From positions 62,001-126,000 of the forward strand of contig NZ_CP107931.1 of assembly GCF_036023875.1 (NCBI RefSeq): a DNA stretch of 64,000 bases. The letters are read 5' to 3'. Shown in pieces: positions 1 through 64,000 of this stretch. The position numbers and the translations under genes are program-made. The stretch's first letter is position 1; each line of letters opens with the position of its first letter. Origin of the DNA: Mycobacterium sp. NBC_00419. GTDB lineage: Bacteria; Actinomycetota; Actinomycetes; Mycobacteriales; Mycobacteriaceae. Under the pieces are notes generated by a model. That model did no database searches. It worked only from the letters and a program-made list of their open reading frames with translations, and had not been told where the DNA came from.

Positions 1-1911
<1,911 letters not shown>

Positions 1912-1912
1912 C

Positions 1913-1970
1913 AGCACTAAACAGCGAAACCCCGCGGACTTCGGTCCGCGGGGTTTCGTCGTTTAGTGCT
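1913..1970. terminator. Long two-part terminator hairpin after katG
   Basis: The inner stem has 15 bp (1925-1939 with 1944-1958) and a TTCG tetraloop. A further outer stem of 10 bp (AGCACTAAAC, 1913-1922, with GTTTAGTGCT, 1961-1970) follows after a 2-nt internal mismatch. It begins 2 nt after the katG stop and ends on the stop codon of the convergent small gene, so it can end transcription from both sides. No long T-run follows, as is common in mycobacteria. Confidence 0.85.
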
Positions 1971-2275
1971 TAGTTGCAGGCGCCGGCGTTGACCCAACGG
2001 CCATTCCAGCCCACGCACCCGGTGACCGGTGGCGGTGGCGGAGGCGGCGGGTAGTCCTCGGGCAGAGGCGCGTAGTAGGCCGGCGGCGGGACATACGGTG
2101 CCACCACGTCGGCCAGATTGGCGCAGCCGCTGACCGTGACCCGCCGGCCCGCGCTGGCGCAGACATCGGCCTTGGCCTCGCCGCTGGGCTGGATCGTCGT
2201 GATGGTCAGCGGAATGCCGCTCAGCGCCATCACCACGGCGGCGGCACCCCCCAGAGTTCGCACCGGATACTTCAT
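1970..2275 (-). CDS. Small secreted proline-rich protein
   Basis: A 101-residue protein with a signal peptide (MKYPVRTLGGAAAVVMALSG) cleaved near GEAKADVCAS. A short cysteine-containing segment, a Pro/Tyr-rich linker with a run of eight prolines (about residues 77-84) and a C-terminal GCVGWNGRWVNAGACN motif follow. Small exported proteins of this layout recur in mycobacteria, with no function I know of. The start ATG at 2275 has GAGGAG 12 nt upstream; the in-frame ATG at 2287 would abut that GAGGAG and is less likely. It converges on katG across a shared terminator. Confidence 0.8.
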   Translation of the reverse strand: MKYPVRTLGGAAAVVMALSGIPLTITTIQPSGEAKADVCASAGRRVTVSGCANLADVVAPYVPPPAYYAPLPEDYPPPPPPPPVTGCVGWNGRWVNAGACN

Positions 2276-2324
2276 TGCCTGTCCCATCTCCTCGTCGGCC
2301 GAGCCGGGTTCGGACGTGCAGCGG

Positions 2325-2330
2325 AGTATA
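2325..2330 (-). promoter_or_regulatory. -10 element TATACT of the small secreted protein gene
   Basis: TATACT on the reverse strand about 50 nt upstream of the ATG at 2275, giving a 5' leader of roughly 43 nt that contains GAGGAG. No good -35 is visible. Confidence 0.5.
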
Positions 2331-2382
2331 ACGATGCCCGCTGTGCGCACCACTGAACTGTGTATCGGCGCAGGCAGTGGTC

Positions 2383-3249
2383 TCAGCCGACGGTGCTGCG
2401 CCGGCGTCGGCGCCACAGCACCCCGGTGGTCACCGCCGCGGCGAGCAGAACTCCGAGCGCCAGCAGCCACGGCCAGCCGCCGTGTGCGTACACCCAGCCC
2501 GCCACCGCCCGCTGGATCCGGCCCGCGGCGTCGATCACCGGGTCCTGCGCACTGCCGCCCCCGCTGAACAACCGGATCTCGTAGACGCCGTAGTAGCCGA
2601 CGTAGAGCCCGACGAGAACCAGCACCACCCCGCTGATCCGGTTGACGTAGGGCAACACCTGGCGCATGCGGTCGACCAGGGTCGAGTTGGCGAAGGCGAC
2701 CCCCACCGCGAGTACCCCGACGACGAGGGCCAGCCCGGCCGCGTAGGCCACGTAGGCCGCGAGGCCGTCGAGCAGGGAACCGCCGCGTGCGGTGCTGCCG
2801 GTCACGGCGAGGAACGGGCCGATGGTGCACGACAAGGATGCGATCGCATACCCCACGCCGTAGCCGAACATCGACCCGACCTTGGCCGTGGGTGTCCAGC
2901 GGCCACCGAACCGAGCAGGGCCCGAACCGAGTCCGAGTTCCCGCCCGGACGCCAGCCACAATCCCAGGGCCACAAGGAAAATCCCGACAACCACGGTCAG
3001 GTACGGCGCATAGCGCTGCACTGTCGAGGCGACCGACACGGTCAACAGGCCGAAGGATCCGAACACCACGAGGAAGCCCAGTGCCATCGCGAGGGTGGCA
3101 ACCAGTGCGCGGCCCACCGCCGCCAGGCGGCTGGATTCCTCTCCGTTGACGACCAGCGCGAGGTAGGCCGGCAGCATCGCGAATCCGCAGGGATTGAAGG
3201 CCGCCACCATTCCGGCGGCGAAGGCCAGACCAATCAGGTTTTGGTCCAC
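2383..3249 (-). CDS. CcdA/DsbD-type membrane electron-transfer protein
   Basis: A 288-residue polytopic membrane protein of the CcdA family (M. tuberculosis Rv2877c type), which moves reducing equivalents from cytoplasmic thioredoxin across the membrane to periplasmic thiol proteins. The two conserved cysteines are in NPCGFAMLPAYLAL (first helix) and SLSCTIGPFLAVTG (fourth helix region). About six to seven hydrophobic segments can be read, ending in an RRRRRS tail. It starts with GTG only 7 bp after the mpt53 stop and has no clear ribosome site, so it is probably translationally coupled to mpt53. The natural redox client is the thioredoxin-like protein encoded upstream. Confidence 0.9.
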   Translation of the reverse strand: MDQNLIGLAFAAGMVAAFNPCGFAMLPAYLALVVNGEESSRLAAVGRALVATLAMALGFLVVFGSFGLLTVSVASTVQRYAPYLTVVVGIFLVALGLWLASGRELGLGSGPARFGGRWTPTAKVGSMFGYGVGYAIASLSCTIGPFLAVTGSTARGGSLLDGLAAYVAYAAGLALVVGVLAVGVAFANSTLVDRMRQVLPYVNRISGVVLVLVGLYVGYYGVYEIRLFSGGGSAQDPVIDAAGRIQRAVAGWVYAHGGWPWLLALGVLLAAAVTTGVLWRRRRRSTVG

Positions 3250-3256
3250 CGGGACG

Positions 3257-3763
3257 TCAGGAGGCCAGGGCGCGCACCCGGTCGGTGAGCTCCTGCTGCG
3301 ACATCGCCGAGGTCGGGTTGTTCACGAACGTCGAGGTTCCGTCGGGACGCACGAACACGTAGGCGGGCTGCCACGGCACATTGAAGCGCGCCCAGATCGA
3401 TCCGTCCGCATCGTTGAGGTTGGTGAAGTTCAGGTTGTACTTCGAGACGAAGTTCTCCATCTGACCGACGTCGGACCGGGCGGCGACGCCCACGAAGGTG
3501 ACCTTCGGGTTGGCCGCCGCCACCGCGCTGACGTTGGGAGCCTCGGCGTTGCAGAACGGGCACCACGGCGTCCAGAACCACAGCACCGCGGGCTTGCCCT
3601 GCAGGCTTGCCCCGTTGAACGGGGCGCCGCTGAGGGTCGTTCCGGTGAAGTTCAGCTGGTCGTCGGCGACGGCGGCCGGCGGGCTGGCCACGCTGAACAC
3701 CAGCGCGGTGCTGGCCAGAACCAGGGCGGCCGTTCGGATGGCGCGGTGGAATCGAAGTTTCAT
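3257..3763 (-). CDS. mpt53: Secreted thioredoxin-like protein Mpt53 (DsbE-like)
   Basis: A 168-residue exported thiol-disulfide oxidoreductase. The signal peptide (MKLRFHRAIRTAALVLAS) ends near PPAAVADD. The thioredoxin fold follows with the active site FWTPWCPFCNAEAP (CPFC) around residues 67-73 and the cis-Pro loop NVPWQPAYVFV. M. tuberculosis Mpt53 oxidises or isomerises disulfides in secreted proteins. It is the first gene of a two-gene operon with the CcdA-type protein, the same order as Rv2878c-Rv2877c, which supports the identification. A CTGAAC-T-GTTCAG palindrome lies 77-89 nt upstream. Confidence 0.92.
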   Translation of the reverse strand: MKLRFHRAIRTAALVLASTALVFSVASPPAAVADDQLNFTGTTLSGAPFNGASLQGKPAVLWFWTPWCPFCNAEAPNVSAVAAANPKVTFVGVAARSDVGQMENFVSKYNLNFTNLNDADGSIWARFNVPWQPAYVFVRPDGTSTFVNNPTSAMSQQELTDRVRALAS

Positions 3764-3839
3764 GAGGTGACCTCCCGGCCGTTGATGGTCTCGCCGTGAC
3801 GCCGACGGGTGTGCGCGCGGCCCACGGTGGTGTCACGAA

Positions 3840-3852
3840 CTGAACTGTTCAG
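3840..3852. promoter_or_regulatory. Palindrome upstream of mpt53
   Basis: CTGAAC-T-GTTCAG is a perfect 6-1-6 inverted repeat in the gap between mpt53 (reverse) and the TetR gene (forward). A further GTTCA follows at 3855. It is a candidate operator for the mpt53-ccdA operon. The binding protein cannot be named from the sequence. Confidence 0.4.
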
Positions 3853-3945
3853 AAGTTCACCGTATGGCCCTGCCCAAACCGCGGCTACGCCATCGCGGCA
3901 GGGGTCAGAATTGCGTAATCGCGCGGGCAGAAGCCTGTTGACAAT

Positions 3946-3958
3946 TTACGTGACGTAA
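3946..3958. promoter_or_regulatory. Putative TetR operator TTACGTGACGTAA
   Basis: A perfect 6-1-6 palindrome lying just downstream of a -35-like TTGACA (3938-3943) and 16 bp before the GTG start of the TetR gene. This placement, between -35 and -10, is what an autorepressed TetR operon would show. A -10 near 3962-3969 would give a leaderless GTG start. Confidence 0.6.
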
Positions 3959-3974
3959 CGAAACATAAACCGCC

Positions 3975-4613
3975 GTGAGCCCCACCGCTGTCCCGGAACC
4001 CGAATCCGGACGCGAGCCGGTGCGTGGGCGGCCCCGTGATCCACGCACCGATGACGCCATCATGGCGGCCACCCGACGGCTCCTGACCGACGTCGGATAC
4101 GAGCAGGTGTCCATGGAGTCGATCGCCCGGTCGGCGGGCGTGAGCCGCCCGACGATCTACCGGCGGTGGCCGTCGAAAGCCCATGTCGTGTTCGAGGCGG
4201 CGTTCGGTTCGGCCGCCGAACCCGACATGGTGGTGCGGACCGGGGACTTCACCCGCGATCTTCACGAATTCATCCGGCGGGCGCTCGCCTTCTGGCGCGA
4301 GCCGGTGGTGGAGGCAGCGACAATGGGCATCCTTGCCGAACGGCGCCGCGACGCCCAATTGCACATCCGCACACAGCAACTGCTCGATGACATGATCCGC
4401 GCCGAGCTGGCCGCACTGGTGCGCGCCGGCGCCGAACAGGGCGTCGTGCGCGCCGATGTCGACACCGACACGTTGTTCAACACCCTCGTCGGAGCGGCGT
4501 TCTACACCGCGCTGGTCGACGGGCGTGACACCTCCGATCAACTCGCCGACAAGCTGTCCGCCCTGGTGATGCGAGGCGTGCAGGACGACCGACAAGACAA
4601 GGAACAGCGATGA
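3975..4613 (+). CDS. TetR-family transcriptional regulator
   Basis: A 212-residue regulator. The N-terminal helix-turn-helix is at about residues 25-70 (MESIARSAGVSRPTIYRRWP, preceded by DDAIMAATRRLLTDVGYEQV), and the C-terminal ligand domain is of the TetR_C type (RRDAQLHIRTQQLLDDMIRA). It begins with GTG and overlaps the DUF1214 gene by ATGA, so it is the first gene of an operon with DUF1214 and sulfotransferase genes. The 13-bp palindrome at 3946-3958 is its likely autoregulatory site. The ligand is unknown; a lipid or xenobiotic would suit the neighbours. Confidence 0.9.
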   Translation: MSPTAVPEPESGREPVRGRPRDPRTDDAIMAATRRLLTDVGYEQVSMESIARSAGVSRPTIYRRWPSKAHVVFEAAFGSAAEPDMVVRTGDFTRDLHEFIRRALAFWREPVVEAATMGILAERRRDAQLHIRTQQLLDDMIRAELAALVRAGAEQGVVRADVDTDTLFNTLVGAAFYTALVDGRDTSDQLADKLSALVMRGVQDDRQDKEQR

Positions 4614-5692
4614 CGAACGATGTTGTGGCGCAGGAGCTTTCGAAGGCGTTCCGCGACCTGCTCGATGAGGTCGCGGCCATCGAGGGCAAAATCCTCAACG
4701 CCGATCCCCCACTTGACGAGCCTGACGTCATCGACGGCTATCGCCTGACGTTCAGCCTGTTGCGGGTCGCCGTCGACGCCTACGTGTGGGGTGACAAGGC
4801 CAACCCCCGGTTCGTCGACGTGATCGGCCCCTACCAGCGCTGGGGCGGCGACAACTCCGACGCCTTCTATCAGCTTGCGCCGATCGACCCGAATCGCACC
4901 TACCGGGTCCGCGGCAACCGTGGTGACTCGGTGTATCTGTCCATCACCGTCTACGGCGGCCCCGACGACGGGCACTACAGCAATCGGATTGTCGGGACCA
5001 TGAACGACCGCTCACTGGAGTTCGACGACGAGGGCAACTTCGAGTTCACCATCAGCCCCGATCCGCAGCCCAGGGCATGGCTCAAACTCGAACCCGATGC
5101 CGTCGTCGCACTGACCCGCGACTACCTGGAGAACCCGGAATCCGATCGGCGCGTGCAGTGGACGATCGAGGCCGTCGACCCGCCGGCCCGCCTCATCGAG
5201 AGCCGCACCGACCTGATCCGCCGGCTGCGGGCAGCCAAAAACTGGCTCAACGAACAGGTTTCGTTCATCCCCGTCAAGGTCGAGCCGCCGAACGAGATCG
5301 CCGAACCCTACCCGGTTCCGCAACAGACCTACGGCTGGGCGGCAGGCGATGCGGCGTACGCGATGGGAGCCTACGAATTGGCGCCGAATCAGGCACTGAT
5401 CATCGAAGGCACGTCGCCGCCCTGTGTGTTCTGGAACCTCTGCCTGTGGAACCCGTGGTTGCACACCTACGACTACACCTACGAGAAGGTGACCATCAAC
5501 GGCGCGCATGTCACCTACGAGCCGGACGGGTCGTGGCGAATCGTGGTCAGCGACAGCGATCCCGGCCAGCCCAACTGGGTGTCCACCGCCGGGCGCCGCA
5601 AGGGCCTGATCTGGCTGCGCTGGTTCCTGCCCGAGGAAACCCCCACACGCCCGACCTGCCGGGTGGTCGACGTCGCGGAGCTGTCGGCATGA
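4610..5692 (+). CDS. DUF1214-domain protein
   Basis: A 360-residue cytoplasmic protein without signal peptide or membrane segment. The C-terminal half carries the DUF1214 signature region (ALIIEGTSPPCVFWNLCLWN through VSTAGRRKGLIWLRWFLPEE). The family has no established reaction; members often sit beside lipid- or steroid-related genes in mycobacteria. Its start overlaps the TetR stop (ATGA) and its stop overlaps the next start (ATGA), so the three genes form one translationally coupled operon. Given its neighbours it may modify or bind a hydrophobic substrate that is also sulfated; this is inference only. Confidence 0.88.
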   Translation: MTNDVVAQELSKAFRDLLDEVAAIEGKILNADPPLDEPDVIDGYRLTFSLLRVAVDAYVWGDKANPRFVDVIGPYQRWGGDNSDAFYQLAPIDPNRTYRVRGNRGDSVYLSITVYGGPDDGHYSNRIVGTMNDRSLEFDDEGNFEFTISPDPQPRAWLKLEPDAVVALTRDYLENPESDRRVQWTIEAVDPPARLIESRTDLIRRLRAAKNWLNEQVSFIPVKVEPPNEIAEPYPVPQQTYGWAAGDAAYAMGAYELAPNQALIIEGTSPPCVFWNLCLWNPWLHTYDYTYEKVTINGAHVTYEPDGSWRIVVSDSDPGQPNWVSTAGRRKGLIWLRWFLPEETPTRPTCRVVDVAELSA

Positions 5693-6933
5693 CCGCCGGT
5701 GTCGCCCGGCCCGCGCCCATCAGATTCACCGACCTGGCCGACCCGGTGTATCCCGAGGCGGCGTGGGCGATGCGCGAGGCGCTGGCCGGCTATGGCGCAA
5801 TTCTCGAACTCGATCCGCAGGCGTTGCTCTCCGCGGCGACTGAGCGAACCGGACTCGACGATTTCGGCGACCCGGCCTTCCGTGAACGGCTCGACGTGCT
5901 GTGCGCATCGCTGCGAGAGGAGGCCGGACTGTCCGATGTCGGCGTCGCGGTGGCCTTCGAGCAACTCGTCGGCAACCTGGTGAACCGGCTGCGGCTGGAG
6001 GCCCTGATCGCCGAGCACCCGCAGATCGAGGACATCGAGATCGAACGGCCCATCATCATCTGCGGGCTGCCCCGCACCGGGACCACCCACCTGCACAACC
6101 TGATGGCCGCCGACCCGAACCTGCGCTACCTGCCGTACTGGGAAAGCCTCGAGCCCTTCCCCGCACCCGGCGAGGAGGACCAAGCGCGCCAGGACCGATG
6201 TTCAGCCGGCCTGGATCTGGTGAACACCTCGATGCCGGAGTTCCGGCGCATGCACGACATGACCGTCGACCACGCGCACGAAGAGATTCAGCTGCTGGCC
6301 AACGATCTGTCCACCATGCTGTTCGAAACCACTTACTATCTGCCGACTTTCGCCGAGTACTACAAAGCCCACGATCAGGGCCCGTCGTATGCCTACCTCA
6401 AACGCAGCCTGAAGGCACTGCAGTTCCTTCGCGGTGGAACACGATGGGTGCTCAAATCGCCGCAGCACCTTGAACAGTTCCCGACGCTGTATGCGACCTT
6501 CCCGGACGCCACGTTCGTCGTCACCCATCGCGATCCCGTCGACGTGACCCGGTCGATGTCCACCATGGTGGCCTACGCCTCCCGGATGGCGACCGCGCAT
6601 CCCGATCCGCGCAAGATCGGGAACTACTGGCTGGGCCGCGCCGAAGACCTGTTCAACGGATGCGTATGGCACCGCGATGTGCTGCCTGCCGATCAGTCGA
6701 TCGACGTGCGCTTCACCGACTTCATGGCCGACGAGGCCGGCACGCTGGCGTCGATCTACGAACTGGCCGATCAGCCCTTCGACAACGAGGTGCGTTCGGC
6801 GATGGCGGAGTTCATCGCAGCGCATCCCCGGGGCCGCTACGGCGAGGTGATCTACGACCTCGCCGACGTCGGACTCGACCCCGACGATGTGGCCGCCCGG
6901 TTGCGTAGTTACCGGGAGCGCTTCGTCGGCTGA
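5689..6933 (+). CDS. PAPS-dependent sulfotransferase family protein
   Basis: A 414-residue sulfotransferase, predicted to move sulfate from PAPS to a hydroxyl acceptor. The 5'-phosphosulfate loop is GLPRTGTTHLHNLM (about residues 126-139) and the 3'-phosphate motif is FVVTHRDPVDVTRSMS. The family (Sulfotransfer_3 type) is expanded in mycobacteria, where sulfolipids and sulfated glycolipids occur. The ATG overlaps the DUF1214 stop. Its last 25 bp overlap the end of the convergent Mrr-like gene. The acceptor is unknown. Confidence 0.9.
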   Translation: MTAGVARPAPIRFTDLADPVYPEAAWAMREALAGYGAILELDPQALLSAATERTGLDDFGDPAFRERLDVLCASLREEAGLSDVGVAVAFEQLVGNLVNRLRLEALIAEHPQIEDIEIERPIIICGLPRTGTTHLHNLMAADPNLRYLPYWESLEPFPAPGEEDQARQDRCSAGLDLVNTSMPEFRRMHDMTVDHAHEEIQLLANDLSTMLFETTYYLPTFAEYYKAHDQGPSYAYLKRSLKALQFLRGGTRWVLKSPQHLEQFPTLYATFPDATFVVTHRDPVDVTRSMSTMVAYASRMATAHPDPRKIGNYWLGRAEDLFNGCVWHRDVLPADQSIDVRFTDFMADEAGTLASIYELADQPFDNEVRSAMAEFIAAHPRGRYGEVIYDLADVGLDPDDVAARLRSYRERFVG

Positions 6934-7502
6934 ACGGGGTTGCGCGCCAGTCGCGCCAGCCGGGTGCGATCGACCAGCGCGCAGCCGTGCACCTCGGCCA
7001 GCTGTTCGGCCGCTCTGGTGTAGCGGTGATTGGACACCACCATAGTGGCGGTGCACTCGTAGACCGCCGCACCCGCGACCACCTGCTGGATCGCGGCGCC
7101 GTTGACCAGCCGGGCCGCCCGCTTGCATTGCACCGCGGTGCGCACGCCGTCGCGGGTGGCGATCAGGTCGACCCCGAAATCGCCTGTGGCCTTGGTCATT
7201 TCGATGTCGTAGCCACGACCCCGGAGTACCGCGGCGACGTAGTGCTCGAATTCGACGCCGGTCATCGCGTCGACGGCGGCCTGCCCGGAGGCGCGGTAGA
7301 GGGCGTCGAGACGCCGGTTCTGCCGATGGTCGAGATAAGCCAGCCCGGCCCGCCACGCACTCACCACGGTGGCGAGCGCGGTAAGTGCGGCTAGCACCCA
7401 CACCACGTTGTTCAGTAGACCCGCCAGCCCCAGAAGCGCGGTCGCCACGAGCCACAGACCCAGCCACTGCAGGGCGGTGCTCAGCGTCGGGTCCTCGCGC
7501 AC
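6909..7502 (-). CDS. Membrane-anchored Mrr-like restriction endonuclease
   Basis: A 197-residue protein with two N-terminal membrane helices (about residues 10-30 and 33-55) followed by an Mrr_cat-type nuclease fold: TGVEFEHYVAAVLRGRGY (Glu84/Glu86), GDFGVDLIA (Asp112) and AVQCKR (Gln125-x-Lys127), the PD-(D/E)xK pattern. Mrr proteins cut methylated or foreign DNA; tethering this domain to the membrane is a known but poorly understood variant. The GTG start lies 6 nt after a reverse-strand TACGGT (7509-7514), suggesting a leaderless transcript. No partner methylase is visible nearby. Confidence 0.87.
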   Translation of the reverse strand: MREDPTLSTALQWLGLWLVATALLGLAGLLNNVVWVLAALTALATVVSAWRAGLAYLDHRQNRRLDALYRASGQAAVDAMTGVEFEHYVAAVLRGRGYDIEMTKATGDFGVDLIATRDGVRTAVQCKRAARLVNGAAIQQVVAGAAVYECTATMVVSNHRYTRAAEQLAEVHGCALVDRTRLARLARNPVQPTKRSR

Positions 7503-7508
7503 GCAGTC

Positions 7509-7514
7509 ACCGTA
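7509..7514 (-). promoter_or_regulatory. Leaderless -10 element of the Mrr-like gene
   Basis: TACGGT on the reverse strand, 6 nt before the GTG at 7502. The spacing would put the transcription start on the start codon. There is no Shine-Dalgarno-like sequence. Confidence 0.5.
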
Positions 7515-7579
7515 GCGGCGCCACCCGACAGAACCGGGAACCGACGAACCTGGTCTGCCAAACCGTGACCCGTACCCAA

Positions 7580-7585
7580 TACAGT
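7580..7585 (+). promoter_or_regulatory. Leaderless -10 element of the luciferase-like gene
   Basis: TACAGT, 6 nt before the ATG at 7592, in the divergent gap with the Mrr-like gene. There is no ribosome site in front of the ATG, which fits a leaderless transcript. Confidence 0.5.
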
Positions 7586-7591
7586 GCTCTG

Positions 7592-8554
7592 ATGGCTCTT
7601 GCTGTTCTGCGGTTCAACTTCGCCTCCCCCGGTGGCGATCCCAAACTCCAAGGTGAACTGCTTTCGGCGGCACTGGAGTTGGCGCAGTACGTCGACACCC
7701 GCGGGGTTGCCGCCGTCAGCGTCGACGAGCACCACGCGACCGGCCACGGGTGGAGCTGCAATCCGGTCATGACCGCCGGGATGCTGCTGGCCCGCACCAC
7801 AAACATCATCGCCAGCATCGACTGCGCGCTGGGGCCGCTGTGGAATCCGGTCCGGATGGCCGAGGACATCGCCCTTGTCGACGCGATGAGCCGTGGGCGC
7901 CTGCACACCACCGTCGGCCTGGGCTATCGCGAAGTCGAGTACGACACCCTCGGCGTGGATTTCAGCAGGCGCGGTGAGCTGATGGACGAGGCCTTGGAGA
8001 CCATGCTGGCGGCCTGGTCCGGGGAGACCGGCGTGGTGTCGGGCACCTGGTCGCGCCCGCGTCCGCCGCTGTATGTCGGGGGTGGGGTGCGGGCGACGGT
8101 GCGCCGTGCGGTCCGCTTCGGTCTGCCGTTGAGCCTGCCCGACCACCGGCCCGACCTCGCCGAGTACTACCGCGAGCTGTGCCGGGAGGCCGGCATCCGG
8201 CCGTTCGTCATCATGCCCGCCGAGGTCAATCGCGGGATGATCTACCTGCACACCGACCCAGATCGGGCCTGGGCCGAACTCGGTGAGCACATCCTGTGGG
8301 AGGCCGTGACCTATGGGCAGTGGTCGCAGGAGACCCGGTCCCTGATGCATCTGCCCGGTGTGCAAACCCTCGACCAGGTGCGGGCCTCGGGGCGGTACCG
8401 CTTCCTGACCCCGGAGGAATTGATCGCCGAAGTGCGCGGCGCCGAGGACTTCGGCCCCATCACCTTGCATCCGCTGGTCGGCGGGATGCCCATCGAGGAG
8501 GCCTGGAAATCGGTGCAGCTGCTCACCGATGAGGTCCTGCCGGCGCTTTCCTAG
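7592..8554 (+). CDS. Luciferase-like (LLM class) flavin/F420-dependent oxidoreductase
   Basis: A 320-residue LLM-class oxidoreductase with the usual TIM-barrel pattern: N-terminal strand LAVLRFNFASPGG, VDEHHATGHGW, the NPVRMAEDIALVDAMSRGRL motif followed by VGLGYREVEYDTLGVDFSRR (cofactor phosphate region), and a GPITLHPLVGGMP C-terminal strand. Family members use FMN or F420; which one applies here is not decidable by eye. The ATG at 7592 is chosen because TACAGT sits 6 nt upstream. It is monocistronic and divergent from the Mrr-like gene. The substrate is unknown. Confidence 0.88.
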   Translation: MALAVLRFNFASPGGDPKLQGELLSAALELAQYVDTRGVAAVSVDEHHATGHGWSCNPVMTAGMLLARTTNIIASIDCALGPLWNPVRMAEDIALVDAMSRGRLHTTVGLGYREVEYDTLGVDFSRRGELMDEALETMLAAWSGETGVVSGTWSRPRPPLYVGGGVRATVRRAVRFGLPLSLPDHRPDLAEYYRELCREAGIRPFVIMPAEVNRGMIYLHTDPDRAWAELGEHILWEAVTYGQWSQETRSLMHLPGVQTLDQVRASGRYRFLTPEELIAEVRGAEDFGPITLHPLVGGMPIEEAWKSVQLLTDEVLPALS

Positions 8555-8574
8555 AGGTGCCGTCCAGCGATCCT

Positions 8575-8586
8575 TACTGATCAGTA
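8575..8586. repeat. Perfect 12-bp palindrome in an intergenic gap
   Basis: TACTGATCAGTA lies 20 bp after the luciferase-like stop and 182 bp before the STAS gene, flanked by CCT and GGG. It could be an operator or a weak terminator stem. There is no T-run. Confidence 0.35.
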
Positions 8587-8767
8587 GGGTCGCGCCGGTT
8601 CGGTCGATGTTGCCCGTTTTCGCGGAGTCGAGCGAAAGTTGGGTTCTTAACAGAGTTTTAGGCACTGCTCCCAGCCGCCTTAGATTTGCGGCATAGCGTT
8701 TGGGTCATTGGTGGGGAGGCCGCAAGGCGTACCCGCATCCGCACACTGACCGGAATTGAGGCTGCAC

Positions 8768-9202
8768 ATGACGAGTTTCACCTCTCGCTACGGCAACCCC
8801 GCTGTTGACTACAAGGGTGCCCACGTTCGCGCCCACTTCCGGCATGTGGCGACAGTAGCGGCGATCAGCGGCCGCATCGATGCCTCCAACGTCGACCAGG
8901 TGACCGACTACGTCAAGCGGTTCGTCCTGGCCGACCAGCCCTTCGTGCTCGATCTCAGCGGGGTGGATTCCTTTAGCCCCCAAGCACTTCGGTTGCTGTT
9001 CGCCGTCGATGACCGTTGCAGTGTGGTCGGCGTGGACTGGGCTGTCGTCGGCAGCGATGCGGTGACCCGGCGTCTGCGTATCCGCAACAACGACATCCTG
9101 TTCCCGGTGGTGGCGTCGGTGGCTGAGGCCGAGCACGAATTCGACGACGCGATCCTCAACCGCCGCCGCTTCCTGCTGCCGCTGCTGAGCAAGACCGCCT
9201 GA
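8768..9202 (+). CDS. STAS-domain (anti-sigma antagonist-like) protein
   Basis: A 144-residue single-domain protein. The STAS core runs VATVAAISGRIDASNVDQVT, FVLDLSGVDSFSPQALRLLF and AVVGSDAVTRRL. STAS proteins bind anti-sigma kinases; the usual phosphorylatable Ser region reads DSFSPQA, so a switch by phosphorylation is possible but unproven. The ATG at 8768 has GAGG 7 nt upstream and is preferred to the in-frame TTG at 8756. It resembles the small STAS proteins encoded near katG in M. tuberculosis (Rv1904 type); that link is from memory. The 213 bp before it hold only the palindrome at 8575. Confidence 0.82.
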   Translation: MTSFTSRYGNPAVDYKGAHVRAHFRHVATVAAISGRIDASNVDQVTDYVKRFVLADQPFVLDLSGVDSFSPQALRLLFAVDDRCSVVGVDWAVVGSDAVTRRLRIRNNDILFPVVASVAEAEHEFDDAILNRRRFLLPLLSKTA

Positions 9203-9244
9203 GCGCGGCTCGCCGGCTCGGCCGGCGCGCGTACCCTGATCAAC

Positions 9245-9796
9245 GTGGTTCGAACATCAGCAATCCTGACCGCTGCGGCGTTGACTGCTGCCGCGGTCCT
9301 CGCGGGAGCCGGCGCCGCAGGCGCTGATCCCACGACGCCGGATCCTTCACCTGCACCGACACCCTCGACGTCGGCGGCGCCGTCAGCGGCGCCTGCGCTG
9401 TCACTGGCTCCGACCACGGCGCCGACGACCCCGCCCGCAACGCCTCAAACGGCGATCGACCACAACGGCACCTACACCGTCGGCAGCGATATCGTCGCGG
9501 GCACCTACGCCTCGGCGGGCCCTGTCGAGGGCGACCGGTGCTACTGGCGGCGGATCGGCGGCCCGGACGGCGCGAGCACCCTGGACAACGCGCTCAGCGG
9601 CAAGCCGCAGGTCGTCCAGATCGAGCCGACGGATACCGCGTTCAAGACCAACGGCTGCCAGCCGTGGCAGCTCACCGATGCGCCGCCGCCGGGCCAGAAC
9701 CCGCCCTGGCTGTCTGGACTGCAGCTCAAGCACTACATCGACGTCATCAACGGCCTGGCCGGTGCGTCCGGCAACGGCCAGCTGCCGCCGTCGTAA
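9245..9796 (+). CDS. Secreted Pro/Thr/Ala-rich protein
   Basis: A 183-residue exported protein. The signal peptide (VRTSAILTAAALTAAAVLAG) ends near AAGADP. A low-complexity Pro-Ala-Thr-Ser linker follows (about residues 30-72), then a compact domain with two cysteines (GTYASAGPVEGDRCYWRR and NGCQPWQL) that could form one disulfide. The GTG start lies 7 nt after TACCCT (9232-9237), suggesting a leaderless message. I do not recognise a function. It converges with cdh, leaving a 2-bp gap. Confidence 0.8.
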   Translation: MVRTSAILTAAALTAAAVLAGAGAAGADPTTPDPSPAPTPSTSAAPSAAPALSLAPTTAPTTPPATPQTAIDHNGTYTVGSDIVAGTYASAGPVEGDRCYWRRIGGPDGASTLDNALSGKPQVVQIEPTDTAFKTNGCQPWQLTDAPPPGQNPPWLSGLQLKHYIDVINGLAGASGNGQLPPS

Positions 9797-9798
9797 CC

Positions 9799-10590
9799 CT
9801 ATTTGGCCGTTGAGCCGGTAGCGGGAATCGGCGGCGGGCAGTAGTCGTGGTCCTGTAGCTGCTCTCCCCCGGCGAAATCGCCGGTCTCGCCGTTCGCACG
9901 GTCGGCCAACACCACGAAGCCCGGTCGCCCGCCCACGTCGTCGGCGCCGACGACCACCAGGGTGTAGAGCCCCATGTCGCCGCGTGCCCCGTCGATCCCG
10001 TCGGCCAGCAGGGTGAACGGGTTGGCGGACAGTTCGGTGCCCGGCACCGCGATCGCCCAGTACGTATGCCCGGCCAGCGGTACTGGAAACGGTGCCCACG
10101 TTGGCCCGATCAGGGCGGCTTGTGCGCGCAATGCGTCGCGCACGTCGGCGCGCACACAATCGAGGTGGATGTGCAGCTGGTTCTGGGACCGCGACACCGC
10201 GGAGTTGACCGCCAGGCTCATCCAGTCGCGTGGCAGAGTCCCCCCGGCCCGCTGCTCGACGAATGCCCGCGCCTGCCAGGCCAGCGCGAAGTAGTTGGTC
10301 GCATCGGGTGCGAGCAGTTCGGGGCTCTCGATACCGGACATGCGCGCGGTGGGTAAAAGCATGTACTGCCGGGCTCCGTCGATGTCCTTCATGACGACGT
10401 AGCCATGCTGCTCACCGCCGCTGAGATCCACCCGGGAACAGGGCGCCGGATCGCGGTGCGCGAGTTCGTCGGCGACGCACTGGTCGTGCACGATCGTCCA
10501 CAGCGCGTTCGGGTCGGCCTGGGCACTGACTGGACTGAGAAACCAGCACGCGGCCGCTGCCGCGACCGCAACGTATCTCTTGCCTGGCAC
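9799..10590 (-). CDS. cdh: CDP-diacylglycerol pyrophosphatase
   Basis: A 263-residue secreted or membrane-anchored hydrolase of the Cdh family (M. tuberculosis Rv2289), cleaving CDP-diacylglycerol to CMP and phosphatidate. The HIT-like motif is NQLHIHLDCV, with SAVSRSQ just before it. An N-terminal hydrophobic segment (YVAVAAAAACWFLSPVSAQA) serves as signal peptide or anchor. The GTG at 10590 is 6 nt after a reverse-strand TAAGGT, the leaderless geometry; an in-frame GTG at 10596 abuts that box and is less likely. It is monocistronic, with the TOBE regulator diverging upstream. Confidence 0.88.
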   Translation of the reverse strand: MPGKRYVAVAAAAACWFLSPVSAQADPNALWTIVHDQCVADELAHRDPAPCSRVDLSGGEQHGYVVMKDIDGARQYMLLPTARMSGIESPELLAPDATNYFALAWQARAFVEQRAGGTLPRDWMSLAVNSAVSRSQNQLHIHLDCVRADVRDALRAQAALIGPTWAPFPVPLAGHTYWAIAVPGTELSANPFTLLADGIDGARGDMGLYTLVVVGADDVGGRPGFVVLADRANGETGDFAGGEQLQDHDYCPPPIPATGSTAK

Positions 10591-10697
10591 CGCCACACCT
10601 TACGGTCGACACCCCTGATTGCACCGCCCCGAAACGCTCTATCTCCGTGTTCGCGGGTGTATAGCCACTTTTGAACCGCAGATGCGGACATTTCGGT

Positions 10698-10703
10698 TAG
10701 GCT
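10698..10703 (+). promoter_or_regulatory. Leaderless -10 element of the MerR/TOBE gene
   Basis: TAGGCT, 6 nt before the GTG at 10710. No ribosome-binding site is visible, so the mod regulator mRNA probably starts at its initiation codon. Confidence 0.5.
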
Positions 10704-10709
10704 GCCGAC

Positions 10710-11117
10710 GTGCCCACTATCAGAGTTCGCGAGGCCGCCGAACTTCTCGGAGTCAGCGACGACACGGTACGGCGGTGGATCGACGACGGTGCCCTTCCAG
10801 TCAGCAATGACGCGGCCGGGCGCAAGACCATCGACGGCGCCGCGCTGGCCGCCTTCGCCCGCGACCACGCCTCGGTCGCGCCGAAAGACCCGCTGTCGAT
10901 CGCCAGCTCGGCGCGCAACCGGTTCGCCGGCCTGGTGACCCGGGTCGTTACGGACACCGTGATGGCCCAGGTCGAGATGCAGTGCGGCCCGTTCACGGTG
11001 GTCTCGCTGATGAGCAGTGAGGCCGTGCGCGACCTCAACCTCGAGCCGGGCAGTATCGCCGTCGCGGTGGTGAAGGCCACCACGGTCATCGTCGAGACCC
11101 CGGGCGGGCAGTCATGA
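10710..11117 (+). CDS. MerR-type HTH plus TOBE (molybdate-binding) regulator
   Basis: A 135-residue protein joining an excisionase/MerR-like helix-turn-helix (residues 1-50: REAAELLGVSDDTVRRWIDD) to a single Mop/TOBE domain (about 65-132: RNRFAGLVTRVVTDTVMAQV and LEPGSIAVAVVKATTVIVE). TOBE domains bind molybdate or tungstate, so this is likely a one-protein molybdate sensor, a small analogue of ModE. Its stop overlaps the modA start (ATGA), so the sensor and the molybdate-binding lipoprotein are co-translated. The GTG start fits the -10 TAGGCT. Confidence 0.88.
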   Translation: MPTIRVREAAELLGVSDDTVRRWIDDGALPVSNDAAGRKTIDGAALAAFARDHASVAPKDPLSIASSARNRFAGLVTRVVTDTVMAQVEMQCGPFTVVSLMSSEAVRDLNLEPGSIAVAVVKATTVIVETPGGQS

Positions 11118-11878
11118 AACGGCGGTGGCCCGCGCTGGCCACGGCGCTGCTTCTCGTCACGCTCCCCGCCTGTGGTTCGGGCCAGAACTCCTCGGCGCCC
11201 GCCGGTGGAAAGATCGTGGTGTTCGCCGCGGCATCGTTGAAGAAGACCTTCACCGAGATCGGTGACCAGTTCAACAAGGACAACCCCGGCTCGTCGGTCG
11301 AGTTCTCCTTCGCGGGCTCCGCTGATCTCGTCACCCAGCTGACCCAGGGCGCCCACGCTGATGTCTTCGCATCCGCCGACACCAAGAACATGGATAAGGC
11401 GGCGGCGGCCGGTCTGCTGGCCGGTGCCCCGGTCAACTTCGCGTCCAACACCTTGACGATCGCGGTGGCGCCGGGAAATCCCAAGCAGATCAGCACTTTT
11501 CGGGATCTCGCCAAGCCCGGGATCAGCGTCGTCGTCTGCGCGCCGCAGGTGCCGTGCGGCTCGGCGGCGCAGAAGGTGGAGACCGCCACCGGCGTCGACC
11601 TCGCCCCGGCGAGCGAGGAATCCTCGGTGACCGACGTGCTGGGCAAGGTGACCAGCGGGCAGGCCGACGCCGGACTCGTCTACGTCACGGACACCGCTGC
11701 GGCCGGCGACAAGGTCACCGCGGTACCGTTCCCCGAAGCATCCGGGGCGGTCAACACCTACCCGATCGCCACCCTCAAACAGGCCCAATCCCCCGGTCTA
11801 GCAGGCAAATTCGTCGATCTGGTGACCGGCCCGGCCGGTCAGGCGATCCTCGCGAAGGCCGGTTTCGGGACACCCTGA
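11114..11878 (+). CDS. modA: Molybdate ABC transporter substrate-binding lipoprotein ModA
   Basis: A 254-residue periplasmic binding protein. Lipoprotein signal with lipobox LPAC (LLLVTLPACGSGQ). Ligand-site segments typical of ModA are VFAAASLKKTFTEIGDQF, FAGSADLVTQLTQGAHADVF and the VYVTDTAAAGDKV hinge. It captures molybdate for import. It is coupled to the upstream TOBE regulator, but modB and modC do not follow: the next gene encodes a phosphodiesterase. The permease and ATPase must therefore lie elsewhere, be shared, or be absent. Confidence 0.93.
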   Translation: MKRRWPALATALLLVTLPACGSGQNSSAPAGGKIVVFAAASLKKTFTEIGDQFNKDNPGSSVEFSFAGSADLVTQLTQGAHADVFASADTKNMDKAAAAGLLAGAPVNFASNTLTIAVAPGNPKQISTFRDLAKPGISVVVCAPQVPCGSAAQKVETATGVDLAPASEESSVTDVLGKVTSGQADAGLVYVTDTAAAGDKVTAVPFPEASGAVNTYPIATLKQAQSPGLAGKFVDLVTGPAGQAILAKAGFGTP

Positions 11879-11919
11879 CTCCCATCCCGGCCGGGCACCG
11901 ATGTGGCAGGCTTCCAAGC

Positions 11920-13056
11920 GTGGATCTACCCCGCCCCGACCCGGCTGCGCCGCACCTCGCCGATGTGGTGCCCGCAGTCCTCGCGGCGATGGGGGTGGCG
12001 GGTTTCGACAACCGCCTGGCCCTGCCGGGCCCGGTAGGCGGCGCCTGTGTGTTGCTGATCGACGGGCTGGGCGCTGAACTTCTCGACACCTACCGCGCCG
12101 ACGCCCCGGTCATGGCTGAACTGCGCGGACCGACACTGCAGGTGGGGTTTCCGTCCACGACGGCCGCTGGGCTGGCCGCCATCGGCACCGGCTGCGCGTC
12201 CGGCGCACACGGAATGGTCGGCTACTCCTTCCGGCTGCCCGACGTCGGGGTGATCAACGCGTTGCGCTGGCGCCCGCACCCCTGGGGTGACGATCTGCGC
12301 GAGGTCGCCATCCCCGAGACGGTCCAGCCGATGCCGACGACCTTCGAGCGGGCGCACGCCGCGGGCGTGGCCGTCAGCGTGGTGTCCGGTGCGGAGTTCA
12401 CCGGCTCCGGACTGACGCGTGCGGTGCTGCGGGGCGGGCAGTATGTCGGCGTGCACGCGCTGGGCGACTTGGCCGCCCAGGTGAACTCGGCGGTGGCCGC
12501 AGGCGGGTTCTGCTACGGCTACCACAGCGAACTGGACCTGCTGGGGCACCTGTATGGGCCGGGCTCGCCGGCCTGGCGGATGCAGCTGCGACACGTCGAT
12601 CGTCTGGTGGAATCGGTTCTCAACGCGCTTGCGCCGGGCGGGCTGCTCGCCGTGGTGGCCGACCACGGGATGGTCAGCGTCGACAGCTCGGAATCAGTCG
12701 ATATCGATAGCACCCCAACACTTCTGGACGGCGTAACCGCGCTGGGCGGTGAGCCGCGGGCCCGGCACGTCTACACCGAGGCCGGTGCCGTGGCAGACGT
12801 TCGGGCTACCTGGAGCGAGACGCTCGGTTCCCGGGCCTGGGTGGTGACCAGAGACGAGGCGATCGACGCGGGCTGGTTCGGGGCGGCGGTGGCTGACCGT
12901 GTCCGGCCACGTATCGGCGACGTCGTCGCAGCGGCACGAGGCAACGCGGCGATGCTGCGCCGCATGGTAGAGCCCGGTGAGTCGGCCCTCGTCGGCCATC
13001 ACGGATCGCTGACCACCGCCGAGCAGCGTGTGCCGTTGCTGTTGGCTTACCGCTGA
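11920..13056 (+). CDS. Alkaline-phosphatase-superfamily nucleotide pyrophosphatase/phosphodiesterase
   Basis: A 378-residue metal-dependent hydrolase of the NPP branch of the alkaline phosphatase fold. Metal and nucleophile motifs are VLLIDGLGAELLD (first Asp), GFPSTTAAGLAAIGTGC (Thr nucleophile), GYHSELDLLGHLYG (Asp/His), VVADHGMV (Asp-His) and VGHHGSLT (His). No signal peptide is apparent. The GTG at 11920, 41 bp after modA, is the first start that precedes the conserved N-terminus. It may share the modA transcript. The substrate, nucleotide or phosphodiester, is not known. It overlaps the convergent GGDEF gene by 10 bp. Confidence 0.88.
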   Translation: MDLPRPDPAAPHLADVVPAVLAAMGVAGFDNRLALPGPVGGACVLLIDGLGAELLDTYRADAPVMAELRGPTLQVGFPSTTAAGLAAIGTGCASGAHGMVGYSFRLPDVGVINALRWRPHPWGDDLREVAIPETVQPMPTTFERAHAAGVAVSVVSGAEFTGSGLTRAVLRGGQYVGVHALGDLAAQVNSAVAAGGFCYGYHSELDLLGHLYGPGSPAWRMQLRHVDRLVESVLNALAPGGLLAVVADHGMVSVDSSESVDIDSTPTLLDGVTALGGEPRARHVYTEAGAVADVRATWSETLGSRAWVVTRDEAIDAGWFGAAVADRVRPRIGDVVAAARGNAAMLRRMVEPGESALVGHHGSLTTAEQRVPLLLAYR

Positions 13057-14309
13057 GTGGTCCCGCGCAGGCGCGCCTTGTGCCGATACATGTCCAGGTC
13101 GGCGTTGCGGATGAGCTCTTCCAGATCGTCGGTGGGCCCCCAGGTCCAGCCCACCGATGCCGTGAGGTGCACCGCGATGTCGCCGAGGCCGTAGCGCTCG
13201 GTCATCGCCGCGCAGATCCGCTCGGCCACGGTGGACACCGCAGCGGCGTCCTGGGCTTCGGGGAGCAGCACGACGAACTCGTCACCACCGAGCCGGAACA
13301 CCGAGTTCGGAGCGGGCACGGTTGCGCTGAGTCGCTGCGCGACCTCGGTGAGGACGGCGTCGCCGGTGGCGTGCCCATGCTCGTCGTTGACGTTCTTGAA
13401 CGAGTCGAGATCGATGAACACGATGCCGACCGGAGCCGCCGGTGCCGCGGCTCGATGCTCCTGGATCTGATGGACCAGGGCGCGGCGGTTGTGCAGACCG
13501 GTCAGCTGGTCGGTGACCGCCATGCGGGCCAATTCGGCCTCGGCGTGCCTGCGGGCCGTCACATCCTGAAACTGTGCGATCACCACGTCGTCGGCGCCGT
13601 AGTCCGCGCCCGGTGCCAGCACCGCGGTGCGCTGCAGCCAGATGACGGAGCCGTCGCGGCGCAGATAACGGCGCTCGGAGGAGATCTGCTGCACCGTTCC
13701 GGCCAGCAGGGCTTCCATCTCGTCCTCGCCGGCGCCTACGTCGTCGGGGTGGACATAGATGCGGTAGTCCGCACCCGCGAGATCCTCCTCGGTGTACCCG
13801 ATCATGCGACACAGCGCCGGGTTGACCCGCAAGGCCCGGCCGCCGGTGGTCAGCACGGCTTCGCCGAACGGCGCATTGGCCATGCTGACCTGGAACAGGC
13901 GCAGCGCGGCGTCGCGGACCCGCTCGGCCTCGACCCGGGGCGTGACGTCGATGGCGTGGCAGTAGAAGCCCCGGACCTCGCCGTCGACGATGTCGGGGAT
14001 GTAGGTGGCATCGAACTGCCTGCTGACGCCGCGCGAATCGGTCAGCGTGGTGTTGAACGCCTGGATGCGTCCGGCGAGGACTGCCTCGACGTGCGGCAGA
14101 ACGGTGGCATAGAGCTCGGCTCCGACGATCTCCCGCATGTGCCGGCCGCGGACCTCTCCCGGCGCGAACCCGAAATACTCCACGTAGGTGTCATTGGCCA
14201 GGAGATTGCACTGATCGCGGTCCCAGTAGCCGATGATCGCGGGCAGCCGGTCGATGAGCAGCTTCAGCCGGCGGACTTCCTCCGCGGCAGAAAGCTGTTC
14301 GTCGAGCAC
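13047..14309 (-). CDS. PAS-PAS-GGDEF diguanylate cyclase
   Basis: A 420-residue cytoplasmic sensor. Two PAS domains (about residues 15-125 and 135-255, the second with the PAC-like RRYLRRDGSVIWLQ) precede a GGDEF domain with an intact catalytic loop RLGGDEFVVLLPE and metal site IVFIDLDSFKNVND. It should make c-di-GMP in response to a signal sensed by PAS. No inhibitory RxxD is visible just before GGDEF. The GTG at 14309 is chosen because GGAGG lies 8 nt upstream; a TTG at 14315 is too close to it. No EAL domain is attached. Confidence 0.9.
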   Translation of the reverse strand: MLDEQLSAAEEVRRLKLLIDRLPAIIGYWDRDQCNLLANDTYVEYFGFAPGEVRGRHMREIVGAELYATVLPHVEAVLAGRIQAFNTTLTDSRGVSRQFDATYIPDIVDGEVRGFYCHAIDVTPRVEAERVRDAALRLFQVSMANAPFGEAVLTTGGRALRVNPALCRMIGYTEEDLAGADYRIYVHPDDVGAGEDEMEALLAGTVQQISSERRYLRRDGSVIWLQRTAVLAPGADYGADDVVIAQFQDVTARRHAEAELARMAVTDQLTGLHNRRALVHQIQEHRAAAPAAPVGIVFIDLDSFKNVNDEHGHATGDAVLTEVAQRLSATVPAPNSVFRLGGDEFVVLLPEAQDAAAVSTVAERICAAMTERYGLGDIAVHLTASVGWTWGPTDDLEELIRNADLDMYRHKARLRGTTQR

Positions 14310-14443
14310 TACCAACGCCTCCGCAAGGTTCTCAGCGACATGACAACCAATTTACAGGTCAGTCAATATCCGAGGGCGCCGCAGCGCCGCAACCGTGCTG
14401 ACCAAATTCGGCGCCGTGCCGGCGGCGGTTAAGGTACTGCGTC

Positions 14444-15190
14444 GTGATCGTGCTGCTGCCGCCATCGGAGACCAAACAAGTCGGAGGTGACGGACCTGCG
14501 CTGCGCCTGGATGCCCTGAGCTCGCCCGAACTCACGCCGCTGCGCAGAACACTCGTCGACGAACTCGTCGAGCTGGCCTCCGACGTGGCGGCCAGCAGGC
14601 GCGCCCTGGGACTGTCGTCGACCCAGGACGCCGAGGTCGAACGCAACGCCGCACTGCTGAGCTCCCCGACACTGCCCGCGATCACGCGCTACACCGGCGT
14701 GCTCTACGACGCGCTCGACGTCGGTTCGCTGCGCGGGGCCGAGTCCGCACGCGCGAGCGCCCGGCTCGCTGTGGGCTCAGCGCTGTTCGGTCTGCTGCGA
14801 GCCGACGATCTGGTGCCGGCCTACCGGCTGTCAGCGTCGTCGAAACTCCCCGGCCGCCCGACGCTGGCCGCCAGATGGCGGCCGATCCTGGAGCCGGTGC
14901 TTGCCGATCTGGCCGACGCCGAGCTTGTGGTCGACCTGCGTTCGGGTTCCTACGCCGGGCTCGGCAAGCTGTCCGGCGCGGTGCGCGTCGACGTCCTGGC
15001 CGAACACCCCGACGGCCGGCGCACCGTGGTCACCCACTTCAACAAGGCCCACAAGGGTCGGCTGGCCCGCGTCCTGGCGGCCACCAGATCCGAACCCGAC
15101 GACGCGGCGGGGGTAGCCGCGGTGGCGAGGCGGGCGAAGATGCGCGTCGAGCGGGACGGCAATGAGCTCACCATCGTGGTGCCGGCCTGA
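14444..15190 (+). CDS. yaaA: YaaA/DUF328 family peroxide-stress protein
   Basis: A 248-residue UPF0246/YaaA protein. Family motifs are the N-terminal LLPPSETKQVGGDGP, ITRYTGVLYDALD, AYRLSASSKLPGRPTLAARW and VVDLRSGSYAGLG. In E. coli YaaA lowers free iron under peroxide stress and binds DNA; the role in mycobacteria is not settled. The GTG start lies 8 nt after TAAGGT (14430-14435), a probable leaderless start. A methyltransferase gene follows 25 bp downstream in the same direction and may be cotranscribed. Confidence 0.88.
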   Translation: MIVLLPPSETKQVGGDGPALRLDALSSPELTPLRRTLVDELVELASDVAASRRALGLSSTQDAEVERNAALLSSPTLPAITRYTGVLYDALDVGSLRGAESARASARLAVGSALFGLLRADDLVPAYRLSASSKLPGRPTLAARWRPILEPVLADLADAELVVDLRSGSYAGLGKLSGAVRVDVLAEHPDGRRTVVTHFNKAHKGRLARVLAATRSEPDDAAGVAAVARRAKMRVERDGNELTIVVPA

Positions 15191-15215
15191 TCCGGGTTTC
15201 TGCGACGATGGTGTG

Positions 15216-15818
15216 ATGAGCAACCGGTGGCAGAAGTCCACGGCGCCCCGCGGTGCCGACTACGACGCTCGATGGCAATCGCTGGCCGACGCCGGGCACA
15301 ACATCCACGGTGAGGCCGATTTCGTCGAGGGACTGCTGCGCGAGTCAGGCGGCCGATCGGTGCTCGACGCCGGCTGCGGAACGGGCCGGGTCGCCATCGA
15401 GCTCGCCCGTCGTGGCCTGGCGGTCACCGGCGTCGACGCCGATGCGGGAATGCTCTCGGCGGCTCGCCGCAAAGCTCCTGAGCTGCCGTGGATCCAAGCC
15501 GATCTTGCTGCCCTGGGCTCCGATGTCGACGGGCCGTTCGACGTCGTCCTGCTCGCCGGCAACGTGATGATCTTCCTCGAGCCCGGGACCGAGGAACAGG
15601 TGCTGGCCGGCCTGGTGGCACGGCTGGCGCCGGGTGGCCTACTGGTCGCAGGCTTCAGCCTGCGGCCCGACCGGCTGCCGATCGAACGATACGACCGGCT
15701 CACCGAGCAGGCTGGGCTGACGCTGGTGTCGCGGTGGGCCACCTGGGACAGCCAGCCCTTCAGCGGCGGCGATTACGCCGTGTCGGTGCACCGTGCGACA
15801 GGCTCACCCGGCACCTGA
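15216..15818 (+). CDS. Class I SAM-dependent methyltransferase
   Basis: A 200-residue methyltransferase. Motif I is VLDAGCGTGRVAIELARRG, the acidic end of beta-2 is VTGVDADAGML, and beta-4 is FDVVLLAGNVMIFLEP. It is short, with little beyond the Rossmann core, so the acceptor cannot be inferred. The ATG at 15216 is used; an in-frame start at 15162 would overlap yaaA without any conserved sequence. It is probably cotranscribed with yaaA. Confidence 0.87.
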   Translation: MSNRWQKSTAPRGADYDARWQSLADAGHNIHGEADFVEGLLRESGGRSVLDAGCGTGRVAIELARRGLAVTGVDADAGMLSAARRKAPELPWIQADLAALGSDVDGPFDVVLLAGNVMIFLEPGTEEQVLAGLVARLAPGGLLVAGFSLRPDRLPIERYDRLTEQAGLTLVSRWATWDSQPFSGGDYAVSVHRATGSPGT

Positions 15819-15971
15819 GCGCAGCCGGCGGCCTGGATGCCGGTTTTTGCCATTGGAGGGTGGCCAGGTGTGCGAGTGTTTGCTAGGCTCGGTTCCCGGC
15901 CATGGCCAACAGGGTGTTCGGGATTGCTGGGCACACCGGAGAGCCGACGCGATCATCGAGGGGAATGGTGC

Positions 15972-17093
15972 ATGAGGTTGCCGTGGATGGGCCGCAGCCT
16001 CAATCAGTACTACACACTCACCGCGCTGCTGGCCGCTCGCGGAGCGCAAACCTTCACCTCCCGCGTCAGCGCGTCCTTCCTGTTCACCTTGGGCGTCATG
16101 CTGCTGGTCGTGCTGATCAGCCCGCTTCCTTTGCGGGAGCCGGGCGGCGGCTGGGTGTTGGGTGCGGTCGCGATCGCCTGCTTCGCCAGCGGCGCGATCT
16201 GGCTGCGGCATCGCTGGCCGACCCGCACCGAATCCGCCCTCCTCGCCGGAGGATCGATGGTCGGGGTCCCGTTAGCCTGCCTCACCCCGGTCGACCCCGC
16301 ATACGGCCTATCCGGTGCGACCGCGTTTGCCCTGATGATCGGGTACGTCGCTCTTCTGCACGGAATGCGACTGCTGATCGCCACCATCACGGTGGCCGTC
16401 GCGACGGTCATCTTCCTGGCGGTGACGATCGCCGACCGTGATCCGCTGCTGGCGTTGGTGTCCGCCACGATGCTGCTGTTGCTGTTCGCGTTCGCCGCGT
16501 TCTCGTGTCGCCTCGTGGTCAGGCTGACCGGAACCGCGGTCGGCCCGGACGGTTACGAGCCGCTGACAGGTCTGCTGAACCGGGAGGCGTTCGACGAACA
16601 GGCCGCAACGCTGCTGGCCTCCCGCAACCGCGACGACGACCGCTACCTGGTGGTCGCCCTCGTCAACATCGACAGCTTCGCGGCGATGGTCAGTGTGGTC
16701 GGCAACCGAGGCGGTAACCGGGCCCGGATCGCGGCGGGCCAGGCCCTGCGCGAAACGGTGCGCAGCAACGCGATCGTCGCCCACATCGGCGACGCCGAAT
16801 ACCTCATCGCCGACACGTTCACCACCACCGACCCGTCGCCTCTGGTTGAGCGGGTGCGAGGTGCCATCGCCGCGAGCCCGACCGGGATGACGGCAAGTAT
16901 CGGCGTGGTCAGCACGCCGCTTCGGCCGCTGGCCGCGCATCCACCGCACGAGGTTCTCGACGAGATCGTCGCGCTGGCGACGACGGCGATGTACGAGGCA
17001 CGCCGTGCCGGCGGCAACCAGGCCCGCTACGTGGTCCGCCCGACGCTCAGTGTGCTGGACGAGGACGACGAACCCGAAACCCCCCTGGTCTGA
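15972..17093 (+). CDS. Membrane protein with degenerate GGDEF domain
   Basis: A 373-residue protein. About five to six hydrophobic helices (residues ~35-185) form the N-terminal half, and a GGDEF-like domain (from EPLTGLLNREAFDEQ) the C-terminal half. The catalytic loop reads HIGDAEYLI instead of GGDEF, and the metal-site strand is ALVNIDSFAAMVSVV, so cyclase activity is doubtful. It may bind c-di-GMP or GTP as a receptor, or be inactive. AGGGGA about 8 nt upstream supports the ATG at 15972. It lies 1.7 kb from an intact GGDEF gene. Confidence 0.86.
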   Translation: MRLPWMGRSLNQYYTLTALLAARGAQTFTSRVSASFLFTLGVMLLVVLISPLPLREPGGGWVLGAVAIACFASGAIWLRHRWPTRTESALLAGGSMVGVPLACLTPVDPAYGLSGATAFALMIGYVALLHGMRLLIATITVAVATVIFLAVTIADRDPLLALVSATMLLLLFAFAAFSCRLVVRLTGTAVGPDGYEPLTGLLNREAFDEQAATLLASRNRDDDRYLVVALVNIDSFAAMVSVVGNRGGNRARIAAGQALRETVRSNAIVAHIGDAEYLIADTFTTTDPSPLVERVRGAIAASPTGMTASIGVVSTPLRPLAAHPPHEVLDEIVALATTAMYEARRAGGNQARYVVRPTLSVLDEDDEPETPLV

Positions 17094-17121
17094 TCGGATT
17101 TCAGAGCGGCGGGACTCGTCG

Positions 17122-17448
17122 TCAGGACATCGAGGTGACGTCCACCGACAGGTTCTCGGCGATGGCGCGGGCGGCGGTCCAGTCGCCACCGCGCAGCGCG
17201 GATGCGAGGTCCTCTGTCAGCGGGCTGCGCACCCCGAGTTCGGACAGCCAGTCCGACAGTGTTGCCGAGATCTCGTTGGCTGTCACGGTGACCGTGCGGC
17301 CCTCGTGCAGTCGGTCGGTGAGCCGAAATGTCGGCACCGTCCCGGGCCGAAAATGCGCGGGCCGCGAATGAAGCCAGAAGTTGTTGTGCGTCAATTTTAT
17401 TCGCCGATGAGGCCATCTCATGTGGACATGCCTGCGTGTGAAGAACAT
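17122..17448 (-). CDS. Small His/Arg-rich hypothetical protein
   Basis: A 108-residue protein of unknown function. The first 35 residues are strongly basic and contain six histidines (RRHVHMRWPHRRIKLTHNN and onwards); the rest is an acidic helical segment (TVTANEISATLSDWLSELGV). There is no signal peptide or membrane segment. The ATG at 17448 has an excellent GGAGGA 6 nt upstream, which fixes the start inside a longer open frame. It ends 28 bp from the degenerate GGDEF gene and diverges from the agmatinase gene. The N-terminus could bind metal or nucleic acid; this is conjecture. Confidence 0.68.
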   Translation of the reverse strand: MFFTRRHVHMRWPHRRIKLTHNNFWLHSRPAHFRPGTVPTFRLTDRLHEGRTVTVTANEISATLSDWLSELGVRSPLTEDLASALRGGDWTAARAIAENLSVDVTSMS

Positions 17449-17570
17449 GTAGCTTCCTCCCCCTTTGCGCCCGCCCACCTCTACTGTCCCGCTCCCCGGT
17501 GGTGCAGCAAAGGGCACTAGGTCCTGCACCCGATGAGGCGAACGGCACCGCTGCCGGCGGCGGCCGGAGG

Positions 17571-17576
17571 TATTGT
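17571..17576 (+). promoter_or_regulatory. Leaderless -10 element of the agmatinase gene
   Basis: TATTGT, 7 nt before the ATG at 17584, with no ribosome site between. It has the geometry of a leaderless mycobacterial transcript. Confidence 0.55.
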
Positions 17577-17583
17577 CTGCCCA

Positions 17584-18630
17584 ATGAGTTCCGGCCATAA
17601 CCACAAGCCCAACCGTGAACTGCCACCTGGCATGGCAGAGCAGCTGGATCTGCCCTATGCCGGCGTCGCCTCATTCGGGAACCGCCCCTTCCTCACCGAA
17701 CCCGAGCAGCTCGACTCGTGGCAGCCGGACGTCGCGATCGTCGGCGCGCCGTTCGACGTGGCCACCACCAACCGGCCCGGGGCCCGCTTCGGGCCGCGCG
17801 CCATCCGCTCCACCGCCTATGAGCCAGGCACCTACCACATGGACCTCGGGCTGGAGATCTTCGACTGGCTCGAGGTCGTCGACTTCGGCGATGCCTGGTG
17901 CCCGCACGGATTGACCGAGCAGTCACATGCCAATATCCGCGAGCGGGTGCACACCGTGGCCTCGCGCGGCATCGTCCCGGTGATCCTGGGCGGCGACCAC
18001 TCGATCACCTGGCCGGCCGCCACCGCGGTCGCCGAGGTGCACGGTTACGGCAATGTCGGGATCGTGCACTTCGACGCGCACGCCGACACCGCCGACATCA
18101 TCGACGGCAACCTGGCCAGCCACGGCACCCCCATGCGCCGGCTCATCGAGTCCGGTGCGGTGCCGGGAACACACTTCGTGCAGGTCGGCCTGCGGGGCTA
18201 CTGGCCCCCGCAGGACACCTTCGAGTGGATGCAGGAACAAGGCATGGTCTGGCACACCATGCAGGAGATCTGGGATCACGGGTTCAAGTCGGTGATGGCC
18301 AAGGCGGTGAGCGAGGCTCTCGCGAAGGCCGACAAGCTTTATGTCTCAGTCGATATCGACGTCCTCGATCCGGCACACGCACCGGGTACCGGGACGCCGG
18401 AACCGGGTGGTATCACCAGTGCCGACCTGCTGCGCATGGTCCGCCAGTTGTGCCACGAGCATGACGTGGTCGGCGTCGACGTCGTCGAGGTGGCGCCGGC
18501 TTACGACCACGCCGAACTGACGGTCAATGCCGCCCACCGGGTGGTGTTCGAGGCGCTCGCCGGGATGGCGGCCCAGCGCCGCGACGCCGCCAACGCCAAG
18601 CCGGGCCCGCCCTCCCCGCTGGCCACCTAG
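17584..18630 (+). CDS. Agmatinase/guanidino-acid ureohydrolase (SpeB-like)
   Basis: A 348-residue arginase-fold enzyme that hydrolyses a guanidino group to urea. Binuclear manganese ligands are in GGDHSITW, HFDAHADTAD and SVDIDVLDPAHAPGTGTPEP, all complete. Agmatinases, guanidinobutyrases and guanidinopropionases share these motifs, so the substrate is open: polyamine or guanidino-acid catabolism. The length is slightly above the usual ~310-320 because of N-terminal and C-terminal tails. The last 4 bp overlap the convergent unknown gene. Confidence 0.9.
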   Translation: MSSGHNHKPNRELPPGMAEQLDLPYAGVASFGNRPFLTEPEQLDSWQPDVAIVGAPFDVATTNRPGARFGPRAIRSTAYEPGTYHMDLGLEIFDWLEVVDFGDAWCPHGLTEQSHANIRERVHTVASRGIVPVILGGDHSITWPAATAVAEVHGYGNVGIVHFDAHADTADIIDGNLASHGTPMRRLIESGAVPGTHFVQVGLRGYWPPQDTFEWMQEQGMVWHTMQEIWDHGFKSVMAKAVSEALAKADKLYVSVDIDVLDPAHAPGTGTPEPGGITSADLLRMVRQLCHEHDVVGVDVVEVAPAYDHAELTVNAAHRVVFEALAGMAAQRRDAANAKPGPPSPLAT

Positions 18631-19766
18631 TAGTCGGACTCGGCTGCCAGGATCTCGGCCAGAAAAGCATCCGGCCGGGGCCGGTCCAACCGCTGTCTGA
18701 CGAACCGCCTGATCCGGTCGCGCACCTGGGCCGGTTCGTCGACCGCGACGCCGACCGTCACCGTCGTCGCCGACCAGTCGGCATCCCAGGCCTGGGCCGG
18801 GGTGACCGGCCCGCCGTGATCTCCCACCAGTGCCAGGCTCGCCCGTCCATCGTCGTCGAGAACCCCGTCGGCGCGTAATGTGTTGCAGCGCAGGGAAACC
18901 GAAATGCCGGCCGGGGACCCGGGTCCGAGTGTCTGGGTGTTGATAGCCGCGACGGCCTGCCCGTCTTCGGCGGCGATGATCCACTCGACGGTGTCCTCGG
19001 CGGCGTCGAAGACCGCGCCGGGTACCGCGGTCCAGGCCATCGACGTCACTCCCCTGGCGATCACCGTGGCCGGTTCGAATCGAGTGCCCCGGCCGGCGGC
19101 CAGGGCGTAGTCGTCCCGGCTGCCCGAGGGATAGCCCGCCGGTGTCGCGCCGAGTTCGTCGAGAGCGTCGGCGACCGCCGGCCAGCCCGGGGCCTCGATT
19201 CCCGCGTCGTCGACGAGATCCACGCAGCGGCGCACCAATTCCACGATGCGGGGGTCACCGGCGGCGACGTGACGTCGCAGCGCGTCGGCGTGCGGGGCCA
19301 GCAGCGCGGCGATGTCGGAATCCAGCGTCGCGTCGCCGAAGAAGTCATCGGCGTCGGCGGTGACCACCGCGATCTCGGCATCCAGCACGGCAGCGTCCAG
19401 GCCGGCGATCCCGTCTGGCACGCTGGCCGGCCAGAACCTGCGCAGCCAGTGCCCCAGCGCCAGACGGCGGAGCTGGTCGACCGATCCGGGCAGCACCTCC
19501 AGGCTGGCAATCTCGACCTCCGCGGAAGGCCCCGGCGGAGTGCCCTGGGTTGCCGAGGCGAGGGCGCGGTGCCCCGCTTCGCCGACGACCCGCCACAGCC
19601 AGTCCGCGCGCGCCGGATCAGTCAGGGTGATCTGCGGCGGGCGCTCGGGCGACTCGTCGACCGTCCACGATAGGACCGCACCGTCGACTTCGACGACCGC
19701 GGCCAGCGGCACCGGCGCCGGCGCCGGCCCGGTGCTCCACAGTCCCTCATCGGCGACCAATCTCAT
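18627..19766 (-). CDS. Protein of unknown family, coupled to the 439-aa unknown protein
   Basis: A 379-residue soluble protein with no motif I recognise. It has an acidic, Ala/Asp-rich central helical region (LDAEIAVVTADADDFFGDAT through RRHVAAGDPRIVELVRRCVD) and a beta-rich C-terminal third (VEWIIAAEDGQAVAAINTQT, GISVSLRCNTLRADG). It starts with ATG overlapping the stop of the 439-aa gene by 4 bp, so the two are made together and probably interact. The pair lies immediately downstream of the CHAT-TPR locus in the same orientation, separated only by a divergent membrane-protein gene. Confidence 0.8.
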   Translation of the reverse strand: MRLVADEGLWSTGPAPAPVPLAAVVEVDGAVLSWTVDESPERPPQITLTDPARADWLWRVVGEAGHRALASATQGTPPGPSAEVEIASLEVLPGSVDQLRRLALGHWLRRFWPASVPDGIAGLDAAVLDAEIAVVTADADDFFGDATLDSDIAALLAPHADALRRHVAAGDPRIVELVRRCVDLVDDAGIEAPGWPAVADALDELGATPAGYPSGSRDDYALAAGRGTRFEPATVIARGVTSMAWTAVPGAVFDAAEDTVEWIIAAEDGQAVAAINTQTLGPGSPAGISVSLRCNTLRADGVLDDDGRASLALVGDHGGPVTPAQAWDADWSATTVTVGVAVDEPAQVRDRIRRFVRQRLDRPRPDAFLAEILAAESDY

Positions 19767-21082
19767 TGGGCCACCTGCACTTCCAGCATCGCTTTGATGC
19801 GCTGCCGGTGATCGAGGCTCACCGAGCGTGCCACTCCCTCGAGTAGCGCCCTGATGTCCTCGACATCGTCGCAGGGCTCCTGCCACACGTCCCGGCCATG
19901 CAGCCGGGCCCACAATCGGCTCAGGTAGGGGCGCGCGAACGTCGCGAGATCGTCGACGACGTGGCGCTGGCGGGGATGGATGGGTTCGCCCGCCGCCAGT
20001 ACCCGCCGCGCATGCAGCACGTAGGCCTCCTTGCGAAGCCGGGCCTGGACGGTGGCCGCCAGCTGATAGCGGGCCACGGCGTGCTCATCGAGTGGTGCCA
20101 GCTCACCGGACACCTCGATCCCGGCGACCAGGGTGGCCTGTTTGTCCTCGCCGAGGAACCCCCAGGGCGCGCAGGCCCGATCGACCTCTTCGGCGCACAG
20201 CAGCGGAACGTCGGGCAATTCGTCGCGGTCGAGGGCGCGACGCAAGGTGGCCCGCACCCGGTCGACGACCCCGCGGTCCAGCGGGCGCTCCCCCTCGGTG
20301 TCGGCGACCACCTGCGGCGGCTCTAGCGGCAGGTGCGAGGTGAGCCCCACCGCAACGAGCGACCACGGCAGACGTGCGCCGGCGATGCGGGCGGACGCGC
20401 CCACGTTGTAGGGCGTCGCATCGGCGATCAGGGCAGACCACACACGTTGTCGGGCAACCCGTTCACGGTGCGAATCGGCCGGGCCCAGCACCGTGGTCAG
20501 GCCGGCGAAGAACGGGCCGGATATGGTGTCGCCCGGTTGGACATCGGCCCAGCTGTGCTGCAGCTGCCGAGACAACCGGGCCAGGACCTGCGGGTTGGCC
20601 AGGTGGCGGTTGAGTACCTCGACGTCGGTACGGTCGCGGTCGTCGTGGACGGCCCGCAGAGTCGCGGCAGCCACGTCCGCACCGTCCTGGGCGGGTCCGC
20701 CCTTGGTCACCGCCAATTCGAAACACACCGGGAAGTACAGATCCTGGGCGTTGCCCGTGGTCACGCGTAGTCGGCGGCGTTGCGCCTTCATCAGGCCGAA
20801 CCACGCAGCGGTGCAGCGCAATGTCTCGGCGTGCTCGGCGATCAGGCGCGTCATCTCCCCGGCCACCTCGGTGCTGACGAACGGGGCCGAGTAGGCGGCA
20901 TTGGCCCGCAGCCGCAACACCAGTGGGTCGAGGATGCGTTTGACGGTCCGCCGCAGCGGCCCGCCGTCGTCACCGCTGAGCACCTCGACGCCGGGTCCGA
21001 TCGCCCGCCAGGCGCGGTCGATCACCGCCCGGCGCGGATGCGTCGCGCCGGCGGTCATCACCGTGCCAGGCCCGGCGTCCAT
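19763..21082 (-). CDS. Protein of unknown family upstream of the 379-aa unknown protein
   Basis: A 439-residue, Arg-rich, mostly helical protein without signal peptide, membrane helix or known catalytic motif. Features include RRTVKRILDPLVLRLRANAA (residues ~45-65), a cysteine-containing ACAPWGFLGEDKQATLVAGI segment and a basic C-terminal helix. The ATG at 21082 lies 6 nt after a reverse-strand TATTCT, a leaderless start. It forms an ATGA-coupled pair with the 379-aa gene. Genomic position next to CHAT-TPR suggests a shared pathway, but no function can be read. Confidence 0.8.
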   Translation of the reverse strand: MDAGPGTVMTAGATHPRRAVIDRAWRAIGPGVEVLSGDDGGPLRRTVKRILDPLVLRLRANAAYSAPFVSTEVAGEMTRLIAEHAETLRCTAAWFGLMKAQRRRLRVTTGNAQDLYFPVCFELAVTKGGPAQDGADVAAATLRAVHDDRDRTDVEVLNRHLANPQVLARLSRQLQHSWADVQPGDTISGPFFAGLTTVLGPADSHRERVARQRVWSALIADATPYNVGASARIAGARLPWSLVAVGLTSHLPLEPPQVVADTEGERPLDRGVVDRVRATLRRALDRDELPDVPLLCAEEVDRACAPWGFLGEDKQATLVAGIEVSGELAPLDEHAVARYQLAATVQARLRKEAYVLHARRVLAAGEPIHPRQRHVVDDLATFARPYLSRLWARLHGRDVWQEPCDDVEDIRALLEGVARSVSLDHRQRIKAMLEVQVAQ

Positions 21083-21088
21083 CCCGTC

Positions 21089-21094
21089 AGAATA
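21089..21094 (-). promoter_or_regulatory. Leaderless -10 element of the two-gene unknown operon
   Basis: TATTCT on the reverse strand, 6 nt from the ATG at 21082. The two unknown genes therefore have their own promoter, separate from the CHAT-TPR operon. Confidence 0.55.
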
Positions 21095-21148
21095 AGGGCC
21101 GGGCAAAGTTGGGTTCGGTAGCCCGGCTGCCGCGACAGCCTTGCCGGC

Positions 21149-21775
21149 ATGTCTGACACACTGCTGGGCGCCATTGCCGTCGTCTCCGCTATCGCACTCG
21201 CAACGATCATCGTCGCCGCCGGTCTGTGCGGCCAGCCGCCCCGGCCGAAGCGGCGCAGGCCCACGGTCGCCCGCTCCGTCGCACTCGGAACGGTGTGGGC
21301 CGTCGCCGACTCTGCCGATCCCCTCGTGGTCATCGAGGTCGAAAGCGTCGACGGCGAGCGCTTCGCCGGACGGCTCTGCCATCGCCAGGGCGACCCGGAC
21401 GCCTCGTCGTTGCGGCCGGGAATGATCCTGCTGGTCTCGTTCGACCCGCAGGCCCGTGAGCGGCTGTCGCTGGCCGACGAGGTGACCGCCGTGCGCGCCG
21501 CCTTCACCGACACCCAGGCGGACCTGATCCGGCACGGCACCCGGTCGTCGGGTGTGGTGACCGGGATGCGGGCCACCGGATATGCCGGCGAAGACCTCCG
21601 CGAGGTGGAACTCGACGTGATGGTGCGCAGGCGCGGCGGCGGCCAGTTCCCGGCCCGCGAGATCACCGTGGTCCCGGCCTCGGAGCTGCCCAAAGTCGAG
21701 CCGGGCAGCATCGTCGATACCTACTACCGGCCCGACAACGAGTCGACGATCGCGGTGTGCCTGCCCCAGGCGTGA
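21149..21775 (+). CDS. Membrane-anchored protein with duplicated beta-rich domain
   Basis: A 208-residue protein with one N-terminal transmembrane helix (residues 5-27) followed by a basic stop-transfer stretch (PPRPKRRRP). The remainder looks like two related units, each with a conserved Pro-Gly turn and a phrase resembling L-x-PG-x-x-x-x-V-x-x-D: RLCHRQGD...LRPGMILLVSFDPQ and VMVRRRGG...VEPGSIVDTYYRPD. I do not know the family. It is transcribed against its neighbours, nested between the CHAT gene (5-bp gap between ends) and the two unknown genes (66 bp). Confidence 0.76.
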   Translation: MSDTLLGAIAVVSAIALATIIVAAGLCGQPPRPKRRRPTVARSVALGTVWAVADSADPLVVIEVESVDGERFAGRLCHRQGDPDASSLRPGMILLVSFDPQARERLSLADEVTAVRAAFTDTQADLIRHGTRSSGVVTGMRATGYAGEDLREVELDVMVRRRGGGQFPAREITVVPASELPKVEPGSIVDTYYRPDNESTIAVCLPQA

Positions 21776-21780
21776 CGGGG

Positions 21781-23124
21781 TCACCGGGCACCGTCCACCG
21801 AGAACGTCACCAGCGCCGCCCAGTACAGCGGGCAGGCGCTGGTGTCGCCGTCGCGCCAGCGCCGCATCTGCGTGCGCTGCCAGGCGTTGACGGCGAGCGC
21901 GGCGTCGTCGGCCTCGTGGGCCGCGTCGACGGCGATGACGACGTCGGCCATCGGGTCGCCGATCGATGAGGTGAACCGGCGGTAGCCGGCGGTGGTGGGT
22001 AGTGACCACAGCGTCGCGGTGACCAGCTGGCTGCCGCACAGCACCATCGCGGCCACCAGTCCGGTGGCCTCGTCGAACTGGTAATCCCCACCCGAACCGC
22101 AGGCCAGCAGTGCCACCCGCGGCGGCATCGGCAGCTGCGCGGACATCAGATCGGCGGCCAGCAGCGGGCGGTGATCGCCGACCGGCTCGGCAGCGCCCGG
22201 CTGCGCCGCGGTGCAGGCCAGGTGAATCGCGGCGCGGTCGGCGTAGCCGTGGGCGCGGTCGGCGGCGCTGGCGTGTCCGACATAGAGCAGCCGGCTCGGC
22301 TGTTGCTGCAGCTGGGCGGCCAACCACACCCGGTCGGCGTCGGTGCGGCGGAACAGCTCGACGGCCGATTGCGCATCAGGCAGGACCGGGCGGCGTGCCA
22401 TTACGTCGGCGAAATGCCGGGACAGCCGGGTGTCGGGCGACGGCCGGCCCAGCACCGAGCCCAGCGGCGAGTCGGGGCGCTGGCCGGGCACCCGCGGGTC
22501 GAGTACCAGAAGTGCTGCTGTGGAACGTCTTTCGGGCCAACGGGCCGGGGTACGCGGGGCGTGTGCGATGTTGGGTGGCACGGCCATCAGCACATCGGCC
22601 AGTTCCATCAGCCGATGGCCCTCGGTCAGGGTGGAGATGTCGGCGAGTTGCCAGGGGATGCGGGCGGCCGTGGTTCCCCTGGTGGTGATCGCTGCGGCCC
22701 GGGCTGCGATCAACTCCTCGCGGCTGGGGCCGGCCAGCGGCACGGCCAGCAGGCCCCACGGGATGCGGGCCAGCCGGGCGCTCGGCGAGATATACAGCAG
22801 CGGAAGGGGATCGGAAACGCAGTCGGCCAGTAGCTGCCAGGCCGGGGCGGAGATCAGCAGCACGCCGAGGATGTAGGCCAGCGTCAGCTCACGCTCGGCG
22901 GTGGCGAACGGGCCACTGGTCAGCGCCCGGTTCAGCGCTTCGGCCAGCGTCTCGGCGCCCTCGGGGTCGGGCAGTGCGCCTTGTAGCTCCTCGATGGCCG
23001 CCAGCAGGATCGGTTCCTCGACCACCCAGGTCACCGTGCGCTCGGGCTGGCCGACCACCCGCAGGCTGCCGTAGGTCGCGACGCCCAGATCGGCGAACCG
23101 CAGCACGAGCGTGGCGGCGGTCAT
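21781..23124 (-). CDS. CHAT-domain caspase-like cysteine protease
   Basis: A ~447-residue protein whose C-terminal half is a CHAT domain (caspase HetF associated with TPRs). The predicted catalytic dyad is His in RLLYVGHASAAD (codon 22273-22275) and Cys in VALLACGSGGDYQF (codon 22099-22101), about 58 residues apart, followed by GLVAAMVLCGSQLVTATLWS. CHAT proteins are clan-CD proteases, often paired with TPR sensors; some act in programmed death or type III CRISPR-guided cleavage. The start at 23124 overlaps the TPR stop by ATGA; in-frame ATGs at 23130 and 23139 are alternatives. The N-terminal ~200 residues have no recognised domain. Substrate unknown. Confidence 0.88.
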   Translation of the reverse strand: MTAATLVLRFADLGVATYGSLRVVGQPERTVTWVVEEPILLAAIEELQGALPDPEGAETLAEALNRALTSGPFATAERELTLAYILGVLLISAPAWQLLADCVSDPLPLLYISPSARLARIPWGLLAVPLAGPSREELIAARAAAITTRGTTAARIPWQLADISTLTEGHRLMELADVLMAVPPNIAHAPRTPARWPERRSTAALLVLDPRVPGQRPDSPLGSVLGRPSPDTRLSRHFADVMARRPVLPDAQSAVELFRRTDADRVWLAAQLQQQPSRLLYVGHASAADRAHGYADRAAIHLACTAAQPGAAEPVGDHRPLLAADLMSAQLPMPPRVALLACGSGGDYQFDEATGLVAAMVLCGSQLVTATLWSLPTTAGYRRFTSSIGDPMADVVIAVDAAHEADDAALAVNAWQRTQMRRWRDGDTSACPLYWAALVTFSVDGAR

Positions 23125-24809
23125 GGCCATGTCGACCATGCCGGGCCGTCAGAAGTCACGGTCTGCCCGTAGCGGCTCTGCGCCAGCTGCCGGTAGCGCT
23201 CGAGGATCGGCGCGCGGGCAGGGTCCATCTGCAGTCTCGGCAGCGGACCCAGCGTGGTCAGGGTGAGGCCGTCGACCGATCCCCCGCCCGCGGCAAGTGC
23301 CTCTTCTGCCGCGGTGTCGGCTACCACCGTCGTACTGACACCGCCGTCCCAGGCCAATGCCTCGTCGAGCGGTTCATGGGCGAACGTCCCTCGTGCACTG
23401 TGGTATTCGATGAGTTCACTGAGCAGCTCGGTGTTCTCCCACTCCCAGGCCACCGAGAAGGCGCCGGCCAGCATCCGCCCCGAAACATGCGCAGCCCAGC
23501 GCCAGCGCGAGTCCGCGTCCAACATCGAGTACCGCACCGAGTCGACGGCAAGGGCGGCCGGGATCTTCAGCTCGGCTGCCCGCTCCAGCTTCGCCATCGC
23601 ACTGCGGTGCGCGTCGCTTCCGGGCTCGACCCGGGTGACACCCAGCGATGCCGCTTGCCGGGCCTCGGTGGCTTTGAAGTCGTCGGTCGGCTCGCTGATT
23701 CCGTCGAAGCCCATATCCGCCAGCGCATCCGCCCGCCAGATGTTGCCGAGGTGATCGTCGAGCCGGGCGTACTGCAGCCAGCTCGAGCGTGGCCACTGAT
23801 CCAGGAGTTCGCGAGCCTGCGCCACCTGTTCGACGGCCTCGGCGAATCGACCGCGGTACACCGATATCCAGCTGCGCTGCAACAGAATCCGGTGGATATG
23901 AAGCGGCTTGCCAAGTTCGCGCCAATGCCGTTCGGCGTGCGACCAGGACTCGTCGGCGGCCTCCACCATTCCGACACCCAGCCGGGTCAGCCCGAAGTAC
24001 AGCCACGACCGCGAGACGTCATGGGCGCGGTTGCCCTCGGCGATCACCGGGTAGGCCCCGCCGACGAGGCGTTCGGTGGTCTGGTGGTCACCTCGTATCC
24101 AGCTGGCGGCGGCGGTCTCGAGTTCTGCTCGCGCGCAATACAATGTCCAGTCCCGGCGCTGCGCCCGGGCGCCGGCCCGCTGCAGCCACTGCTCGCCTTC
24201 GGCCAGCCGGCCGGTCTCGACACAGAACCGGCCGTAGGCCAGACCACCGGTCACGAGCAGCTGGTCGGCGGCATCCGAGGGTTCGGTGAGGTCGTCGACG
24301 ACCGGAATGATGGTGCGCCACAACGCTGCCGCGCGGGGGTGCAGGTCGTCGTCGGATAACGCCGTCGCGCACAGGACACCGGCCAGCGCGCCGAGGTGTT
24401 GCCGGTCGGCGGCCAGGTCGGGGAATCGCTGCACGCAGTCGTCGTCCTGCAGAGTCGCCAGCTGGGCGGCGGCCGCTTCGTGCTCCCCCTGCGCCGCGGC
24501 CAGGCCCACCCGCAGGAACTGGGCCCGCAGCCGGTAGCTCGACGTCATGTGGTCTTCCTCGGATCCGGGCGCGGCCTGCGAGTAGGCCGCCAGGCACTCG
24601 TCGATACGCCGCAGGCACTCTTCGGTGCCGTCGTAGGCGGTTCGGTTCAGATACAGCTCGCCGAGCAAGGCGAACACTTCCAGAGCCAGATCGTCGCGGT
24701 TGTCGCGCTCGATCTCGGGCAGGACCGACAGCAGAAGATCTTTGGCCGCTTCTTCCTTGGCGGCCAGGATGAGTTGGCGAGCACGCTCCAGCTCGCCGGG
24801 GATCGACAC
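23121..24809 (-). CDS. TPR-repeat protein coupled to the CHAT protease
   Basis: A 562-residue all-helical protein built of TPR-like hairpins from the N-terminus (RQLILAAKEEAAKDLLLSVL, ALLGELYLNRTAYDGTEECL) through GRFAEAVEQVAQARELLDQW in the middle. The last ~120 residues (from RWRWAAHVSGRMLAGAFSVA) resemble the linker that precedes a CHAT domain in fused TPR-CHAT proteins. The GTG at 24809 is 6 nt after TATGAT, so the operon probably begins leaderless here. It overlaps the CHAT start by 4 bp. The role is likely sensing or regulating the protease; the trigger is unknown. Confidence 0.85.
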   Translation of the reverse strand: MSIPGELERARQLILAAKEEAAKDLLLSVLPEIERDNRDDLALEVFALLGELYLNRTAYDGTEECLRRIDECLAAYSQAAPGSEEDHMTSSYRLRAQFLRVGLAAAQGEHEAAAAQLATLQDDDCVQRFPDLAADRQHLGALAGVLCATALSDDDLHPRAAALWRTIIPVVDDLTEPSDAADQLLVTGGLAYGRFCVETGRLAEGEQWLQRAGARAQRRDWTLYCARAELETAAASWIRGDHQTTERLVGGAYPVIAEGNRAHDVSRSWLYFGLTRLGVGMVEAADESWSHAERHWRELGKPLHIHRILLQRSWISVYRGRFAEAVEQVAQARELLDQWPRSSWLQYARLDDHLGNIWRADALADMGFDGISEPTDDFKATEARQAASLGVTRVEPGSDAHRSAMAKLERAAELKIPAALAVDSVRYSMLDADSRWRWAAHVSGRMLAGAFSVAWEWENTELLSELIEYHSARGTFAHEPLDEALAWDGGVSTTVVADTAAEEALAAGGGSVDGLTLTTLGPLPRLQMDPARAPILERYRQLAQSRYGQTVTSDGPAWSTWP

Positions 24810-24815
24810 GGCTGC

Positions 24816-24821
24816 ATCATA
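24816..24821 (-). promoter_or_regulatory. Leaderless -10 element of the TPR-CHAT operon
   Basis: TATGAT on the reverse strand, 6 nt before the GTG at 24809. It is a strong -10 hexamer, and no Shine-Dalgarno is present. Confidence 0.6.
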
Positions 24822-24853
24822 AGTCGGCCGCGCCGTCAGTCCGGACAAACGCC

Positions 24854-24888
24854 GGGATGGCGGACGTGCGTGACACGTCCGCCATCCC
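24854..24888 (-). terminator. Hairpin terminator downstream of the lpqH-like gene
   Basis: A perfect 15-bp stem (GGGATGGCGGACGTG, 24854-24868, with 24874-24888) and a 5-nt loop, 19 nt after the lipoprotein stop. No T-run follows. It separates the lipoprotein gene from the TPR-CHAT promoter. Confidence 0.75.
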
Positions 24889-24906
24889 TCCCCGTGCTGG
24901 CTCAAC

Positions 24907-25401
24907 TCACTTGCAGCTGACGGTGATCTCGAACTTCTTGGTGATCATCCCGGCCATCGGGTTCTTCATGTCGGCGCCGGCGGCCTCACCACTGATGGTG
25001 TAGGTGCTGCCGTCAACCTTCACGTCGGCAGAACCGGTCTTGACTCCCATGGTGTCGCTCACCGCGAGTGCGCTGCCATCCACGACCATGCCAAGGGAGG
25101 TCACCTTCGGTGTGGGTTCGTCGGTCATGACCACACCGAGACCCTGCTGACCGCCGACTGCTCCACTGGCGATGTTGATGTTGCCGCCCTGCTTGACGCA
25201 CGTCACCGTGCTGAGGTCTAAACCCGGCAGATCATTTCCGTCGACCTTCACCGAGGTCGATCCCCCGCTGGCGACGGTGGCACTGGTCGGCGCGGAACCT
25301 GTTGCCGACGCGGTGCCCTTGCCGCTGTTGTTGTCCGAGCACGCCATCAGCAGCATGCTGCAGCCGATCACGCCGATACCGACCGCGAGAACTCGTTTCA
25401 C
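24907..25401 (-). CDS. lpqH: LpqH (19 kDa antigen)-family lipoprotein
   Basis: A 164-residue envelope lipoprotein. The lipobox LMAC is at residues ~18-21 (SMLLMACSDNNSGKG), followed by a Ser/Thr/Gly-rich linker that is a typical O-glycosylation region in LpqH. The folded domain shows the family pattern VTCVKQGGNINIASGA and ADMKNPMAGMITKKFEITVS, with two cysteines expected to pair. M. tuberculosis LpqH is a TLR2-active surface antigen. The GTG start has AAGGGA 7 nt upstream. The gene is monocistronic and ends at a strong hairpin. Confidence 0.9.
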   Translation of the reverse strand: MKRVLAVGIGVIGCSMLLMACSDNNSGKGTASATGSAPTSATVASGGSTSVKVDGNDLPGLDLSTVTCVKQGGNINIASGAVGGQQGLGVVMTDEPTPKVTSLGMVVDGSALAVSDTMGVKTGSADVKVDGSTYTISGEAAGADMKNPMAGMITKKFEITVSCK

Positions 25402-25504
25402 GGGTTTTCCCTTCGCTCTGTGCGTCGCCCAGTTGGCGCCGTCAGGAGCAAGTACAGGTTGCGGCCGCGGCTACCGATACCAAACTTCTTGGTCCGTAGG
25501 GCTC

Positions 25505-26968
25505 TCAGAAGGGCGGCGGATCCTCGTCGGGACGTGGTGAAGTCGTACCGAAGGCGTTGTCGGCGTGAACGGTGGGTCTTCGGTTGTGAGCACGTTCGGC
25601 AGCGATGCGAGCGGCCCGGTTCTGATCCCGGGTTCGCGTGCGGATGGGCATCATCGTGGTGCGCTCGCCGGAGCGATCGTCGTCGGGCCGGACCGACCGC
25701 GACGTGATGTCACCCGTGGGGTCGCATAGTCGGGGGAATAGCACTGCGCTACCCGGCGTGGTGACATATCTGCGACCACTGGGAAGTGTCCAGACCACGG
25801 TCCCGTCCGGTAATTGTCGGTCGAGCCAACCCCAGAAAGTCTTCAACAAATGGTGAACACGGCACAGGCATTTGATGTTGGAGGCGTGCGTGGGTCCAGC
25901 CGGCCACGGGATCGTATGGTCGAGGTCGCAATGGGTTGCCGGCCGATCACAACCGGGTGCTCGGCAGGTCAGATCGCGCGCACGTACGAAGTCGGCCAGC
26001 GCCGTCGAGGGCCGATACCCGCGCTCAGGGCACGCGTCGGCGGGATTCATTAGCGGCCGCACCCGCGCCTGCCTGGCCAACTCGGCGACCAACTCCGCGG
26101 ACACCAGCGTGCCGGATCCCAAGAGATAGGCCGGCTTGTCTGACCGGTCTTCCACGCTGGACTGTTCGGCGACGATGTGGATCACCACCCCGCTGCTCGC
26201 CGGAGATTGTCCAGCCGGGCATTCCGCACTCCCGCACCGGCACGCCAGCCGATCCATCCCCACCGCCAGCGCACCCAGGGCGTCGGCGCGACGCTGGTCG
26301 ACCGTGCGCGGATCATCCGCGCACACCGTCCGCGCGAGTGCGTCGAGCCGGTTGTCGAGGGCGGCGGCATCGGTGTTCATCAACGCCCCGGTCAGCTCCG
26401 CGGTGCCGTCACCCTTGTCCGACAACGTCACCCGCCGACCCAGGGCCTTTTCCTGAGCTTGGCGGACGGCATCGCGATCATGGCGGGCGATGACCTGATC
26501 GATCATGGTCGCCAGCCGGCCTCTGGTCATCGACGGCCACTGGGCCACCAGCGCGGCGAGCTCATGGTCCACCTCGGCAGTGACGGTGGCGTCCGTGATC
26601 AGCTCGGTGCGGTAGTAGATCGTCTGGAACACACCCATGTCGATATCGCCGGCGAGGAACACCTCGCTGACGGCCGGCAGCGTCAGCATGCCCAGTGCGT
26701 ATGTCATGTAACTGCCGGCTTTGGCCAAGCTGATCCTTAATGCCGAAGCGACCTCCGCACCGACGGCTGCCCAGGTGTCGACGGCCCAGTCCGCACGCTC
26801 GCCACGCTCAGCGCGCCGCAACTCGAACAACTCGCAGATCGCCCGCAATCGCAAGGCGGCAGCGCGGTTCTCAGCCCGCGAGGCCAACCCGATCTGCGTG
26901 ATCAGCCCGCGAGACTGCGCCGTATCCGACGGCGCGAAGTAGTCGTAGTGCGGACTTCGTGCGAACAT
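25505..26968 (-). CDS. 13E12-repeat family protein (DUF222 with HNH nuclease domain)
   Basis: A 487-residue member of the REP13E12/DUF222 family, abundant in mycobacteria. DUF222 fills residues ~20-330; the HNH motif near residue 365 onwards reads CDLDHTIPWPAG then NIKCLCRVHHLLKTF, with preceding CRAPGCDRPATH as zinc-binding cysteines. The HNH residues are complete, so nuclease activity is possible; the biological role is unsettled. The ATG at 26968 lies 7 nt after CATACT and is preferred to an upstream TTG at 26998. No flanking repeats mark it as mobile. Confidence 0.9.
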   Translation of the reverse strand: MFARSPHYDYFAPSDTAQSRGLITQIGLASRAENRAAALRLRAICELFELRRAERGERADWAVDTWAAVGAEVASALRISLAKAGSYMTYALGMLTLPAVSEVFLAGDIDMGVFQTIYYRTELITDATVTAEVDHELAALVAQWPSMTRGRLATMIDQVIARHDRDAVRQAQEKALGRRVTLSDKGDGTAELTGALMNTDAAALDNRLDALARTVCADDPRTVDQRRADALGALAVGMDRLACRCGSAECPAGQSPASSGVVIHIVAEQSSVEDRSDKPAYLLGSGTLVSAELVAELARQARVRPLMNPADACPERGYRPSTALADFVRARDLTCRAPGCDRPATHCDLDHTIPWPAGPTHASNIKCLCRVHHLLKTFWGWLDRQLPDGTVVWTLPSGRRYVTTPGSAVLFPRLCDPTGDITSRSVRPDDDRSGERTTMMPIRTRTRDQNRAARIAAERAHNRRPTVHADNAFGTTSPRPDEDPPPF

Positions 26969-27037
26969 GCGTTCGAGTATGCCACTACCCCACGACAAGA
27001 TCAGGGCACAACGGCGCCGCCGCGGCCAACCCCCTGC

Positions 27038-28300
27038 TCAGGCCTTGGCGAGCTGCTTCTGCGCGTAGCGGGCAGCCCACTCGCTGCGCGAGCGGATCGA
27101 GACGTCGACGTCGGTGGCCTTGGCGCGCAGGGCGCCGACGCCGGCCTGCTCCTTGGGCGTGCGGGCGAATGGATCCCAGCTGAAGAACCGGCAGGCGTTG
27201 CGCCAGGTGATCTTGTCGATGTCGGCGTCGTCGGCGCCTGCGGCAGTCAGTTCGGCCAGAACCTGCTCGGGAGCATCCGGCCAGAAGCAGTCCGAGTGCG
27301 GGTAGTCGCACTCCCAGGCGATGATGTCGATGCCGATCTCGTGGCGCAGCTTCAGCGACGTCTTGTCGGTGACGTAGCAGGCCAGCGAGTGTTCCCGGAA
27401 GACGTCGCTGGGCATCTTGTCGCCGAAGTCGCGGCGTAGCCATTTCTGGTTGGTGTAGTGGCGATCGCAGCGGTCCAGGTAAAACGGGATCCAGCCGATG
27501 CCGCCCTCGGAGAAGGCGAATTTCAAGTCGGGATAGTTGCGCATCGCCGGGCCCCACAGCAGATCCTGCGCACACATCGCCGAGATCTGGGTGGCCAGGA
27601 TGATCAGGTTGTCGATCGGTGCGTTGGGCGCCATGCTGATCGCCCCGAAGCCGGTGCCGATGTGCAGGCACATGACCACGTTGCACTCCGAGAGCGTCCG
27701 GAACACCGGCCCCCAGTAGTCGTCGTCGTGGTAGCTCGGAAGTCCTTCCAGGTGAGGCAGTTCCGGCATGGTGACCGCCCGGCAGCCCTTGGCGGCCACC
27801 CGGCGAATCTCGGCGCACATCCCCTCGGGCGTCCACGTCGGCAGGATCGCGATCGGGATGAAGCGGTCCGGGTAGGAACCGGCCCACTCGTCGATATGCC
27901 AGTCGTTGTAGGCCGACACCATGACCAGGGTGACGTCTTCGCGTGTCATGTTCAGGTGCCGGGCGGAGAAGCCGGTGAACGTCGGGAAGCACATCGAGGC
28001 CAGGATGCCGTTGCGATTCATATCGCGGACTCGCTCGTGCACGTCGTAGACGCCCGGGCGCATCTCGGCGAAGCCGGCCGGGTCGCGGCCCCACTCCTCG
28101 GCCGGCCAGGACACCACGGCGTTGAGTCCGCTGACACCCTGCGGGCGACCCTGATACATCCACTGATCGACGCCGCGATCGTCGGTCACGACGATCGGGG
28201 CCTCGGGCTTGTACTTGGCCGGGACGTGGTTGAGGAACATGTCGGGCGGTTCGACCACGTGGTCATCGATGCTCACCAGAATCAGGTCGTCGACATTCAT
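27038..28300 (-). CDS. Amidohydrolase family metal-dependent hydrolase
   Basis: A 420-residue TIM-barrel hydrolase of the amidohydrolase-2 (ACMSD-like) family. Diagnostic stretches are VSIDDHVVEPPDMF at the N-terminus (the first strand, with DxH in place of the usual HxH), VVMCLHIGTGFG (metal His) and AWECDYPHSDCFWPD (the acidic metal ligand). Members of this mycobacterial group are often linked to lipid or aromatic catabolism, but the substrate is unknown. The ATG at 28300 lies 7 nt after a reverse-strand TACAAC. It diverges from an AraC regulator with only 25 bp between start codons, so it is the likely target of that regulator. Confidence 0.88.
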   Translation of the reverse strand: MNVDDLILVSIDDHVVEPPDMFLNHVPAKYKPEAPIVVTDDRGVDQWMYQGRPQGVSGLNAVVSWPAEEWGRDPAGFAEMRPGVYDVHERVRDMNRNGILASMCFPTFTGFSARHLNMTREDVTLVMVSAYNDWHIDEWAGSYPDRFIPIAILPTWTPEGMCAEIRRVAAKGCRAVTMPELPHLEGLPSYHDDDYWGPVFRTLSECNVVMCLHIGTGFGAISMAPNAPIDNLIILATQISAMCAQDLLWGPAMRNYPDLKFAFSEGGIGWIPFYLDRCDRHYTNQKWLRRDFGDKMPSDVFREHSLACYVTDKTSLKLRHEIGIDIIAWECDYPHSDCFWPDAPEQVLAELTAAGADDADIDKITWRNACRFFSWDPFARTPKEQAGVGALRAKATDVDVSIRSRSEWAARYAQKQLAKA

Positions 28301-28325
28301 GGCCTCAGTTGTACCCTCGATAATC
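28301..28325. promoter_or_regulatory. Overlapping divergent leaderless promoters
   Basis: This 25-bp gap separates two start codons. It carries a reverse -10 TACAAC (28308-28313) for the amidohydrolase and a forward -10 TACCCT (28312-28317) for the AraC gene, overlapping by 2 bp. Each box is 7-8 nt from its start codon. The -35 regions fall within the opposite coding sequences, so simultaneous firing looks impossible. Confidence 0.6.
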
Positions 28326-29186
28326 GTGACCGTCTCCGCACATTCGGCCAGAGACTTGGCCCAAACGGCCAGAATTAGGCCGGGCTCCACACCGGCCAAC
28401 GTTGCCCAGATCGAACTGCGGCGCGGTGGCCGGGTCCTGGCCGGAAGCTATCTGTACGAAGGTGACCTACTGGTGACCGGATGGCACGTCCACGACGTTC
28501 ACCAGATTGAGTACGCCATCGGCGGGGTGGTGGAGGTGGAGACCGCAGCCGCGCACTATCTTCTGCCGCCGCAGCAGGCGGCGTGGATTCCGGCCGGCCT
28601 GCAACACCAGGCGACGATGAACCCTTCGGTCAAGACGTTGGCGGTGATGTTCGACCCGTCGGTGATGTCCAACCCCGGGGACCGGGCGCGCATCCTGGCA
28701 GTGTCCCCGCTGCTGCGCGAGATGCTGCTCTATGCGATGCGCTGGCCGATCGCCCGGGCGGCAGGTGACGCGGTGTCCGACTCGTTCTTCGTCACCCTGG
28801 CCAACCTGGTGGCCGAGGCGCTGGATCATGAAGCGCCACTGAGCCTTCCGACGTCCGAGGACCCCGTTGTCGCCGCCGCGATGGCCTATACCAAGGAGCA
28901 CCTGCAGTCGGTCAGCCTCGAGCAGGTGTGCCGTGCCGTCGCGGTATCCGAGCGCACGCTGCGTCGTCAATTCCAGAGTGAGGCCGGATTGTCCTGGCGC
29001 ACTTATCTTCTGCACGCACGGATGCTGCGCGCCATGGCCCTGCTCGCGGCCCCTGGTCAGCGGGTGGCGCAGGCCGCCTCGGCCGTGGGCTTCGACAGCG
29101 TCGGGTCATTCACCCGGGCGTTCACCCAGTTCTGCGGCGAGACGCCGTCGTCATACCGGTCCAGAGTCAACAAGACCGCCCTCTGA
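28326..29186 (+). CDS. AraC-family transcriptional regulator
   Basis: A 286-residue regulator. The N-terminal cupin sensor (about residues 25-110: DLLVTGWHVHDVHQIEYAIG and LLPPQQAAWIPAGLQHQ) precedes two helix-turn-helix units at the C-terminus (SLEQVCRAVAVSERTLRRQF and VAQAASAVGFDSVGSFTRAF). The start GTG at 28326 follows TACCCT. Its promoter interlocks with that of the divergent amidohydrolase, so binding at one would affect both. The inducer is unknown. Confidence 0.9.
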   Translation: MTVSAHSARDLAQTARIRPGSTPANVAQIELRRGGRVLAGSYLYEGDLLVTGWHVHDVHQIEYAIGGVVEVETAAAHYLLPPQQAAWIPAGLQHQATMNPSVKTLAVMFDPSVMSNPGDRARILAVSPLLREMLLYAMRWPIARAAGDAVSDSFFVTLANLVAEALDHEAPLSLPTSEDPVVAAAMAYTKEHLQSVSLEQVCRAVAVSERTLRRQFQSEAGLSWRTYLLHARMLRAMALLAAPGQRVAQAASAVGFDSVGSFTRAFTQFCGETPSSYRSRVNKTAL

Positions 29187-29533
29187 GGACCCCGCCCGGC
29201 GGGCCGCCCGAGCGTGCCAGCGCAACCGCAGGATCAGCAGCCCGCGATGCGCCTCGAATCCCACCGACAGCGGGTCGCGCAACACCGATGACCGGTGCCG
29301 CCGTGTTGATGCCATGGGCCCAGTGAACCGCAGTCGGGCGAACCGATGTTGTCGTGCAGGTGGCCGGTGTCGTGCCGGTGCGCGACGACCCGTCGGAGCC
29401 GCGGGCCGCCGAGGGCACCCCAGCGGGCTCGCAGCCACCACCCAGCTTCTTCGCAGAAACTGCCTCTAGCCTGTGGTTTCGCGTCCCGATGACTGTGACG
29501 CAGCTGGTGGAGATGGGCACGGGAGGCACACAC
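29187..29533. other. 347-bp gap without a supported gene
   Basis: Only short arginine/proline-rich frames without ribosome sites are present, with no clear codon bias. Its last 30 bp hold GGGAGG, the ribosome site of the secreted-protein gene at 29534. No hairpin or repeat stands out. Confidence 0.5.
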
Positions 29534-29995
29534 GTGAACAAGGTCATCGGGCTTGGGCTTGGCGCCTTCGCCCTTACTGCGGTATCGGTCACATTCGTCG
29601 GCACAGGCGTCGCAGCCGCCGACGACTACGCGGGCAAGTCCTACTCGGATGCGTCCTCAGCCATCAGCGGCGCCGGGCAGAAGGCGGTGATCGCGTCATC
29701 GGTCGGCGACTCCGTCGGCGAGGGTGACTGCGTGGTGACGCGCTCGCAGAAGGCGCCCTGGCTCAAGGGTGACAACTTCAGCCCGGTCACCGACACCGTC
29801 CTGCTGTTCTTGAACTGCAACGCCAAGCTGGCCTCGGCAGGCAAGCCGGGCAACTCGCTGGCGAGCCCGGAGGGCGCGGCCGAGAAGGCCACCGAGGATG
29901 CGCAGGCCGCCCAGGAGCAACAACAAGCTGCTCAGCAGGCCGCCAGTGACCAGAGCCAGTCCAGCGAATTGCTCGACGCCAACAACAAGCACTGA
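29534..29995 (+). CDS. Secreted protein with Gln/Ala-rich tail
   Basis: A 153-residue exported protein. The signal peptide (VNKVIGLGLGAFALTAVSVT) ends near GVAAADD. The mature domain (AGKSYSDASSAISGAGQKAV, SVGEGDCVVTRSQKAPW, LLFLNCNAKLAS) contains two cysteines; a Q/A/E-rich helical tail of ~40 residues follows. The family is common in mycobacteria but I know no function; the SYSDA...ISGAG pattern is faintly PASTA-like. The GTG at 29534 has GGGAGG 7 nt upstream. Confidence 0.8.
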   Translation: MNKVIGLGLGAFALTAVSVTFVGTGVAAADDYAGKSYSDASSAISGAGQKAVIASSVGDSVGEGDCVVTRSQKAPWLKGDNFSPVTDTVLLFLNCNAKLASAGKPGNSLASPEGAAEKATEDAQAAQEQQQAAQQAASDQSQSSELLDANNKH

Positions 29996-30041
29996 CGTCT
30001 CGGGTTGCCGCCGCGGTCGCAGGCGGCAAGGATCGCGGGCA

Positions 30042-31505
30042 ATGGATGCCATATTCGCCGCCGAACTAGCGGACCTCGATGCGATCGGCCAAGCCGAGCT
30101 GGCCGCGGCCGGTGAGGTGTCCGCAGTCGAATTGCTCGACGCCGCGATCTGGCGGCTGGAAGCTGCGCGCCGGCTCAATGCCGTCATCACCGACCTCTTC
30201 GACCGGGGCCGCGAGCAGGCCGCGACCCTCGACGAGTCCGGGGTGTTGCGAACCGGTGCGGCCGGCCCGCTGGCCGGAGTTCCCTTCCTGCTCAAGGATC
30301 TTGGCGCCTCGCTGGCCGGCGCGCCCGAGGCGATGGGCAGCCGGGCACTGCGCACCTATGTCGCCGACCAGACCGCCTGGCTCGTCGAGCGCTATCTGGA
30401 TGCCGGTCTGGTGGTGTTCGGCAAGACCAACACACCGGAGTGGGGAAACCACTGCACCACTGAGCCTTCGCTGTTCGGTCCGACCGTCAACCCGTGGTCA
30501 CCGGCCATCACACCGGGCGGCTCGTCGGGCGGGTCGGCCTCAGCCGTGGCGGCCGGGGTCGTACCCGCGGCTTCCGGCGGCGACGGCACCGGCTCGATCC
30601 GAGTGCCCGCGTCGTGTTGCGGGCTGGTCGGGCTCAAACCACGCCGTGCACGCACGTCGTTCGCACCGGGCGGGCACAGCCTGGAAGGGCTGGCCGTCGA
30701 ACACGCACTGACCCGGACCGTGCGCGACAGTGCGGCACTGCTGGACGCGGTCACCGGATCCGCGCCAGGCGACCCGTACAACGCGGCCCTGCCCGCGCAG
30801 CCGTTCGCCGCCGCGATCCGCCATGCCCCTACGGCCCAGCGGATCCTGGTCAGCACGCAGTCGCCGTTCCCGGGCCCCGGCACCGACCCGCTGGTGGCGG
30901 CCGCAGTCGAGGCCGCCGCAGGCGCACTGGAGAACCTGGGCCACCGGATCGCACCGGGTGCCCCGGCCTTCGACGCCGACGCGGTGGCCGACGCCATCGC
31001 CGTCCTGCACAACGTGAGCAACGTGCAGCTGTACAACCTCGCGACGGCCCATCTGGGCCGCGAGCCGCGCGAGGACGAATTCGAGCCGAGCAGCTGGGTG
31101 ATGATGCGCGAAGGCTTCACCACCACCGGCGTCGCCTACGCCGACGCCATCGACTCGCTGCACGGTCAGACGCGGCGTTTCGCGGCCGGGATGGCCGGTT
31201 ACGACGTGCTGCTGACGCCGACGCTGCTGGCCCCGCCGCCGCCCTATCGGGTACTCGACCAACCGCGTGGCACCACCCGGGCGTTCTTCGACGTCGAGTT
31301 CGCCCACACCGGATGGACGACGATGGCCAACGTCACCGGATGGGCCTCCATTTCGCTGCCGCTGGCCGCCACCCCCGACGGCCTCCCGATCGGGGTGTTG
31401 CTCACCGCACCCGAGGAGACGGTGCTGCTCCAGCTGGCCGCTCAGTTGGAGATCGCGCTGCCGTGGGCGGGCCGCCGGCCCCCGGGCTGGCTGGGCCGGA
31501 ACTGA
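30042..31505 (+). CDS. Amidase signature (AS) family amidase
   Basis: A 487-residue amidase. The Ser-cisSer-Lys triad is complete: Lys in GVPFLLKDLGAS, the first Ser in TPGGSSGGSASAVAAGVVP and the nucleophile region GGDGTGSIRVPASCCGLVGL. It hydrolyses an amide to acid and ammonia; the substrate is not apparent. The ATG at 30042 begins the conserved sequence. It lies 46 bp after the secreted-protein gene and 58 bp before an alpha/beta hydrolase gene. Confidence 0.92.
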   Translation: MDAIFAAELADLDAIGQAELAAAGEVSAVELLDAAIWRLEAARRLNAVITDLFDRGREQAATLDESGVLRTGAAGPLAGVPFLLKDLGASLAGAPEAMGSRALRTYVADQTAWLVERYLDAGLVVFGKTNTPEWGNHCTTEPSLFGPTVNPWSPAITPGGSSGGSASAVAAGVVPAASGGDGTGSIRVPASCCGLVGLKPRRARTSFAPGGHSLEGLAVEHALTRTVRDSAALLDAVTGSAPGDPYNAALPAQPFAAAIRHAPTAQRILVSTQSPFPGPGTDPLVAAAVEAAAGALENLGHRIAPGAPAFDADAVADAIAVLHNVSNVQLYNLATAHLGREPREDEFEPSSWVMMREGFTTTGVAYADAIDSLHGQTRRFAAGMAGYDVLLTPTLLAPPPPYRVLDQPRGTTRAFFDVEFAHTGWTTMANVTGWASISLPLAATPDGLPIGVLLTAPEETVLLQLAAQLEIALPWAGRRPPGWLGRN

Positions 31506-31563
31506 GTTCTGCTGTCCGGTGAACTTGTGCGGGGCCGTGTGGTGCGCGTGCGACACTGAGCCC

Positions 31564-32478
31564 ATGGCTGTCTCTATCGCCCGCCCGAAGCTGGAAGGCA
31601 ACATCGCCGTCGGCGAGGCCCGCCAGATCGGCTTCGCCGAGTTCGGTGATCCGCAGGGGCGCGCCGTGTTCTGGTTGCACGGCACTCCCGGTGCGCGCCG
31701 CCAGATCCCTATGGAGGCGCGGGTGTTCGCTGAGCAGCGCGGCATCCGGCTCATCGGCATCGACCGGCCCGGGATCGGCTCCTCGACGCCGTTCCAGTAC
31801 GACAACGTGCTGTCGTTCGCCAACGACTTCACCACCATCGCCGACACCCTCGGTGTGGACAAGATGGCAGTCGTCGGACTGTCCGGCGGCGGCCCCTACA
31901 CCCTGGGCTGCGCGGCCGCCCTGCCCGAGCGGATCGTGGCCGCCGGCGTCCTCGGCGGTGTCGCCCCGACGGTGGGGCCCGACGCGATCGGCGGCGGTCT
32001 GATGGCGCTCGGGTCGGTCGTCGCTCCGCTCATCGAGGTGGCCGGCGGGCCCATCCGGCTGGCCGCCAGCACCTTCATCCGGCTGGTCCGTCCGGTCGCC
32101 GGACCGGCCCTCTACATCTACGCCGGCATCTCACCGGAGGCCGACCGCAAGATGCTGGTGCGTCCGGAGTTCAAGGCGATGTTCCTCGACGACCTTCTCA
32201 ACGGGAGCCGAAAGCAGCTGGCGGCGCCGTTCGCCGACATCGTGGTGTTCGCCCGCGACTGGGGCTTCCGGCTCGACGAGGTCAAGGTGCCGGTCCGGTG
32301 GTGGCACGGCGACCGCGACCACATCGTCCCGTTCGCCCACGGCCGCCATGTCGTCGACGCCCTGCCCGACGCCGAACTGCACCGACTTCCCGGGGAAAGC
32401 CACCTTGCCGGCCTCGGGCGCGCCGAGGATATTCTGGGTACGATGCTCGACTTCTGGGATCGTGACGAAAAGCGCTGA
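31564..32478 (+). CDS. Alpha/beta hydrolase
   Basis: A 304-residue alpha/beta-hydrolase. The oxyanion region is FWLHGTPGARRQI, the nucleophile elbow VVGLSGGGPYTLG (Ser), the acid VRWWHGDRDHIVPF and the catalytic His LPGESHLAG. A cap of ~90 residues between strands is hydrophobic (LMALGSVVAPLIEVAGGPIR), suggesting a lipid-like ester substrate or membrane contact. The start follows a GACACT -10-like box and lacks a ribosome site. Its end overlaps the next start by 17 bp, implying cotranscription. Confidence 0.9.
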   Translation: MAVSIARPKLEGNIAVGEARQIGFAEFGDPQGRAVFWLHGTPGARRQIPMEARVFAEQRGIRLIGIDRPGIGSSTPFQYDNVLSFANDFTTIADTLGVDKMAVVGLSGGGPYTLGCAAALPERIVAAGVLGGVAPTVGPDAIGGGLMALGSVVAPLIEVAGGPIRLAASTFIRLVRPVAGPALYIYAGISPEADRKMLVRPEFKAMFLDDLLNGSRKQLAAPFADIVVFARDWGFRLDEVKVPVRWWHGDRDHIVPFAHGRHVVDALPDAELHRLPGESHLAGLGRAEDILGTMLDFWDRDEKR

Positions 32479-33268
32479 GCGCAAGCATCTTTGGCTGATT
32501 GCGGTCGCGACGGCCTTTGCCGTGGTGGCCTCGCCGACTGCGCTGGCCCAACCTGATCCCGCCGCGCCGGCCGACTTCGTGGCCCTGCAGGACGTCGACC
32601 CGTCGATCCTGCAGGAGATGCGGTACTTCACCGCGCACAACTTCACCGGCGATCCGGTCGACGGCTATCGCAGCCCGACGTGCATCCTGACCCGGGATGC
32701 CGCCGGCGCACTACGCCGCGCCCAACAAGGCTTCCTCGAGCGCGGCTACAGCCTCAAGGTCTACGACTGCTATCGCCCGCAACGCGCCGTCAACGACTTC
32801 GTCGCGTGGGCAAGAGATCTCGCCGATCAGCGGATGAAGCCGGAGTTCTATCCCCGGGTGGACAAGTCCGTGCTGTTCGCTGACGGCTACATCGCCGAGA
32901 AGTCCGGGCACAGCCGTGGAAGCACCGTGGACCTCACTCTGGTCGCGCTGCCCGCGGCGACCGAGGCGCCCTACGCTGCGGATCAACCGCTGTTGGATTG
33001 TGCTGCGCCACAGGCTATCCGATTCCCCGACAATTCAGTCGACATGGGTACCGGATTCGACTGTTTCGATACTCTCGCCCACACCCTCGACCCGCGGGTG
33101 GGCGGCGATGAACTCAAGAACCGGCTGCTTCTCAAAGAAGGTCTCGAACATCAGGGCTTCGTCAATTACGACCAGGAGTGGTGGCACTTCACCTTCCAGC
33201 CGGAGCCCTACCCTGATACCTACTTCGACTTTCCGGTCGACCCCTCGGTGTCAGCCGGAATCCGTTGA
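32462..33268 (+). CDS. Secreted D-Ala-D-Ala dipeptidase (VanX/peptidase M15D type)
   Basis: A 268-residue exported zinc peptidase. The signal peptide (KHLWLIAVATAFAVVASPTA) ends at ALAQPD. Catalytic motifs are KSGHSRGSTVDLTL (SxHxxGxxxD; zinc His and Asp) and YDQEWWHFTF (catalytic Glu and zinc His). Substrate-binding Arg lies in YDCYRPQRAVNDF. VanX-like enzymes cleave D-Ala-D-Ala; in non-resistant bacteria they recycle or trim peptidoglycan peptides. The GTG start at 32462 overlaps the hydrolase end by 17 bp. No vancomycin-resistance partner genes are present. Confidence 0.9.
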   Translation: MTKSAERKHLWLIAVATAFAVVASPTALAQPDPAAPADFVALQDVDPSILQEMRYFTAHNFTGDPVDGYRSPTCILTRDAAGALRRAQQGFLERGYSLKVYDCYRPQRAVNDFVAWARDLADQRMKPEFYPRVDKSVLFADGYIAEKSGHSRGSTVDLTLVALPAATEAPYAADQPLLDCAAPQAIRFPDNSVDMGTGFDCFDTLAHTLDPRVGGDELKNRLLLKEGLEHQGFVNYDQEWWHFTFQPEPYPDTYFDFPVDPSVSAGIR

Positions 33269-33280
33269 GCGCCTGCTAAT

Positions 33281-33300
33281 CCGACCTTTCGTCGGTTTGT
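33281..33300 (+). terminator. Weak hairpin with T-run after the dipeptidase gene
   Basis: CCGAC-CTTTC-GTCGG followed by TTTGT, 12 nt after the stop. The 5-bp stem is short, so this is tentative. Confidence 0.35.
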
Positions 33301-33436
33301 CATGGCGAACGTCCCGCCTACAGTGGGCCACAAGCCTCTGGTCGCCGCCCGTCGCGGCGCGGCAGTGTGGGCCCGTACTGAAGCAACCGGTGCATCGACG
33401 GCGTTCTCGTCGCACCGCCGTCGAAAGGCTCTCCAG

Positions 33437-33709
33437 ATGACCCAGTTCGCTGACGAGCGCGACTATGCCTGGCGGATGATCCGCGCGGCCCGTCGCGCAC
33501 AGGCCGCCGACATCCGGACCGAGGGCGCCCACGTCTGCCGCGATGAGATCGTCCAACTGCTCGACGCAGCCCTGGATGCAGGCCTCGATCGGGTCGAGAT
33601 CGTCGTCGAGCTGGCCCACCTCGGCGGCCGGTTCTTCGGATTGTGTGATCTGGAGTCCCCCGTGGCCCGCGGCGGCGACATCGACGACGCCGCGATCTGC
33701 CTCAACTGA
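33437..33709 (+). CDS. Small hypothetical protein
   Basis: A 90-residue cytoplasmic, mixed-charge helical protein ([40 protein letters not shown]). I do not recognise the family. The ATG at 33437 has a GAAAGG-like site about 8 nt upstream; a longer reading from 33302 lacks support. The last 8 bp overlap the end of cinA, which converges on it. Confidence 0.6.
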
Positions 33710-34985
33710 AGGTCGGACCGGTCTCGCCGCGCAGCGTCCGGCGCAGCATGTGCATCGCCACCGTCGTGGACCGTTCCCGAATATCCGAACGCTCCCCCGG
33801 CAGACGCACCGATCGGCTCACCGTGGTGCCGTCGGAGAGTCGCACGCAGAACCACACCGTGCCCACCGGCTTGTCCGGTGTCCCACCGCCCGGGCCCGCG
33901 ACGCCGGTGATCGAGACCGCGGTGTCGGCGCCGAACCGGTCCAGCGCACCCGCGGCCATCGCCTCGGCGACTTCCTGGGACACCGCCCCGTGGGTGTCGA
34001 TGAGGGCGGCGTCGACTCCGAGCAGATCTGTCTTGGCCTCGTTGGCGTAGGCCACGACTCCGCCGGCGACATAGTCCGACGAGCCGGGGCGGTCAGTCAG
34101 GCGGGCGGCCAGCATCCCTGCGGTGCACGACTCGGCCGTGGCGATCCGCCGTCCGGCCAGCAGCGCCGCCACCTGGTCGTCGACCAGCGAGCCGTCCTCG
34201 GAGAACACCATCGCGCCGTGTCGCTCGCGGACCAGCGTCATCAGTCGGTCGTAGACCGCCGCACTGTGCGGTTCGTAGCGGGTGACCATCTCGACCTCGC
34301 CGCGGCGCAGGCAGGTGGTGATCTCCAGGTCGGTGAAGTCACCGATGGTGCGCTCGGCCTCCCGCAGCGTTTCGGCGAGGCCGGACTCGGCCAGCCCGAA
34401 CATGCGGACGGTGTCCTGGTGATACACGGTCCGTCCGGCGATGGCGTTCTGGACGACACCGCTGGCGACGGCGTTCGGCCACATCGCCTGCAGTTCACGC
34501 GGCGGGCCGGGCAGCACCAGCACCGTAGGCGTGCCGGGCACCACCACACCCGGTGCGGTGCCGACCGGGTCGATGACCTCGGCGCCCGCGGGCACCATGG
34601 CCTGCTTGCGGTTTGCGGCCATGACGGCGTCGAAGTCGACCCCGGTGTAGCGGGCCATCAGTGCTTTGAGGATCGCCGCGATCTTGGCTTCCAGTTCGGT
34701 GTCGAGGATCAGGTCCCGCCCGCAGAATCGCGCCACCGTCTCGACCGTCATGTCGTCGGCGGTCGGGCCCAGCCCGCCGGTGGTGACGATCAGGTCGACA
34801 CCTTCAGCGGCCAGGAATCGCAACTGGGCTTCGATATCGGCGGCACGGTCACCGCAGATCGTGATGTGGGCCAGTTCGACGCCCAACTCCAGCAGCCGGT
34901 CGGCGACCCACGGACCGTTGCGGTCGGCCACCCGCCCGGTCAGCACCTCGGTACCGGTCACCACGATTCCCGCGCGTGCGCTCAT
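33702..34985 (-). CDS. cinA: CinA-family protein (competence/damage-inducible, NMN deamidase type)
   Basis: A 427-residue two-domain protein. The N-terminal MoaB-like COG1058 domain (residues 1-170: [36 protein letters not shown]) can hydrolyse ADP-ribose-type dinucleotides. The C-terminal CinA domain (from about 260: [40 protein letters not shown]) deamidates NMN. In mycobacteria CinA (Rv1901) has been linked to NAD-adduct drug tolerance. The ATG at 34985 lies 7 nt after TAATCT, so it is probably leaderless. It may be transcribed separately from the small membrane protein 31 bp upstream. Confidence 0.93.
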
Positions 34986-34992
34986 AGGTGCG

Positions 34993-34998
34993 AGATTA
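34993..34998 (-). promoter_or_regulatory. Leaderless -10 element of cinA
   Basis: TAATCT on the reverse strand, 7 nt before the ATG at 34985. No ribosome site lies in between. Confidence 0.55.
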
Positions 34999-35016
34999 CG
35001 CAGCGCCGCTGCGCGG

Positions 35017-35475
35017 TCAGGAGTGGGCCGGGGCGACACCGGACGCGTCGGCCAGCGCCTGTAACCAGGTCGGCAGATCCGTGACGTAGAAGCCGATCTC
35101 ACCGGCCGCCGTGGCGACCACCAGATGGGTGTAGCCGCCGGCCACACTGGCCTTGAACACTGTGGACTGGCGCAGGCCGGTGATCGCATCGAGGGGAATC
35201 TCCACGGTCACCCCGGTGAGCGTGACGAACACCAATCGCCTGCGGGTCAGCGCGATCCGGCCGTTGTTCTTGACGACCGGATATCCGGGCGCCGTGGCGC
35301 CCCGGTACACGCCCTTCTCGAACGGGCGGAGGATCCCCTCGGCCTCGATCTGGCTGGTCAGCTCCGCTGCCGCAGCCCGGTACCGCCGCCGGTAGACCAG
35401 CACGACGACCAGGGCGACGAGGCCGAACGCCGCCACGACGGCGGCGATGACTGCGGCGACCTGCACGTTGGACAT
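35017..35475 (-). CDS. Single-pass membrane protein with PH-like cytoplasmic domain
   Basis: A 152-residue protein. One transmembrane helix (residues 5-28, [20 protein letters not shown]) is followed by an RRRYR stop-transfer signal. The cytoplasmic part looks beta-rich with one helix ([50 protein letters not shown]), a pattern seen in PH-like or GRAM-like domains. The function is unknown. It starts 12 bp after the acetyltransferase gene in the same direction and is probably cotranscribed with it. Confidence 0.78.
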
Positions 35476-35487
35476 CGGTTCGGGCCG

Positions 35488-36153
35488 TCAGCCCTGAGTG
35501 CTGCCAGGCGTACGGATCACCAGCGGAACCGCCGGGAAGCAGGCCGCCATCTCCGAGCGTGACCTGCGCAGTGCGGCGGTGCCGTAACCCTTCTTGCGGT
35601 GCTCCGGGTGAATCCAGATCCGGACGTTGACCTCGCCCTCGACGAGCTCGCCGAAGACCAGCCCGACCTTCTCGTCACCGTCGACGGCCACGAACCAGGC
35701 CGCCTCCTCGGCACTCAAACGATCACGCGCCGAACGGATTTCGTCATCGAGGTCGCCGGCGGGCGAACCCGAACCGTCGCCGGCGGCGCCGATCTCGTCG
35801 GTGCGGGTGGCGAACAGGTCGCGGTCGTCGGCGTGGGAGAACGGGCGCAGCTGCAGGCTGTCGTCGGAACTCGCCGGGCGCTCACCGAGGGTGAAGCTCA
35901 GCTGGCTGTTGAGGTCCTCGATCTCCTGGGCGATCCGGCGCCGCGAATCCTTGGTCAGCTGGTCGAAGGACATCCCGATGACCGCTTCACCACCTCGTCG
36001 TGAGGTGCCCAGCAGGGCGGTGATCTGCTCGACCGCCGAGGCGCGGTCGGCGGAGTCCACGATGGCGTCGAGCACGTCGTGCCTGCGCTCCAGGGCGGTC
36101 AGCAGGGCATCGGCGATCTCGCGGCGAGCGGCGGCGCGGTCTTGGTCGGTCAT
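35488..36153 (-). CDS. GNAT acetyltransferase with topoisomerase-A-like helical N-terminus
   Basis: A 221-residue protein. The C-terminal half is a GNAT domain with the acetyl-CoA motif RIWIHPEHRKKGYGTAALRR. The N-terminal ~90 residues (RRHDVLDAIVDSADRASAVE, ITALLGTSRRGGEAVIGMSF, DQLTKDSRRRIAQEIEDLNS) resemble the helical tower/coiled-coil segment of GyrA/ParC. That suggests DNA or gyrase-related targeting, which is an inference from local similarity only. The ATG at 36153 follows TAGGCT (36160-36165) by 6 nt. It heads a likely two-gene unit with the small membrane protein. Confidence 0.82.
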   Translation of the reverse strand: MTDQDRAAARREIADALLTALERRHDVLDAIVDSADRASAVEQITALLGTSRRGGEAVIGMSFDQLTKDSRRRIAQEIEDLNSQLSFTLGERPASSDDSLQLRPFSHADDRDLFATRTDEIGAAGDGSGSPAGDLDDEIRSARDRLSAEEAAWFVAVDGDEKVGLVFGELVEGEVNVRIWIHPEHRKKGYGTAALRRSRSEMAACFPAVPLVIRTPGSTQG

Positions 36154-36159
36154 GGCGTA

Positions 36160-36165
36160 AGCCTA
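36160..36165 (-). promoter_or_regulatory. Leaderless -10 element of the acetyltransferase gene
   Basis: TAGGCT on the reverse strand, 6 nt before the ATG at 36153. Confidence 0.5.
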
Positions 36166-36362
36166 GTTCGACGGCTGAGTCTGGGCGGCCGCCTCCCTGC
36201 AACTCGTAACCGCGAGGACAGATCGGGTGATCCCTGTGCCGAGCCCCACATAAACCAGTCCGGGCGCGCCCGGTTGGGCTCTGCCAAGATGTACCCCGCG
36301 ACAAGGTGGCGTTTGCCGTGCCGTTGTCGTCTCGCAAACTCGATGCAAGGAGTCAGACGACG

Positions 36363-39116
36363 GTGGCGAAGAGGCTCGGAGCGATCCTCCTCGTCGTGCT
36401 CCTGCTGGTGTGCGCCGGAGACCTCGGTGTCGTCGCCCGACCAGCGCCGTCGGCCGCCCAGGACATCGAGCTGGCCACCGGCTGGACACTGAGCTCGGCG
36501 AGCAAGCTCGACGCCGACGGGGCCACGGTGTCGGTGGCCGGTTACGACGATTCACGCTGGCACCCGATCAAGCGGATGCCGGCCACCGTGCTGCAGATCC
36601 TCCAGGACGACGGCGTCTATCCCAACCTGTATTACGGCAAGAATCTGCTCAAGGATGTTCCGCAGGATCTCTACAAACAGGACTGGTGGTATCGCACCAC
36701 CTTCGACGCCCCCGCCAATCAGCAGACCTATGTGCTGGACTTCCCCGGGATCAACTACCGCGCCGACATCTGGCTCAACGGTCGTCGGGTGGCCGACAAC
36801 CGTCAGATCGTCGGCATGTACAACGACCACGAACTCGACGTCACCGCCGCGATCCGCCGCGGTCAGCCCAACACGCTGGCCGTCAAGGTCACCCCGGAAC
36901 GGGCGATCCAGGACGTCGACGGTGTCGAACTCGCCGACAGCTGGTACGACTGGATCAACTGGCGCTATCTGGGCTATCAGGGGCCCGACAAGAACCCGGC
37001 CAACGGCAACTCGTTCGTCCCCGACCGCAATGCGGGCATCTGGAAGCCCGTGCACCTCAAGACATCCGGTGCCGTGCAGATCGGCTCGGCGACGGTCAAC
37101 TCCGAGTTGCCCCTGCCCGACACCGACCGCGCCCGCCTGACCGTGTACGCCGGACTGCACAACTACTCCACCGACCGGGTACGCGGGGTGGTGCGCGCGA
37201 CCATCACCCGCGACGGCAAGGCGCCCATCCACGTCGACGAGCCGGTATCGCTGCAACCCGGCGAAGACCGCGAAATCTCCTTCACCCCTGATCGATTCGC
37301 CGCGCTGAACGTCGCCAATCCCGATCTGTGGTGGCCCTACACGATGGGCCCGCCCAACCTGTACGACCTGAAGCTGGAGTTCGTGCAGAACAGTGTCGCC
37401 ACCGACGTCGCCACCTCGAAGTTCGGCATCCGCAGCATCACCCAGAGCCGCGACAGCGACGACTCCTTCGCCGAACTGGGCACCGGCGGCAACTTCTACC
37501 TCAAGGTCAACGGCAGGGACTTCCTGGTGCGCGGGGCCACCTACACCCCCGATCTGCTCTTCAAATACGACCCCGACCGGGATGCGGCGATCCTGCGCTA
37601 CGTCAAGGATCTCGGACTGAACATGTTGCGGCTGGAGTCCAAGATCTCCTCGGCCCGGTTCGTCGAGATGGCCGACGAGATGGGCATCCCGCTGATGTAC
37701 GGCTGGATGTGCTGTAACCAGTGGGAGAAGTGGCAGCAGTGGGATGACGAGGACCGCCGCGTCGCCCAGGAGAGCATGCGCTCCCAGATCGACATGCTGC
37801 GCTCGCATCCGTCGGTGTTCATCTGGGCCAACGGCAGCGACGGACGTCCGCCGGCCGGGGTGCTGGCCGACTACCACCGCATCCTCGACGACCTGCATTG
37901 GCAGAACGCGACCGTCGACACCGTGTCGTCATTCGCCCGCGATGCGGGCGGGCGGCCGCAGTGGGACGGCATCCAGATGGCCGGCCCCTACAGCTGGCGC
38001 CCGCCGTCGTACTGGTTCAGCGGCCGCTACGGCGCGGCCCGCGGGTCCTCGGCGGAGCAGGGCGACAACGAGCACATCCCGCCCTATGCCAGCCTGCGCA
38101 AGTTCATCCCGCCGGACAAGATGTGGCCGATCAACGACACCTGGTTCTTCCACGCCGGGTCCGGGCCGCAGAACTCTCAACTGGTCAACGTCCGACGCGT
38201 CATCGACCGCCGCTACGGTCCGTCGGTCAATGCCGAGATGTTCGCCAACAAGGCGCAACTGGCCCACTACGAGGCCACCCGGGCGCAGTTCGAGTCCTTC
38301 GCCGCCAACGGCTGGGACGGCCACAAGATGACGATCTACTGGATGCTCAACAGCCACTGGCCGTCGTTCTTCGGCAACATCTTCGACTACTACCTGCGCC
38401 CCGGCGGTGCCTACTACGGCGCCAAGAAGGGTTTGGCGCCGCTGTCGGTGGTGTTCGACTCCTATGCCACCGGCAACCACCGCCAGGCCAGGGTGACCGT
38501 CGTCAACCAGACACCGGATAAGCGCGAGAACATGCGGGTCCGGGTGCGCACGTATGACCTGGCGGGCAAGCTTCGCGACGACCGGGCCGCCGACGACGTC
38601 ACCGTCGACTCCGGCGGGGCCGTGCAGGCGATGACGCTGCCGCCCGGGCCTGCCGACTCGCCGGTGTTCTTCGTCCGGTGTGAACTGCTCGACTCATCCG
38701 GAGCTGTCGTCGCGAACAACGTCTACTGGCAGTCCCAGCAGGTCGATGACGTGGGGCCGTCGGCCAACGACGCCGCATTCGATTCCAGGCAGGTCAGCTG
38801 GGCCGATATGACCGCGCTGAACTACCTGCCCAAGGTGCCGCTGGACATCAGCGCCCGGGCAGCCGCGGGCGGCCGCGACGTCACCGTGCAGCTGCACAAC
38901 CCGACGACCAAGATCGCCTTCTTCGAGCGGGCCGAACTGCTGACCGGCCCGCTGTCCGATGAGATCCTGCCGATCCAGTACGACGACAACTACGTGACCG
39001 TCTTCCCCGGCGAGACCGTCGACATCACCGCAACCGTGCCCGACTCCGGTCCCCCGGCACAATGGGTGAGAGTGACCGGATACAACAGCGCTCCGGTCGT
39101 CGTGCAAGTGCGCTGA
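36363..39116 (+). CDS. Exported GH2 glycosidase, exo-beta-D-glucosaminidase-like
   Basis: A 917-residue glycoside hydrolase family 2 protein with an N-terminal signal/anchor (RLGAILLVVLLLVCAGDLGV). Domains in order: sugar-binding jelly roll (~50-230, WYRTTFDAPANQQTYVLDFP), Ig-like domain, TIM barrel (from RDFLVRGATYTPDLLFKYDP), and two C-terminal beta-sandwiches. Usual GH2 enzymes have NE as acid/base; here HPSVFIWANGSDGRPPA has Asp, as in exo-beta-D-glucosaminidases (CsxA type), and the nucleophile Glu fits YGPSVNAEMFANKAQLAHYE. Chitosan-like or deacetylated wall sugars are plausible substrates. GTG at 36363 has AAGGAG 10 nt upstream. Confidence 0.9.
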   Translation: MAKRLGAILLVVLLLVCAGDLGVVARPAPSAAQDIELATGWTLSSASKLDADGATVSVAGYDDSRWHPIKRMPATVLQILQDDGVYPNLYYGKNLLKDVPQDLYKQDWWYRTTFDAPANQQTYVLDFPGINYRADIWLNGRRVADNRQIVGMYNDHELDVTAAIRRGQPNTLAVKVTPERAIQDVDGVELADSWYDWINWRYLGYQGPDKNPANGNSFVPDRNAGIWKPVHLKTSGAVQIGSATVNSELPLPDTDRARLTVYAGLHNYSTDRVRGVVRATITRDGKAPIHVDEPVSLQPGEDREISFTPDRFAALNVANPDLWWPYTMGPPNLYDLKLEFVQNSVATDVATSKFGIRSITQSRDSDDSFAELGTGGNFYLKVNGRDFLVRGATYTPDLLFKYDPDRDAAILRYVKDLGLNMLRLESKISSARFVEMADEMGIPLMYGWMCCNQWEKWQQWDDEDRRVAQESMRSQIDMLRSHPSVFIWANGSDGRPPAGVLADYHRILDDLHWQNATVDTVSSFARDAGGRPQWDGIQMAGPYSWRPPSYWFSGRYGAARGSSAEQGDNEHIPPYASLRKFIPPDKMWPINDTWFFHAGSGPQNSQLVNVRRVIDRRYGPSVNAEMFANKAQLAHYEATRAQFESFAANGWDGHKMTIYWMLNSHWPSFFGNIFDYYLRPGGAYYGAKKGLAPLSVVFDSYATGNHRQARVTVVNQTPDKRENMRVRVRTYDLAGKLRDDRAADDVTVDSGGAVQAMTLPPGPADSPVFFVRCELLDSSGAVVANNVYWQSQQVDDVGPSANDAAFDSRQVSWADMTALNYLPKVPLDISARAAAGGRDVTVQLHNPTTKIAFFERAELLTGPLSDEILPIQYDDNYVTVFPGETVDITATVPDSGPPAQWVRVTGYNSAPVVVQVR

Positions 39117-39186
39117 GGCTCGCTATTCGGCAGTGTGCCCTAGGGTCGGGGTTCGGACGCCACCGTCGTGGAAGGGATTGAGGACA

Positions 39187-40086
39187 TTGCTGCAGCACGC
39201 ACTCGTTGTGGCAGCTGCCCTCGCCGGCGCGGTGTTCGCCGCTATCGGCATCGTCGTGCGCCAGCGAGCCACCATGGACGTCCCCGCCGACCAGGGCGTC
39301 AGCGCCGTGATGGTGACCACGCTGCTCCGCCGCCGGCTGTGGTGGGCCGGCACAGCCGCGGCGGGCACCGGCTATGCGTTCCAGGCGGTGGCCCTGGCGT
39401 ACGGGTCGATCCTGCTGGTCGCCCCGCTGCTGGTGTCGGCGTTGTTGTTCGCCCTGCCGCTCAGTGCGCGGTTGGCACACCGCCGCGTCACCCGCTCGGA
39501 GTGGGGCTGGGCAGTGCTGCTGACCCTGTCGCTCGGGGTGTTCGTTGCGCTGGCCCGCACGGAGCCCGGTGACTACGAAGGCTCGGCGCTGACCGCGGTG
39601 ATCGCGGCCGGTATCTGTGTGCTGTTCGTCGCGGGCTGCCTGCTGGTGGCGCTGCGGCTCTCGGACTGGCGCCGGGCACTGATGCTGGCCGTCGGCGTCG
39701 GCGTGCTCTTCGGTGTGGTGGCCGTGCTCACCAAGCTCGTGATGCACCTCGTCACCGAAGGCAACCTGGCGCGGGTAATGGCCTCACCGGTGTTCTACCT
39801 GCTGGTCGTCGTCGGTGTGATCGCGACGCTGCTGCAGCAGTCGGCCTTTCACGCCGGCTCGCTGCGCGCCTCGGTGCCCGCCATGCTGGTGCTCGAACCC
39901 GTAGTGGCGGTGCTGCTCGGTGAGGTGGTTCTCGGCGAGCACCTGGCAGTGAGCAAGCCGGTCGCCGTCGCTCTGCTGATCGCGGCGGGCACCATGGCCG
40001 CGGCCACCATCGCGCTGGGCCGTGACGAGGGCGCCTGGGAAGACGAGCTGGAAGCCGCCAAGGCCGGAGCCGAGCCCCGGACCTGA
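39187..40086 (+). CDS. DMT/EamA-type membrane transporter
   Basis: A ~299-residue integral membrane protein with about nine to ten hydrophobic helices in the drug/metabolite-transporter pattern (ALVVAAALAGAVFAAIGIVV; AFQAVALAYGSILLVAPLLV; SVPAMLVLEPVVAVLLGEVV, the EPV...GE motif of the second half). The C-terminus is acidic and cytoplasmic. The start is uncertain: TTG at 39187 has GAGG just upstream; an in-frame GTG at 39133 would add a hydrophilic tail. The cargo is unknown. The gene begins 70 bp after the GH2 gene in the same direction, so export or uptake linked to the glycosidase is conceivable. Confidence 0.82.
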   Translation: MLQHALVVAAALAGAVFAAIGIVVRQRATMDVPADQGVSAVMVTTLLRRRLWWAGTAAAGTGYAFQAVALAYGSILLVAPLLVSALLFALPLSARLAHRRVTRSEWGWAVLLTLSLGVFVALARTEPGDYEGSALTAVIAAGICVLFVAGCLLVALRLSDWRRALMLAVGVGVLFGVVAVLTKLVMHLVTEGNLARVMASPVFYLLVVVGVIATLLQQSAFHAGSLRASVPAMLVLEPVVAVLLGEVVLGEHLAVSKPVAVALLIAAGTMAAATIALGRDEGAWEDELEAAKAGAEPRT

Positions 40087-40096
40087 CCCGGGGTTG

Positions 40097-40370
40097 TCAG
40101 GCCCAGGGTCCGACACCGCCCACCGCGTCGATGCGGATCCGGGTGAGATATCCGGGCGGCGCATCCTTGGGCGGAAATTCGACGCCGTCGGCCTTGACCA
40201 TCGTGGCGGCGAGCTCGGTGAGCAGCTCCGGTGCCCCGCCTTCGACGACGCGGGCGGTACCGGTCACCCACAGATACGGCGTCATGACCGCGCCCGGCTC
40301 AGGAGCGACGATGGTCAGCGCGACGCGGCCGTCGCGGCGGGCGTCGCTGTCCAACGCTTGCCGCCGCGAG
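40097..40370 (-). pseudogene. Remnant of a PPOX-class (pyridoxamine oxidase-like) enzyme, N-terminus missing
   Basis: About 90 residues read as the C-terminal part of a PPOX split-barrel flavin/F420 enzyme: RRDGRVALTIVAPEPGAVMT, PYLWVTGTARVVEGG, then LLTELAATMVKADGVEFPPK and GYLTRIRIDAVGGVGPWA. The usual N-terminal ~50 residues with cofactor-binding strands are not present in any frame; upstream of ~40370 the frame runs antisense into the kinase gene. No start codon or ribosome site precedes the homologous part. It is best explained as a deletion remnant left beside the kinase operon. Confidence 0.65.
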
Positions 40371-40393
40371 TAATTCCCGGGTGCCGTGGTTGT

Positions 40394-41827
40394 ATGTCTG
40401 ACGTGACCGTCCTTGCCATCGACCAGGGGACGTCGGGCACCAAGGCCATCGTCGTCGACCCCGATGCCGGAGTGGTCGGGCTGGCCGAGGTGCCGGTACA
40501 CCCGCGCTACCTCGATGACGGCGGAGTCGAGCAGGATGCCCAGGAACTACTCGATTCGGTGCTGACGGCGGGGCGTGCGGCGGTCGCCGAAGCCGGCCGG
40601 CCGATCGAGGTTGTGTCCCTTGCTAATCAGGGCGAGACGGTGCTGGCCTGGGACCCTGCCACCGGACGGCCGCTGACCCCCGCGGTGGTCTGGCAGGACC
40701 GCCGCGCGCAGGCCCTGTGCGCCGAACTGGCCGGGCACGCCGACGAGATCGCGGCACGCACCGGACTGGTGCTCGATCCCTACTTCTCCGCCCCCAAGAT
40801 GGCCTGGCTGCGTCGTCACCGCGAAACCGCCGGTGTGGTGACCACATCGGATTCCTGGCTGCTGCATCAACTCACCGGTGAGTTCGTCACAGACGCCACC
40901 ACGGCCAGCCGATCACTGCTGGTGGAACTGGGCGCCCAGCAGTTCGACGGGGATCTGCTGCGATTGTTCGGCCTGGCGGACGAAGCCCTGCCCCGCATCG
41001 TCGGCAACGACGAAATAATCGGCACCACAACATGTTTCGGTGCTGACGTTCCGGTCGGCGGAATCGTCGTCGATCAGCAGGCCGCGCTGCTCGCACAAGC
41101 CTGCCTGCAGCCCGGGATGGCCAAGTGCACGTTCGGCACCGGCGCGTTCCTGTTGGCCAACACCGGTTCGGATCCGGTGCGCTCGACCTCGGGGCTGACG
41201 ACTTCGGTGGCATGGCGGATCGGTGGCACCGACACCTTCTGCGTCGACGGGCAGGTGTACACCGCCGCATCAGCGGTGCGCTGGCTGGCCTCGCTGGGGG
41301 TGATCGCCGGGGCCGAGGACCTGGATGCTGTCGCCGCGGCCGACAGCCAGGGTGTGCTCTGCGTCCCGGCGTTGGCCGGCCTCGCGGCCCCGTGGTGGCA
41401 ATCCGGAGCTACCGCAACGATTTCCGGGCTCACGCTCGCCAGTGGGCCCGGGCACCTCGTGCTGGCGGTGCTGCAGGGCATCGCCGCCCAGATCGCAGAG
41501 TTGGCCTCTGCCATCGGAACCGACACCGGCGCGCCGCTGACCCGGCTGCGGGTCGACGGCGGCCTGACCAAGTCGGCGGTGCTCATGCAGGCCACCGCCG
41601 ACATCCTGCAGGTGCCGGTGGACGTCTACCCGTCGGCGCACGCAACCGCGCTGGGAGCGGCGGCGCTGGCCCGGTTGAGTCTGCATCCGGCGCAGGGGCT
41701 GGACTCCGTCGTCGCGCCCTGGACCCCGCCAGCCTCCTTCGAACCCCGATGGACGCAGGATCGCGCCGACGAATTCCGTTGCCGGTGGCGCGAACTCGCC
41801 GAGACCACCTTCGGGAACCCGGCATGA
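40394..41827 (+). CDS. FGGY-family carbohydrate kinase (glycerol/polyol kinase-like)
   Basis: A 477-residue sugar kinase. Phosphate-binding loop LAIDQGTSGTKAIVV at the N-terminus; VWQDRRAQALCAEL; SAPKMAWLRRH; the second phosphate motif MAKCTFGTGAFLLANTG and LRVDGGLTKSAVLMQATADI near the C-terminus. Closest by feel to glycerol kinases. It is followed, with ATGA coupling, by a GlpA-like dehydrogenase, so the pathway is likely phosphorylation then oxidation of glycerol or another polyol. The start ATG at 40394 lacks a clear ribosome site. Confidence 0.9.
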   Translation: MSDVTVLAIDQGTSGTKAIVVDPDAGVVGLAEVPVHPRYLDDGGVEQDAQELLDSVLTAGRAAVAEAGRPIEVVSLANQGETVLAWDPATGRPLTPAVVWQDRRAQALCAELAGHADEIAARTGLVLDPYFSAPKMAWLRRHRETAGVVTTSDSWLLHQLTGEFVTDATTASRSLLVELGAQQFDGDLLRLFGLADEALPRIVGNDEIIGTTTCFGADVPVGGIVVDQQAALLAQACLQPGMAKCTFGTGAFLLANTGSDPVRSTSGLTTSVAWRIGGTDTFCVDGQVYTAASAVRWLASLGVIAGAEDLDAVAAADSQGVLCVPALAGLAAPWWQSGATATISGLTLASGPGHLVLAVLQGIAAQIAELASAIGTDTGAPLTRLRVDGGLTKSAVLMQATADILQVPVDVYPSAHATALGAAALARLSLHPAQGLDSVVAPWTPPASFEPRWTQDRADEFRCRWRELAETTFGNPA

Positions 41828-43197
41828 CCCCGGTCTACGACGTCGCCGTCATCGGAGCCGGCATCGTCGGCTCGGCGATCGCCCGTGAACTGGCCGGCCA
41901 CCGACTGTCGGTGGCACTACTCGATGCCCGCGACGACGTCGGTGACGGCACCAGCAAGGCCAACACCGCGATCCTGCACACCGGCTTCGACGCCAAGCCC
42001 GCAACCCTGGAGTCCCGGCTGGTCCGGCGGGGCTATCAGCTGCTCTCGCAGTATGCCGAACCGACCGGGATTCCGATCGAACGCACCGGCGCAGTCCTGG
42101 TCGCCTGGGACGACGAACAGCTCGCCACCCTCCCCTCGCTCAAGGCGCAGGCCGAAGCCAACGAGTACTCGGAGTGCGAACTCGTCGACGCCGCAACGGT
42201 GTACCGCCTCGTCCCGGACCTCGGACCCGGGGCGCTGGGTGGCCTGACCGTCCCCGGTGAGTCGATCATCTGCACCTGGACGGTCAACCTGGCACTGGCC
42301 ACCGACGCGGTGAACCGCGGTGCGGCACTGCATCGGGGACATCGGGTCGAATCGGTGAGCGCCGGGCCCGATCACACCACCCTGCACACCACCGCCGGTC
42401 CGGTCAGCACCCGATGGGTGGTCAACGCTGCCGGGCTCGGCGCCGACCGGCTCGACGCCCAGTTCGGCTATTCGCGTTTCACCGTCACACCGCGGCGCGG
42501 GGAGCTCATCGTCTACGACAAGCTCGCCCGGCCTCTGGTGGACACCATCGTGCTGCCGGTGCCGACCTCCCGCGGCAAGGGTGTCCTGATCAGCCCGACC
42601 ATCTACGGCAATGTGATGCTCGGCCCGACCTCGGAGGACCTGACCGACCGCGGCGCCACCGCGACCAGTACAGCCGGCCTGGAATCGTTGCTGGACAAGG
42701 GCAGTCGGCTGATGCCCAGACTGCTGCAGGAGGAAATCACCGCAACCTATGCCGGATTGCGGGCGGCCATCGACGCGGGCGACTATCTGATCGAGGCCGA
42801 CCCGGTCCAGCGCTACCTACTGGTCGGCGGCATCCGCTCCACCGGGCTCACTGCCGGCATGGCCATCGCCGAACATTCAGCCGGCCTGCTCGAGCAGGCC
42901 GGGCTGGCGATGGCGCCCCGGGACGATCTGCCCGCGGCGCCGCGGATGCCGAATCTCGGCGAAGCCTTCCCCCGGCCCTACCAGGATGCGGCCGCGATCA
43001 GCGCCGACCCCGCCTACGGGCGGATCGTCTGCTTCTGTGAGCGGGTCACCGAAGGCGAACTTCGCGACGCCCGCCGCTCGGTCATCCCGCCGATGGACCT
43101 CGACGGCCTGCGCCGGCGCACCCGGGTGCTCAACGGCCGTTGTCAGGGATTCTTCTGCGGCGCGCAGGTTTCGCGGTGGTTCGAGGAGCCGCGGTGA
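41824..43197 (+). CDS. GlpA-like FAD-dependent glycerol-3-phosphate dehydrogenase with [2Fe-2S] BFD-like domain
   Basis: A 457-residue oxidoreductase. FAD-binding DVAVIGAGIVGSAIARELAG at the N-terminus, a DAO fold through RYLLVGGIRSTGLTAGMAIA (~residue 350), and a C-terminal BFD-like iron-sulfur domain with cysteines in VCFCERVTEGEL and GRCQGFFCG (CxC...CxxxxC). This arrangement matches GlpA of anaerobic-type G3P dehydrogenase. It is coupled by ATGA to the kinase upstream and by GTGA to the next oxidoreductase. Substrate inferred from operon context. Confidence 0.9.
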   Translation: MTPVYDVAVIGAGIVGSAIARELAGHRLSVALLDARDDVGDGTSKANTAILHTGFDAKPATLESRLVRRGYQLLSQYAEPTGIPIERTGAVLVAWDDEQLATLPSLKAQAEANEYSECELVDAATVYRLVPDLGPGALGGLTVPGESIICTWTVNLALATDAVNRGAALHRGHRVESVSAGPDHTTLHTTAGPVSTRWVVNAAGLGADRLDAQFGYSRFTVTPRRGELIVYDKLARPLVDTIVLPVPTSRGKGVLISPTIYGNVMLGPTSEDLTDRGATATSTAGLESLLDKGSRLMPRLLQEEITATYAGLRAAIDAGDYLIEADPVQRYLLVGGIRSTGLTAGMAIAEHSAGLLEQAGLAMAPRDDLPAAPRMPNLGEAFPRPYQDAAAISADPAYGRIVCFCERVTEGELRDARRSVIPPMDLDGLRRRTRVLNGRCQGFFCGAQVSRWFEEPR

Positions 43198-44423
43198 GCG
43201 CCGACGTCGCCATCATAGGCGCCGGCCCGTCCGGGCTGACCGCTGCCGCTGAGCTCGCCGGCAGCGGACTGAAAGTGATTGTGCTGGAACGAGAGTCGAT
43301 GGCCGGTGGCATACCCCGGCACAGCGATCACCTGGGCTACGGCATCCGTGATCTGCGCACGGTCATCAGCGGTCCACAGTACGCGCGGCGACTGGTCGCC
43401 CAAGCGATCGAGGCCGGCGCCGAGATCCGCACCGAGACGACGGTCACGGACTGGGCCGGTGATCACGCGCTGCACACCACCTCGCCGCGCGGCCGGGAAA
43501 CGGTCGGGGCCCGGGCGGTGGTGCTGGCCACCGGCGCCCGCGAACGGCCCAGACCCGCCCGACTGATCGCCGGTGACCGGCCGGCCGGTGTCTACACCAC
43601 GGGGCACCTGCAGAACCTGGTGACCATCCAGGGCGGCACCGTCGGCCGTCGCGCTGTCGTGGTTGGCGCCGAACTGGTCAGCTATTCGGCGGTTCTCACC
43701 CTGCGTCACGCCGGCTGCCGCACCGCCCTGATGACCACCGTGCATCACCGGCCCGAGTCGTACACGGGGTTGAGCGCCGCGGCCCGGATCGGGCTTGGCC
43801 TGACGGTGGCCACGCGCACCCGAGTCACGCGGATCGTCGGCTCCGCCACCGTGCGCGCGGTGGAGATCGAGAACATCGACACCGGTGCCCGGCGGATCGT
43901 GGACTGCGACACCGTGGTCCTGACCGGGGACTGGGTTCCCGACCACGAACTGGCCCGCACGGCCGGCCTGGCCCTCGACGAGCACAGCCGCGGACCGCTG
44001 GTCGACACCGCGCTGCGCACCAGCCGGGCGGGCGTGTTCGCCATCGGCAACCTGGTGCACCCGGTGGACACCGCGGACGTCGCCGCGCTCGACGGCCGGC
44101 ACGTGGCCGCCCAGGTCCACGCATTCCTGGACGGCCGTGTCCCGTCGAGCCTCGCCACTCGTTTGCTGGCCGAGCCGCCGCTGCGCTGGATAAGCCCCGG
44201 GCTGATGCGTCCTGACGACGTCGCACCGGCCCGCGACCGGTTGCTTGCCTGGACCAACACGTTGGTGCGTTTCCCCACTGTCATCGCACGTCAGGGCGGT
44301 GTCGAGGTGGGCAGGCGGCGTCTGGCGTGGCCGGCTTCGCCGGGTCGTATCGTCCGGATTCCGGCCGGCCTGGTGGCCGGAGCCAGGCCAGGCGGCGAAC
44401 CGGTGATCCTGTCGCTGGGTTGA
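43194..44423 (+). CDS. FAD/NAD(P)-dependent oxidoreductase partner of the GlpA-like protein
   Basis: A 409-residue pyridine-nucleotide-disulfide-type oxidoreductase. FAD motif DVAIIGAGPSGLTAAAELAG; second Rossmann motif RRAVVVGAELVSYSAVLTLR; FAD motif near GVFAIGNLVHPVDTADVAAL. No redox-active CxxC is present, as in the flavoprotein that accompanies kinase-GlpA operons in some anaerobes and actinobacteria. Probably passes electrons between the GlpA-like enzyme and NAD(P) or quinone. The DUF1667 companion often found in such operons is missing. GTG start overlaps the preceding stop. Confidence 0.88.
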   Translation: MSADVAIIGAGPSGLTAAAELAGSGLKVIVLERESMAGGIPRHSDHLGYGIRDLRTVISGPQYARRLVAQAIEAGAEIRTETTVTDWAGDHALHTTSPRGRETVGARAVVLATGARERPRPARLIAGDRPAGVYTTGHLQNLVTIQGGTVGRRAVVVGAELVSYSAVLTLRHAGCRTALMTTVHHRPESYTGLSAAARIGLGLTVATRTRVTRIVGSATVRAVEIENIDTGARRIVDCDTVVLTGDWVPDHELARTAGLALDEHSRGPLVDTALRTSRAGVFAIGNLVHPVDTADVAALDGRHVAAQVHAFLDGRVPSSLATRLLAEPPLRWISPGLMRPDDVAPARDRLLAWTNTLVRFPTVIARQGGVEVGRRRLAWPASPGRIVRIPAGLVAGARPGGEPVILSLG

Positions 44424-44443
44424 GCCTCGGTCATGATGGTGGG

Positions 44444-45271
44444 GTGATCTTGTCAGCGGACCCCGTCGCGCAGATCACCGGCAGTCCGCAGGGACCGGCG
44501 GTCGGGGCCTTCTTCGACCTTGACGGCACCCTGGTGGCCGGCTTCACCGCGACGGCGCATGCCAGCGACCGCATCCGCCGCGGACAGGCCCGCGCCGGTG
44601 AGGTGCTCGGTGTCCTGGAGGCCTCGCTGCGCTACAAGCTGGGCCGCATGCAGTTCGAGCGGCTGCTGGTTCGGGCTGCGGGGTATCTGCGCGGCGAGTC
44701 ACTGGCCGACCTCGACGTCGTCGGCGAGCGGCTCTACGTCGAGCAGGTGGCCCACCGGGTCTATCCGCAGATGCGCCAGATCGTCGCCGCCCACCAAGAC
44801 CGCGGCCACACCGTGGTACTCAGTTCCTCGGCACTGACCATCCACGCTGAGCCGGTGGCCCGCGCGCTGGGCATCACCAATGTCGTGTGCAACACCTTCG
44901 ACCTCGACGAGGCCGGGATGCTCACCGGGCAGATATCCAAGCCGATCGTCTGGGGCCGGCAGAAAGCGGCTGCCGTGCAACGGTTTTGCGACGCCAACCA
45001 GGTGGATCTGGCGCGCAGCTACTTCTATGCCGACGGCGACGAAGACGCCCATCTGATGGCGCTGGTCGGGCATCCCCGGCCGGTCAACCCGCGCCCGGGC
45101 CTGGCGGCCAAGGCCGCGGCTCAGGACTGGCCGGTGCTGCGGCTGTCCATTCCCGGCCGGCCCGGTGCGGCGGCCAATGCGCTGGGGCACCTTCCGGCGC
45201 TGGGCCGGGCCGCCATCGGGGCGGCGTTCAGCTCGCTGGCGTTGCGGACCCGCCGCAATCCCAAGGGCTGA
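44444..45271 (+). CDS. HAD-IB family phosphatase (SerB-like)
   Basis: A 275-residue HAD hydrolase. Motif I AFFDLDGTLVAGFTA, motif II TVVLSSSALTIH, and motif III/IV KAAAVQRFCDAN with YFYADGDEDAHLMALVGHPR. The family includes phosphoserine phosphatase-like proteins and the phosphatase half of bifunctional acyltransferases; in mycobacteria such HAD-IB genes often sit beside glycerolipid acyltransferases, though none is here. GTG at 44444 is 6 nt after CATGAT. It follows the glycerol-type operon by 20 bp, so a glycerolipid phosphate is a reasonable guess. Confidence 0.87.
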   Translation: MILSADPVAQITGSPQGPAVGAFFDLDGTLVAGFTATAHASDRIRRGQARAGEVLGVLEASLRYKLGRMQFERLLVRAAGYLRGESLADLDVVGERLYVEQVAHRVYPQMRQIVAAHQDRGHTVVLSSSALTIHAEPVARALGITNVVCNTFDLDEAGMLTGQISKPIVWGRQKAAAVQRFCDANQVDLARSYFYADGDEDAHLMALVGHPRPVNPRPGLAAKAAAQDWPVLRLSIPGRPGAAANALGHLPALGRAAIGAAFSSLALRTRRNPKG

Positions 45272-45276
45272 AAAAA

Positions 45277-46020
45277 TCAGGGCAGCGCGCGGTGCGGAAC
45301 GTCGGTGATCAGACCACCGTCGACAACGAACTCCGAGCCGGTCGAGAAGGACGACTCGTCGCTGGCCAGGAAGACGATGAAGGTGGCGACTTCTTCGGGC
45401 TTGCCGGGACGGCCCATCGGTGCACCGACCATGTCGTCGGGAAAGTGCTTGGTCATCGGGGTGCGGATGAAGCCGGGGTGCACCGAGTTGACCCGGATGT
45501 TGTCGGAGGCCAGTTCCAGCGCGGCCGACTTCGTCAGGCCACGCAGGGCCCACTTGGAGGCGACGTAGCTGTGCACCCAGGACGCACCGCGCATGCCTTC
45601 GATCGAGGAGACGTTGATGATGGACCCGCCGCCGGCGGCCTTCATCGGCTCCAGCACGGCTTTGATGCCCAGCATCGCGCCGGTGAGGTTGACGGCCAGC
45701 ACGCGGTTCCACTTATCGACGTCGATCGACTTCAGTGGTGAGACCTGCACGATGCCGGCATTGTTCACCAGGACGTTGACCTTGCCGAAGGCGCTCAGGG
45801 CGGTGTCGACGGCGGCCTGCCACTCGTCGACCTCGGTCACGTCGAGGTGCACGTAGCGCGCGGCGTCGCCGAGCTCGTCGGCCAGTTGCTGGCCCTTCTC
45901 GTCGAGGATGTCGCCGATGACCACCTTGGCGCCTTCGGCGACGAGCATCCGCGCGTCGGCCGCGCCCATCCCCTGGGCTCCACCGGTGATGATTGCCACT
46001 TTGTCAGCTACGCGTCCCAT
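45277..46020 (-). CDS. Short-chain dehydrogenase, FabG3/hydroxysteroid dehydrogenase-like
   Basis: A 247-residue classical SDR. Cofactor loop IITGGAQGMGAADARMLVAE, DxxD region HLDVTEVDEW, NNAG, and catalytic Ser-Tyr-Lys in INVSSIEGMRGASWVHSYVA followed by SKWAL. The Asp of VVIGDILDEKG after beta-2 points to NAD(H). The sequence closely follows M. tuberculosis FabG3 (Rv2002), a 20-beta-hydroxysteroid dehydrogenase. The substrate is probably a steroid or a 3-keto acid/alcohol. ATG at 46020 with TAGCCT 8 nt upstream. Convergent with the HAD gene, 5 bp apart. Confidence 0.9.
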   Translation of the reverse strand: MGRVADKVAIITGGAQGMGAADARMLVAEGAKVVIGDILDEKGQQLADELGDAARYVHLDVTEVDEWQAAVDTALSAFGKVNVLVNNAGIVQVSPLKSIDVDKWNRVLAVNLTGAMLGIKAVLEPMKAAGGGSIINVSSIEGMRGASWVHSYVASKWALRGLTKSAALELASDNIRVNSVHPGFIRTPMTKHFPDDMVGAPMGRPGKPEEVATFIVFLASDESSFSTGSEFVVDGGLITDVPHRALP

Positions 46021-46125
46021 GACGCGACAGGCTACCTCAGCGGTCTCGGCGAAATAGAACCTGTTCCAGTTCCGCCGCCGAGTGCGCATACTGTGTCGAC
46101 ACCTTCACCGTCGCGAGGAGAACGA

Positions 46126-47202
46126 ATGGCTATCCGCGTCGCTCACATCGGCACCGGAAACGTCGGGCGCCTGGCCCTGTCCGAACTGATCAGCAATCCG
46201 GGGTTCGAGTTGACCGGACTGTGTGTGTCGGCCGACGAGAAAGTGGGCAAGGACGCGGGCGAACTCGCCGGGCTTGATGTGACGACCGGCATCCTGGCCA
46301 CCAAGGACCTCGACGCCGTGCTGGCCACTCGTCCCGACTGCGCGGTGTATTGCGCCATGGGCGACAACCGGATGCCGCAGGCGATGGCCGATGTCTACAA
46401 GATCGCCGCCGCGGGCATCAACGTGGTGGGCACCTCCCCCGGTGTCCTGCAGTACCCCTGGGGTGTCATGCCCGACAAGTACATCGCACCACTGGAAGAA
46501 GCTGCGCGGCAAGGTGATTCGAGTATCTACATCAACGGGGTGGATCCGGGCTTCATCACCGACCTGATCCCGTTGGCGTTCGCCAGCACCTGCGCGAGCA
46601 TCACGCAGGTGCGCTGCATGGAGATCGCCGACTACGCCACCTACGACGGCGCGACGGTGATGTTCGACGTGATGGGCTTCGGCCAGCCGCTCGACGAGGT
46701 GCCCATGCTGTTCCAGCCGGGCGTGCTCAGCGTCGCGTGGGGCTGCGCGATCCGTCAGCTGGCCGACGGCCTCAACCTCGAATTGGACTCGATCACCGAG
46801 AGTTACGAACGCGAACCCGCCCCAGAGGCCTTCGACATCGCGGCCGGCCATATCCCCAAGGGCGGCGTGGCCGCGGTCCGCTTCGAGATCAAGGGCATGG
46901 TCGGCGACCACGCCGCGATCGTGGTCGAACACGTCACCCGGGTGCGCGGTGACCTGCGGCCGGACTGGGCGCAGCCCGCGCAGGAGGGCGGCTCCTACCG
47001 TGTCGAGATCACCGGTGAGCCGTCCTACGTCGTCGACATCTGCCCGACGAGCACCAAGGGCGACCACAATCACGCGGCCATCGCCGCGGGCGCCGCTCGC
47101 GTCGTCAACGCCATCCCGGCCGTGATCGCCGCCCCGGCCGGGCTGCGCACCACGTTGAACCTGCCGCTGGTGTCCGAGGTGGAGTTGTTCTCCGCGCCGT
47201 AG
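46126..47202 (+). CDS. NAD(P)-dependent amine dehydrogenase-like protein (DapB-type Rossmann)
   Basis: A 358-residue protein. The N-terminal Rossmann fold (IRVAHIGTGNVGRLALSELI; DCAVYCAMGDNRMPQAMADV) is of the dihydrodipicolinate-reductase type; the C-terminal domain matches the amine-dehydrogenase group often annotated in mycobacteria (INGVDPGFITDLIPLAFAST; GDHNHAAIAAGAARVVNAIP). Reaction not established. GAGGAG 6 nt before the ATG gives a firm start. It diverges from the SDR gene with a 105-bp gap. Confidence 0.86.
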   Translation: MAIRVAHIGTGNVGRLALSELISNPGFELTGLCVSADEKVGKDAGELAGLDVTTGILATKDLDAVLATRPDCAVYCAMGDNRMPQAMADVYKIAAAGINVVGTSPGVLQYPWGVMPDKYIAPLEEAARQGDSSIYINGVDPGFITDLIPLAFASTCASITQVRCMEIADYATYDGATVMFDVMGFGQPLDEVPMLFQPGVLSVAWGCAIRQLADGLNLELDSITESYEREPAPEAFDIAAGHIPKGGVAAVRFEIKGMVGDHAAIVVEHVTRVRGDLRPDWAQPAQEGGSYRVEITGEPSYVVDICPTSTKGDHNHAAIAAGAARVVNAIPAVIAAPAGLRTTLNLPLVSEVELFSAP

Positions 47203-47281
47203 CGGGCCGGGGGCGTTTGGCGTCATCGGCGGTTGGGTAGACACCGCTGCGATTCGTCGAACATCCCGAGGAGAGACAGAC

Positions 47282-47626
47282 GTGACGGTGAAGCGGTTGG
47301 TCCTAGTGGTTGGTGCGGTGCTTTTCGCGGTCGGTGTCATCGCGCTGCTGGTGCCGGTGTCCACCACGGACGGTAACGGCGGCAGCATCGGCTGTGGCAA
47401 CGCGATTTCGGCGGATCTGTCCGCGGCCCGGGAAGCCAACAGCAAGACGGTGGCTAACGTCCCGATCCTCAACCAGGTTGTCCCGCACGCCGATTACGTG
47501 GCGCAATGCCAGTCGGAGGTGTCGTCGCGGCGCGCCTGGTCGATCCCGGTCACCGTGGTCGGCCTCCTGGTGGGCGCCGGCGCATTGCTGGTCGGCGGCC
47601 GAACCGGCGTGGGTTCGCGGACTTAG
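47282..47626 (+). CDS. Small two-helix membrane protein
   Basis: A 114-residue protein with hydrophobic helices at residues ~5-27 and ~88-107, joined by a ~60-residue extracytoplasmic loop containing two cysteines (SIGCGNAIS and VAQCQSEV) that could pair. This layout, helix-loop-helix with a disulfide loop, recurs in small mycobacterial membrane proteins of unknown role. GTG start with GAGGAG about 9 nt upstream. Overlaps the convergent secreted-protein gene by 4 bp. Confidence 0.8.
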   Translation: MTVKRLVLVVGAVLFAVGVIALLVPVSTTDGNGGSIGCGNAISADLSAAREANSKTVANVPILNQVVPHADYVAQCQSEVSSRRAWSIPVTVVGLLVGAGALLVGGRTGVGSRT

Positions 47627-47943
47627 GGTCGGTACCCCGGGATCAGCACGGTGCCGGGGTAGTTCACGTAGTACGAGATACAGATCGGCACGTGCCGGCA
47701 GGCGATGATCGCCCCGGCGTCGGGCGCGGATCCGATGACGCGGGTGGGCCGCTTGGGCAGATTGCAGTTCACGACGTACGGGTTGAGCGGGACGACTCCG
47801 TTGACGCAGTCCGGCGGTCCGGCGCTGGCGACCGCCTCCGGCGGCGTGAGCGTCTCGGTAGCAGCGGGCACCAGGGGCACGCTGAGAGCGGCGGCGGCTA
47901 AGGCGGCTGTCACGATGCGGCGGGCTCTCGGTTGAAGAACCAT
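47623..47943 (-). CDS. Small secreted protein
   Basis: A 106-residue exported protein: signal peptide (RRIVTAALAAAALSVPLVPA) ending near AATET, then a short mature part with four cysteines (GPPDCVNGVV, YVVNCNLP, IIACRHVPICISYYV). Two disulfides are likely. Unknown function. ATG at 47943 is used; an in-frame ATG at 47955 is possible. GGGG-rich sequence upstream is a weak ribosome site. Confidence 0.72.
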   Translation of the reverse strand: MVLQPRARRIVTAALAAAALSVPLVPAATETLTPPEAVASAGPPDCVNGVVPLNPYVVNCNLPKRPTRVIGSAPDAGAIIACRHVPICISYYVNYPGTVLIPGYRP

Positions 47944-48423
47944 GATGGGCCCCATTCGTTGATCCGTGCTCTGCGGCGAGCACACTGTCGACGGTACTCC
48001 TGCACGCGCCGCAGTTAAGTGACACAGGGATGACGTCCGCATCGTGTTCACGTGAAGGCCGCCATGACTCTGAGCACCGGACTGTCGTTCGCATGCAGTG
48101 GCTCGACACCCAGGCCGGCTGGCCCTCGAGACGTGCTGAGCAACTTCAGGATTCGGTGCTGGCGTCGATCTCGGCCACTACCGGCGGGTGACCACCACCT
48201 CGCGGCTCATGGCGCGCCTGATCTGCTGTCGTCATCGTGGTGCTGATCCGGTGGCTGGTCGCCGAGGTGGTTTCCGGCGGCGCGCCCGGGCGCTTTGGCT
48301 GATCGACCTGGGCCGATAGGCATTCGTGAGGTCGATGCGGGTAACACCTGGACTTGACGGGGTACGGGGGTACTAAACTAGAACACGTTCCAGTCGATAA
48401 CCGCCCGCTTTAAGGAGCCGGTC
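47944..48423. other. 480-bp gap with KstR-like box, no supported gene
   Basis: No open frame with plausible codon use or a ribosome site is seen in 47944-48340; the short frames there look like decayed or random coding. The last 85 bp carry TTGACG (48354-48359), the KstR-like box (48379-48392) and AAGGAG, the ribosome site of the nitronate monooxygenase gene. Confidence 0.5.
48379..48392. promoter_or_regulatory. KstR-like operator before the nitronate monooxygenase gene
   Basis: TAGAACACGTTCCA matches the published KstR consensus TnnAACnnGTTnnA at all fixed positions; the flanks extend it to CTAGAACACGTTCCAG. It sits 31 nt upstream of the ATG, over the expected -10/start region, a good position for repression. 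Confidence 0.75.
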
Positions 48424-49557
48424 ATGCACACTCCCCTTTGCGATGAGCTCGGTATCGAGTTCCCCATCTTCGCCTTCACCCACTGTCGTGACGTCGTGGT
48501 GGCCGTCAGCAAGGCCGGCGGCTTCGGCGTACTCGGTGCAGTCGGCTTCACGCCCGAAGAACTCGAGATCGAACTGAAGTGGATCGACGAGCACATCGGC
48601 GACCATCCCTACGGCGTCGACATCGTCATCCCCAACAAGTACGAAGGCATGAACGCCGACATGTCCGGCGACGAACTCGCCGAGATGCTCAAGAAGATGG
48701 TGCCCCAGCAGCATCTCGACTTCGCCAAGAAGCTGCTGTCCGATCACGGGGTCCCGACCTCCGACGCCGACTCCAACGCCCTGCAGCTGCTCGGCTGGAC
48801 CGAGGCCACCGCCACCCCGCAGGTCGAGGTCGCGCTGCAACACCCCAAGGTGACCCTGATCGCCAACGCGCTGGGCACCCCGCCGGTTGACATGATCAAG
48901 CACATCCACGAATCCGGCCGCAAGGTCGCAGCGCTGTGCGGCTCCCCCGCGCAGGCGCGCAAGCACGCCGAGGCCGACGTCGACATCATCATCGCCCAGG
49001 GTGGCGAGGGTGGCGGGCACTGCGGTGAGGTCGGATCGATCGTGCTGTGGCCTCAGGTGGTCAAGGAGGTCGCACCCCGCCCGGTGCTCGCCGCCGGCGG
49101 CATCGGCAGCGGTCAGCAGATCGCCGCTGCGCTCGCGCTGGGCTGCCAGGGCGCATGGTCCGGCTCGCAGTGGCTGATGGTCGAGGAGGCGCACAACACT
49201 CCGGTGCAGCAGGCCGCCTACGTCAAGGCCACCAGCCGCGACACCGTGCGCAGCCGCTCGTTCACCGGCAAGCCCTGCCGGATGCTTAAGAACGACTGGA
49301 CCGAGGCGTGGCAGACGGCGGGCAACCCCGAGCCGCTCGGAATGCCGTTGCAGTACATGGTTTCCGGGATGGCGGTCGCCGCGACCAACAAGTACCCCAA
49401 CGAGACCGTCGATGTCGCGTTCAACCCGGTGGGTCAGGTCGTGGGCCAGTTCACCAAGGTCGACAAGACCGCGACGGTGATCGAGCGCTGGGTTCAGGAG
49501 TACCTGGAGTCGACCAGCCGGCTCGACGAGCTCAACGAGGCCGCGGCCGCCGTCTGA
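48424..49557 (+). CDS. Nitronate monooxygenase-family flavoprotein
   Basis: A 377-residue FMN-dependent TIM-barrel enzyme of the 2-nitropropane dioxygenase/NMO family. Motifs: N-terminal LCDELGIEFPIFAFTHCRDV, DIIIAQGGEGGGHCGEVGSI (FMN phosphate and catalytic-region His/Gly), VLAAGGIGSGQQIAAALALG. Several mycobacterial members take part in sterol or lipid catabolism rather than nitroalkane oxidation. AAGGAG 7 nt before the ATG. The KstR-like box in its promoter implies cholesterol-derived induction. Confidence 0.91.
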   Translation: MHTPLCDELGIEFPIFAFTHCRDVVVAVSKAGGFGVLGAVGFTPEELEIELKWIDEHIGDHPYGVDIVIPNKYEGMNADMSGDELAEMLKKMVPQQHLDFAKKLLSDHGVPTSDADSNALQLLGWTEATATPQVEVALQHPKVTLIANALGTPPVDMIKHIHESGRKVAALCGSPAQARKHAEADVDIIIAQGGEGGGHCGEVGSIVLWPQVVKEVAPRPVLAAGGIGSGQQIAAALALGCQGAWSGSQWLMVEEAHNTPVQQAAYVKATSRDTVRSRSFTGKPCRMLKNDWTEAWQTAGNPEPLGMPLQYMVSGMAVAATNKYPNETVDVAFNPVGQVVGQFTKVDKTATVIERWVQEYLESTSRLDELNEAAAAV

Positions 49558-49567
49558 CGGAAGCCGC

Positions 49568-50011
49568 TCAGCTGACTGGGTTGAACGAGCTTCCGTTGCC
49601 CCATTCGCCCGACGTCAGGTAGCCCGGCTGCCAGCCCTGTGCCCCCAGGCACAACATGGGCAGGCCGTCGGGCGACTGGGCGGCGGCCTGCGGGCCGGGG
49701 CACGGTGAGCCGACGGTCTGCACGCCGTAGAGCTTGTACGAGACGACCCACGCGCCGGCGTCGGCGGGAGAGCGGTCCATCCCGATCGTCGACTGGTTCG
49801 GAATCCAGTGGCAGGCCAACGGCTCGCCGCCGGGGCCGCGGCCGAAGATGAAGCGGTCGAAGCTGTAGCACGGGGCGTGCAGGTAGGCCTCGTAGTTGAT
49901 GCCCGGCGGGTCACCGGCGAACGGGCCGTGGGGTTCGTCGGCTCCGGCGGACGGGGCCACACACAGTGCGGCGCCGGCGACAGCTGCTGCGGTAACGAGC
50001 TCGCGGAACAT
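49568..50011 (-). CDS. Secreted protein of unknown function
   Basis: A 147-residue exported protein. Signal peptide (FRELVTAAAVAGAALCVAPS) ends at AGADEP. Four cysteines in the mature part (HAPCYSFDRFIFGRG, EPLACHWIPNQ, GSPCPGPQAA, LPMLCLGAQGW) suggest two disulfides. The C-terminus GYLTSGEWGNGSSFNPVS recalls other small mycobacterial secreted proteins. ATG at 50011, with GAGGGTGG upstream. Convergent with the NMO gene, 10 bp apart. Confidence 0.8.
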   Translation of the reverse strand: MFRELVTAAAVAGAALCVAPSAGADEPHGPFAGDPPGINYEAYLHAPCYSFDRFIFGRGPGGEPLACHWIPNQSTIGMDRSPADAGAWVVSYKLYGVQTVGSPCPGPQAAAQSPDGLPMLCLGAQGWQPGYLTSGEWGNGSSFNPVS

Positions 50012-50306
50012 CAATCCACCCTCATCAATCGTGCGCTTTCGGGGCCCAGTGCCCCGCGGCCCTCCGCAGGTGAGCCTAGTGGTTGGGGCGCATTGACTAC
50101 TGCTGAAACCGCAAAGGCGCCTTGATAGGCTGCGGCGATTGCATCGCCGGGGGAACAGGCTCACTCTGATTGCGTCCGGCGACGCGTGCCGGCGACCGCC
50201 GCCCGGCCCCGGGGGCCACGGATGACGAGGTATCGCCGCACCTGTCGAACTGCACGCAACGTCACAGCACGCGGTACCACCGTCGAGATGATCAGGAGTT
50301 GACCCG

Positions 50307-50618
50307 ATGACAGAGGCCCAGTTCCGGGTCGGCGTGGCCGCCGATGGGACGACGCCTGTCGTGGCCGCCTCCGGCGACATCGATCTGGCCAACGTCCCGC
50401 AGTTTCAGGACGCGTTGACTCGGGCCGCCGAGGGTTCGGCGGTGCTGACCGTGGACCTGACGGCGGTCAACTACTGCGACAGTGCGGCGGTCCGCGCCTT
50501 GTTCAGCGTGGCCGCGGCCACCGACCTGACCATGATCGTGTCGTCCACCGGACCCATCATCACGCTCCTGGGAATCTCCGGGCTGGACCGAGTCGCCACC
50601 GTCGTCGCCAGGGAGTGA
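50307..50618 (+). CDS. STAS-domain anti-anti-sigma factor
   Basis: A 103-residue stand-alone STAS protein: VVAASGDIDLANVPQFQDAL, LTVDLTAVNYCDSAAVRALF (the phospho-Ser region DSAA), MIVSSTGPIITLLGISGLDR. Typical partner of RsbW-type anti-sigma kinases. AGGAG lies 9 nt before the ATG. The next gene, an ANTAR protein, starts 9 bp later, so the two form an operon linking a sigma-factor switch to an RNA-binding antiterminator. Confidence 0.9.
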   Translation: MTEAQFRVGVAADGTTPVVAASGDIDLANVPQFQDALTRAAEGSAVLTVDLTAVNYCDSAAVRALFSVAAATDLTMIVSSTGPIITLLGISGLDRVATVVARE

Positions 50619-50627
50619 TACTCAGCA

Positions 50628-51440
50628 ATGCCTGTACCCAGCTTCCAGCCTCGCGACGATTCCCGTCCCGCTGAGCTTTTCGAGCGGATTCTGGAACGCA
50701 TCCACCGCGACCTGCCCGAAGCCCTGGGCATGGCGATCACCGTCCACGACCGCCGTCTGGACGACGAGGTGGCAGTCGTCGCGGCATGGGGTGTCGGCCA
50801 GGAGATCGTGCAGGCGCAGCTGGCCGGCCTCGGTGGGCCCGTCGTGGATGCGTTCACCCACCAGGTCCCGGTGCTCAGTCTTGATCTGTTCTCCGACGAC
50901 CGCTGGCCGGACCTGAACCTGCAGGCCGTGCTGGATCGCGCGCCCCAACACAGCGAGGTCTGGCGACGGGCCGCCGGCTCGGTGGCCGTTCCCGGCGTGT
51001 GGGAGGGCGACGGCACCGTGGTCCTGTCGTGCACATCGGACCGGCCCTCGACGGCAGCGACGGTGAACACACTGATCGGCTACGAACAGCTGGTGTCGGC
51101 AGCAATGCTCACCGTCGGCGCCCAGGACGGGACGGCAGTCGCCGACATGATGGCCGTGCTGCAATCCCGGGGCGCCATCGAACAGGCCAAAGGGGTCATC
51201 ATGGGCGCGCTGGGATGTGACGCCGAAACGGCGTGGACGACCCTGCGCCGGGCAAGCCATGAATCCAACGTCAAGCTGCGGGTGCTGGCGGTGGCATTAA
51301 TGGAGCTGATCAGTGGCTCGCCGGCCGAACAGCCCGCGGTCGGCGCACCGATCGTCCCCGACACCACGGCCCGCCAGGCTGCGCGCCTGTTGTGGGCGGT
51401 GCTGACCCACGCCCCCAAGCCGGGGTCATCGGGTCGCTGA
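50628..51440 (+). CDS. GAF-like sensor with ANTAR RNA-binding domain
   Basis: A 270-residue signalling protein. The N-terminal ~150 residues resemble a GAF sensor (LFERILERIHRDLPEALGMA, VPVLSLDLFSDDRWPDLN). The ANTAR domain follows at ~175-235 (LQSRGAIEQAKGVIMGALGC, TAWTTLRRASHESNVKLRVL), a three-helix unit that binds paired hexaloop hairpins to prevent termination. An Ala/Pro-rich C-terminal tail ends it. Operon with the STAS gene. Its RNA targets are not in evidence here. Confidence 0.87.
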   Translation: MPVPSFQPRDDSRPAELFERILERIHRDLPEALGMAITVHDRRLDDEVAVVAAWGVGQEIVQAQLAGLGGPVVDAFTHQVPVLSLDLFSDDRWPDLNLQAVLDRAPQHSEVWRRAAGSVAVPGVWEGDGTVVLSCTSDRPSTAATVNTLIGYEQLVSAAMLTVGAQDGTAVADMMAVLQSRGAIEQAKGVIMGALGCDAETAWTTLRRASHESNVKLRVLAVALMELISGSPAEQPAVGAPIVPDTTARQAARLLWAVLTHAPKPGSSGR

Positions 51441-52049
51441 GGCCGGCAGGTCGATTGTCGTGGTCACCGAGACGATCTGGGGATCCGGCGGTGCCGAGGA
51501 GAACCCGAAGCTCACCGCGGGCAGCAGCGGCGCCAGACCGCCGAGGTCGCGGCCCCCGAAGCTGCCGGTGGCGTTCACCACACGCCGGGACCGCCGCACC
51601 CCGTAGTACTCACGGCGGCCATTGCCGGCGCTGCCCGCGGTGCGCACGCCGGGCACGATCAGCCCGGCGACCGGGTTGATCGCGGCGAGCCAGCGAGGCT
51701 CGGTCGCCAGCCGGGCCGGCACCAGTCGCAGCAGCCTGTCGATCGGCGCAGCGCCGCCGAGCGTGACGACGAGCTGCAGGCCCGGTGCCCCGACCGTCAA
51801 CTGCGCTGCGGTGAGGTCCGCGGTCACCTCGCCCAGCTCGATGCGGTCGAATTCGTAGGTCGAGGCGACGAAGTCGGCGATCTCGGCGCTGGGCGCCAGC
51901 AGGATTCGCTCATCGTCGGCGGTCTGGATCATCACGTCGGCGAAGGACCCGAACGGCGATACCGGCCACCGGCCGATGACCAGCCGCACCCCGGAGGCGG
52001 TGCCCAGCCCGGCGATGTGTCCGGTGAAGACGAAACGTTGCCCATTCAC
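51426..52049 (-). CDS. Conserved hypothetical protein
   Basis: A 207-residue, beta-rich soluble protein (VFTGHIAGLGTASGVRLVIG; LTAAQLTVGAPGLQLVVTLG) with a basic segment near the end (RREYYGVRRSRRVVNATGSF). No signal peptide, no recognised catalytic motif. The GTG at 52049 lies 7 nt after TACGCT (52057-52062), a leaderless geometry that selects this start inside a longer open frame. It overlaps the convergent ANTAR gene by 15 bp. Function unknown. Confidence 0.72.
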   Translation of the reverse strand: MNGQRFVFTGHIAGLGTASGVRLVIGRWPVSPFGSFADVMIQTADDERILLAPSAEIADFVASTYEFDRIELGEVTADLTAAQLTVGAPGLQLVVTLGGAAPIDRLLRLVPARLATEPRWLAAINPVAGLIVPGVRTAGSAGNGRREYYGVRRSRRVVNATGSFGGRDLGGLAPLLPAVSFGFSSAPPDPQIVSVTTTIDLPASATR

Positions 52050-52056
52050 CAGATCG

Positions 52057-52062
52057 AGCGTA
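52057..52062 (-). promoter_or_regulatory. Leaderless -10 element of the 207-aa hypothetical gene
   Basis: TACGCT on the reverse strand, 7 nt before the GTG at 52049. It is the main reason for choosing that start. Confidence 0.45.
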
Positions 52063-52184
52063 GCGATCGACGGGCAGTTCCGGCGCCGGGCAACTGACAA
52101 GCGAAACGCCGTCCGGCCAGCATCGAAATCCGCGGCGAAGGTGGTTCGCTTAGTGCACACACCCCTGCCGCCGGAGGAAGTCCC

Positions 52185-52868
52185 ATGTCGGTCCACGACC
52201 CGCTCGATCAGGATGCGCCCACTGCGCACAGCGCAAAGGTGTGGGCGCTGACCGGTGCCGGCGCGGTCCTGGCTGCCGCCGGCCTGGTGATCGCAGTGAC
52301 GGTGACGGCCGGCGCCCCCGACACGCTGCCTGCCGCCCAGGCGGCGCCCTCCACCACCGCGACAACGACCACCACGACCACAGCGCCCAGCACCACCGGA
52401 ACCGCCACGACGACCACCACCGGGACGGCGACCTACAAGGCCGACAGCAAGGGGTATGTGAATACCAAGGCGCGCTGCGACGAACGCCAAACCCTGATGG
52501 CCTACGGTCGCACCGAGCGGTCGCTCGCGGTGATCTGTGTGAACCCCGACGCGACGTTGCAGTACCGCGGTGTGCGGCTGCGTGATGACGCCGCGATCCA
52601 GGTGTCGGCCAGCCGTGGGTCCGACGGCACGGTCGTGGCGAACAACGACGGCGTCACCTACTCCATCTCCCCCACGGTGTTCCTGGTCTCCGAGGGCGAC
52701 AACGTGATCTACCGCGACTCGTGGCTCGAATTCCAGCAGCCGAGCTTCTCCGGTGAGAGCACCGCGACATCGGCGACGACGTCGGGCAGTGCGTCGCCCA
52801 CCGTGAGCACCACGACCGTCACCGTCACCACCTCGGTCACGGCGACGACGCCGAAATCCGGTAACTGA
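52185..52868 (+). CDS. Single-pass membrane protein with Thr-rich regions
   Basis: A 227-residue protein: short cytoplasmic N-terminus, one transmembrane helix (~18-44, VWALTGAGAVLAAAGLVIAV), a Thr/Ala-rich linker (~50-82), a globular extracytoplasmic domain (~85-185) with two cysteines (KARCDERQ and AVICVNPD), and a second Ser/Thr-rich tail. The Thr-rich parts are candidates for O-mannosylation. GGAGGAAG upstream of the ATG at 52185. Function unknown; convergent with the SDR gene, 3 bp apart. Confidence 0.82.
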   Translation: MSVHDPLDQDAPTAHSAKVWALTGAGAVLAAAGLVIAVTVTAGAPDTLPAAQAAPSTTATTTTTTTAPSTTGTATTTTTGTATYKADSKGYVNTKARCDERQTLMAYGRTERSLAVICVNPDATLQYRGVRLRDDAAIQVSASRGSDGTVVANNDGVTYSISPTVFLVSEGDNVIYRDSWLEFQQPSFSGESTATSATTSGSASPTVSTTTVTVTTSVTATTPKSGN

Positions 52869-52871
52869 AAT

Positions 52872-53576
52872 CTAGGTGTTGCGCCCGCCGTTGACGCCGA
52901 GGATCTGCCCGGTGATGTAGCCGGCTTCCTCGGAGATGAAGAACGCGCACGCCGCGGCGATGTCCTCGGGCTTACCTATCCGGCGCACCGGTGTGGCGTT
53001 GATGTTGGCCTGGATGTCACCGAGATTGCCCCGTGCTTCGGCGTTGCGCAGCATCGGGGTGTCGATGAAGCCCGGCGGTACGGCGTTGACCGTGATGCCG
53101 GCCGGACCGTATTCCAGCGCAAGGCTTTTCGTCAGTCCGTTGACACCGGACTTGGCGGCCACGTACGCCGACATGTACGGGACGCCGGAGTGGGTGCTCG
53201 ACGACGAGATGTTGACGATGCGTCCCCACCCGGCCTCGATCATGTCGGGCAACACGGCCTGGATGGTGTGGAACACCCCGTGCAGGTTGATGTCGATGAT
53301 CCGCTGCCACTCTCCGAAGCTGATGTCGGTGAACCGGCGGAAGCTGTCCTTGCCCGCGGCGTTGACCAGGATCGTCACCGGCCCCAGTGCACCGCGGATC
53401 TCGGCCAGGGCCGCGTCGAGCTGGGCGCGGTCGGTGACATCGGCGACGTAGGAGAAGTCGCTCTCTGACGGGTTGAGGTCGACGACGGCCACGTTGTAGC
53501 CGTCGGCGCGTAACCGAGCGACGACCGCCGCGCCGATTCCCGAGCCGCCCCCAGTCACCACTGCTGTCCTGGACAC
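52872..53576 (-). CDS. Short-chain dehydrogenase in the TetR-P450 locus
   Basis: A 234-residue SDR. VVTGGGSGIGAAVVARLRAD; VVDLNPSESDFS (Asp after beta-2, NAD-preferring); ILVNAAGKDSF; catalytic Ser and Tyr-x-x-x-Lys in IVNISSSSTHSGVPYMSAYV followed by AAKSG; C-terminal GYITGQILGVNGG. GTG start with GAAGGGAG 6 nt upstream. It lies 54 bp downstream of the TetR gene in the same direction, so it is likely cotranscribed and may oxidise or reduce the product of the divergent P450. Confidence 0.9.
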   Translation of the reverse strand: MSRTAVVTGGGSGIGAAVVARLRADGYNVAVVDLNPSESDFSYVADVTDRAQLDAALAEIRGALGPVTILVNAAGKDSFRRFTDISFGEWQRIIDINLHGVFHTIQAVLPDMIEAGWGRIVNISSSSTHSGVPYMSAYVAAKSGVNGLTKSLALEYGPAGITVNAVPPGFIDTPMLRNAEARGNLGDIQANINATPVRRIGKPEDIAAACAFFISEEAGYITGQILGVNGGRNT

Positions 53577-53630
53577 GATTGTCTCCCTTCCGGCGACGGT
53601 GTCGCCGTGTGCACGAATTGTCTTGGTGGA

Positions 53631-54212
53631 CTAGTGAGTTCGGCGCGGCGTGCGCAGGCCGAGCGTGCGTCTGCCGGATTCCACCAACTGCCGCTGCAGC
53701 CAGTCGCGGTCGCCGCCGCGTCGGGGGTCGGCTGAACCGGCGAGCCCGGCATAGGTGAAGCGGGCCCGCATCAGCCCTTCCGGGCCGGGGTCGAGATCGG
53801 CGAACAAAGCGAGTTGACGCGCGATCATGTCGGTCCAGGTCCGGTTGGACTTCACCACGCTGTGGACGCCGGGGTCGTTCGCCAGCACCGCAACCAACAT
53901 CGGGTTGTCGACCGCAACCCGCGCGTATCCGGTGAGCATCCGCTCGGCCCTGGCGTGTGCTCCGCGGTGCTTCTCGGCGTCCTCGACGATGGTGGTGATG
54001 GCGGCGAAGATCGGTTCGAGCACGGCGGTCAGCAGTTGCTCGCGGGTCCGAAAGTGATGGTAGATAGCAGCTTTGGTGATGCCAAGCTCATCGGCGATCA
54101 TCTGCAGCGATGTCCCCGCGAAGCTGTGGCGGATGAACAACGCGATCGCGGCGTCGATGAGCCGCTGCCGGGTGTCGGTCTGCGGACCGCTGGCGACAGC
54201 TGTGGCGACCAT
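53631..54212 (-). CDS. TetR-family regulator of the SDR/P450-ferredoxin locus
   Basis: A 193-residue regulator. HTH at ~20-65 (TSLQMIADELGITKAAIYHH). C-terminal ligand domain of the TetR_C type (RAERMLTGYARVAVDNPMLV). The ATG at 54212 has GGGGAG 9 nt upstream; the in-frame ATG at 54221 would touch that site. Four copies of a CGATCGG-centred motif fill the divergent gap to the P450 gene and are its probable operators, giving autoregulation plus control of the P450 operon. Confidence 0.9.
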   Translation of the reverse strand: MVATAVASGPQTDTRQRLIDAAIALFIRHSFAGTSLQMIADELGITKAAIYHHFRTREQLLTAVLEPIFAAITTIVEDAEKHRGAHARAERMLTGYARVAVDNPMLVAVLANDPGVHSVVKSNRTWTDMIARQLALFADLDPGPEGLMRARFTYAGLAGSADPRRGGDRDWLQRQLVESGRRTLGLRTPRRTH

Positions 54213-54233
54213 GGTCGACATCTCCCCGTGTGG

Positions 54234-54317
54234 CTTGCCGATCGGCAAGGCGGCTACTTTACGATCGGCTAGCAATCTACCATACGATCGGCTAGCATCG
54301 ACCTAGCCGATCGTATG
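54234..54317. promoter_or_regulatory. Cluster of palindromic TetR operators
   Basis: Sites: a perfect 16-bp palindrome CTTGCCGATCGGCAAG (54234-54249); ACGATCGGCTAGCA (54261-54274); CATACGATCGGCTAG (54281-54295) and its exact inverted copy (54303-54317), giving 15-bp arms with a 7-nt spacer. All share CGATCGG or its complement. They occupy most of the 132 bp between the divergent start codons. Confidence 0.8.
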
Positions 54318-54344
54318 GGCGATCGCCCGGCACAAGGACAGTTG

Positions 54345-55625
54345 ATGACTGACGTCGACAACCTGGACTTCTTCATGGACCGCGACGTGGTCGCCGACCC
54401 CTACCCCTATCTCGAAGCCCTGCAGGCGCGTTGCCCGGTGGCGCGCGAACCGCACCACGGGGTGTGGATGGTGACGGGCTGGGAGGAGGCCAGCGAGGTG
54501 GCCGGTGACGCCGACCGGTTCTCGTCGTGCATCTCGGTCACCGGTCCGTTCCCCGGCTTCCCGGTTCCGGTGGAGGGCCGCGACAACGTGGCCGAACTCA
54601 TTGCGGCACATCGCGATGAGCTGCCGTTCAACGACCAGTTGCCCACGCTCGACCCGCCGGTGCACACCGACCACCGTGCGCTGCTGATGCGGCTGATCAC
54701 ACCCAAGCGCCTCAAAGAGAACGAAGACGCCATGTGGACCATGGTCGACCGGGCGCTCGACGATTATCTGACCGGCCCCGGTGCAGAGTTCATCTCCGGT
54801 TTCGGCCAGCCGTTCACCCTGATGGTGATCGCCGATCTGCTGGGTGTGCCCGATGCCGACCGTGACGAGTTCCTCGCCGAGATGCAACGAGGCGACCACC
54901 ACGGTGGCGGTATCGGCAGCGTCAAGGGCGAGAGCCTGGCCCAGTCGCCGCTGGAGTACCTCTACGAGAAGTTCAGCGCCTACGTCGTCGACCGTCGCGC
55001 CAATCCCAGCGGCGACGTGCTGTCGGAGATGGCTGCCGCGACATTCCCGGACGGTTCGATCCCCGATCCCGGGGACGTCGCCAAGGTGGCGGCGAACCTG
55101 TACACCGCAGGCCAGGAGACCACGGTGCGCCTGCTGAGCGCCGCCCTGCAGATCCTGGGTGACCGGCCCGACGTGCAGCAGATGCTGCGGGCCGACCGAT
55201 CCAAGGTCGGCAACTTCATCGAAGAGGCGCTGCGCTACGAGAGCCCGGTCAAGGGTGACTTCCGGATGTCCACGCAGGCGGTCAGCCTCGGCGGCGTTCA
55301 GATACCGGCCGGATCCACCCTCATGGTCGTCAACGGCGCGGCCAACCGTGACCCGCGCCGGTTCACCGAGCCGGACACCTTCGATGCCGCGCGTTCCAAC
55401 GCCCGCCAGCACATCGCGTTCGGTCGTGGCATCCACACCTGCCCGGGCGCCCCGCTGGCCCGCGCCGAGACCCGGGTGGCCATCGAGCGCCTGCTCGACC
55501 GCACCACCGACATCCGAATCAGCGAGGGCCACCACGGGCCGGCCGGCGCCCGCACCTACCGGTACGTGCCGACCTACATCCTGCGTGGCCTCACCGAGTT
55601 GCACCTGGAGTTCGATCTGCCATGA
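54345..55625 (+). CDS. Cytochrome P450
   Basis: A 426-residue soluble bacterial P450. I-helix oxygen motif NLYTAGQETTVRL, ExxR in NFIEEALRYESP, haem-ligand loop AFGRGIHTCPGAPLARAE with the Cys thiolate. Hydroxylates an unknown, probably hydrophobic substrate. The ATG at 54345 has AAGGA 8 nt upstream; the ATG at 54315 lies inside the operator and is rejected. Stop overlaps the ferredoxin start (ATGA). The divergent TetR is the likely repressor. Confidence 0.93.
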   Translation: MTDVDNLDFFMDRDVVADPYPYLEALQARCPVAREPHHGVWMVTGWEEASEVAGDADRFSSCISVTGPFPGFPVPVEGRDNVAELIAAHRDELPFNDQLPTLDPPVHTDHRALLMRLITPKRLKENEDAMWTMVDRALDDYLTGPGAEFISGFGQPFTLMVIADLLGVPDADRDEFLAEMQRGDHHGGGIGSVKGESLAQSPLEYLYEKFSAYVVDRRANPSGDVLSEMAAATFPDGSIPDPGDVAKVAANLYTAGQETTVRLLSAALQILGDRPDVQQMLRADRSKVGNFIEEALRYESPVKGDFRMSTQAVSLGGVQIPAGSTLMVVNGAANRDPRRFTEPDTFDAARSNARQHIAFGRGIHTCPGAPLARAETRVAIERLLDRTTDIRISEGHHGPAGARTYRYVPTYILRGLTELHLEFDLP

Positions 55626-55810
55626 AAGCCCACATCGATGACGACCGCTGCCGTGGCCACGGCGTGTGCACCACGGTCTGCCCGCAGGTGTTCGCCCTCA
55701 ATGACGACGGGTACGCCGAGGTGATCCTCGATGAGGTACCCGACGACCTCGCCGACAGCGCTCGAGAGGCCGTCGCGGCCTGCCCGGAGAACGCCATCAC
55801 CCTCGGCTAG
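55622..55810 (+). CDS. P450-associated [3Fe-4S] ferredoxin
   Basis: A 62-residue ferredoxin. Cluster ligands follow the CxxHxxC pattern of mycobacterial P450 ferredoxins: CRGHGVCTTVCP plus the distal ACPENAI. The His in the second-ligand position favours a [3Fe-4S] or variant cluster. Start overlaps the P450 stop by ATGA, so it is the dedicated electron donor of that P450. A reductase is not encoded here. Confidence 0.93.
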   Translation: MKAHIDDDRCRGHGVCTTVCPQVFALNDDGYAEVILDEVPDDLADSAREAVAACPENAITLG

Positions 55811-55841
55811 GTGCGGTCGTCGAGGCGTCGCAGTGTGCCCA

Positions 55842-55855
55842 TAGAACAGGTTTCA
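55842..55855. promoter_or_regulatory. KstR-like operator upstream of the CYP125-type gene
   Basis: TAGAACAGGTTTCA agrees with all fixed positions of TnnAACnnGTTnnA. It begins 32 bp after the ferredoxin stop and ends 54 bp before the ATG at 55910. Confidence 0.7.
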
Positions 55856-55909
55856 GTTGGCAGTTTGCGACAAGCCGCCACGGTGCTCCCGTCTGTGGTG
55901 TAGGCATGG

Positions 55910-57232
55910 ATGTCGGGCACTAGAAGACGTCGTATGGAGGTGCGCATTTCAATGCCCCAGCCCGGTCCCAATTTCCCCCCTGGTTTCGACTTCACCGACC
56001 CCGATCTCAACAACGAGCGACTGCCCGTCGAGGAGCTCGCCGAACTGCGCCGGGTCGCCCCGATCTGGTGGAACGAGCAGCCCAGAAATGTCGGCGGTTT
56101 CGACGACGAGGGCTACTGGGTGGTCAGCAAGCACAAGGACGTCAAGGAGATCTCGCGGCGCAGTGACGTCTTCTCCAGTCTGGAGAACACCGCCCTGCCG
56201 CGTTACCCGGACAACTCGGCCGTCTCGCACAAGGACACCGGCCAGTTCATCCTGCTGAACATGGACGCGCCGCATCACACGCACCTGCGCCAGATCGTCT
56301 CCCGCGCGTTCACACCGCGGGCCGTCGAGACGCTGCGGGCGAATCTGGCCGAACGGGCCCAGGCGATAGCCAAGGCCGCCGCGGCGGAAGGTTCCGGCGA
56401 CTTCGTCGAACAGGTCTCGTGCGAGCTGCCCCTGCAGGCCATCGCCGACCTGATGGGTGTCCCCCAGGACGAGCGCAAGAAACTGTTCGACTGGTCGAAT
56501 CAGATGGTCGGCGAAGCGGATCCCGAGTTCGCCCGTAACGACCCGCAGGGCGCCGCCGGCGAGCTGATCATGTACGGCATGCAGATGGCCGCCGACCGGA
56601 CGGCGAACCCGCGCGACGATCTGGTGACCAAGCTGGTGCAGGCCGACGTCGAAGGAGGCAAGCTCTCCGACGACGAGTTCGGCTTCTTCGTCATCCTGCT
56701 GGCGGTGGCCGGCAATGAGACCACCCGCAATTCGATCACCCACGGCATGACGGCCTTCACCGATTTCCCGGACCAGTGGGAGCTGTACAAGGCACAGCGC
56801 CCGAAGACCGCGGTCGACGAGATCGTCCGGTGGGCCACCCCGGTGACGTCATTCCAGCGCACCGCGCTGGTGGATACCGAACTCAGTGGGGTGCAGATCA
56901 AGAAGGGCCAGCGGGTGGTGATGTCCTACCGCTCGGCCAACTTCGACGAAGAGGTGTTCGAGGATCCCTTCGCCTTCAACATCCTTCGGGACCCCAACCC
57001 GCACGTCGGTTTCGGTGGCACGGGTGCCCACTACTGCATCGGTGCCAACCTGGCCAGGATGACCATCGATCTGATGTTCAACGCGATCGCCGACCACATG
57101 CCCAACCTGACAGCCCTGGCCAAACCTGAGCGGCTGCGGTCGGGCTGGCTCAACGGGATCAAGCACTGGCAGGTCGACTACACCGGTGGGAGCAAGAGCG
57201 GTGGCGCACAGGCCGATACAGTCGGGGTGTGA
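55910..57232 (+). CDS. cyp125: CYP125-family steroid C26/C27-monooxygenase
   Basis: A 440-residue P450 closely following M. tuberculosis Cyp125A1: FPPGFDFTDPDLNNERLPVE, RRVAPIWWNEQ, LLAVAGNETTRNSITHGMTA (I-helix), HVGFGGTGAHYCIGANLARM (haem Cys). CYP125 oxidises the cholesterol side chain terminal methyl group. The ATG at 55910 gives an N-terminal extension of the same length as Cyp125A1; ATGs at 55934 and 55952 are alternatives (GGAGG precedes the last). A KstR-like box lies upstream. It is not beside fadA5 or other cholesterol genes, so it may be an additional paralogue. GTGA-coupled to a YceI gene. Confidence 0.92.
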   Translation: MSGTRRRRMEVRISMPQPGPNFPPGFDFTDPDLNNERLPVEELAELRRVAPIWWNEQPRNVGGFDDEGYWVVSKHKDVKEISRRSDVFSSLENTALPRYPDNSAVSHKDTGQFILLNMDAPHHTHLRQIVSRAFTPRAVETLRANLAERAQAIAKAAAAEGSGDFVEQVSCELPLQAIADLMGVPQDERKKLFDWSNQMVGEADPEFARNDPQGAAGELIMYGMQMAADRTANPRDDLVTKLVQADVEGGKLSDDEFGFFVILLAVAGNETTRNSITHGMTAFTDFPDQWELYKAQRPKTAVDEIVRWATPVTSFQRTALVDTELSGVQIKKGQRVVMSYRSANFDEEVFEDPFAFNILRDPNPHVGFGGTGAHYCIGANLARMTIDLMFNAIADHMPNLTALAKPERLRSGWLNGIKHWQVDYTGGSKSGGAQADTVGV

Positions 57233-57771
57233 GCGACTCGTGGACACTGACCGCTGCTGACGGCGAGTTGCAGATACTGACTAATGTCGGCGGGCCTGCG
57301 GCGAAGATGGGCCACCGCCTGACCATCGCCATGGCGTCCTGGCAGGCGACGGTGGGCTGGCGTGCCGGCAAGCCGGTATCCGCGGACTTGGTGGTCGACG
57401 TCGACTCGTTGCAGGTGCTCAAGGGCGAGGGTGGTGTCACGCCGCTGTCCGGTCCGGAGAAGGTCGTGGTGCGCGCCAACGCGCTGAAATCCCTCGACGT
57501 CAAGAAGCACCCGCAGATCCGGTTCCACGCCGACGGCGTCGCCAAGACCAAAGGCGGCTACCGGATGACGGGTGAGGTGGAGATCCACGGAACCGCTCAG
57601 CCTCGGGTGGTCGACCTCGAGGTACGTGACGAGGGCGGCGTCTGGGTGATGACGGCGCAAGTCCCGGTGATCCAGTCCGAGTTCGGGGTGAAGCCGTATT
57701 CGTTGCTGATGGGCACGATGAAGGTCGCCGACGAGGTGACCGTGCGGTTCACGGCGCGCCACCCGAAATAG
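57229..57771 (+). CDS. YceI-family lipocalin-like protein
   Basis: A 180-residue YceI-like protein: WTLTAADGELQILTNVGGPA, AKMGHRLTIAMASWQATVGW, a central LKSLDVKKHPQIRFHADGVA, and QSEFGVKPYSLLMGTMKVAD at the C-terminus. The family forms a lipocalin-like barrel that binds isoprenoids or amides. No signal peptide is visible, so it is cytoplasmic. GTG start overlaps the CYP125 stop (GTGA); a role in binding or delivering the sterol-like substrate is a fair inference. Confidence 0.9.
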   Translation: MSDSWTLTAADGELQILTNVGGPAAKMGHRLTIAMASWQATVGWRAGKPVSADLVVDVDSLQVLKGEGGVTPLSGPEKVVVRANALKSLDVKKHPQIRFHADGVAKTKGGYRMTGEVEIHGTAQPRVVDLEVRDEGGVWVMTAQVPVIQSEFGVKPYSLLMGTMKVADEVTVRFTARHPK

Positions 57772-57772
57772 C

Positions 57773-57787
57773 AGTGGTCTGACCACT
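57773..57787. promoter_or_regulatory. GntR/FadR-like palindrome before the hydroxylase gene
   Basis: AGTGGTC-T-GACCACT, a perfect 7-1-7 palindrome with the TGGTnnnACCA core typical of FadR-subfamily GntR operators. A further TTGACCA follows at 57787-57793. No GntR gene is in the window. Confidence 0.55.
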
Positions 57788-57821
57788 TGACCAATGCGAC
57801 TCGGCAGGACATGCTTGGTTC

Positions 57822-58469
57822 ATGCGCGGTATGACACTGGCCGATGCGGCGCGCGAATTCATGCGCCATCCCACGCCGTGGCTGCTCGGTGGCGCGGTGG
57901 TGGCCGCCGCTGTGGCCCGGGTCGCTGTCGGCGACTGGCAGCCCAGCGACGCACTCGTCCCGCTGGCGACCGCGGCGGTGTTCCCGTTCTTCGAGTGGAT
58001 GATCCACGTCGTCGTCCTGCACTGGCGGCCACGCCGGGTTGGACGGCTCGTCGTCGACCCGGTGCTGGCCCGCAAACACCGTGAGCATCACGTCGCGCCC
58101 CGCGACGTCCCGCTGGTATTCATTCCGCTGCAGTCGCTGATCGGCGCGCTGGTCTCGGCCGTGCTCATCGCACTGCTGGCGTTCCCGAGAACAGCCATGG
58201 GGCTGACGTTCCTGGTGACAATCCTGGTGTTCGGCCTGCTCTACGAGTGGTGCCACTACCTGATCCACACCGACTACAAGCCGAAAAGTGTTGTCTACCG
58301 CGCGATCTGGCGTGACCACCGGCTGCATCACTTCAAGAACGAGCACTACTGGTTCGGCGTGACCACGCCAGGCACCGCCGACCGGGTGTTGCGCACCTAC
58401 CCGGACCCGGCAACCGTGCCGACCTCACCGACGGCCAGAAACCTGCACGCCGGGGCCGACGGTCGCTAG
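57822..58469 (+). CDS. Fatty acid hydroxylase/sterol desaturase-family membrane enzyme
   Basis: A 215-residue integral membrane di-iron enzyme. Histidine boxes: EWMIHVVVLH, RKHREHH, YEWCHYLIH and RDHRLHHFKNEHYWFG, the full set for the superfamily. Four hydrophobic segments. Likely hydroxylates or desaturates a lipid or carotenoid/sterol. ATG at 57822; the ATG at 57831 is an alternative. The GntR-like palindrome sits 35 bp upstream. It overlaps the end of ldtA by 4 bp (convergent). Confidence 0.88.
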   Translation: MRGMTLADAAREFMRHPTPWLLGGAVVAAAVARVAVGDWQPSDALVPLATAAVFPFFEWMIHVVVLHWRPRRVGRLVVDPVLARKHREHHVAPRDVPLVFIPLQSLIGALVSAVLIALLAFPRTAMGLTFLVTILVFGLLYEWCHYLIHTDYKPKSVVYRAIWRDHRLHHFKNEHYWFGVTTPGTADRVLRTYPDPATVPTSPTARNLHAGADGR

Positions 58470-59221
58470 GCGTTGATGACGACCGGGTCGCCGATGTTGA
58501 CCTGGCTGAAGTACCACGAGGCGTTGTCCGGGCTGAGATTGATGCAGCCGTGGCTGACATTGGAATAGCCCTGCGATCCCACCGACCACGGCGCCGAGTG
58601 CACGTACACCCCACCCCAGGTGATGCGCACCGCGTCGGCGACGGTGAGCTTGTAGCCCTCCGGGTCGCTCAGCGGGATGCCGATGGTGCGGGAGTCCATG
58701 ACCACCGAGGACTGCTTCTCGAGCACGGTGAACGAGCCGACGGGCGTCGGGTGCTTGGGCTTGCCCATCGAGGCGGGCATCTGCCGGACCACCTGACCGT
58801 CGACGCTGACGGTGAACGTGTGCGCCGAGATGTCGGCGACGCCCAGCACGGTGGCACCGGTGCCGAAGCTACGCGGGATGCCGCCCGCCATCATGGTGAT
58901 CTGCGAATGGGCGGGCCAGAACTGGTCCGGCACCCATTGCACCACGTTGTCCTGCACCCAATCGAACCGGCCGGACAGGCTGGCCGGCGCGGTCACGGTG
59001 ATCGAGTGTTCGGCCGCCGAACGGTCGATCACCGGCTTAGTGAACGTCACGATGATCGGGTGCGCCACGCCGACAGTCTGGCCGTTGGTCGGCTGGACCG
59101 AGGCCACGGTGGCGTCGCCGAATGACGGTGCGATCGAGGCGGTACTCGTGGGGGCGGAGACTGACATGGCCAACACCGCGATGCCTGCGGCGGCAAGTGC
59201 CCGTCGAATTGCTCTGACCAT
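58466..59221 (-). CDS. ldtA: L,D-transpeptidase LdtA (Ldt1 type)
   Basis: A 251-residue exported peptidoglycan transpeptidase forming 3-3 crosslinks. Signal/anchor at residues ~8-30 (ALAAAGIAVLAMSVSAPTST), an Ig-like domain (~38-125), and the YkuD catalytic domain with HSAPWSVGSQGYSNVSHGCI (His and nucleophile Cys) followed by NLSPDNASWYF. Length and sequence match M. tuberculosis LdtMt1 (251 aa) rather than the longer Ldt2. Carbapenems inhibit this class. Monocistronic. Confidence 0.94.
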   Translation of the reverse strand: MVRAIRRALAAAGIAVLAMSVSAPTSTASIAPSFGDATVASVQPTNGQTVGVAHPIIVTFTKPVIDRSAAEHSITVTAPASLSGRFDWVQDNVVQWVPDQFWPAHSQITMMAGGIPRSFGTGATVLGVADISAHTFTVSVDGQVVRQMPASMGKPKHPTPVGSFTVLEKQSSVVMDSRTIGIPLSDPEGYKLTVADAVRITWGGVYVHSAPWSVGSQGYSNVSHGCINLSPDNASWYFSQVNIGDPVVINA

Positions 59222-59370
59222 TAGCTCCCGTCCTCGTGGAGATCAGCAAAGTCACAGTCTAATTCCTGGCAGCTAGTCCGCCTGGGAATACGCGCGGCAC
59301 GTGCCACAACGGTGAGATGCAGTCGCTGCAGATGTACCACGCTGGTCTATCAGCGAAACGACGTCCGCCG

Positions 59371-60549
59371 TTACCCGTTGCCGTCGCGCAGGCCGGACAG
59401 GCGCTCCAGAATGCGGGTGCGCAGCGAGGGCTTGGAGGTCGGCACCGGCGGCACCGTGGGCTGGAGGTCGGCAGGCGGCGGGGCCATCGCCTCGACCGGC
59501 TGGGCGGCCGGCGGAGCCTCCGTAGGAGCCTGGGCCGGAATGTCGGACACCGACTCCTCGGTCAGGGCAGCCTCGGGTGCGGGGTCGGGTGCGACCTCCG
59601 GGGCCGGCAGCTGGACCTGCTCGGGAGCGGGCGGCGCCAGTTGCGGCGGCGGCGCCAGGGGCGCGGTGACCGGGCGTACCGCGGGAGTTTCGGCGGAGGT
59701 GACGACCGGATGCGCGGCGCTCGCCGAGTCGCTCTCGGGCAACACCGCGAGGCCGACCGCAACCGAGGCCGACACCACAAAGGTCAGCACCCCGCCGACG
59801 ACCATCGCCACCGGCGCGCTGTGCGACAGTGGGCGGCGGCGCTGCGGCCGCTCGGGCACGACGAAAAGCGGGTCGTCGAACAGGCCGATGCTGTTGACCG
59901 AGGCCAGGGCGGCACCGCGGGCCAGGGCAAGTTCGGCCTCGGCAGGGGCGAACACCGGGATGCCCAGGACCGCTTCGAGCTCCCTGGCGATCTGGTCGAG
60001 TTCTTCGCCGGAGCCCAGCACCACCAGACTGTCGGGCTGCCAGCCGTCACGGGCCAGCACGTCGGCCAGCCAGCCGATCAGATCCCGTTCGGTTTCCAGG
60101 TCATAGCTGACGACGCTGTCCGTGGTGTCGGCGATGGTGTCGACGACAAGCGCGACGACGGCGTCCGGCTCCACGACGCACACTGCCGTCACGCGGGATT
60201 CGATCACCTGGCCGATGCCGCGGGCGAAGGCTTCGGTGGCCTCGGGCAGGCGGATGGGCACGACATTGTGGAATCCGGAGTCGGCCAGCGAATCCAGGAA
60301 CATCGATGCCTCGACGGCGGCGTCATCGCTCCACGTCACACCGATCGACTGCAGCTGCTGCCCACCGGCGATCGCCTGCGTCCGCAACAGCGCTTCGGCC
60401 ACGAACTCCGAGGTCGTGACGGGGCTGTATCCACCGCGGCGTACCTCGAACGCGTCATGGTTCTTGGTCGCACCATCGGCTCCGTCGCCTTCGACCAGGA
60501 CCAGCCCGACGGTGGTCGGCGTCATCGACAGACCCAGGACGGTGTCCAA
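59371..60549 (-). CDS. Mycobacterial membrane protein with actin-like N-terminal and Pro-rich C-terminal regions
   Basis: A 392-residue protein. The N-terminal ~240 residues have an ASKHA-like alternation (VLGLSMTPTTVGLVLVEGDG; VTAVCVVEPDAVVALVVDTI; SLVVLGSGEELDQIARELEA; PAEAELALARGAALASV), as in the mycobacterial DUF7159 group. One transmembrane helix follows (PVAMVVGGVLTFVVSASVAV) and then a ~120-residue Pro/Ala-rich outer tail. The TTG at 60549 is chosen because GAGAGGAG lies about 7 nt upstream; upstream in-frame ATGs lack conserved sequence. Function unknown. Confidence 0.8.
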   Translation of the reverse strand: MDTVLGLSMTPTTVGLVLVEGDGADGATKNHDAFEVRRGGYSPVTTSEFVAEALLRTQAIAGGQQLQSIGVTWSDDAAVEASMFLDSLADSGFHNVVPIRLPEATEAFARGIGQVIESRVTAVCVVEPDAVVALVVDTIADTTDSVVSYDLETERDLIGWLADVLARDGWQPDSLVVLGSGEELDQIARELEAVLGIPVFAPAEAELALARGAALASVNSIGLFDDPLFVVPERPQRRRPLSHSAPVAMVVGGVLTFVVSASVAVGLAVLPESDSASAAHPVVTSAETPAVRPVTAPLAPPPQLAPPAPEQVQLPAPEVAPDPAPEAALTEESVSDIPAQAPTEAPPAAQPVEAMAPPPADLQPTVPPVPTSKPSLRTRILERLSGLRDGNG

Positions 60550-60725
60550 GAAGCACTCCTCTCGGGGCCAGCTGCGATACTTCGCGGAGAGCGTCGGCAA
60601 CGCCATGGGCGGCAACGCGGTTATGTCGACCTCCGTGGAGCCTACCCGCCGCTGCGTATACCGGCGAACGAGCGCAATCGGGCCACGGAAAGGGCTCGAT
60701 CGGGTCACGGGAATGCGCAGTTCGA

Positions 60726-60741
60726 ATACCTGTACGGGTAT
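60726..60741. promoter_or_regulatory. Near-perfect 16-bp palindrome over the AhpD-like gene promoter
   Basis: ATACCTGTACGGGTAT is symmetrical apart from one base pair on each side (ATACCnGTACnGGTAT). It abuts the -10 region TATACAGT (60739-60746), which is 6-8 nt before the ATG at 60753. The arrangement suggests a repressor site on a leaderless promoter. Confidence 0.55.
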
Positions 60742-60752
60742 ACAGTCGCACT

Positions 60753-61118
60753 ATGGAACACGGCCACTACCACCAGGTCCTCGACGATCTCCGCCCTGCG
60801 CATCGTGCGCTTCGGCAGATGATCCCCGACGTCTATCGCGCATTCAACGAGATGAGCGGTGCGGCGATGGCCGCCGGGGCGTTGGAGCCCAAGGTCAAGG
60901 AACTGATGGCGATGGTCATCGGCGTGGTGCACGGTTGCGACGGCTGCATCGCCTCTCACACCAAGGCCGCGGTCCGTGCCGGTGCGAGCAAGGAAGAGGC
61001 CGCCGAGGCGATCGGTGTGGCGATCCTGATGCACGGCGGCCCGGCCACGGTGTACGGAGCGCGGGCCTTCGAGGCGTTCAGCGAGTTCGCCGACGCGGAA
61101 TCACCGACGTCGACCTGA
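60753..61118 (+). CDS. Carboxymuconolactone decarboxylase/AhpD-like protein
   Basis: A 121-residue CMD-family protein. AhpD-type redox motif GCDGCIASHTKAAVRAGASK (CxxC with the downstream His) is intact, pointing to alkylhydroperoxidase activity rather than decarboxylation. KVKELMAMVIGVVHGC precedes it. Starts at an ATG 6 nt after TACAGT (leaderless). Converges with fdxA (5 bp), and both may serve redox stress. Confidence 0.89.
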   Translation: MEHGHYHQVLDDLRPAHRALRQMIPDVYRAFNEMSGAAMAAGALEPKVKELMAMVIGVVHGCDGCIASHTKAAVRAGASKEEAAEAIGVAILMHGGPATVYGARAFEAFSEFADAESPTST

Positions 61119-61123
61119 GGAGA

Positions 61124-61483
61124 TCAGACCTGTGCGGCGGCGTGCTCGTTGTGCGGCAGTGCCGCGACCATCGGGGTGTCGATACCGATCGGGCCCACGT
61201 CGCTCGCGCTTCCGGGGCTTCCGATCGCGGCTTGACGGCCGGGCAGGATCTCATTGAAGAAGGCCGCGTTGTCGGCGAGGAACTTCATCTCCTCCTCCGG
61301 CAGGTCGGAGTCGAAGTAGATGGCATCGACCTCGCAGAGGATCTTGCAGGCGCCGCACTCGACGCATTCCTCGGGGTTGATGTACATGGTCCGGTCGCCC
61401 TCGTAGATGCAGTCGACGGGGCATTCCTGCATGCATGCCTTGTGCTTGACGTCCACGCACGCACTGGTGATCACGTAGGTCAT
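61124..61483 (-). CDS. fdxA: Seven-iron ferredoxin FdxA
   Basis: A 119-residue 7Fe ferredoxin. Cysteines: ACVDVKHKACMQECPVDCIY for the [3Fe-4S] plus one [4Fe-4S] ligand, and PEECVECGACKILCEV for the [4Fe-4S]. The C-terminal extension (DNAAFFNEILPGRQAAIGSP, VGPIGIDTPMVAALP) is that of mycobacterial FdxA (Rv2007c), a DosR-regulon protein. TACGCT (61491-61496) is 7 nt before the ATG and a DosR-like box lies 57-76 nt upstream, so hypoxic/NO induction is expected. Confidence 0.93.
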   Translation of the reverse strand: MTYVITSACVDVKHKACMQECPVDCIYEGDRTMYINPEECVECGACKILCEVDAIYFDSDLPEEEMKFLADNAAFFNEILPGRQAAIGSPGSASDVGPIGIDTPMVAALPHNEHAAAQV

Positions 61484-61490
61484 GGCTGGC

Positions 61491-61496
61491 AGCGTA
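61491..61496 (-). promoter_or_regulatory. Leaderless -10 element of fdxA
   Basis: TACGCT on the reverse strand, 7 nt before the ATG at 61483. The DosR-like box lies 43 bp further upstream. Confidence 0.5.
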
Positions 61497-61539
61497 TCTG
61501 TGACTCTGCGTAGCAGACACGGATAGAAGTCCCGGCACG

Positions 61540-61559
61540 CCGGGGACCAAAGTCCCCAA
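61540..61559 (-). promoter_or_regulatory. DosR box upstream of fdxA
   Basis: CCGGGGACCAAAGTCCCCAA agrees with 17 of 20 positions of the published DosR motif TTSGGGACTWWAGTCCCSAA, with both GGGAC and GTCCC half-sites perfect. A weaker half-site GGGAC recurs at 61566-61570. Confidence 0.82.
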
Positions 61560-61596
61560 TTCCCCGGGACGGAAGTTGTTTCGCCAGCTCAGCGCG

Positions 61597-62166
61597 TCAA
61601 CGCCGCAGGGCGGTGGTGATATCCACCCAGCCGGTGGTGTCTAGCCGGTGGTCGGTGACATTGCGGCACTCCCCGTAAATCTGCATGGTGCCGCGGGTGG
61701 AGTTGTCGTCGTTGCGGTAGTAGAGGACGGCGACACCGTCCCTGGTGAAGGCGTGACCGCCGGGATGGCGGTTGGGGGGCAGTGCCTCGGCGAAACCCCT
61801 GGCGCGCATCGCGGCGGCGATGGAGCGGAAGAACTTCGGCGTCGCCATCACCCCGGGCACATCGAAGTTCAGGTAGATCGCGCCCTGATAGGGCGGGTCG
61901 TCCTGACTCTGGCACGACATCAGGATGTAGGTCCCCGAAACCCCCTTCAGTCCGCCCGCGGCGACAATGTCCCTGGCCGGCTCGAGCACCTGCGCCTTCG
62001 ACTGTTCGTCGGTCATCGGATGCGCGACGGGTTCGACGGCGGCGCCGCGCGTCTCCCGAAACTCATGCAGCGCAAGGTAACTCACGCCTAGCACCAGCGA
62101 CAGCGACAGCGCCGCCGCGATCAACGCGATGACGGGCCGGGAGCGAAGGGGACTCGCTGCTGGCAT
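61597..62166 (-). CDS. Membrane-anchored hypothetical protein
   Basis: A 189-residue protein with one N-terminal transmembrane helix (residues ~11-33, PVIALIAAALSLSLVLGVSY) and an extracytoplasmic domain with two cysteines (YILMSCQSQDDPPYQGAIYL and QIYGECRNVTDHR). Fold unknown. Its ATG overlaps the stop of the upstream secreted-protein gene by 1 bp (TGATG), so the two are translationally coupled and may act together in the envelope. Confidence 0.8.
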   Translation of the reverse strand: MPAASPLRSRPVIALIAAALSLSLVLGVSYLALHEFRETRGAAVEPVAHPMTDEQSKAQVLEPARDIVAAGGLKGVSGTYILMSCQSQDDPPYQGAIYLNFDVPGVMATPKFFRSIAAAMRARGFAEALPPNRHPGGHAFTRDGVAVLYYRNDDNSTRGTMQIYGECRNVTDHRLDTTGWVDITTALRR

Positions 62167-62672
62167 CAGTTCAACGGCGTGCAGCTGAACGGATGCTGGT
62201 CGAAGAAGTGCACCGCGGGCATGCCGTCGACATAGGTGTATTCCACGTCGGCACCCCACGTTGTTCCCGGGACCACCCACGGCGGAACACCCGCCGGGTA
62301 GGCGACGGTGATGTCGCCGTAGAACAGCACATTCTCGGGGCAGCCCGGCTTGCCGGCCGGCGCCGGATTCCAGGCGTGCACGACGATCGGGTTCACCAGG
62401 TGCGGACCCTGCGCGCAGTTCGGCTGGCACAGCACGGCGTCGTCGGTACCGGTCCCCCGCGCCCCGTCGGCACCCCACGACGTCCACGTCATGTTCTGCA
62501 TGACATTGGTCGAATCACAGCCGTAGACCACCCGCTCGGGCTTCTCCTGGATCGGCTGACTCGGGTCGTAGCAGCTGGGCAACATGTATTGGGTGACGTC
62601 GGCGGTCGCGGGTGCCGTCGCGGCGAACGCGATCACCGGCACCGCCGCCACCATTGCCACTGCGCGGATCAT
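62166..62672 (-). CDS. Secreted hypothetical protein coupled to a membrane protein
   Basis: A 168-residue exported protein. Signal peptide (IRAVAMVAAVPVIAFAATAP) ends near ATADVTQ. Five cysteines in the mature protein (LPSCYDPSQ, VVYGCDSTN, VLCQPNCAQG, GKPGCPENV plus FSCTPLN near the C-terminus gives six in all), suggesting three disulfides. ATG at 62672 is used; a GTG at 62681 and an ATG at 62702 are alternatives, with GAGGAGGGCGAG lying between. Coupled to the membrane protein gene by TGATG. Unknown function. Confidence 0.76.
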   Translation of the reverse strand: MIRAVAMVAAVPVIAFAATAPATADVTQYMLPSCYDPSQPIQEKPERVVYGCDSTNVMQNMTWTSWGADGARGTGTDDAVLCQPNCAQGPHLVNPIVVHAWNPAPAGKPGCPENVLFYGDITVAYPAGVPPWVVPGTTWGADVEYTYVDGMPAVHFFDQHPFSCTPLN

Positions 62673-62890
62673 GCGGACCACCTCGCCCTCCTCAGCCACC
62701 ATGGCAACGCGCGCATGCTAACACCGGGGACCAACGGCCCTAGAGCTTCTGCCATTCGGCCCGGGACCGAGCGCACTCGCACGGCATAGCGTCAGGTCGA
62801 ACACCGAGTCACGGCATACGAGGGGGATGTGCCGGCGACGTGTTCGGTGGTTCACCCGAGGTGGGGGGCCAAGGGCCTGCTGCGACCACA

Positions 62891-63775
62891 TCAGCCCTTG
62901 GCCAGGGTGAACTGGCAGATATCGGTGTAGCCGTCGCGGAACAGCTCGGCGCAGCCGGTCAGGTACTTCATGTACCGGTCGTAGACCTCGCGGGACTGCA
63001 GCGCCACAGCCTCTTCCTCGTTGGCCTGCAGGGCCGCCGACCAGATATCCAGCGTCTTGGCGTAGTGCAGTCGCAGTGGGTGAACGCGGTTGACCGTGAA
63101 TCCGGCCCTGGTCGCGTGCTCGTCGACCACCGAGACGCTGGGCAGCCGGCCGCCCGGGAAGATCTCGTCCACGATGAACTTGAAGAACTTCAGGTGGCGC
63201 ATGGTGATGGGCAGTCCGCGTTCCTTGATCTCCTCAGAACTCGGCTGAACGATGGTGTGCAACAACATGATTCCGTCATCAGGAAGCAGGCTGTGGGCGC
63301 GGTTGAAGAACGCGTTGTAGCGGTCGGTACCGAAGTGCTCGAAAGCGCCGATCGACACGATGCGGTCGACGGGCTCGCGGAACTGCTCCCAGCCTTCGAG
63401 CAGGACCTGCTTGGATCGGGTGCTCTCGGAGTCGTCGAAGAGCTGCTGGACATGCAGGGCCTGGTTCTTGCTGAGCGTCAGGCCCACGACGTTGACGTCG
63501 TAGGTTTCCAGCGCGCGCATCATCGTCGCACCCCAGCCGCAGCCCACGTCGAGCAGCGTCATGCCGGGCTGTAATCCCAGCTTGCCCAGCGCGAGGTCTA
63601 TTTTGGCGATCTGCGCCTCTTCGAGCGTCATGTCCTCGCGCTCGAAAAAGGCACAGCTGTAGGTCTGGGTCCTGTCCAGGAATAGCCGATAGAAATCATC
63701 GGAGAGGTCGTAATGGTGCTGCACGTCGTCGAAGTGCGGCTCCATATGGGTGATACTTGCGGGCGATTTCGACAA
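62891..63775 (-). CDS. Cyclopropane mycolic acid synthase family methyltransferase (PcaA/MmaA2-like)
   Basis: A 294-residue SAM-dependent enzyme that modifies double bonds of mycolic acid precursors. SAM motif MTLLDVGCGWGATMMRALET; YDLSDDFYRLFLDRTQTYSC at the N-terminus; GAFEHFGTDRYNAFF with the bicarbonate-site Glu; C-terminal VYDRYMKYLTGCAELFRDGY. Sequence is nearest in feel to PcaA and MmaA2, cyclopropane synthases, but cis/trans or proximal/distal specificity cannot be told. TTG at 63775 has AGGA 8 nt upstream; ATG at 63745 is an alternative start. Confidence 0.92.
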   Translation of the reverse strand: MSKSPASITHMEPHFDDVQHHYDLSDDFYRLFLDRTQTYSCAFFEREDMTLEEAQIAKIDLALGKLGLQPGMTLLDVGCGWGATMMRALETYDVNVVGLTLSKNQALHVQQLFDDSESTRSKQVLLEGWEQFREPVDRIVSIGAFEHFGTDRYNAFFNRAHSLLPDDGIMLLHTIVQPSSEEIKERGLPITMRHLKFFKFIVDEIFPGGRLPSVSVVDEHATRAGFTVNRVHPLRLHYAKTLDIWSAALQANEEEAVALQSREVYDRYMKYLTGCAELFRDGYTDICQFTLAKG

Positions 63776-63911
63776 TGGTCTGTCCTGTTCTTGCGACTCG
63801 TACCGACCTACCCCCGCGAGACCGGCCGCACTCCCCTCGTGTCGTACCGCAGGAAGTTTACGTGACTAGTTCGCGACTCCCCACCCGAGCAAAGCACTTG
63901 TCAGTGTCTTG

Positions 63912-64000
63912 TCAGCTTTGTCCGCGACCGTCGATGTTGTTGTCGCGACCGTAAATTGGATTTCCGTCGTCATCGAGCCAATCGTTGACCGCGGTGCCGG
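63912..64000 (-). CDS. C-terminal end of a gene cut by the window edge
   Basis: The reverse strand reads 28 in-frame residues (VNDWLDDDGNPIYGRDNNID then GRGQS) to a TGA at 63912-63914. The acidic, Gly/Asn-rich composition looks like a real protein end rather than random high-GC sequence, and it leaves a 136-bp gap to the mycolate synthase gene, enough for a promoter. Too short to identify. Confidence 0.4.
   Translation of the reverse strand, partial: GTAVNDWLDDDGNPIYGRDNNIDGRGQS

Follow-up and report, generated by a model that had tools for sequence, protein, structure and literature searches.

Within the window, the 64,000-nucleotide stretch of mycobacterial DNA analyzed here, a gene for a CHAT caspase-like protease lies on the minus strand at positions 21781–23124. 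Its full open reading frame spans 21781–23139 (452 aa), and translation more likely begins at the ATG of 23124 (447 aa), a codon that overlaps the stop codon of the preceding TPR gene (23121–23123) as ATGA. The protein matches positions 20–285 of the 289 in the Pfam CHAT profile PF12770 (E 1.9e-9), scoring 37.9 bits where the cut-off is 24, and all nine members of a set made up of the window CHAT and eight distant proteins match the same profile at E ≤ 0.01. The predicted catalytic His and Cys codons are found at 22273–22275 and 22099–22101 (both minus strand), corresponding to H289 within GHAS and C347 within ACGSGGD in the numbering of the 452-aa frame. Both residues are invariant in the 21 mycobacterial rows of the alignment, in the nine rows formed by the window protein and eight distant actinobacterial CHAT proteins, and in 120 of the 120 close homologues listed, of 1231 found. 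The original prediction had named this protease, its His and Cys, and its ATGA overlap with a 562-residue TPR gene, and each point is borne out; that is, a CHAT protease with a conserved His/Cys dyad, translationally coupled to a TPR partner, is confirmed at the sequence level, and protease activity is predicted.

The TPR-type partner (562 aa) occupies 23121–24809 of the minus strand. The TPR label leans on its homologues, four of which (L145, L147, L148, and L152) exceed the Pfam TPR cut-off, with strong TPR_12 matches in L147 (E 6e-21) and L145 (E 2e-16); a profile of the window family also matches these homologous partners. The window protein itself fits the label weakly, with 13.6 bits for TPR_12, below the cut-off of 30.1. 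The two genes are separate and overlapping in the window and occupy separate frames in the mycobacterial loci; in one Streptomyces record (L166), a 979-aa frame joins TPR and CHAT into one fusion. A TATGAT −10 element (24816–24821, minus strand) stands 6 nt ahead of the GTG start codon of this TPR gene, confirming the leaderless promoter that had been proposed. This element is kept at exactly 6 nt in 17 of 19 loci (the window and 18 of the 20 mycobacterial loci, L040 and L049 being omitted for want of an aligned start; the exceptions are L047 and L048), and the remaining upstream sequence has diverged.

Two orphan proteins as core partners

Two further minus-strand genes belong with this pair. 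The first, p434 (19763–21082; 431–439 aa by start choice), encodes an orphan core partner that is all-helical in a confident AlphaFold2 model (pLDDT 91.4), and a −10-like TATTCT element (21089–21094, minus strand) stands 6 nt before its likely ATG at 21082; when upstream regions were compared by eye, TAT[TC]CT recurred at a spacing of 6–7 nt. The second, p379 (18627–19766; 379 aa), overlaps p434 as ATGA. Each protein has a variable stretch separating conserved halves, and the 48 invariant positions of p434 include 13 Arg and one Lys. Scans of p434 and p379 against Pfam, NCBIfam, and PADLOC gave nothing usable, weak Pfam matches such as Ig-like or PC_rep being judged noise, and no DNA-binding domain was recognised in any module protein by Pfam or NCBIfam. 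PDB sequence profiles gave weak matches or none for the four core proteins (best E 0.089).

Gene order and co-inheritance place these proteins in one module with TPR and CHAT. The genes for TPR, CHAT, mem208 (described below), p434, and p379 stand side by side in all 20 mycobacterial loci examined, and the same-direction run p434-p379-TPR-CHAT recurs in six distant loci (L145, L146, L147, L149, L150, and L151) and in two records of a plasmid collection, with operon-like runs of the four genes in Streptomyces, Nocardia, and Jiangella. Of the 198 genomes surveyed in the genus, 125 carry both CHAT and p434, four have only p434, none has only CHAT, and 69 have neither (Fisher 4.7e-49, the genomes being treated as independent and without a species tree). 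On this sequence evidence, that is, synteny, phyletic co-occurrence, and gene order elsewhere, p434 and p379 are core parts of the module, and the earlier view that nothing relevant lies adjacent does not stand. The four-protein module appears to be gained and lost as one unit, its co-inheritance being near all-or-none, with shared ancestry possibly behind the correlations. Two genomes (G407 and G031) retain an intact CHAT gene while p434, together with p379 or TPR, is split across frames; because of these splits, CHAT may be able to outlast an intact p434, unless they are sequencing errors.

A promoter box before envelope genes

Two genes for envelope proteins lie beside the module genes. On the plus strand, mem208 (21149–21775; 208 aa, with an N-terminal hydrophobic segment seen by eye) is divergent from p434 and converges on CHAT; it has a tblastn match, often partial, in 20 of 20 loci, and relatives in Nocardia (L165) and in a Streptomyces-type locus (L145). 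At 24907–25401 of the minus strand lies a gene for an LpqH-family lipoprotein (Myco_19_kDa, PF05481, E 1.6e-30), which adjoins the module in 19 of the 20 mycobacterial loci (the other, L049, stops at a contig edge); a relative adjoins p434 in the Nocardia loci L147 and L165.

Both genes are preceded by the same promoter class, namely AAGTTGGGWTCGGTAGC followed by a −10-like TGnACTTG (TGnACTtG in the consensus). Before mem208, the box reads AAGTTGGGTTCGGTAGC (21106–21122, plus strand), lies 26 nt before the ATG, and is the sole site in the genome that matches this version without mismatch. It is present at up to one mismatch in 24 of 25 mycobacterial loci, at 25–26 nt from the mem208 ATG in all 24. 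The lipoprotein gene is preceded by AGTTTGGTATCGGTAGC, with three mismatches, and then TGTACTTG (25449–25486, minus strand). The box also precedes the lipoprotein gene in Nocardia and, with three mismatches, flanks the module in the Streptomyces-type locus; no recognisable box was found in the Jiangella loci (best, five mismatches). The box occupies the −35 position, as an activator or sigma site would. An assignment as the plain −35/−10 promoter of p434 was rejected, the distance to the p434 −10 element being variable and that to mem208 steady. Five 11- to 13-mers of the box were sought in the literature; 27 papers contain one or more of them, and the 15 that were listed look unrelated by title, which does not in itself make the box new.

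Across the genus, sites with up to one mismatch are present in 125 of 129 genomes that carry p434 (mean 2.33) and in 7 of 69 that lack it (mean 0.12); the corresponding figures for Nocardia are 61 of 98 and 1 of 20, leaving 37 p434-positive Nocardia genomes devoid of a site at this threshold. These counts come from genomes that are not independent and were compared without a species tree. Once the two locus sites are removed, 78 of the 129 p434-positive genomes have no extra site at up to one mismatch. Elsewhere, the genes downstream of the box belong, in many species, to recurrent families of exported or membrane proteins, including lipoproteins, PE-type proteins, and small secreted proteins; a secreted WCPGD family and a 2-TM family are among those with box promoters. 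By a crude rule, an N-terminal hydrophobic segment was scored in 20 of 53 downstream frames vs. 16 of 80 control frames, and only 18 of 60 core sites carry A[CA]T[TC]G at a shared offset. At least two p434-negative genomes, G433 (L221 and L222) and G519 (L241), retain sites before genes that, by eye, are of the regulon type; dependence on p434 is therefore not strict, or the regulator is encoded elsewhere.

Weighing a gene switch against its alternatives

Bacterial caspase-like CHAT proteases are discussed mainly as death or CRISPR effectors. Here, the presence of the module tracks a rare box before genes for surface and secreted proteins, and the module, instead of a suicide enzyme, may therefore be a gene switch under protease control. 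We tentatively favor a four-protein regulated-proteolysis module (p434, p379, TPR, and CHAT) coupled to a small regulon of exported and envelope proteins, and put the probability of this reading at roughly 0.4. The TPR protein would act as a sensor or adaptor that holds the protease inactive until a signal, probably derived from the envelope, leads CHAT to cut p434 or p379 specifically; the cut would change the state of the complex and so activate or silence the box promoters. The Arg and Lys residues among its invariant positions make p434 the best candidate within such a complex for contacting DNA. A bolder version is doubtful. In it, p434 (with p379) would form a new family of transcription regulators, one that recognises the box TTGGGWTCGGTAGC and changes state on specific cleavage by the TPR-gated CHAT; most mycobacterial and nocardial genomes in the sample would then carry a CRISPR-free, caspase-controlled gene switch for their envelope and secreted proteins. 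If correct, the favored reading would link the control of envelope genes to caspase-like proteolysis and give two orphan protein families a context, for a CHAT module found in 125 of the 198 mycobacterial genomes sampled and at a fixed locus in the 20 loci for which this was shown.

The box might instead be read by an ordinary transcription or sigma factor encoded at an unlinked site, with the module as merely one target and the correlation reflecting shared phylogeny. The −35 placement of the box, the module proteins lacking a recognised DNA-binding domain, and the few p434-negative genomes that keep sites (G433 and G519) are all compatible with this account, which we nevertheless consider unlikely: the association of box and p434 is repeated in two genera, 62 of the 69 p434-negative genomes lack a site at up to one mismatch, and the module has the box at its own flank in Mycobacterium, in Nocardia, and, less exactly, in the Streptomyces-type locus. 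Also improbable, and very much more so, is a CHAT protein that serves as a scaffold or pseudo-protease in a module operating without proteolysis. Sequence searches of solved structures matched no CHAT protein, which leaves some room for such a role, but the His and Cys are unchanged in all 120 listed homologues and all 8 distant rows, which would be unusual for a dead enzyme.

Programmed death was the main frame of the original prediction, and the module could accordingly be a defence or death system in which TPR or the orphan proteins sense infection or damage and the freed CHAT cleaves p434, p379, or cell targets, stopping growth or killing the cell, with the box incidental or auto-regulatory. 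For bacterial defence systems, CHAT and TIR are described as key effector domains (PMC10907252), two further papers refer to CATRA and caspase systems (PMC8195603; PMC12657218), and the genus carries CHAT patchily (125 of 198 genomes). Against this, PADLOC was silent on five module-region proteins of the window and on nine further proteins, four of them distant module proteins, and the lipoprotein neighbor is constant in 19 of 20 mycobacterial loci, unlike the surroundings of mobile defence islands. A tblastn search with a Streptomyces p434 (P0243) matched none of 50,697 phage records and six of 72,556 plasmid records, all six larger than 1 Mb, one being a 2.66-Mb Nocardia replicon; taken with the conserved neighbors, this outcome speaks against carriage of the system by phages or plasmids in mycobacteria. 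The promoter regulon likewise weighs against defence, to which we give a low probability, and points to control of envelope gene expression at least as much as to programmed death.

Relation to known caspase-like systems

The surroundings of the module agree with the earlier statement that no CRISPR, gasdermin, or nucleotidyltransferase gene lies adjacent: positions 15000–32000 hold no CRISPR-like array, only two-copy chance repeat families, and the five module-region proteins have no Pfam match to a gasdermin or nucleotidyltransferase. PADLOC gave no match among the 10 window proteins scanned. No literature naming 'CHAT domain', 'TPR', and 'Mycobacterium' together was found, and related searches showed no mycobacterial CHAT-TPR system among the matches listed. 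Bacterial gasdermin operons co-encode a caspase-like protease with its presumed substrate, an arrangement that the module resembles; it differs in that its proteins lack a gasdermin Pfam match and that the confident p434 model is wholly helical.

CATRA systems likewise combine a caspase, TPR, and, by name, an associated further protein, but no CATRA match (CATRA-C is in Pfam as PF20270) turned up in scans of the module proteins and of distant homologues, within the reach of HMMs. The VMAP systems, described as vWA-MoxR ternary conflict systems, are also multi-gene and occur in actinobacteria (PMC7159879), whereas the module proteins have no vWA or MoxR Pfam match; peptidase effectors are mentioned elsewhere (PMC10907252).

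The type III-E CRISPR system known as Craspase or CASP consists of Cas7-11, the TPR-CHAT protein Csx29, Csx30, and CASP-sigma, and cleavage of Csx30 by the CHAT protease Csx29 relieves sigma factor inhibition (PMC10028731). As portrayed in that source, it differs from the window module, in which TPR and CHAT are separate genes rather than one chain, a nearby CRISPR array and a recognisable sigma factor are both missing, and the genes behind the linked promoters are envelope genes. The likenesses are a TPR and a CHAT with a His/Cys dyad, fused in the Streptomyces relative of the module; neighboring proteins of no known family that are candidate substrates; and a precedent for transcription controlled by CHAT proteolysis.

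The CHAT–TPR pair and its genomic setting

The minus-strand gene at 21781–23124 encodes a CHAT-domain protein, whose partner is the 562-aa TPR-type protein encoded at 23121–24809 on the same strand. The CHAT protein matches PF12770 with a score above the cut-off, and the His and Cys that the original prediction took for its dyad are invariant in every aligned homologue: in 21/21 mycobacterial rows, in 9/9 rows of a set including 8 distant ones, and in 120/120 among the matches listed (1231 relatives found).

The window, 64 kb at positions 62001–126000 of a 5.6-Mb mycobacterial chromosome, carries on its minus strand, in this order, the genes for an LpqH-family lipoprotein, the TPR protein, and CHAT. 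Convergent with CHAT on the plus strand lies mem208 (21149–21775), encoding a small 208-aa protein with a hydrophobic segment at its N-terminus, and beyond it follow p434 (19763–21082) and p379 (18627–19766), both on the minus strand. The predicted ATGA overlap between TPR and CHAT is present in the window sequence, and p434 and p379 share another. The leaderless TATGAT promoter proposed for the TPR gene was likewise borne out, with TATGAT-N6-start found in 17/19 loci; p434 has a similar apparent start, TAT[TC]CT-N6/7-start, as judged by eye from upstream sequences. An inverted repeat that looks terminator-like by eye lies at approximately 24856–24886, between the lipoprotein and TPR genes, and similar arms (GGCGGGCGTGC/GCACGTCCGCC) occur upstream of TPR in several loci; the two genes are therefore probably separate transcription units.

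A wider module and its distribution

The original prediction described CHAT coupled to a TPR protein. The module proved to be larger: TPR, CHAT, mem208, p434, and p379 were found together in the same order by tblastn in 20/20 mycobacterial loci, drawn from the 25 further genomes in which CHAT was matched, and the lipoprotein gene was found in 19 of these, a contig end cutting the 20th. In a set of 61 relatives, 25 had CHAT, p434, and TPR together; the individual totals were 26 for CHAT, 26 for p434, and 25 for TPR, and the two exceptions are genomes only 72% and 84% complete. Across 198 genomes of the genus, 125 have CHAT and p434, 4 have p434 alone (three fragments and one incomplete genome), none has CHAT alone, and 69 have neither (Fisher 4.7e-49, uncorrected for ancestry). 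Frame-broken copies exist, such as p434 and TPR of locus L035; L035 and L164 have an intact CHAT with p434 split over frames, and in the degenerate loci L160–L163 several module parts are broken or lost. Decayed remnants with p434 and p379 fragments were seen in L160 (7187–8102; G457, a 4.50-Mb genome), L161, and L162, with TPR fragments in L160.

In a class-wide draw of 345 genomes, p434 was found in 26 and CHAT in 29. The p434, p379, TPR, and CHAT genes are co-directional and overlapping or almost abutting in six distant loci (L145 and L146, Streptomyces; L147, Nocardia; L149, L150, and L151, Jiangella), while in genome G132 they are divided among contigs. The same gene order occurs in two plasmid-collection records; in one of these, a 1.6-Mb linear plasmid of Streptomyces sp. 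NBC_01237 (L166, 11643–14579), TPR (residues 106–544) and CHAT (594–977) matches share a single 979-aa open frame, a TPR-CHAT architecture as in Csx29. A rearranged version in G294 (the f51 genome; locus L152) has a very divergent p434 (44.6 bits) and a TPR protein fused to a Ser/Thr kinase; this gene adjoins one for an FHA-FtsK/SpoIIIE-type ATPase, which may point to a variant linked to secretion. In one Nocardia genome there is an additional CHAT-TPR pair (L148, 6496–9403), with p434 and p379 not found in the 15 kb read.

Pfam, NCBIfam, and PADLOC yielded no usable hit for either p434 or p379. By mean column identity p434 is the most conserved component (80%, against 72% for CHAT, 69% for TPR, and 63% for p379); 13 Arg and 1 Lys are among its 48 invariant positions in a 118-sequence alignment, and its predicted structure is a confident, almost all-helical model. 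In both orphans the conserved halves are separated by a variable stretch, which could contain protease cut sites.

A promoter box shared with envelope genes

The mem208/p434 intergenic region contains AAGTTGGGTTCGGTAGC at ≤1 mismatch in 24/25 mycobacterial loci, the sole exception (L164) being without a mem208 match and having a frame-broken p434; the reversed pattern, as a control, gave best matches with 3–6 mismatches. The presumed mem208 start codon, an ATG, is 25–26 nt 3' of the box in 24/24 loci, although the intervening sequence has diverged. The box precedes an LpqH-family gene instead in Nocardia loci (2 mismatches) and the gene for a 278-aa protein matching the mem208 profile in a Streptomyces locus (3 mismatches); Jiangella loci had no recognisable copy. 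In the window the LpqH-family gene, too, has a box; it is degenerate (3 mismatches), and TGTACTTG occupies the -10 position. A box at 2 mismatches to the T-version, one version of the motif, persists in L160 and L162.

Genome-wide, AAGTTGGGWTCGGTAGC at ≤1 mismatch has sites in 132/198 genomes of the genus, comprising 125/129 with p434 (mean 2.33) versus 7/69 without (mean 0.12; Fisher 3.7e-38), a comparison inflated by the locus site itself because the pattern came from module loci. After subtraction of two locus sites per genome, 51/129 p434-positive genomes still have more (Mann-Whitney 4.9e-6). Sixty exact-core mycobacterial sites gave the consensus AAGTTGGGATCGGTAGC-N12-gTGnACTtG, with A[CA]T[TC]G at a shared offset in only 18/60. 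In a Nocardia draw, a 16-base pattern was found in 61/98 p434-positive versus 1/20 p434-negative genomes (Fisher 1.8e-6).

Sixty stretches outside the module (5 from p434-negative genomes) were examined, chosen from the listed sites (309 in all). Recurrent downstream families were 13 small proteins of WCPGDP type that begin with a signal-like stretch, 5 two-TM-type, 4 lipoprotein-like, 4 GLFKKAKD, and 4 PE proteins, the ORFs being script-assigned (some wrongly framed) and the classes named by eye. PE identity was confirmed for L201 (E 4.3e-32); in four genomes (L201, L202, L220, L239) the box lies 68–71 nt 5' of PE-family genes, which links the motif to PE surface proteins. NBC_00419 itself has exact core sites 5' of genes for two-TM-type, WCPGQ-type (by eye), and GFFKKAKEAG proteins. 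In Nocardia, several sites (L244, L249, L252, L255–L258, L265) lie 5' of a DUF4870-type membrane protein gene, with the Pfam match checked for L252.

Three results count against reading these sites as a regulon: no site was found with the 16-base pattern in 37/98 p434-positive Nocardia genomes, the p434-negative genomes G433 and G519 retain sites 5' of the same families, and the excess of exported proteins downstream is modest under a crude rule (20/53 vs 16/80).

A proposed protease-gated switch

Taken together, the results support the view that four proteins form one functional unit, in which the predicted protease looks live, and, given the box, this unit likely acts together with a group of envelope promoters. 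We favour a protease-gated transcriptional switch, a proposal that goes beyond the co-occurrence itself, in which the TPR protein would be the adaptor and CHAT the trigger, with p434/p379 acting as the regulator, the substrate, or both.

By the tests made, the module is not a member of type III-E CRISPR, gasdermin, or VMAP systems, and not detectably of CATRA systems. Its nearest precedent is Csx29-Csx30-CASP-sigma, in which cleavage by the CHAT protease frees a sigma factor from inhibition (PMC10028731). Though not a Craspase member, the module perhaps works, by analogy, like the regulatory arm of Craspase.
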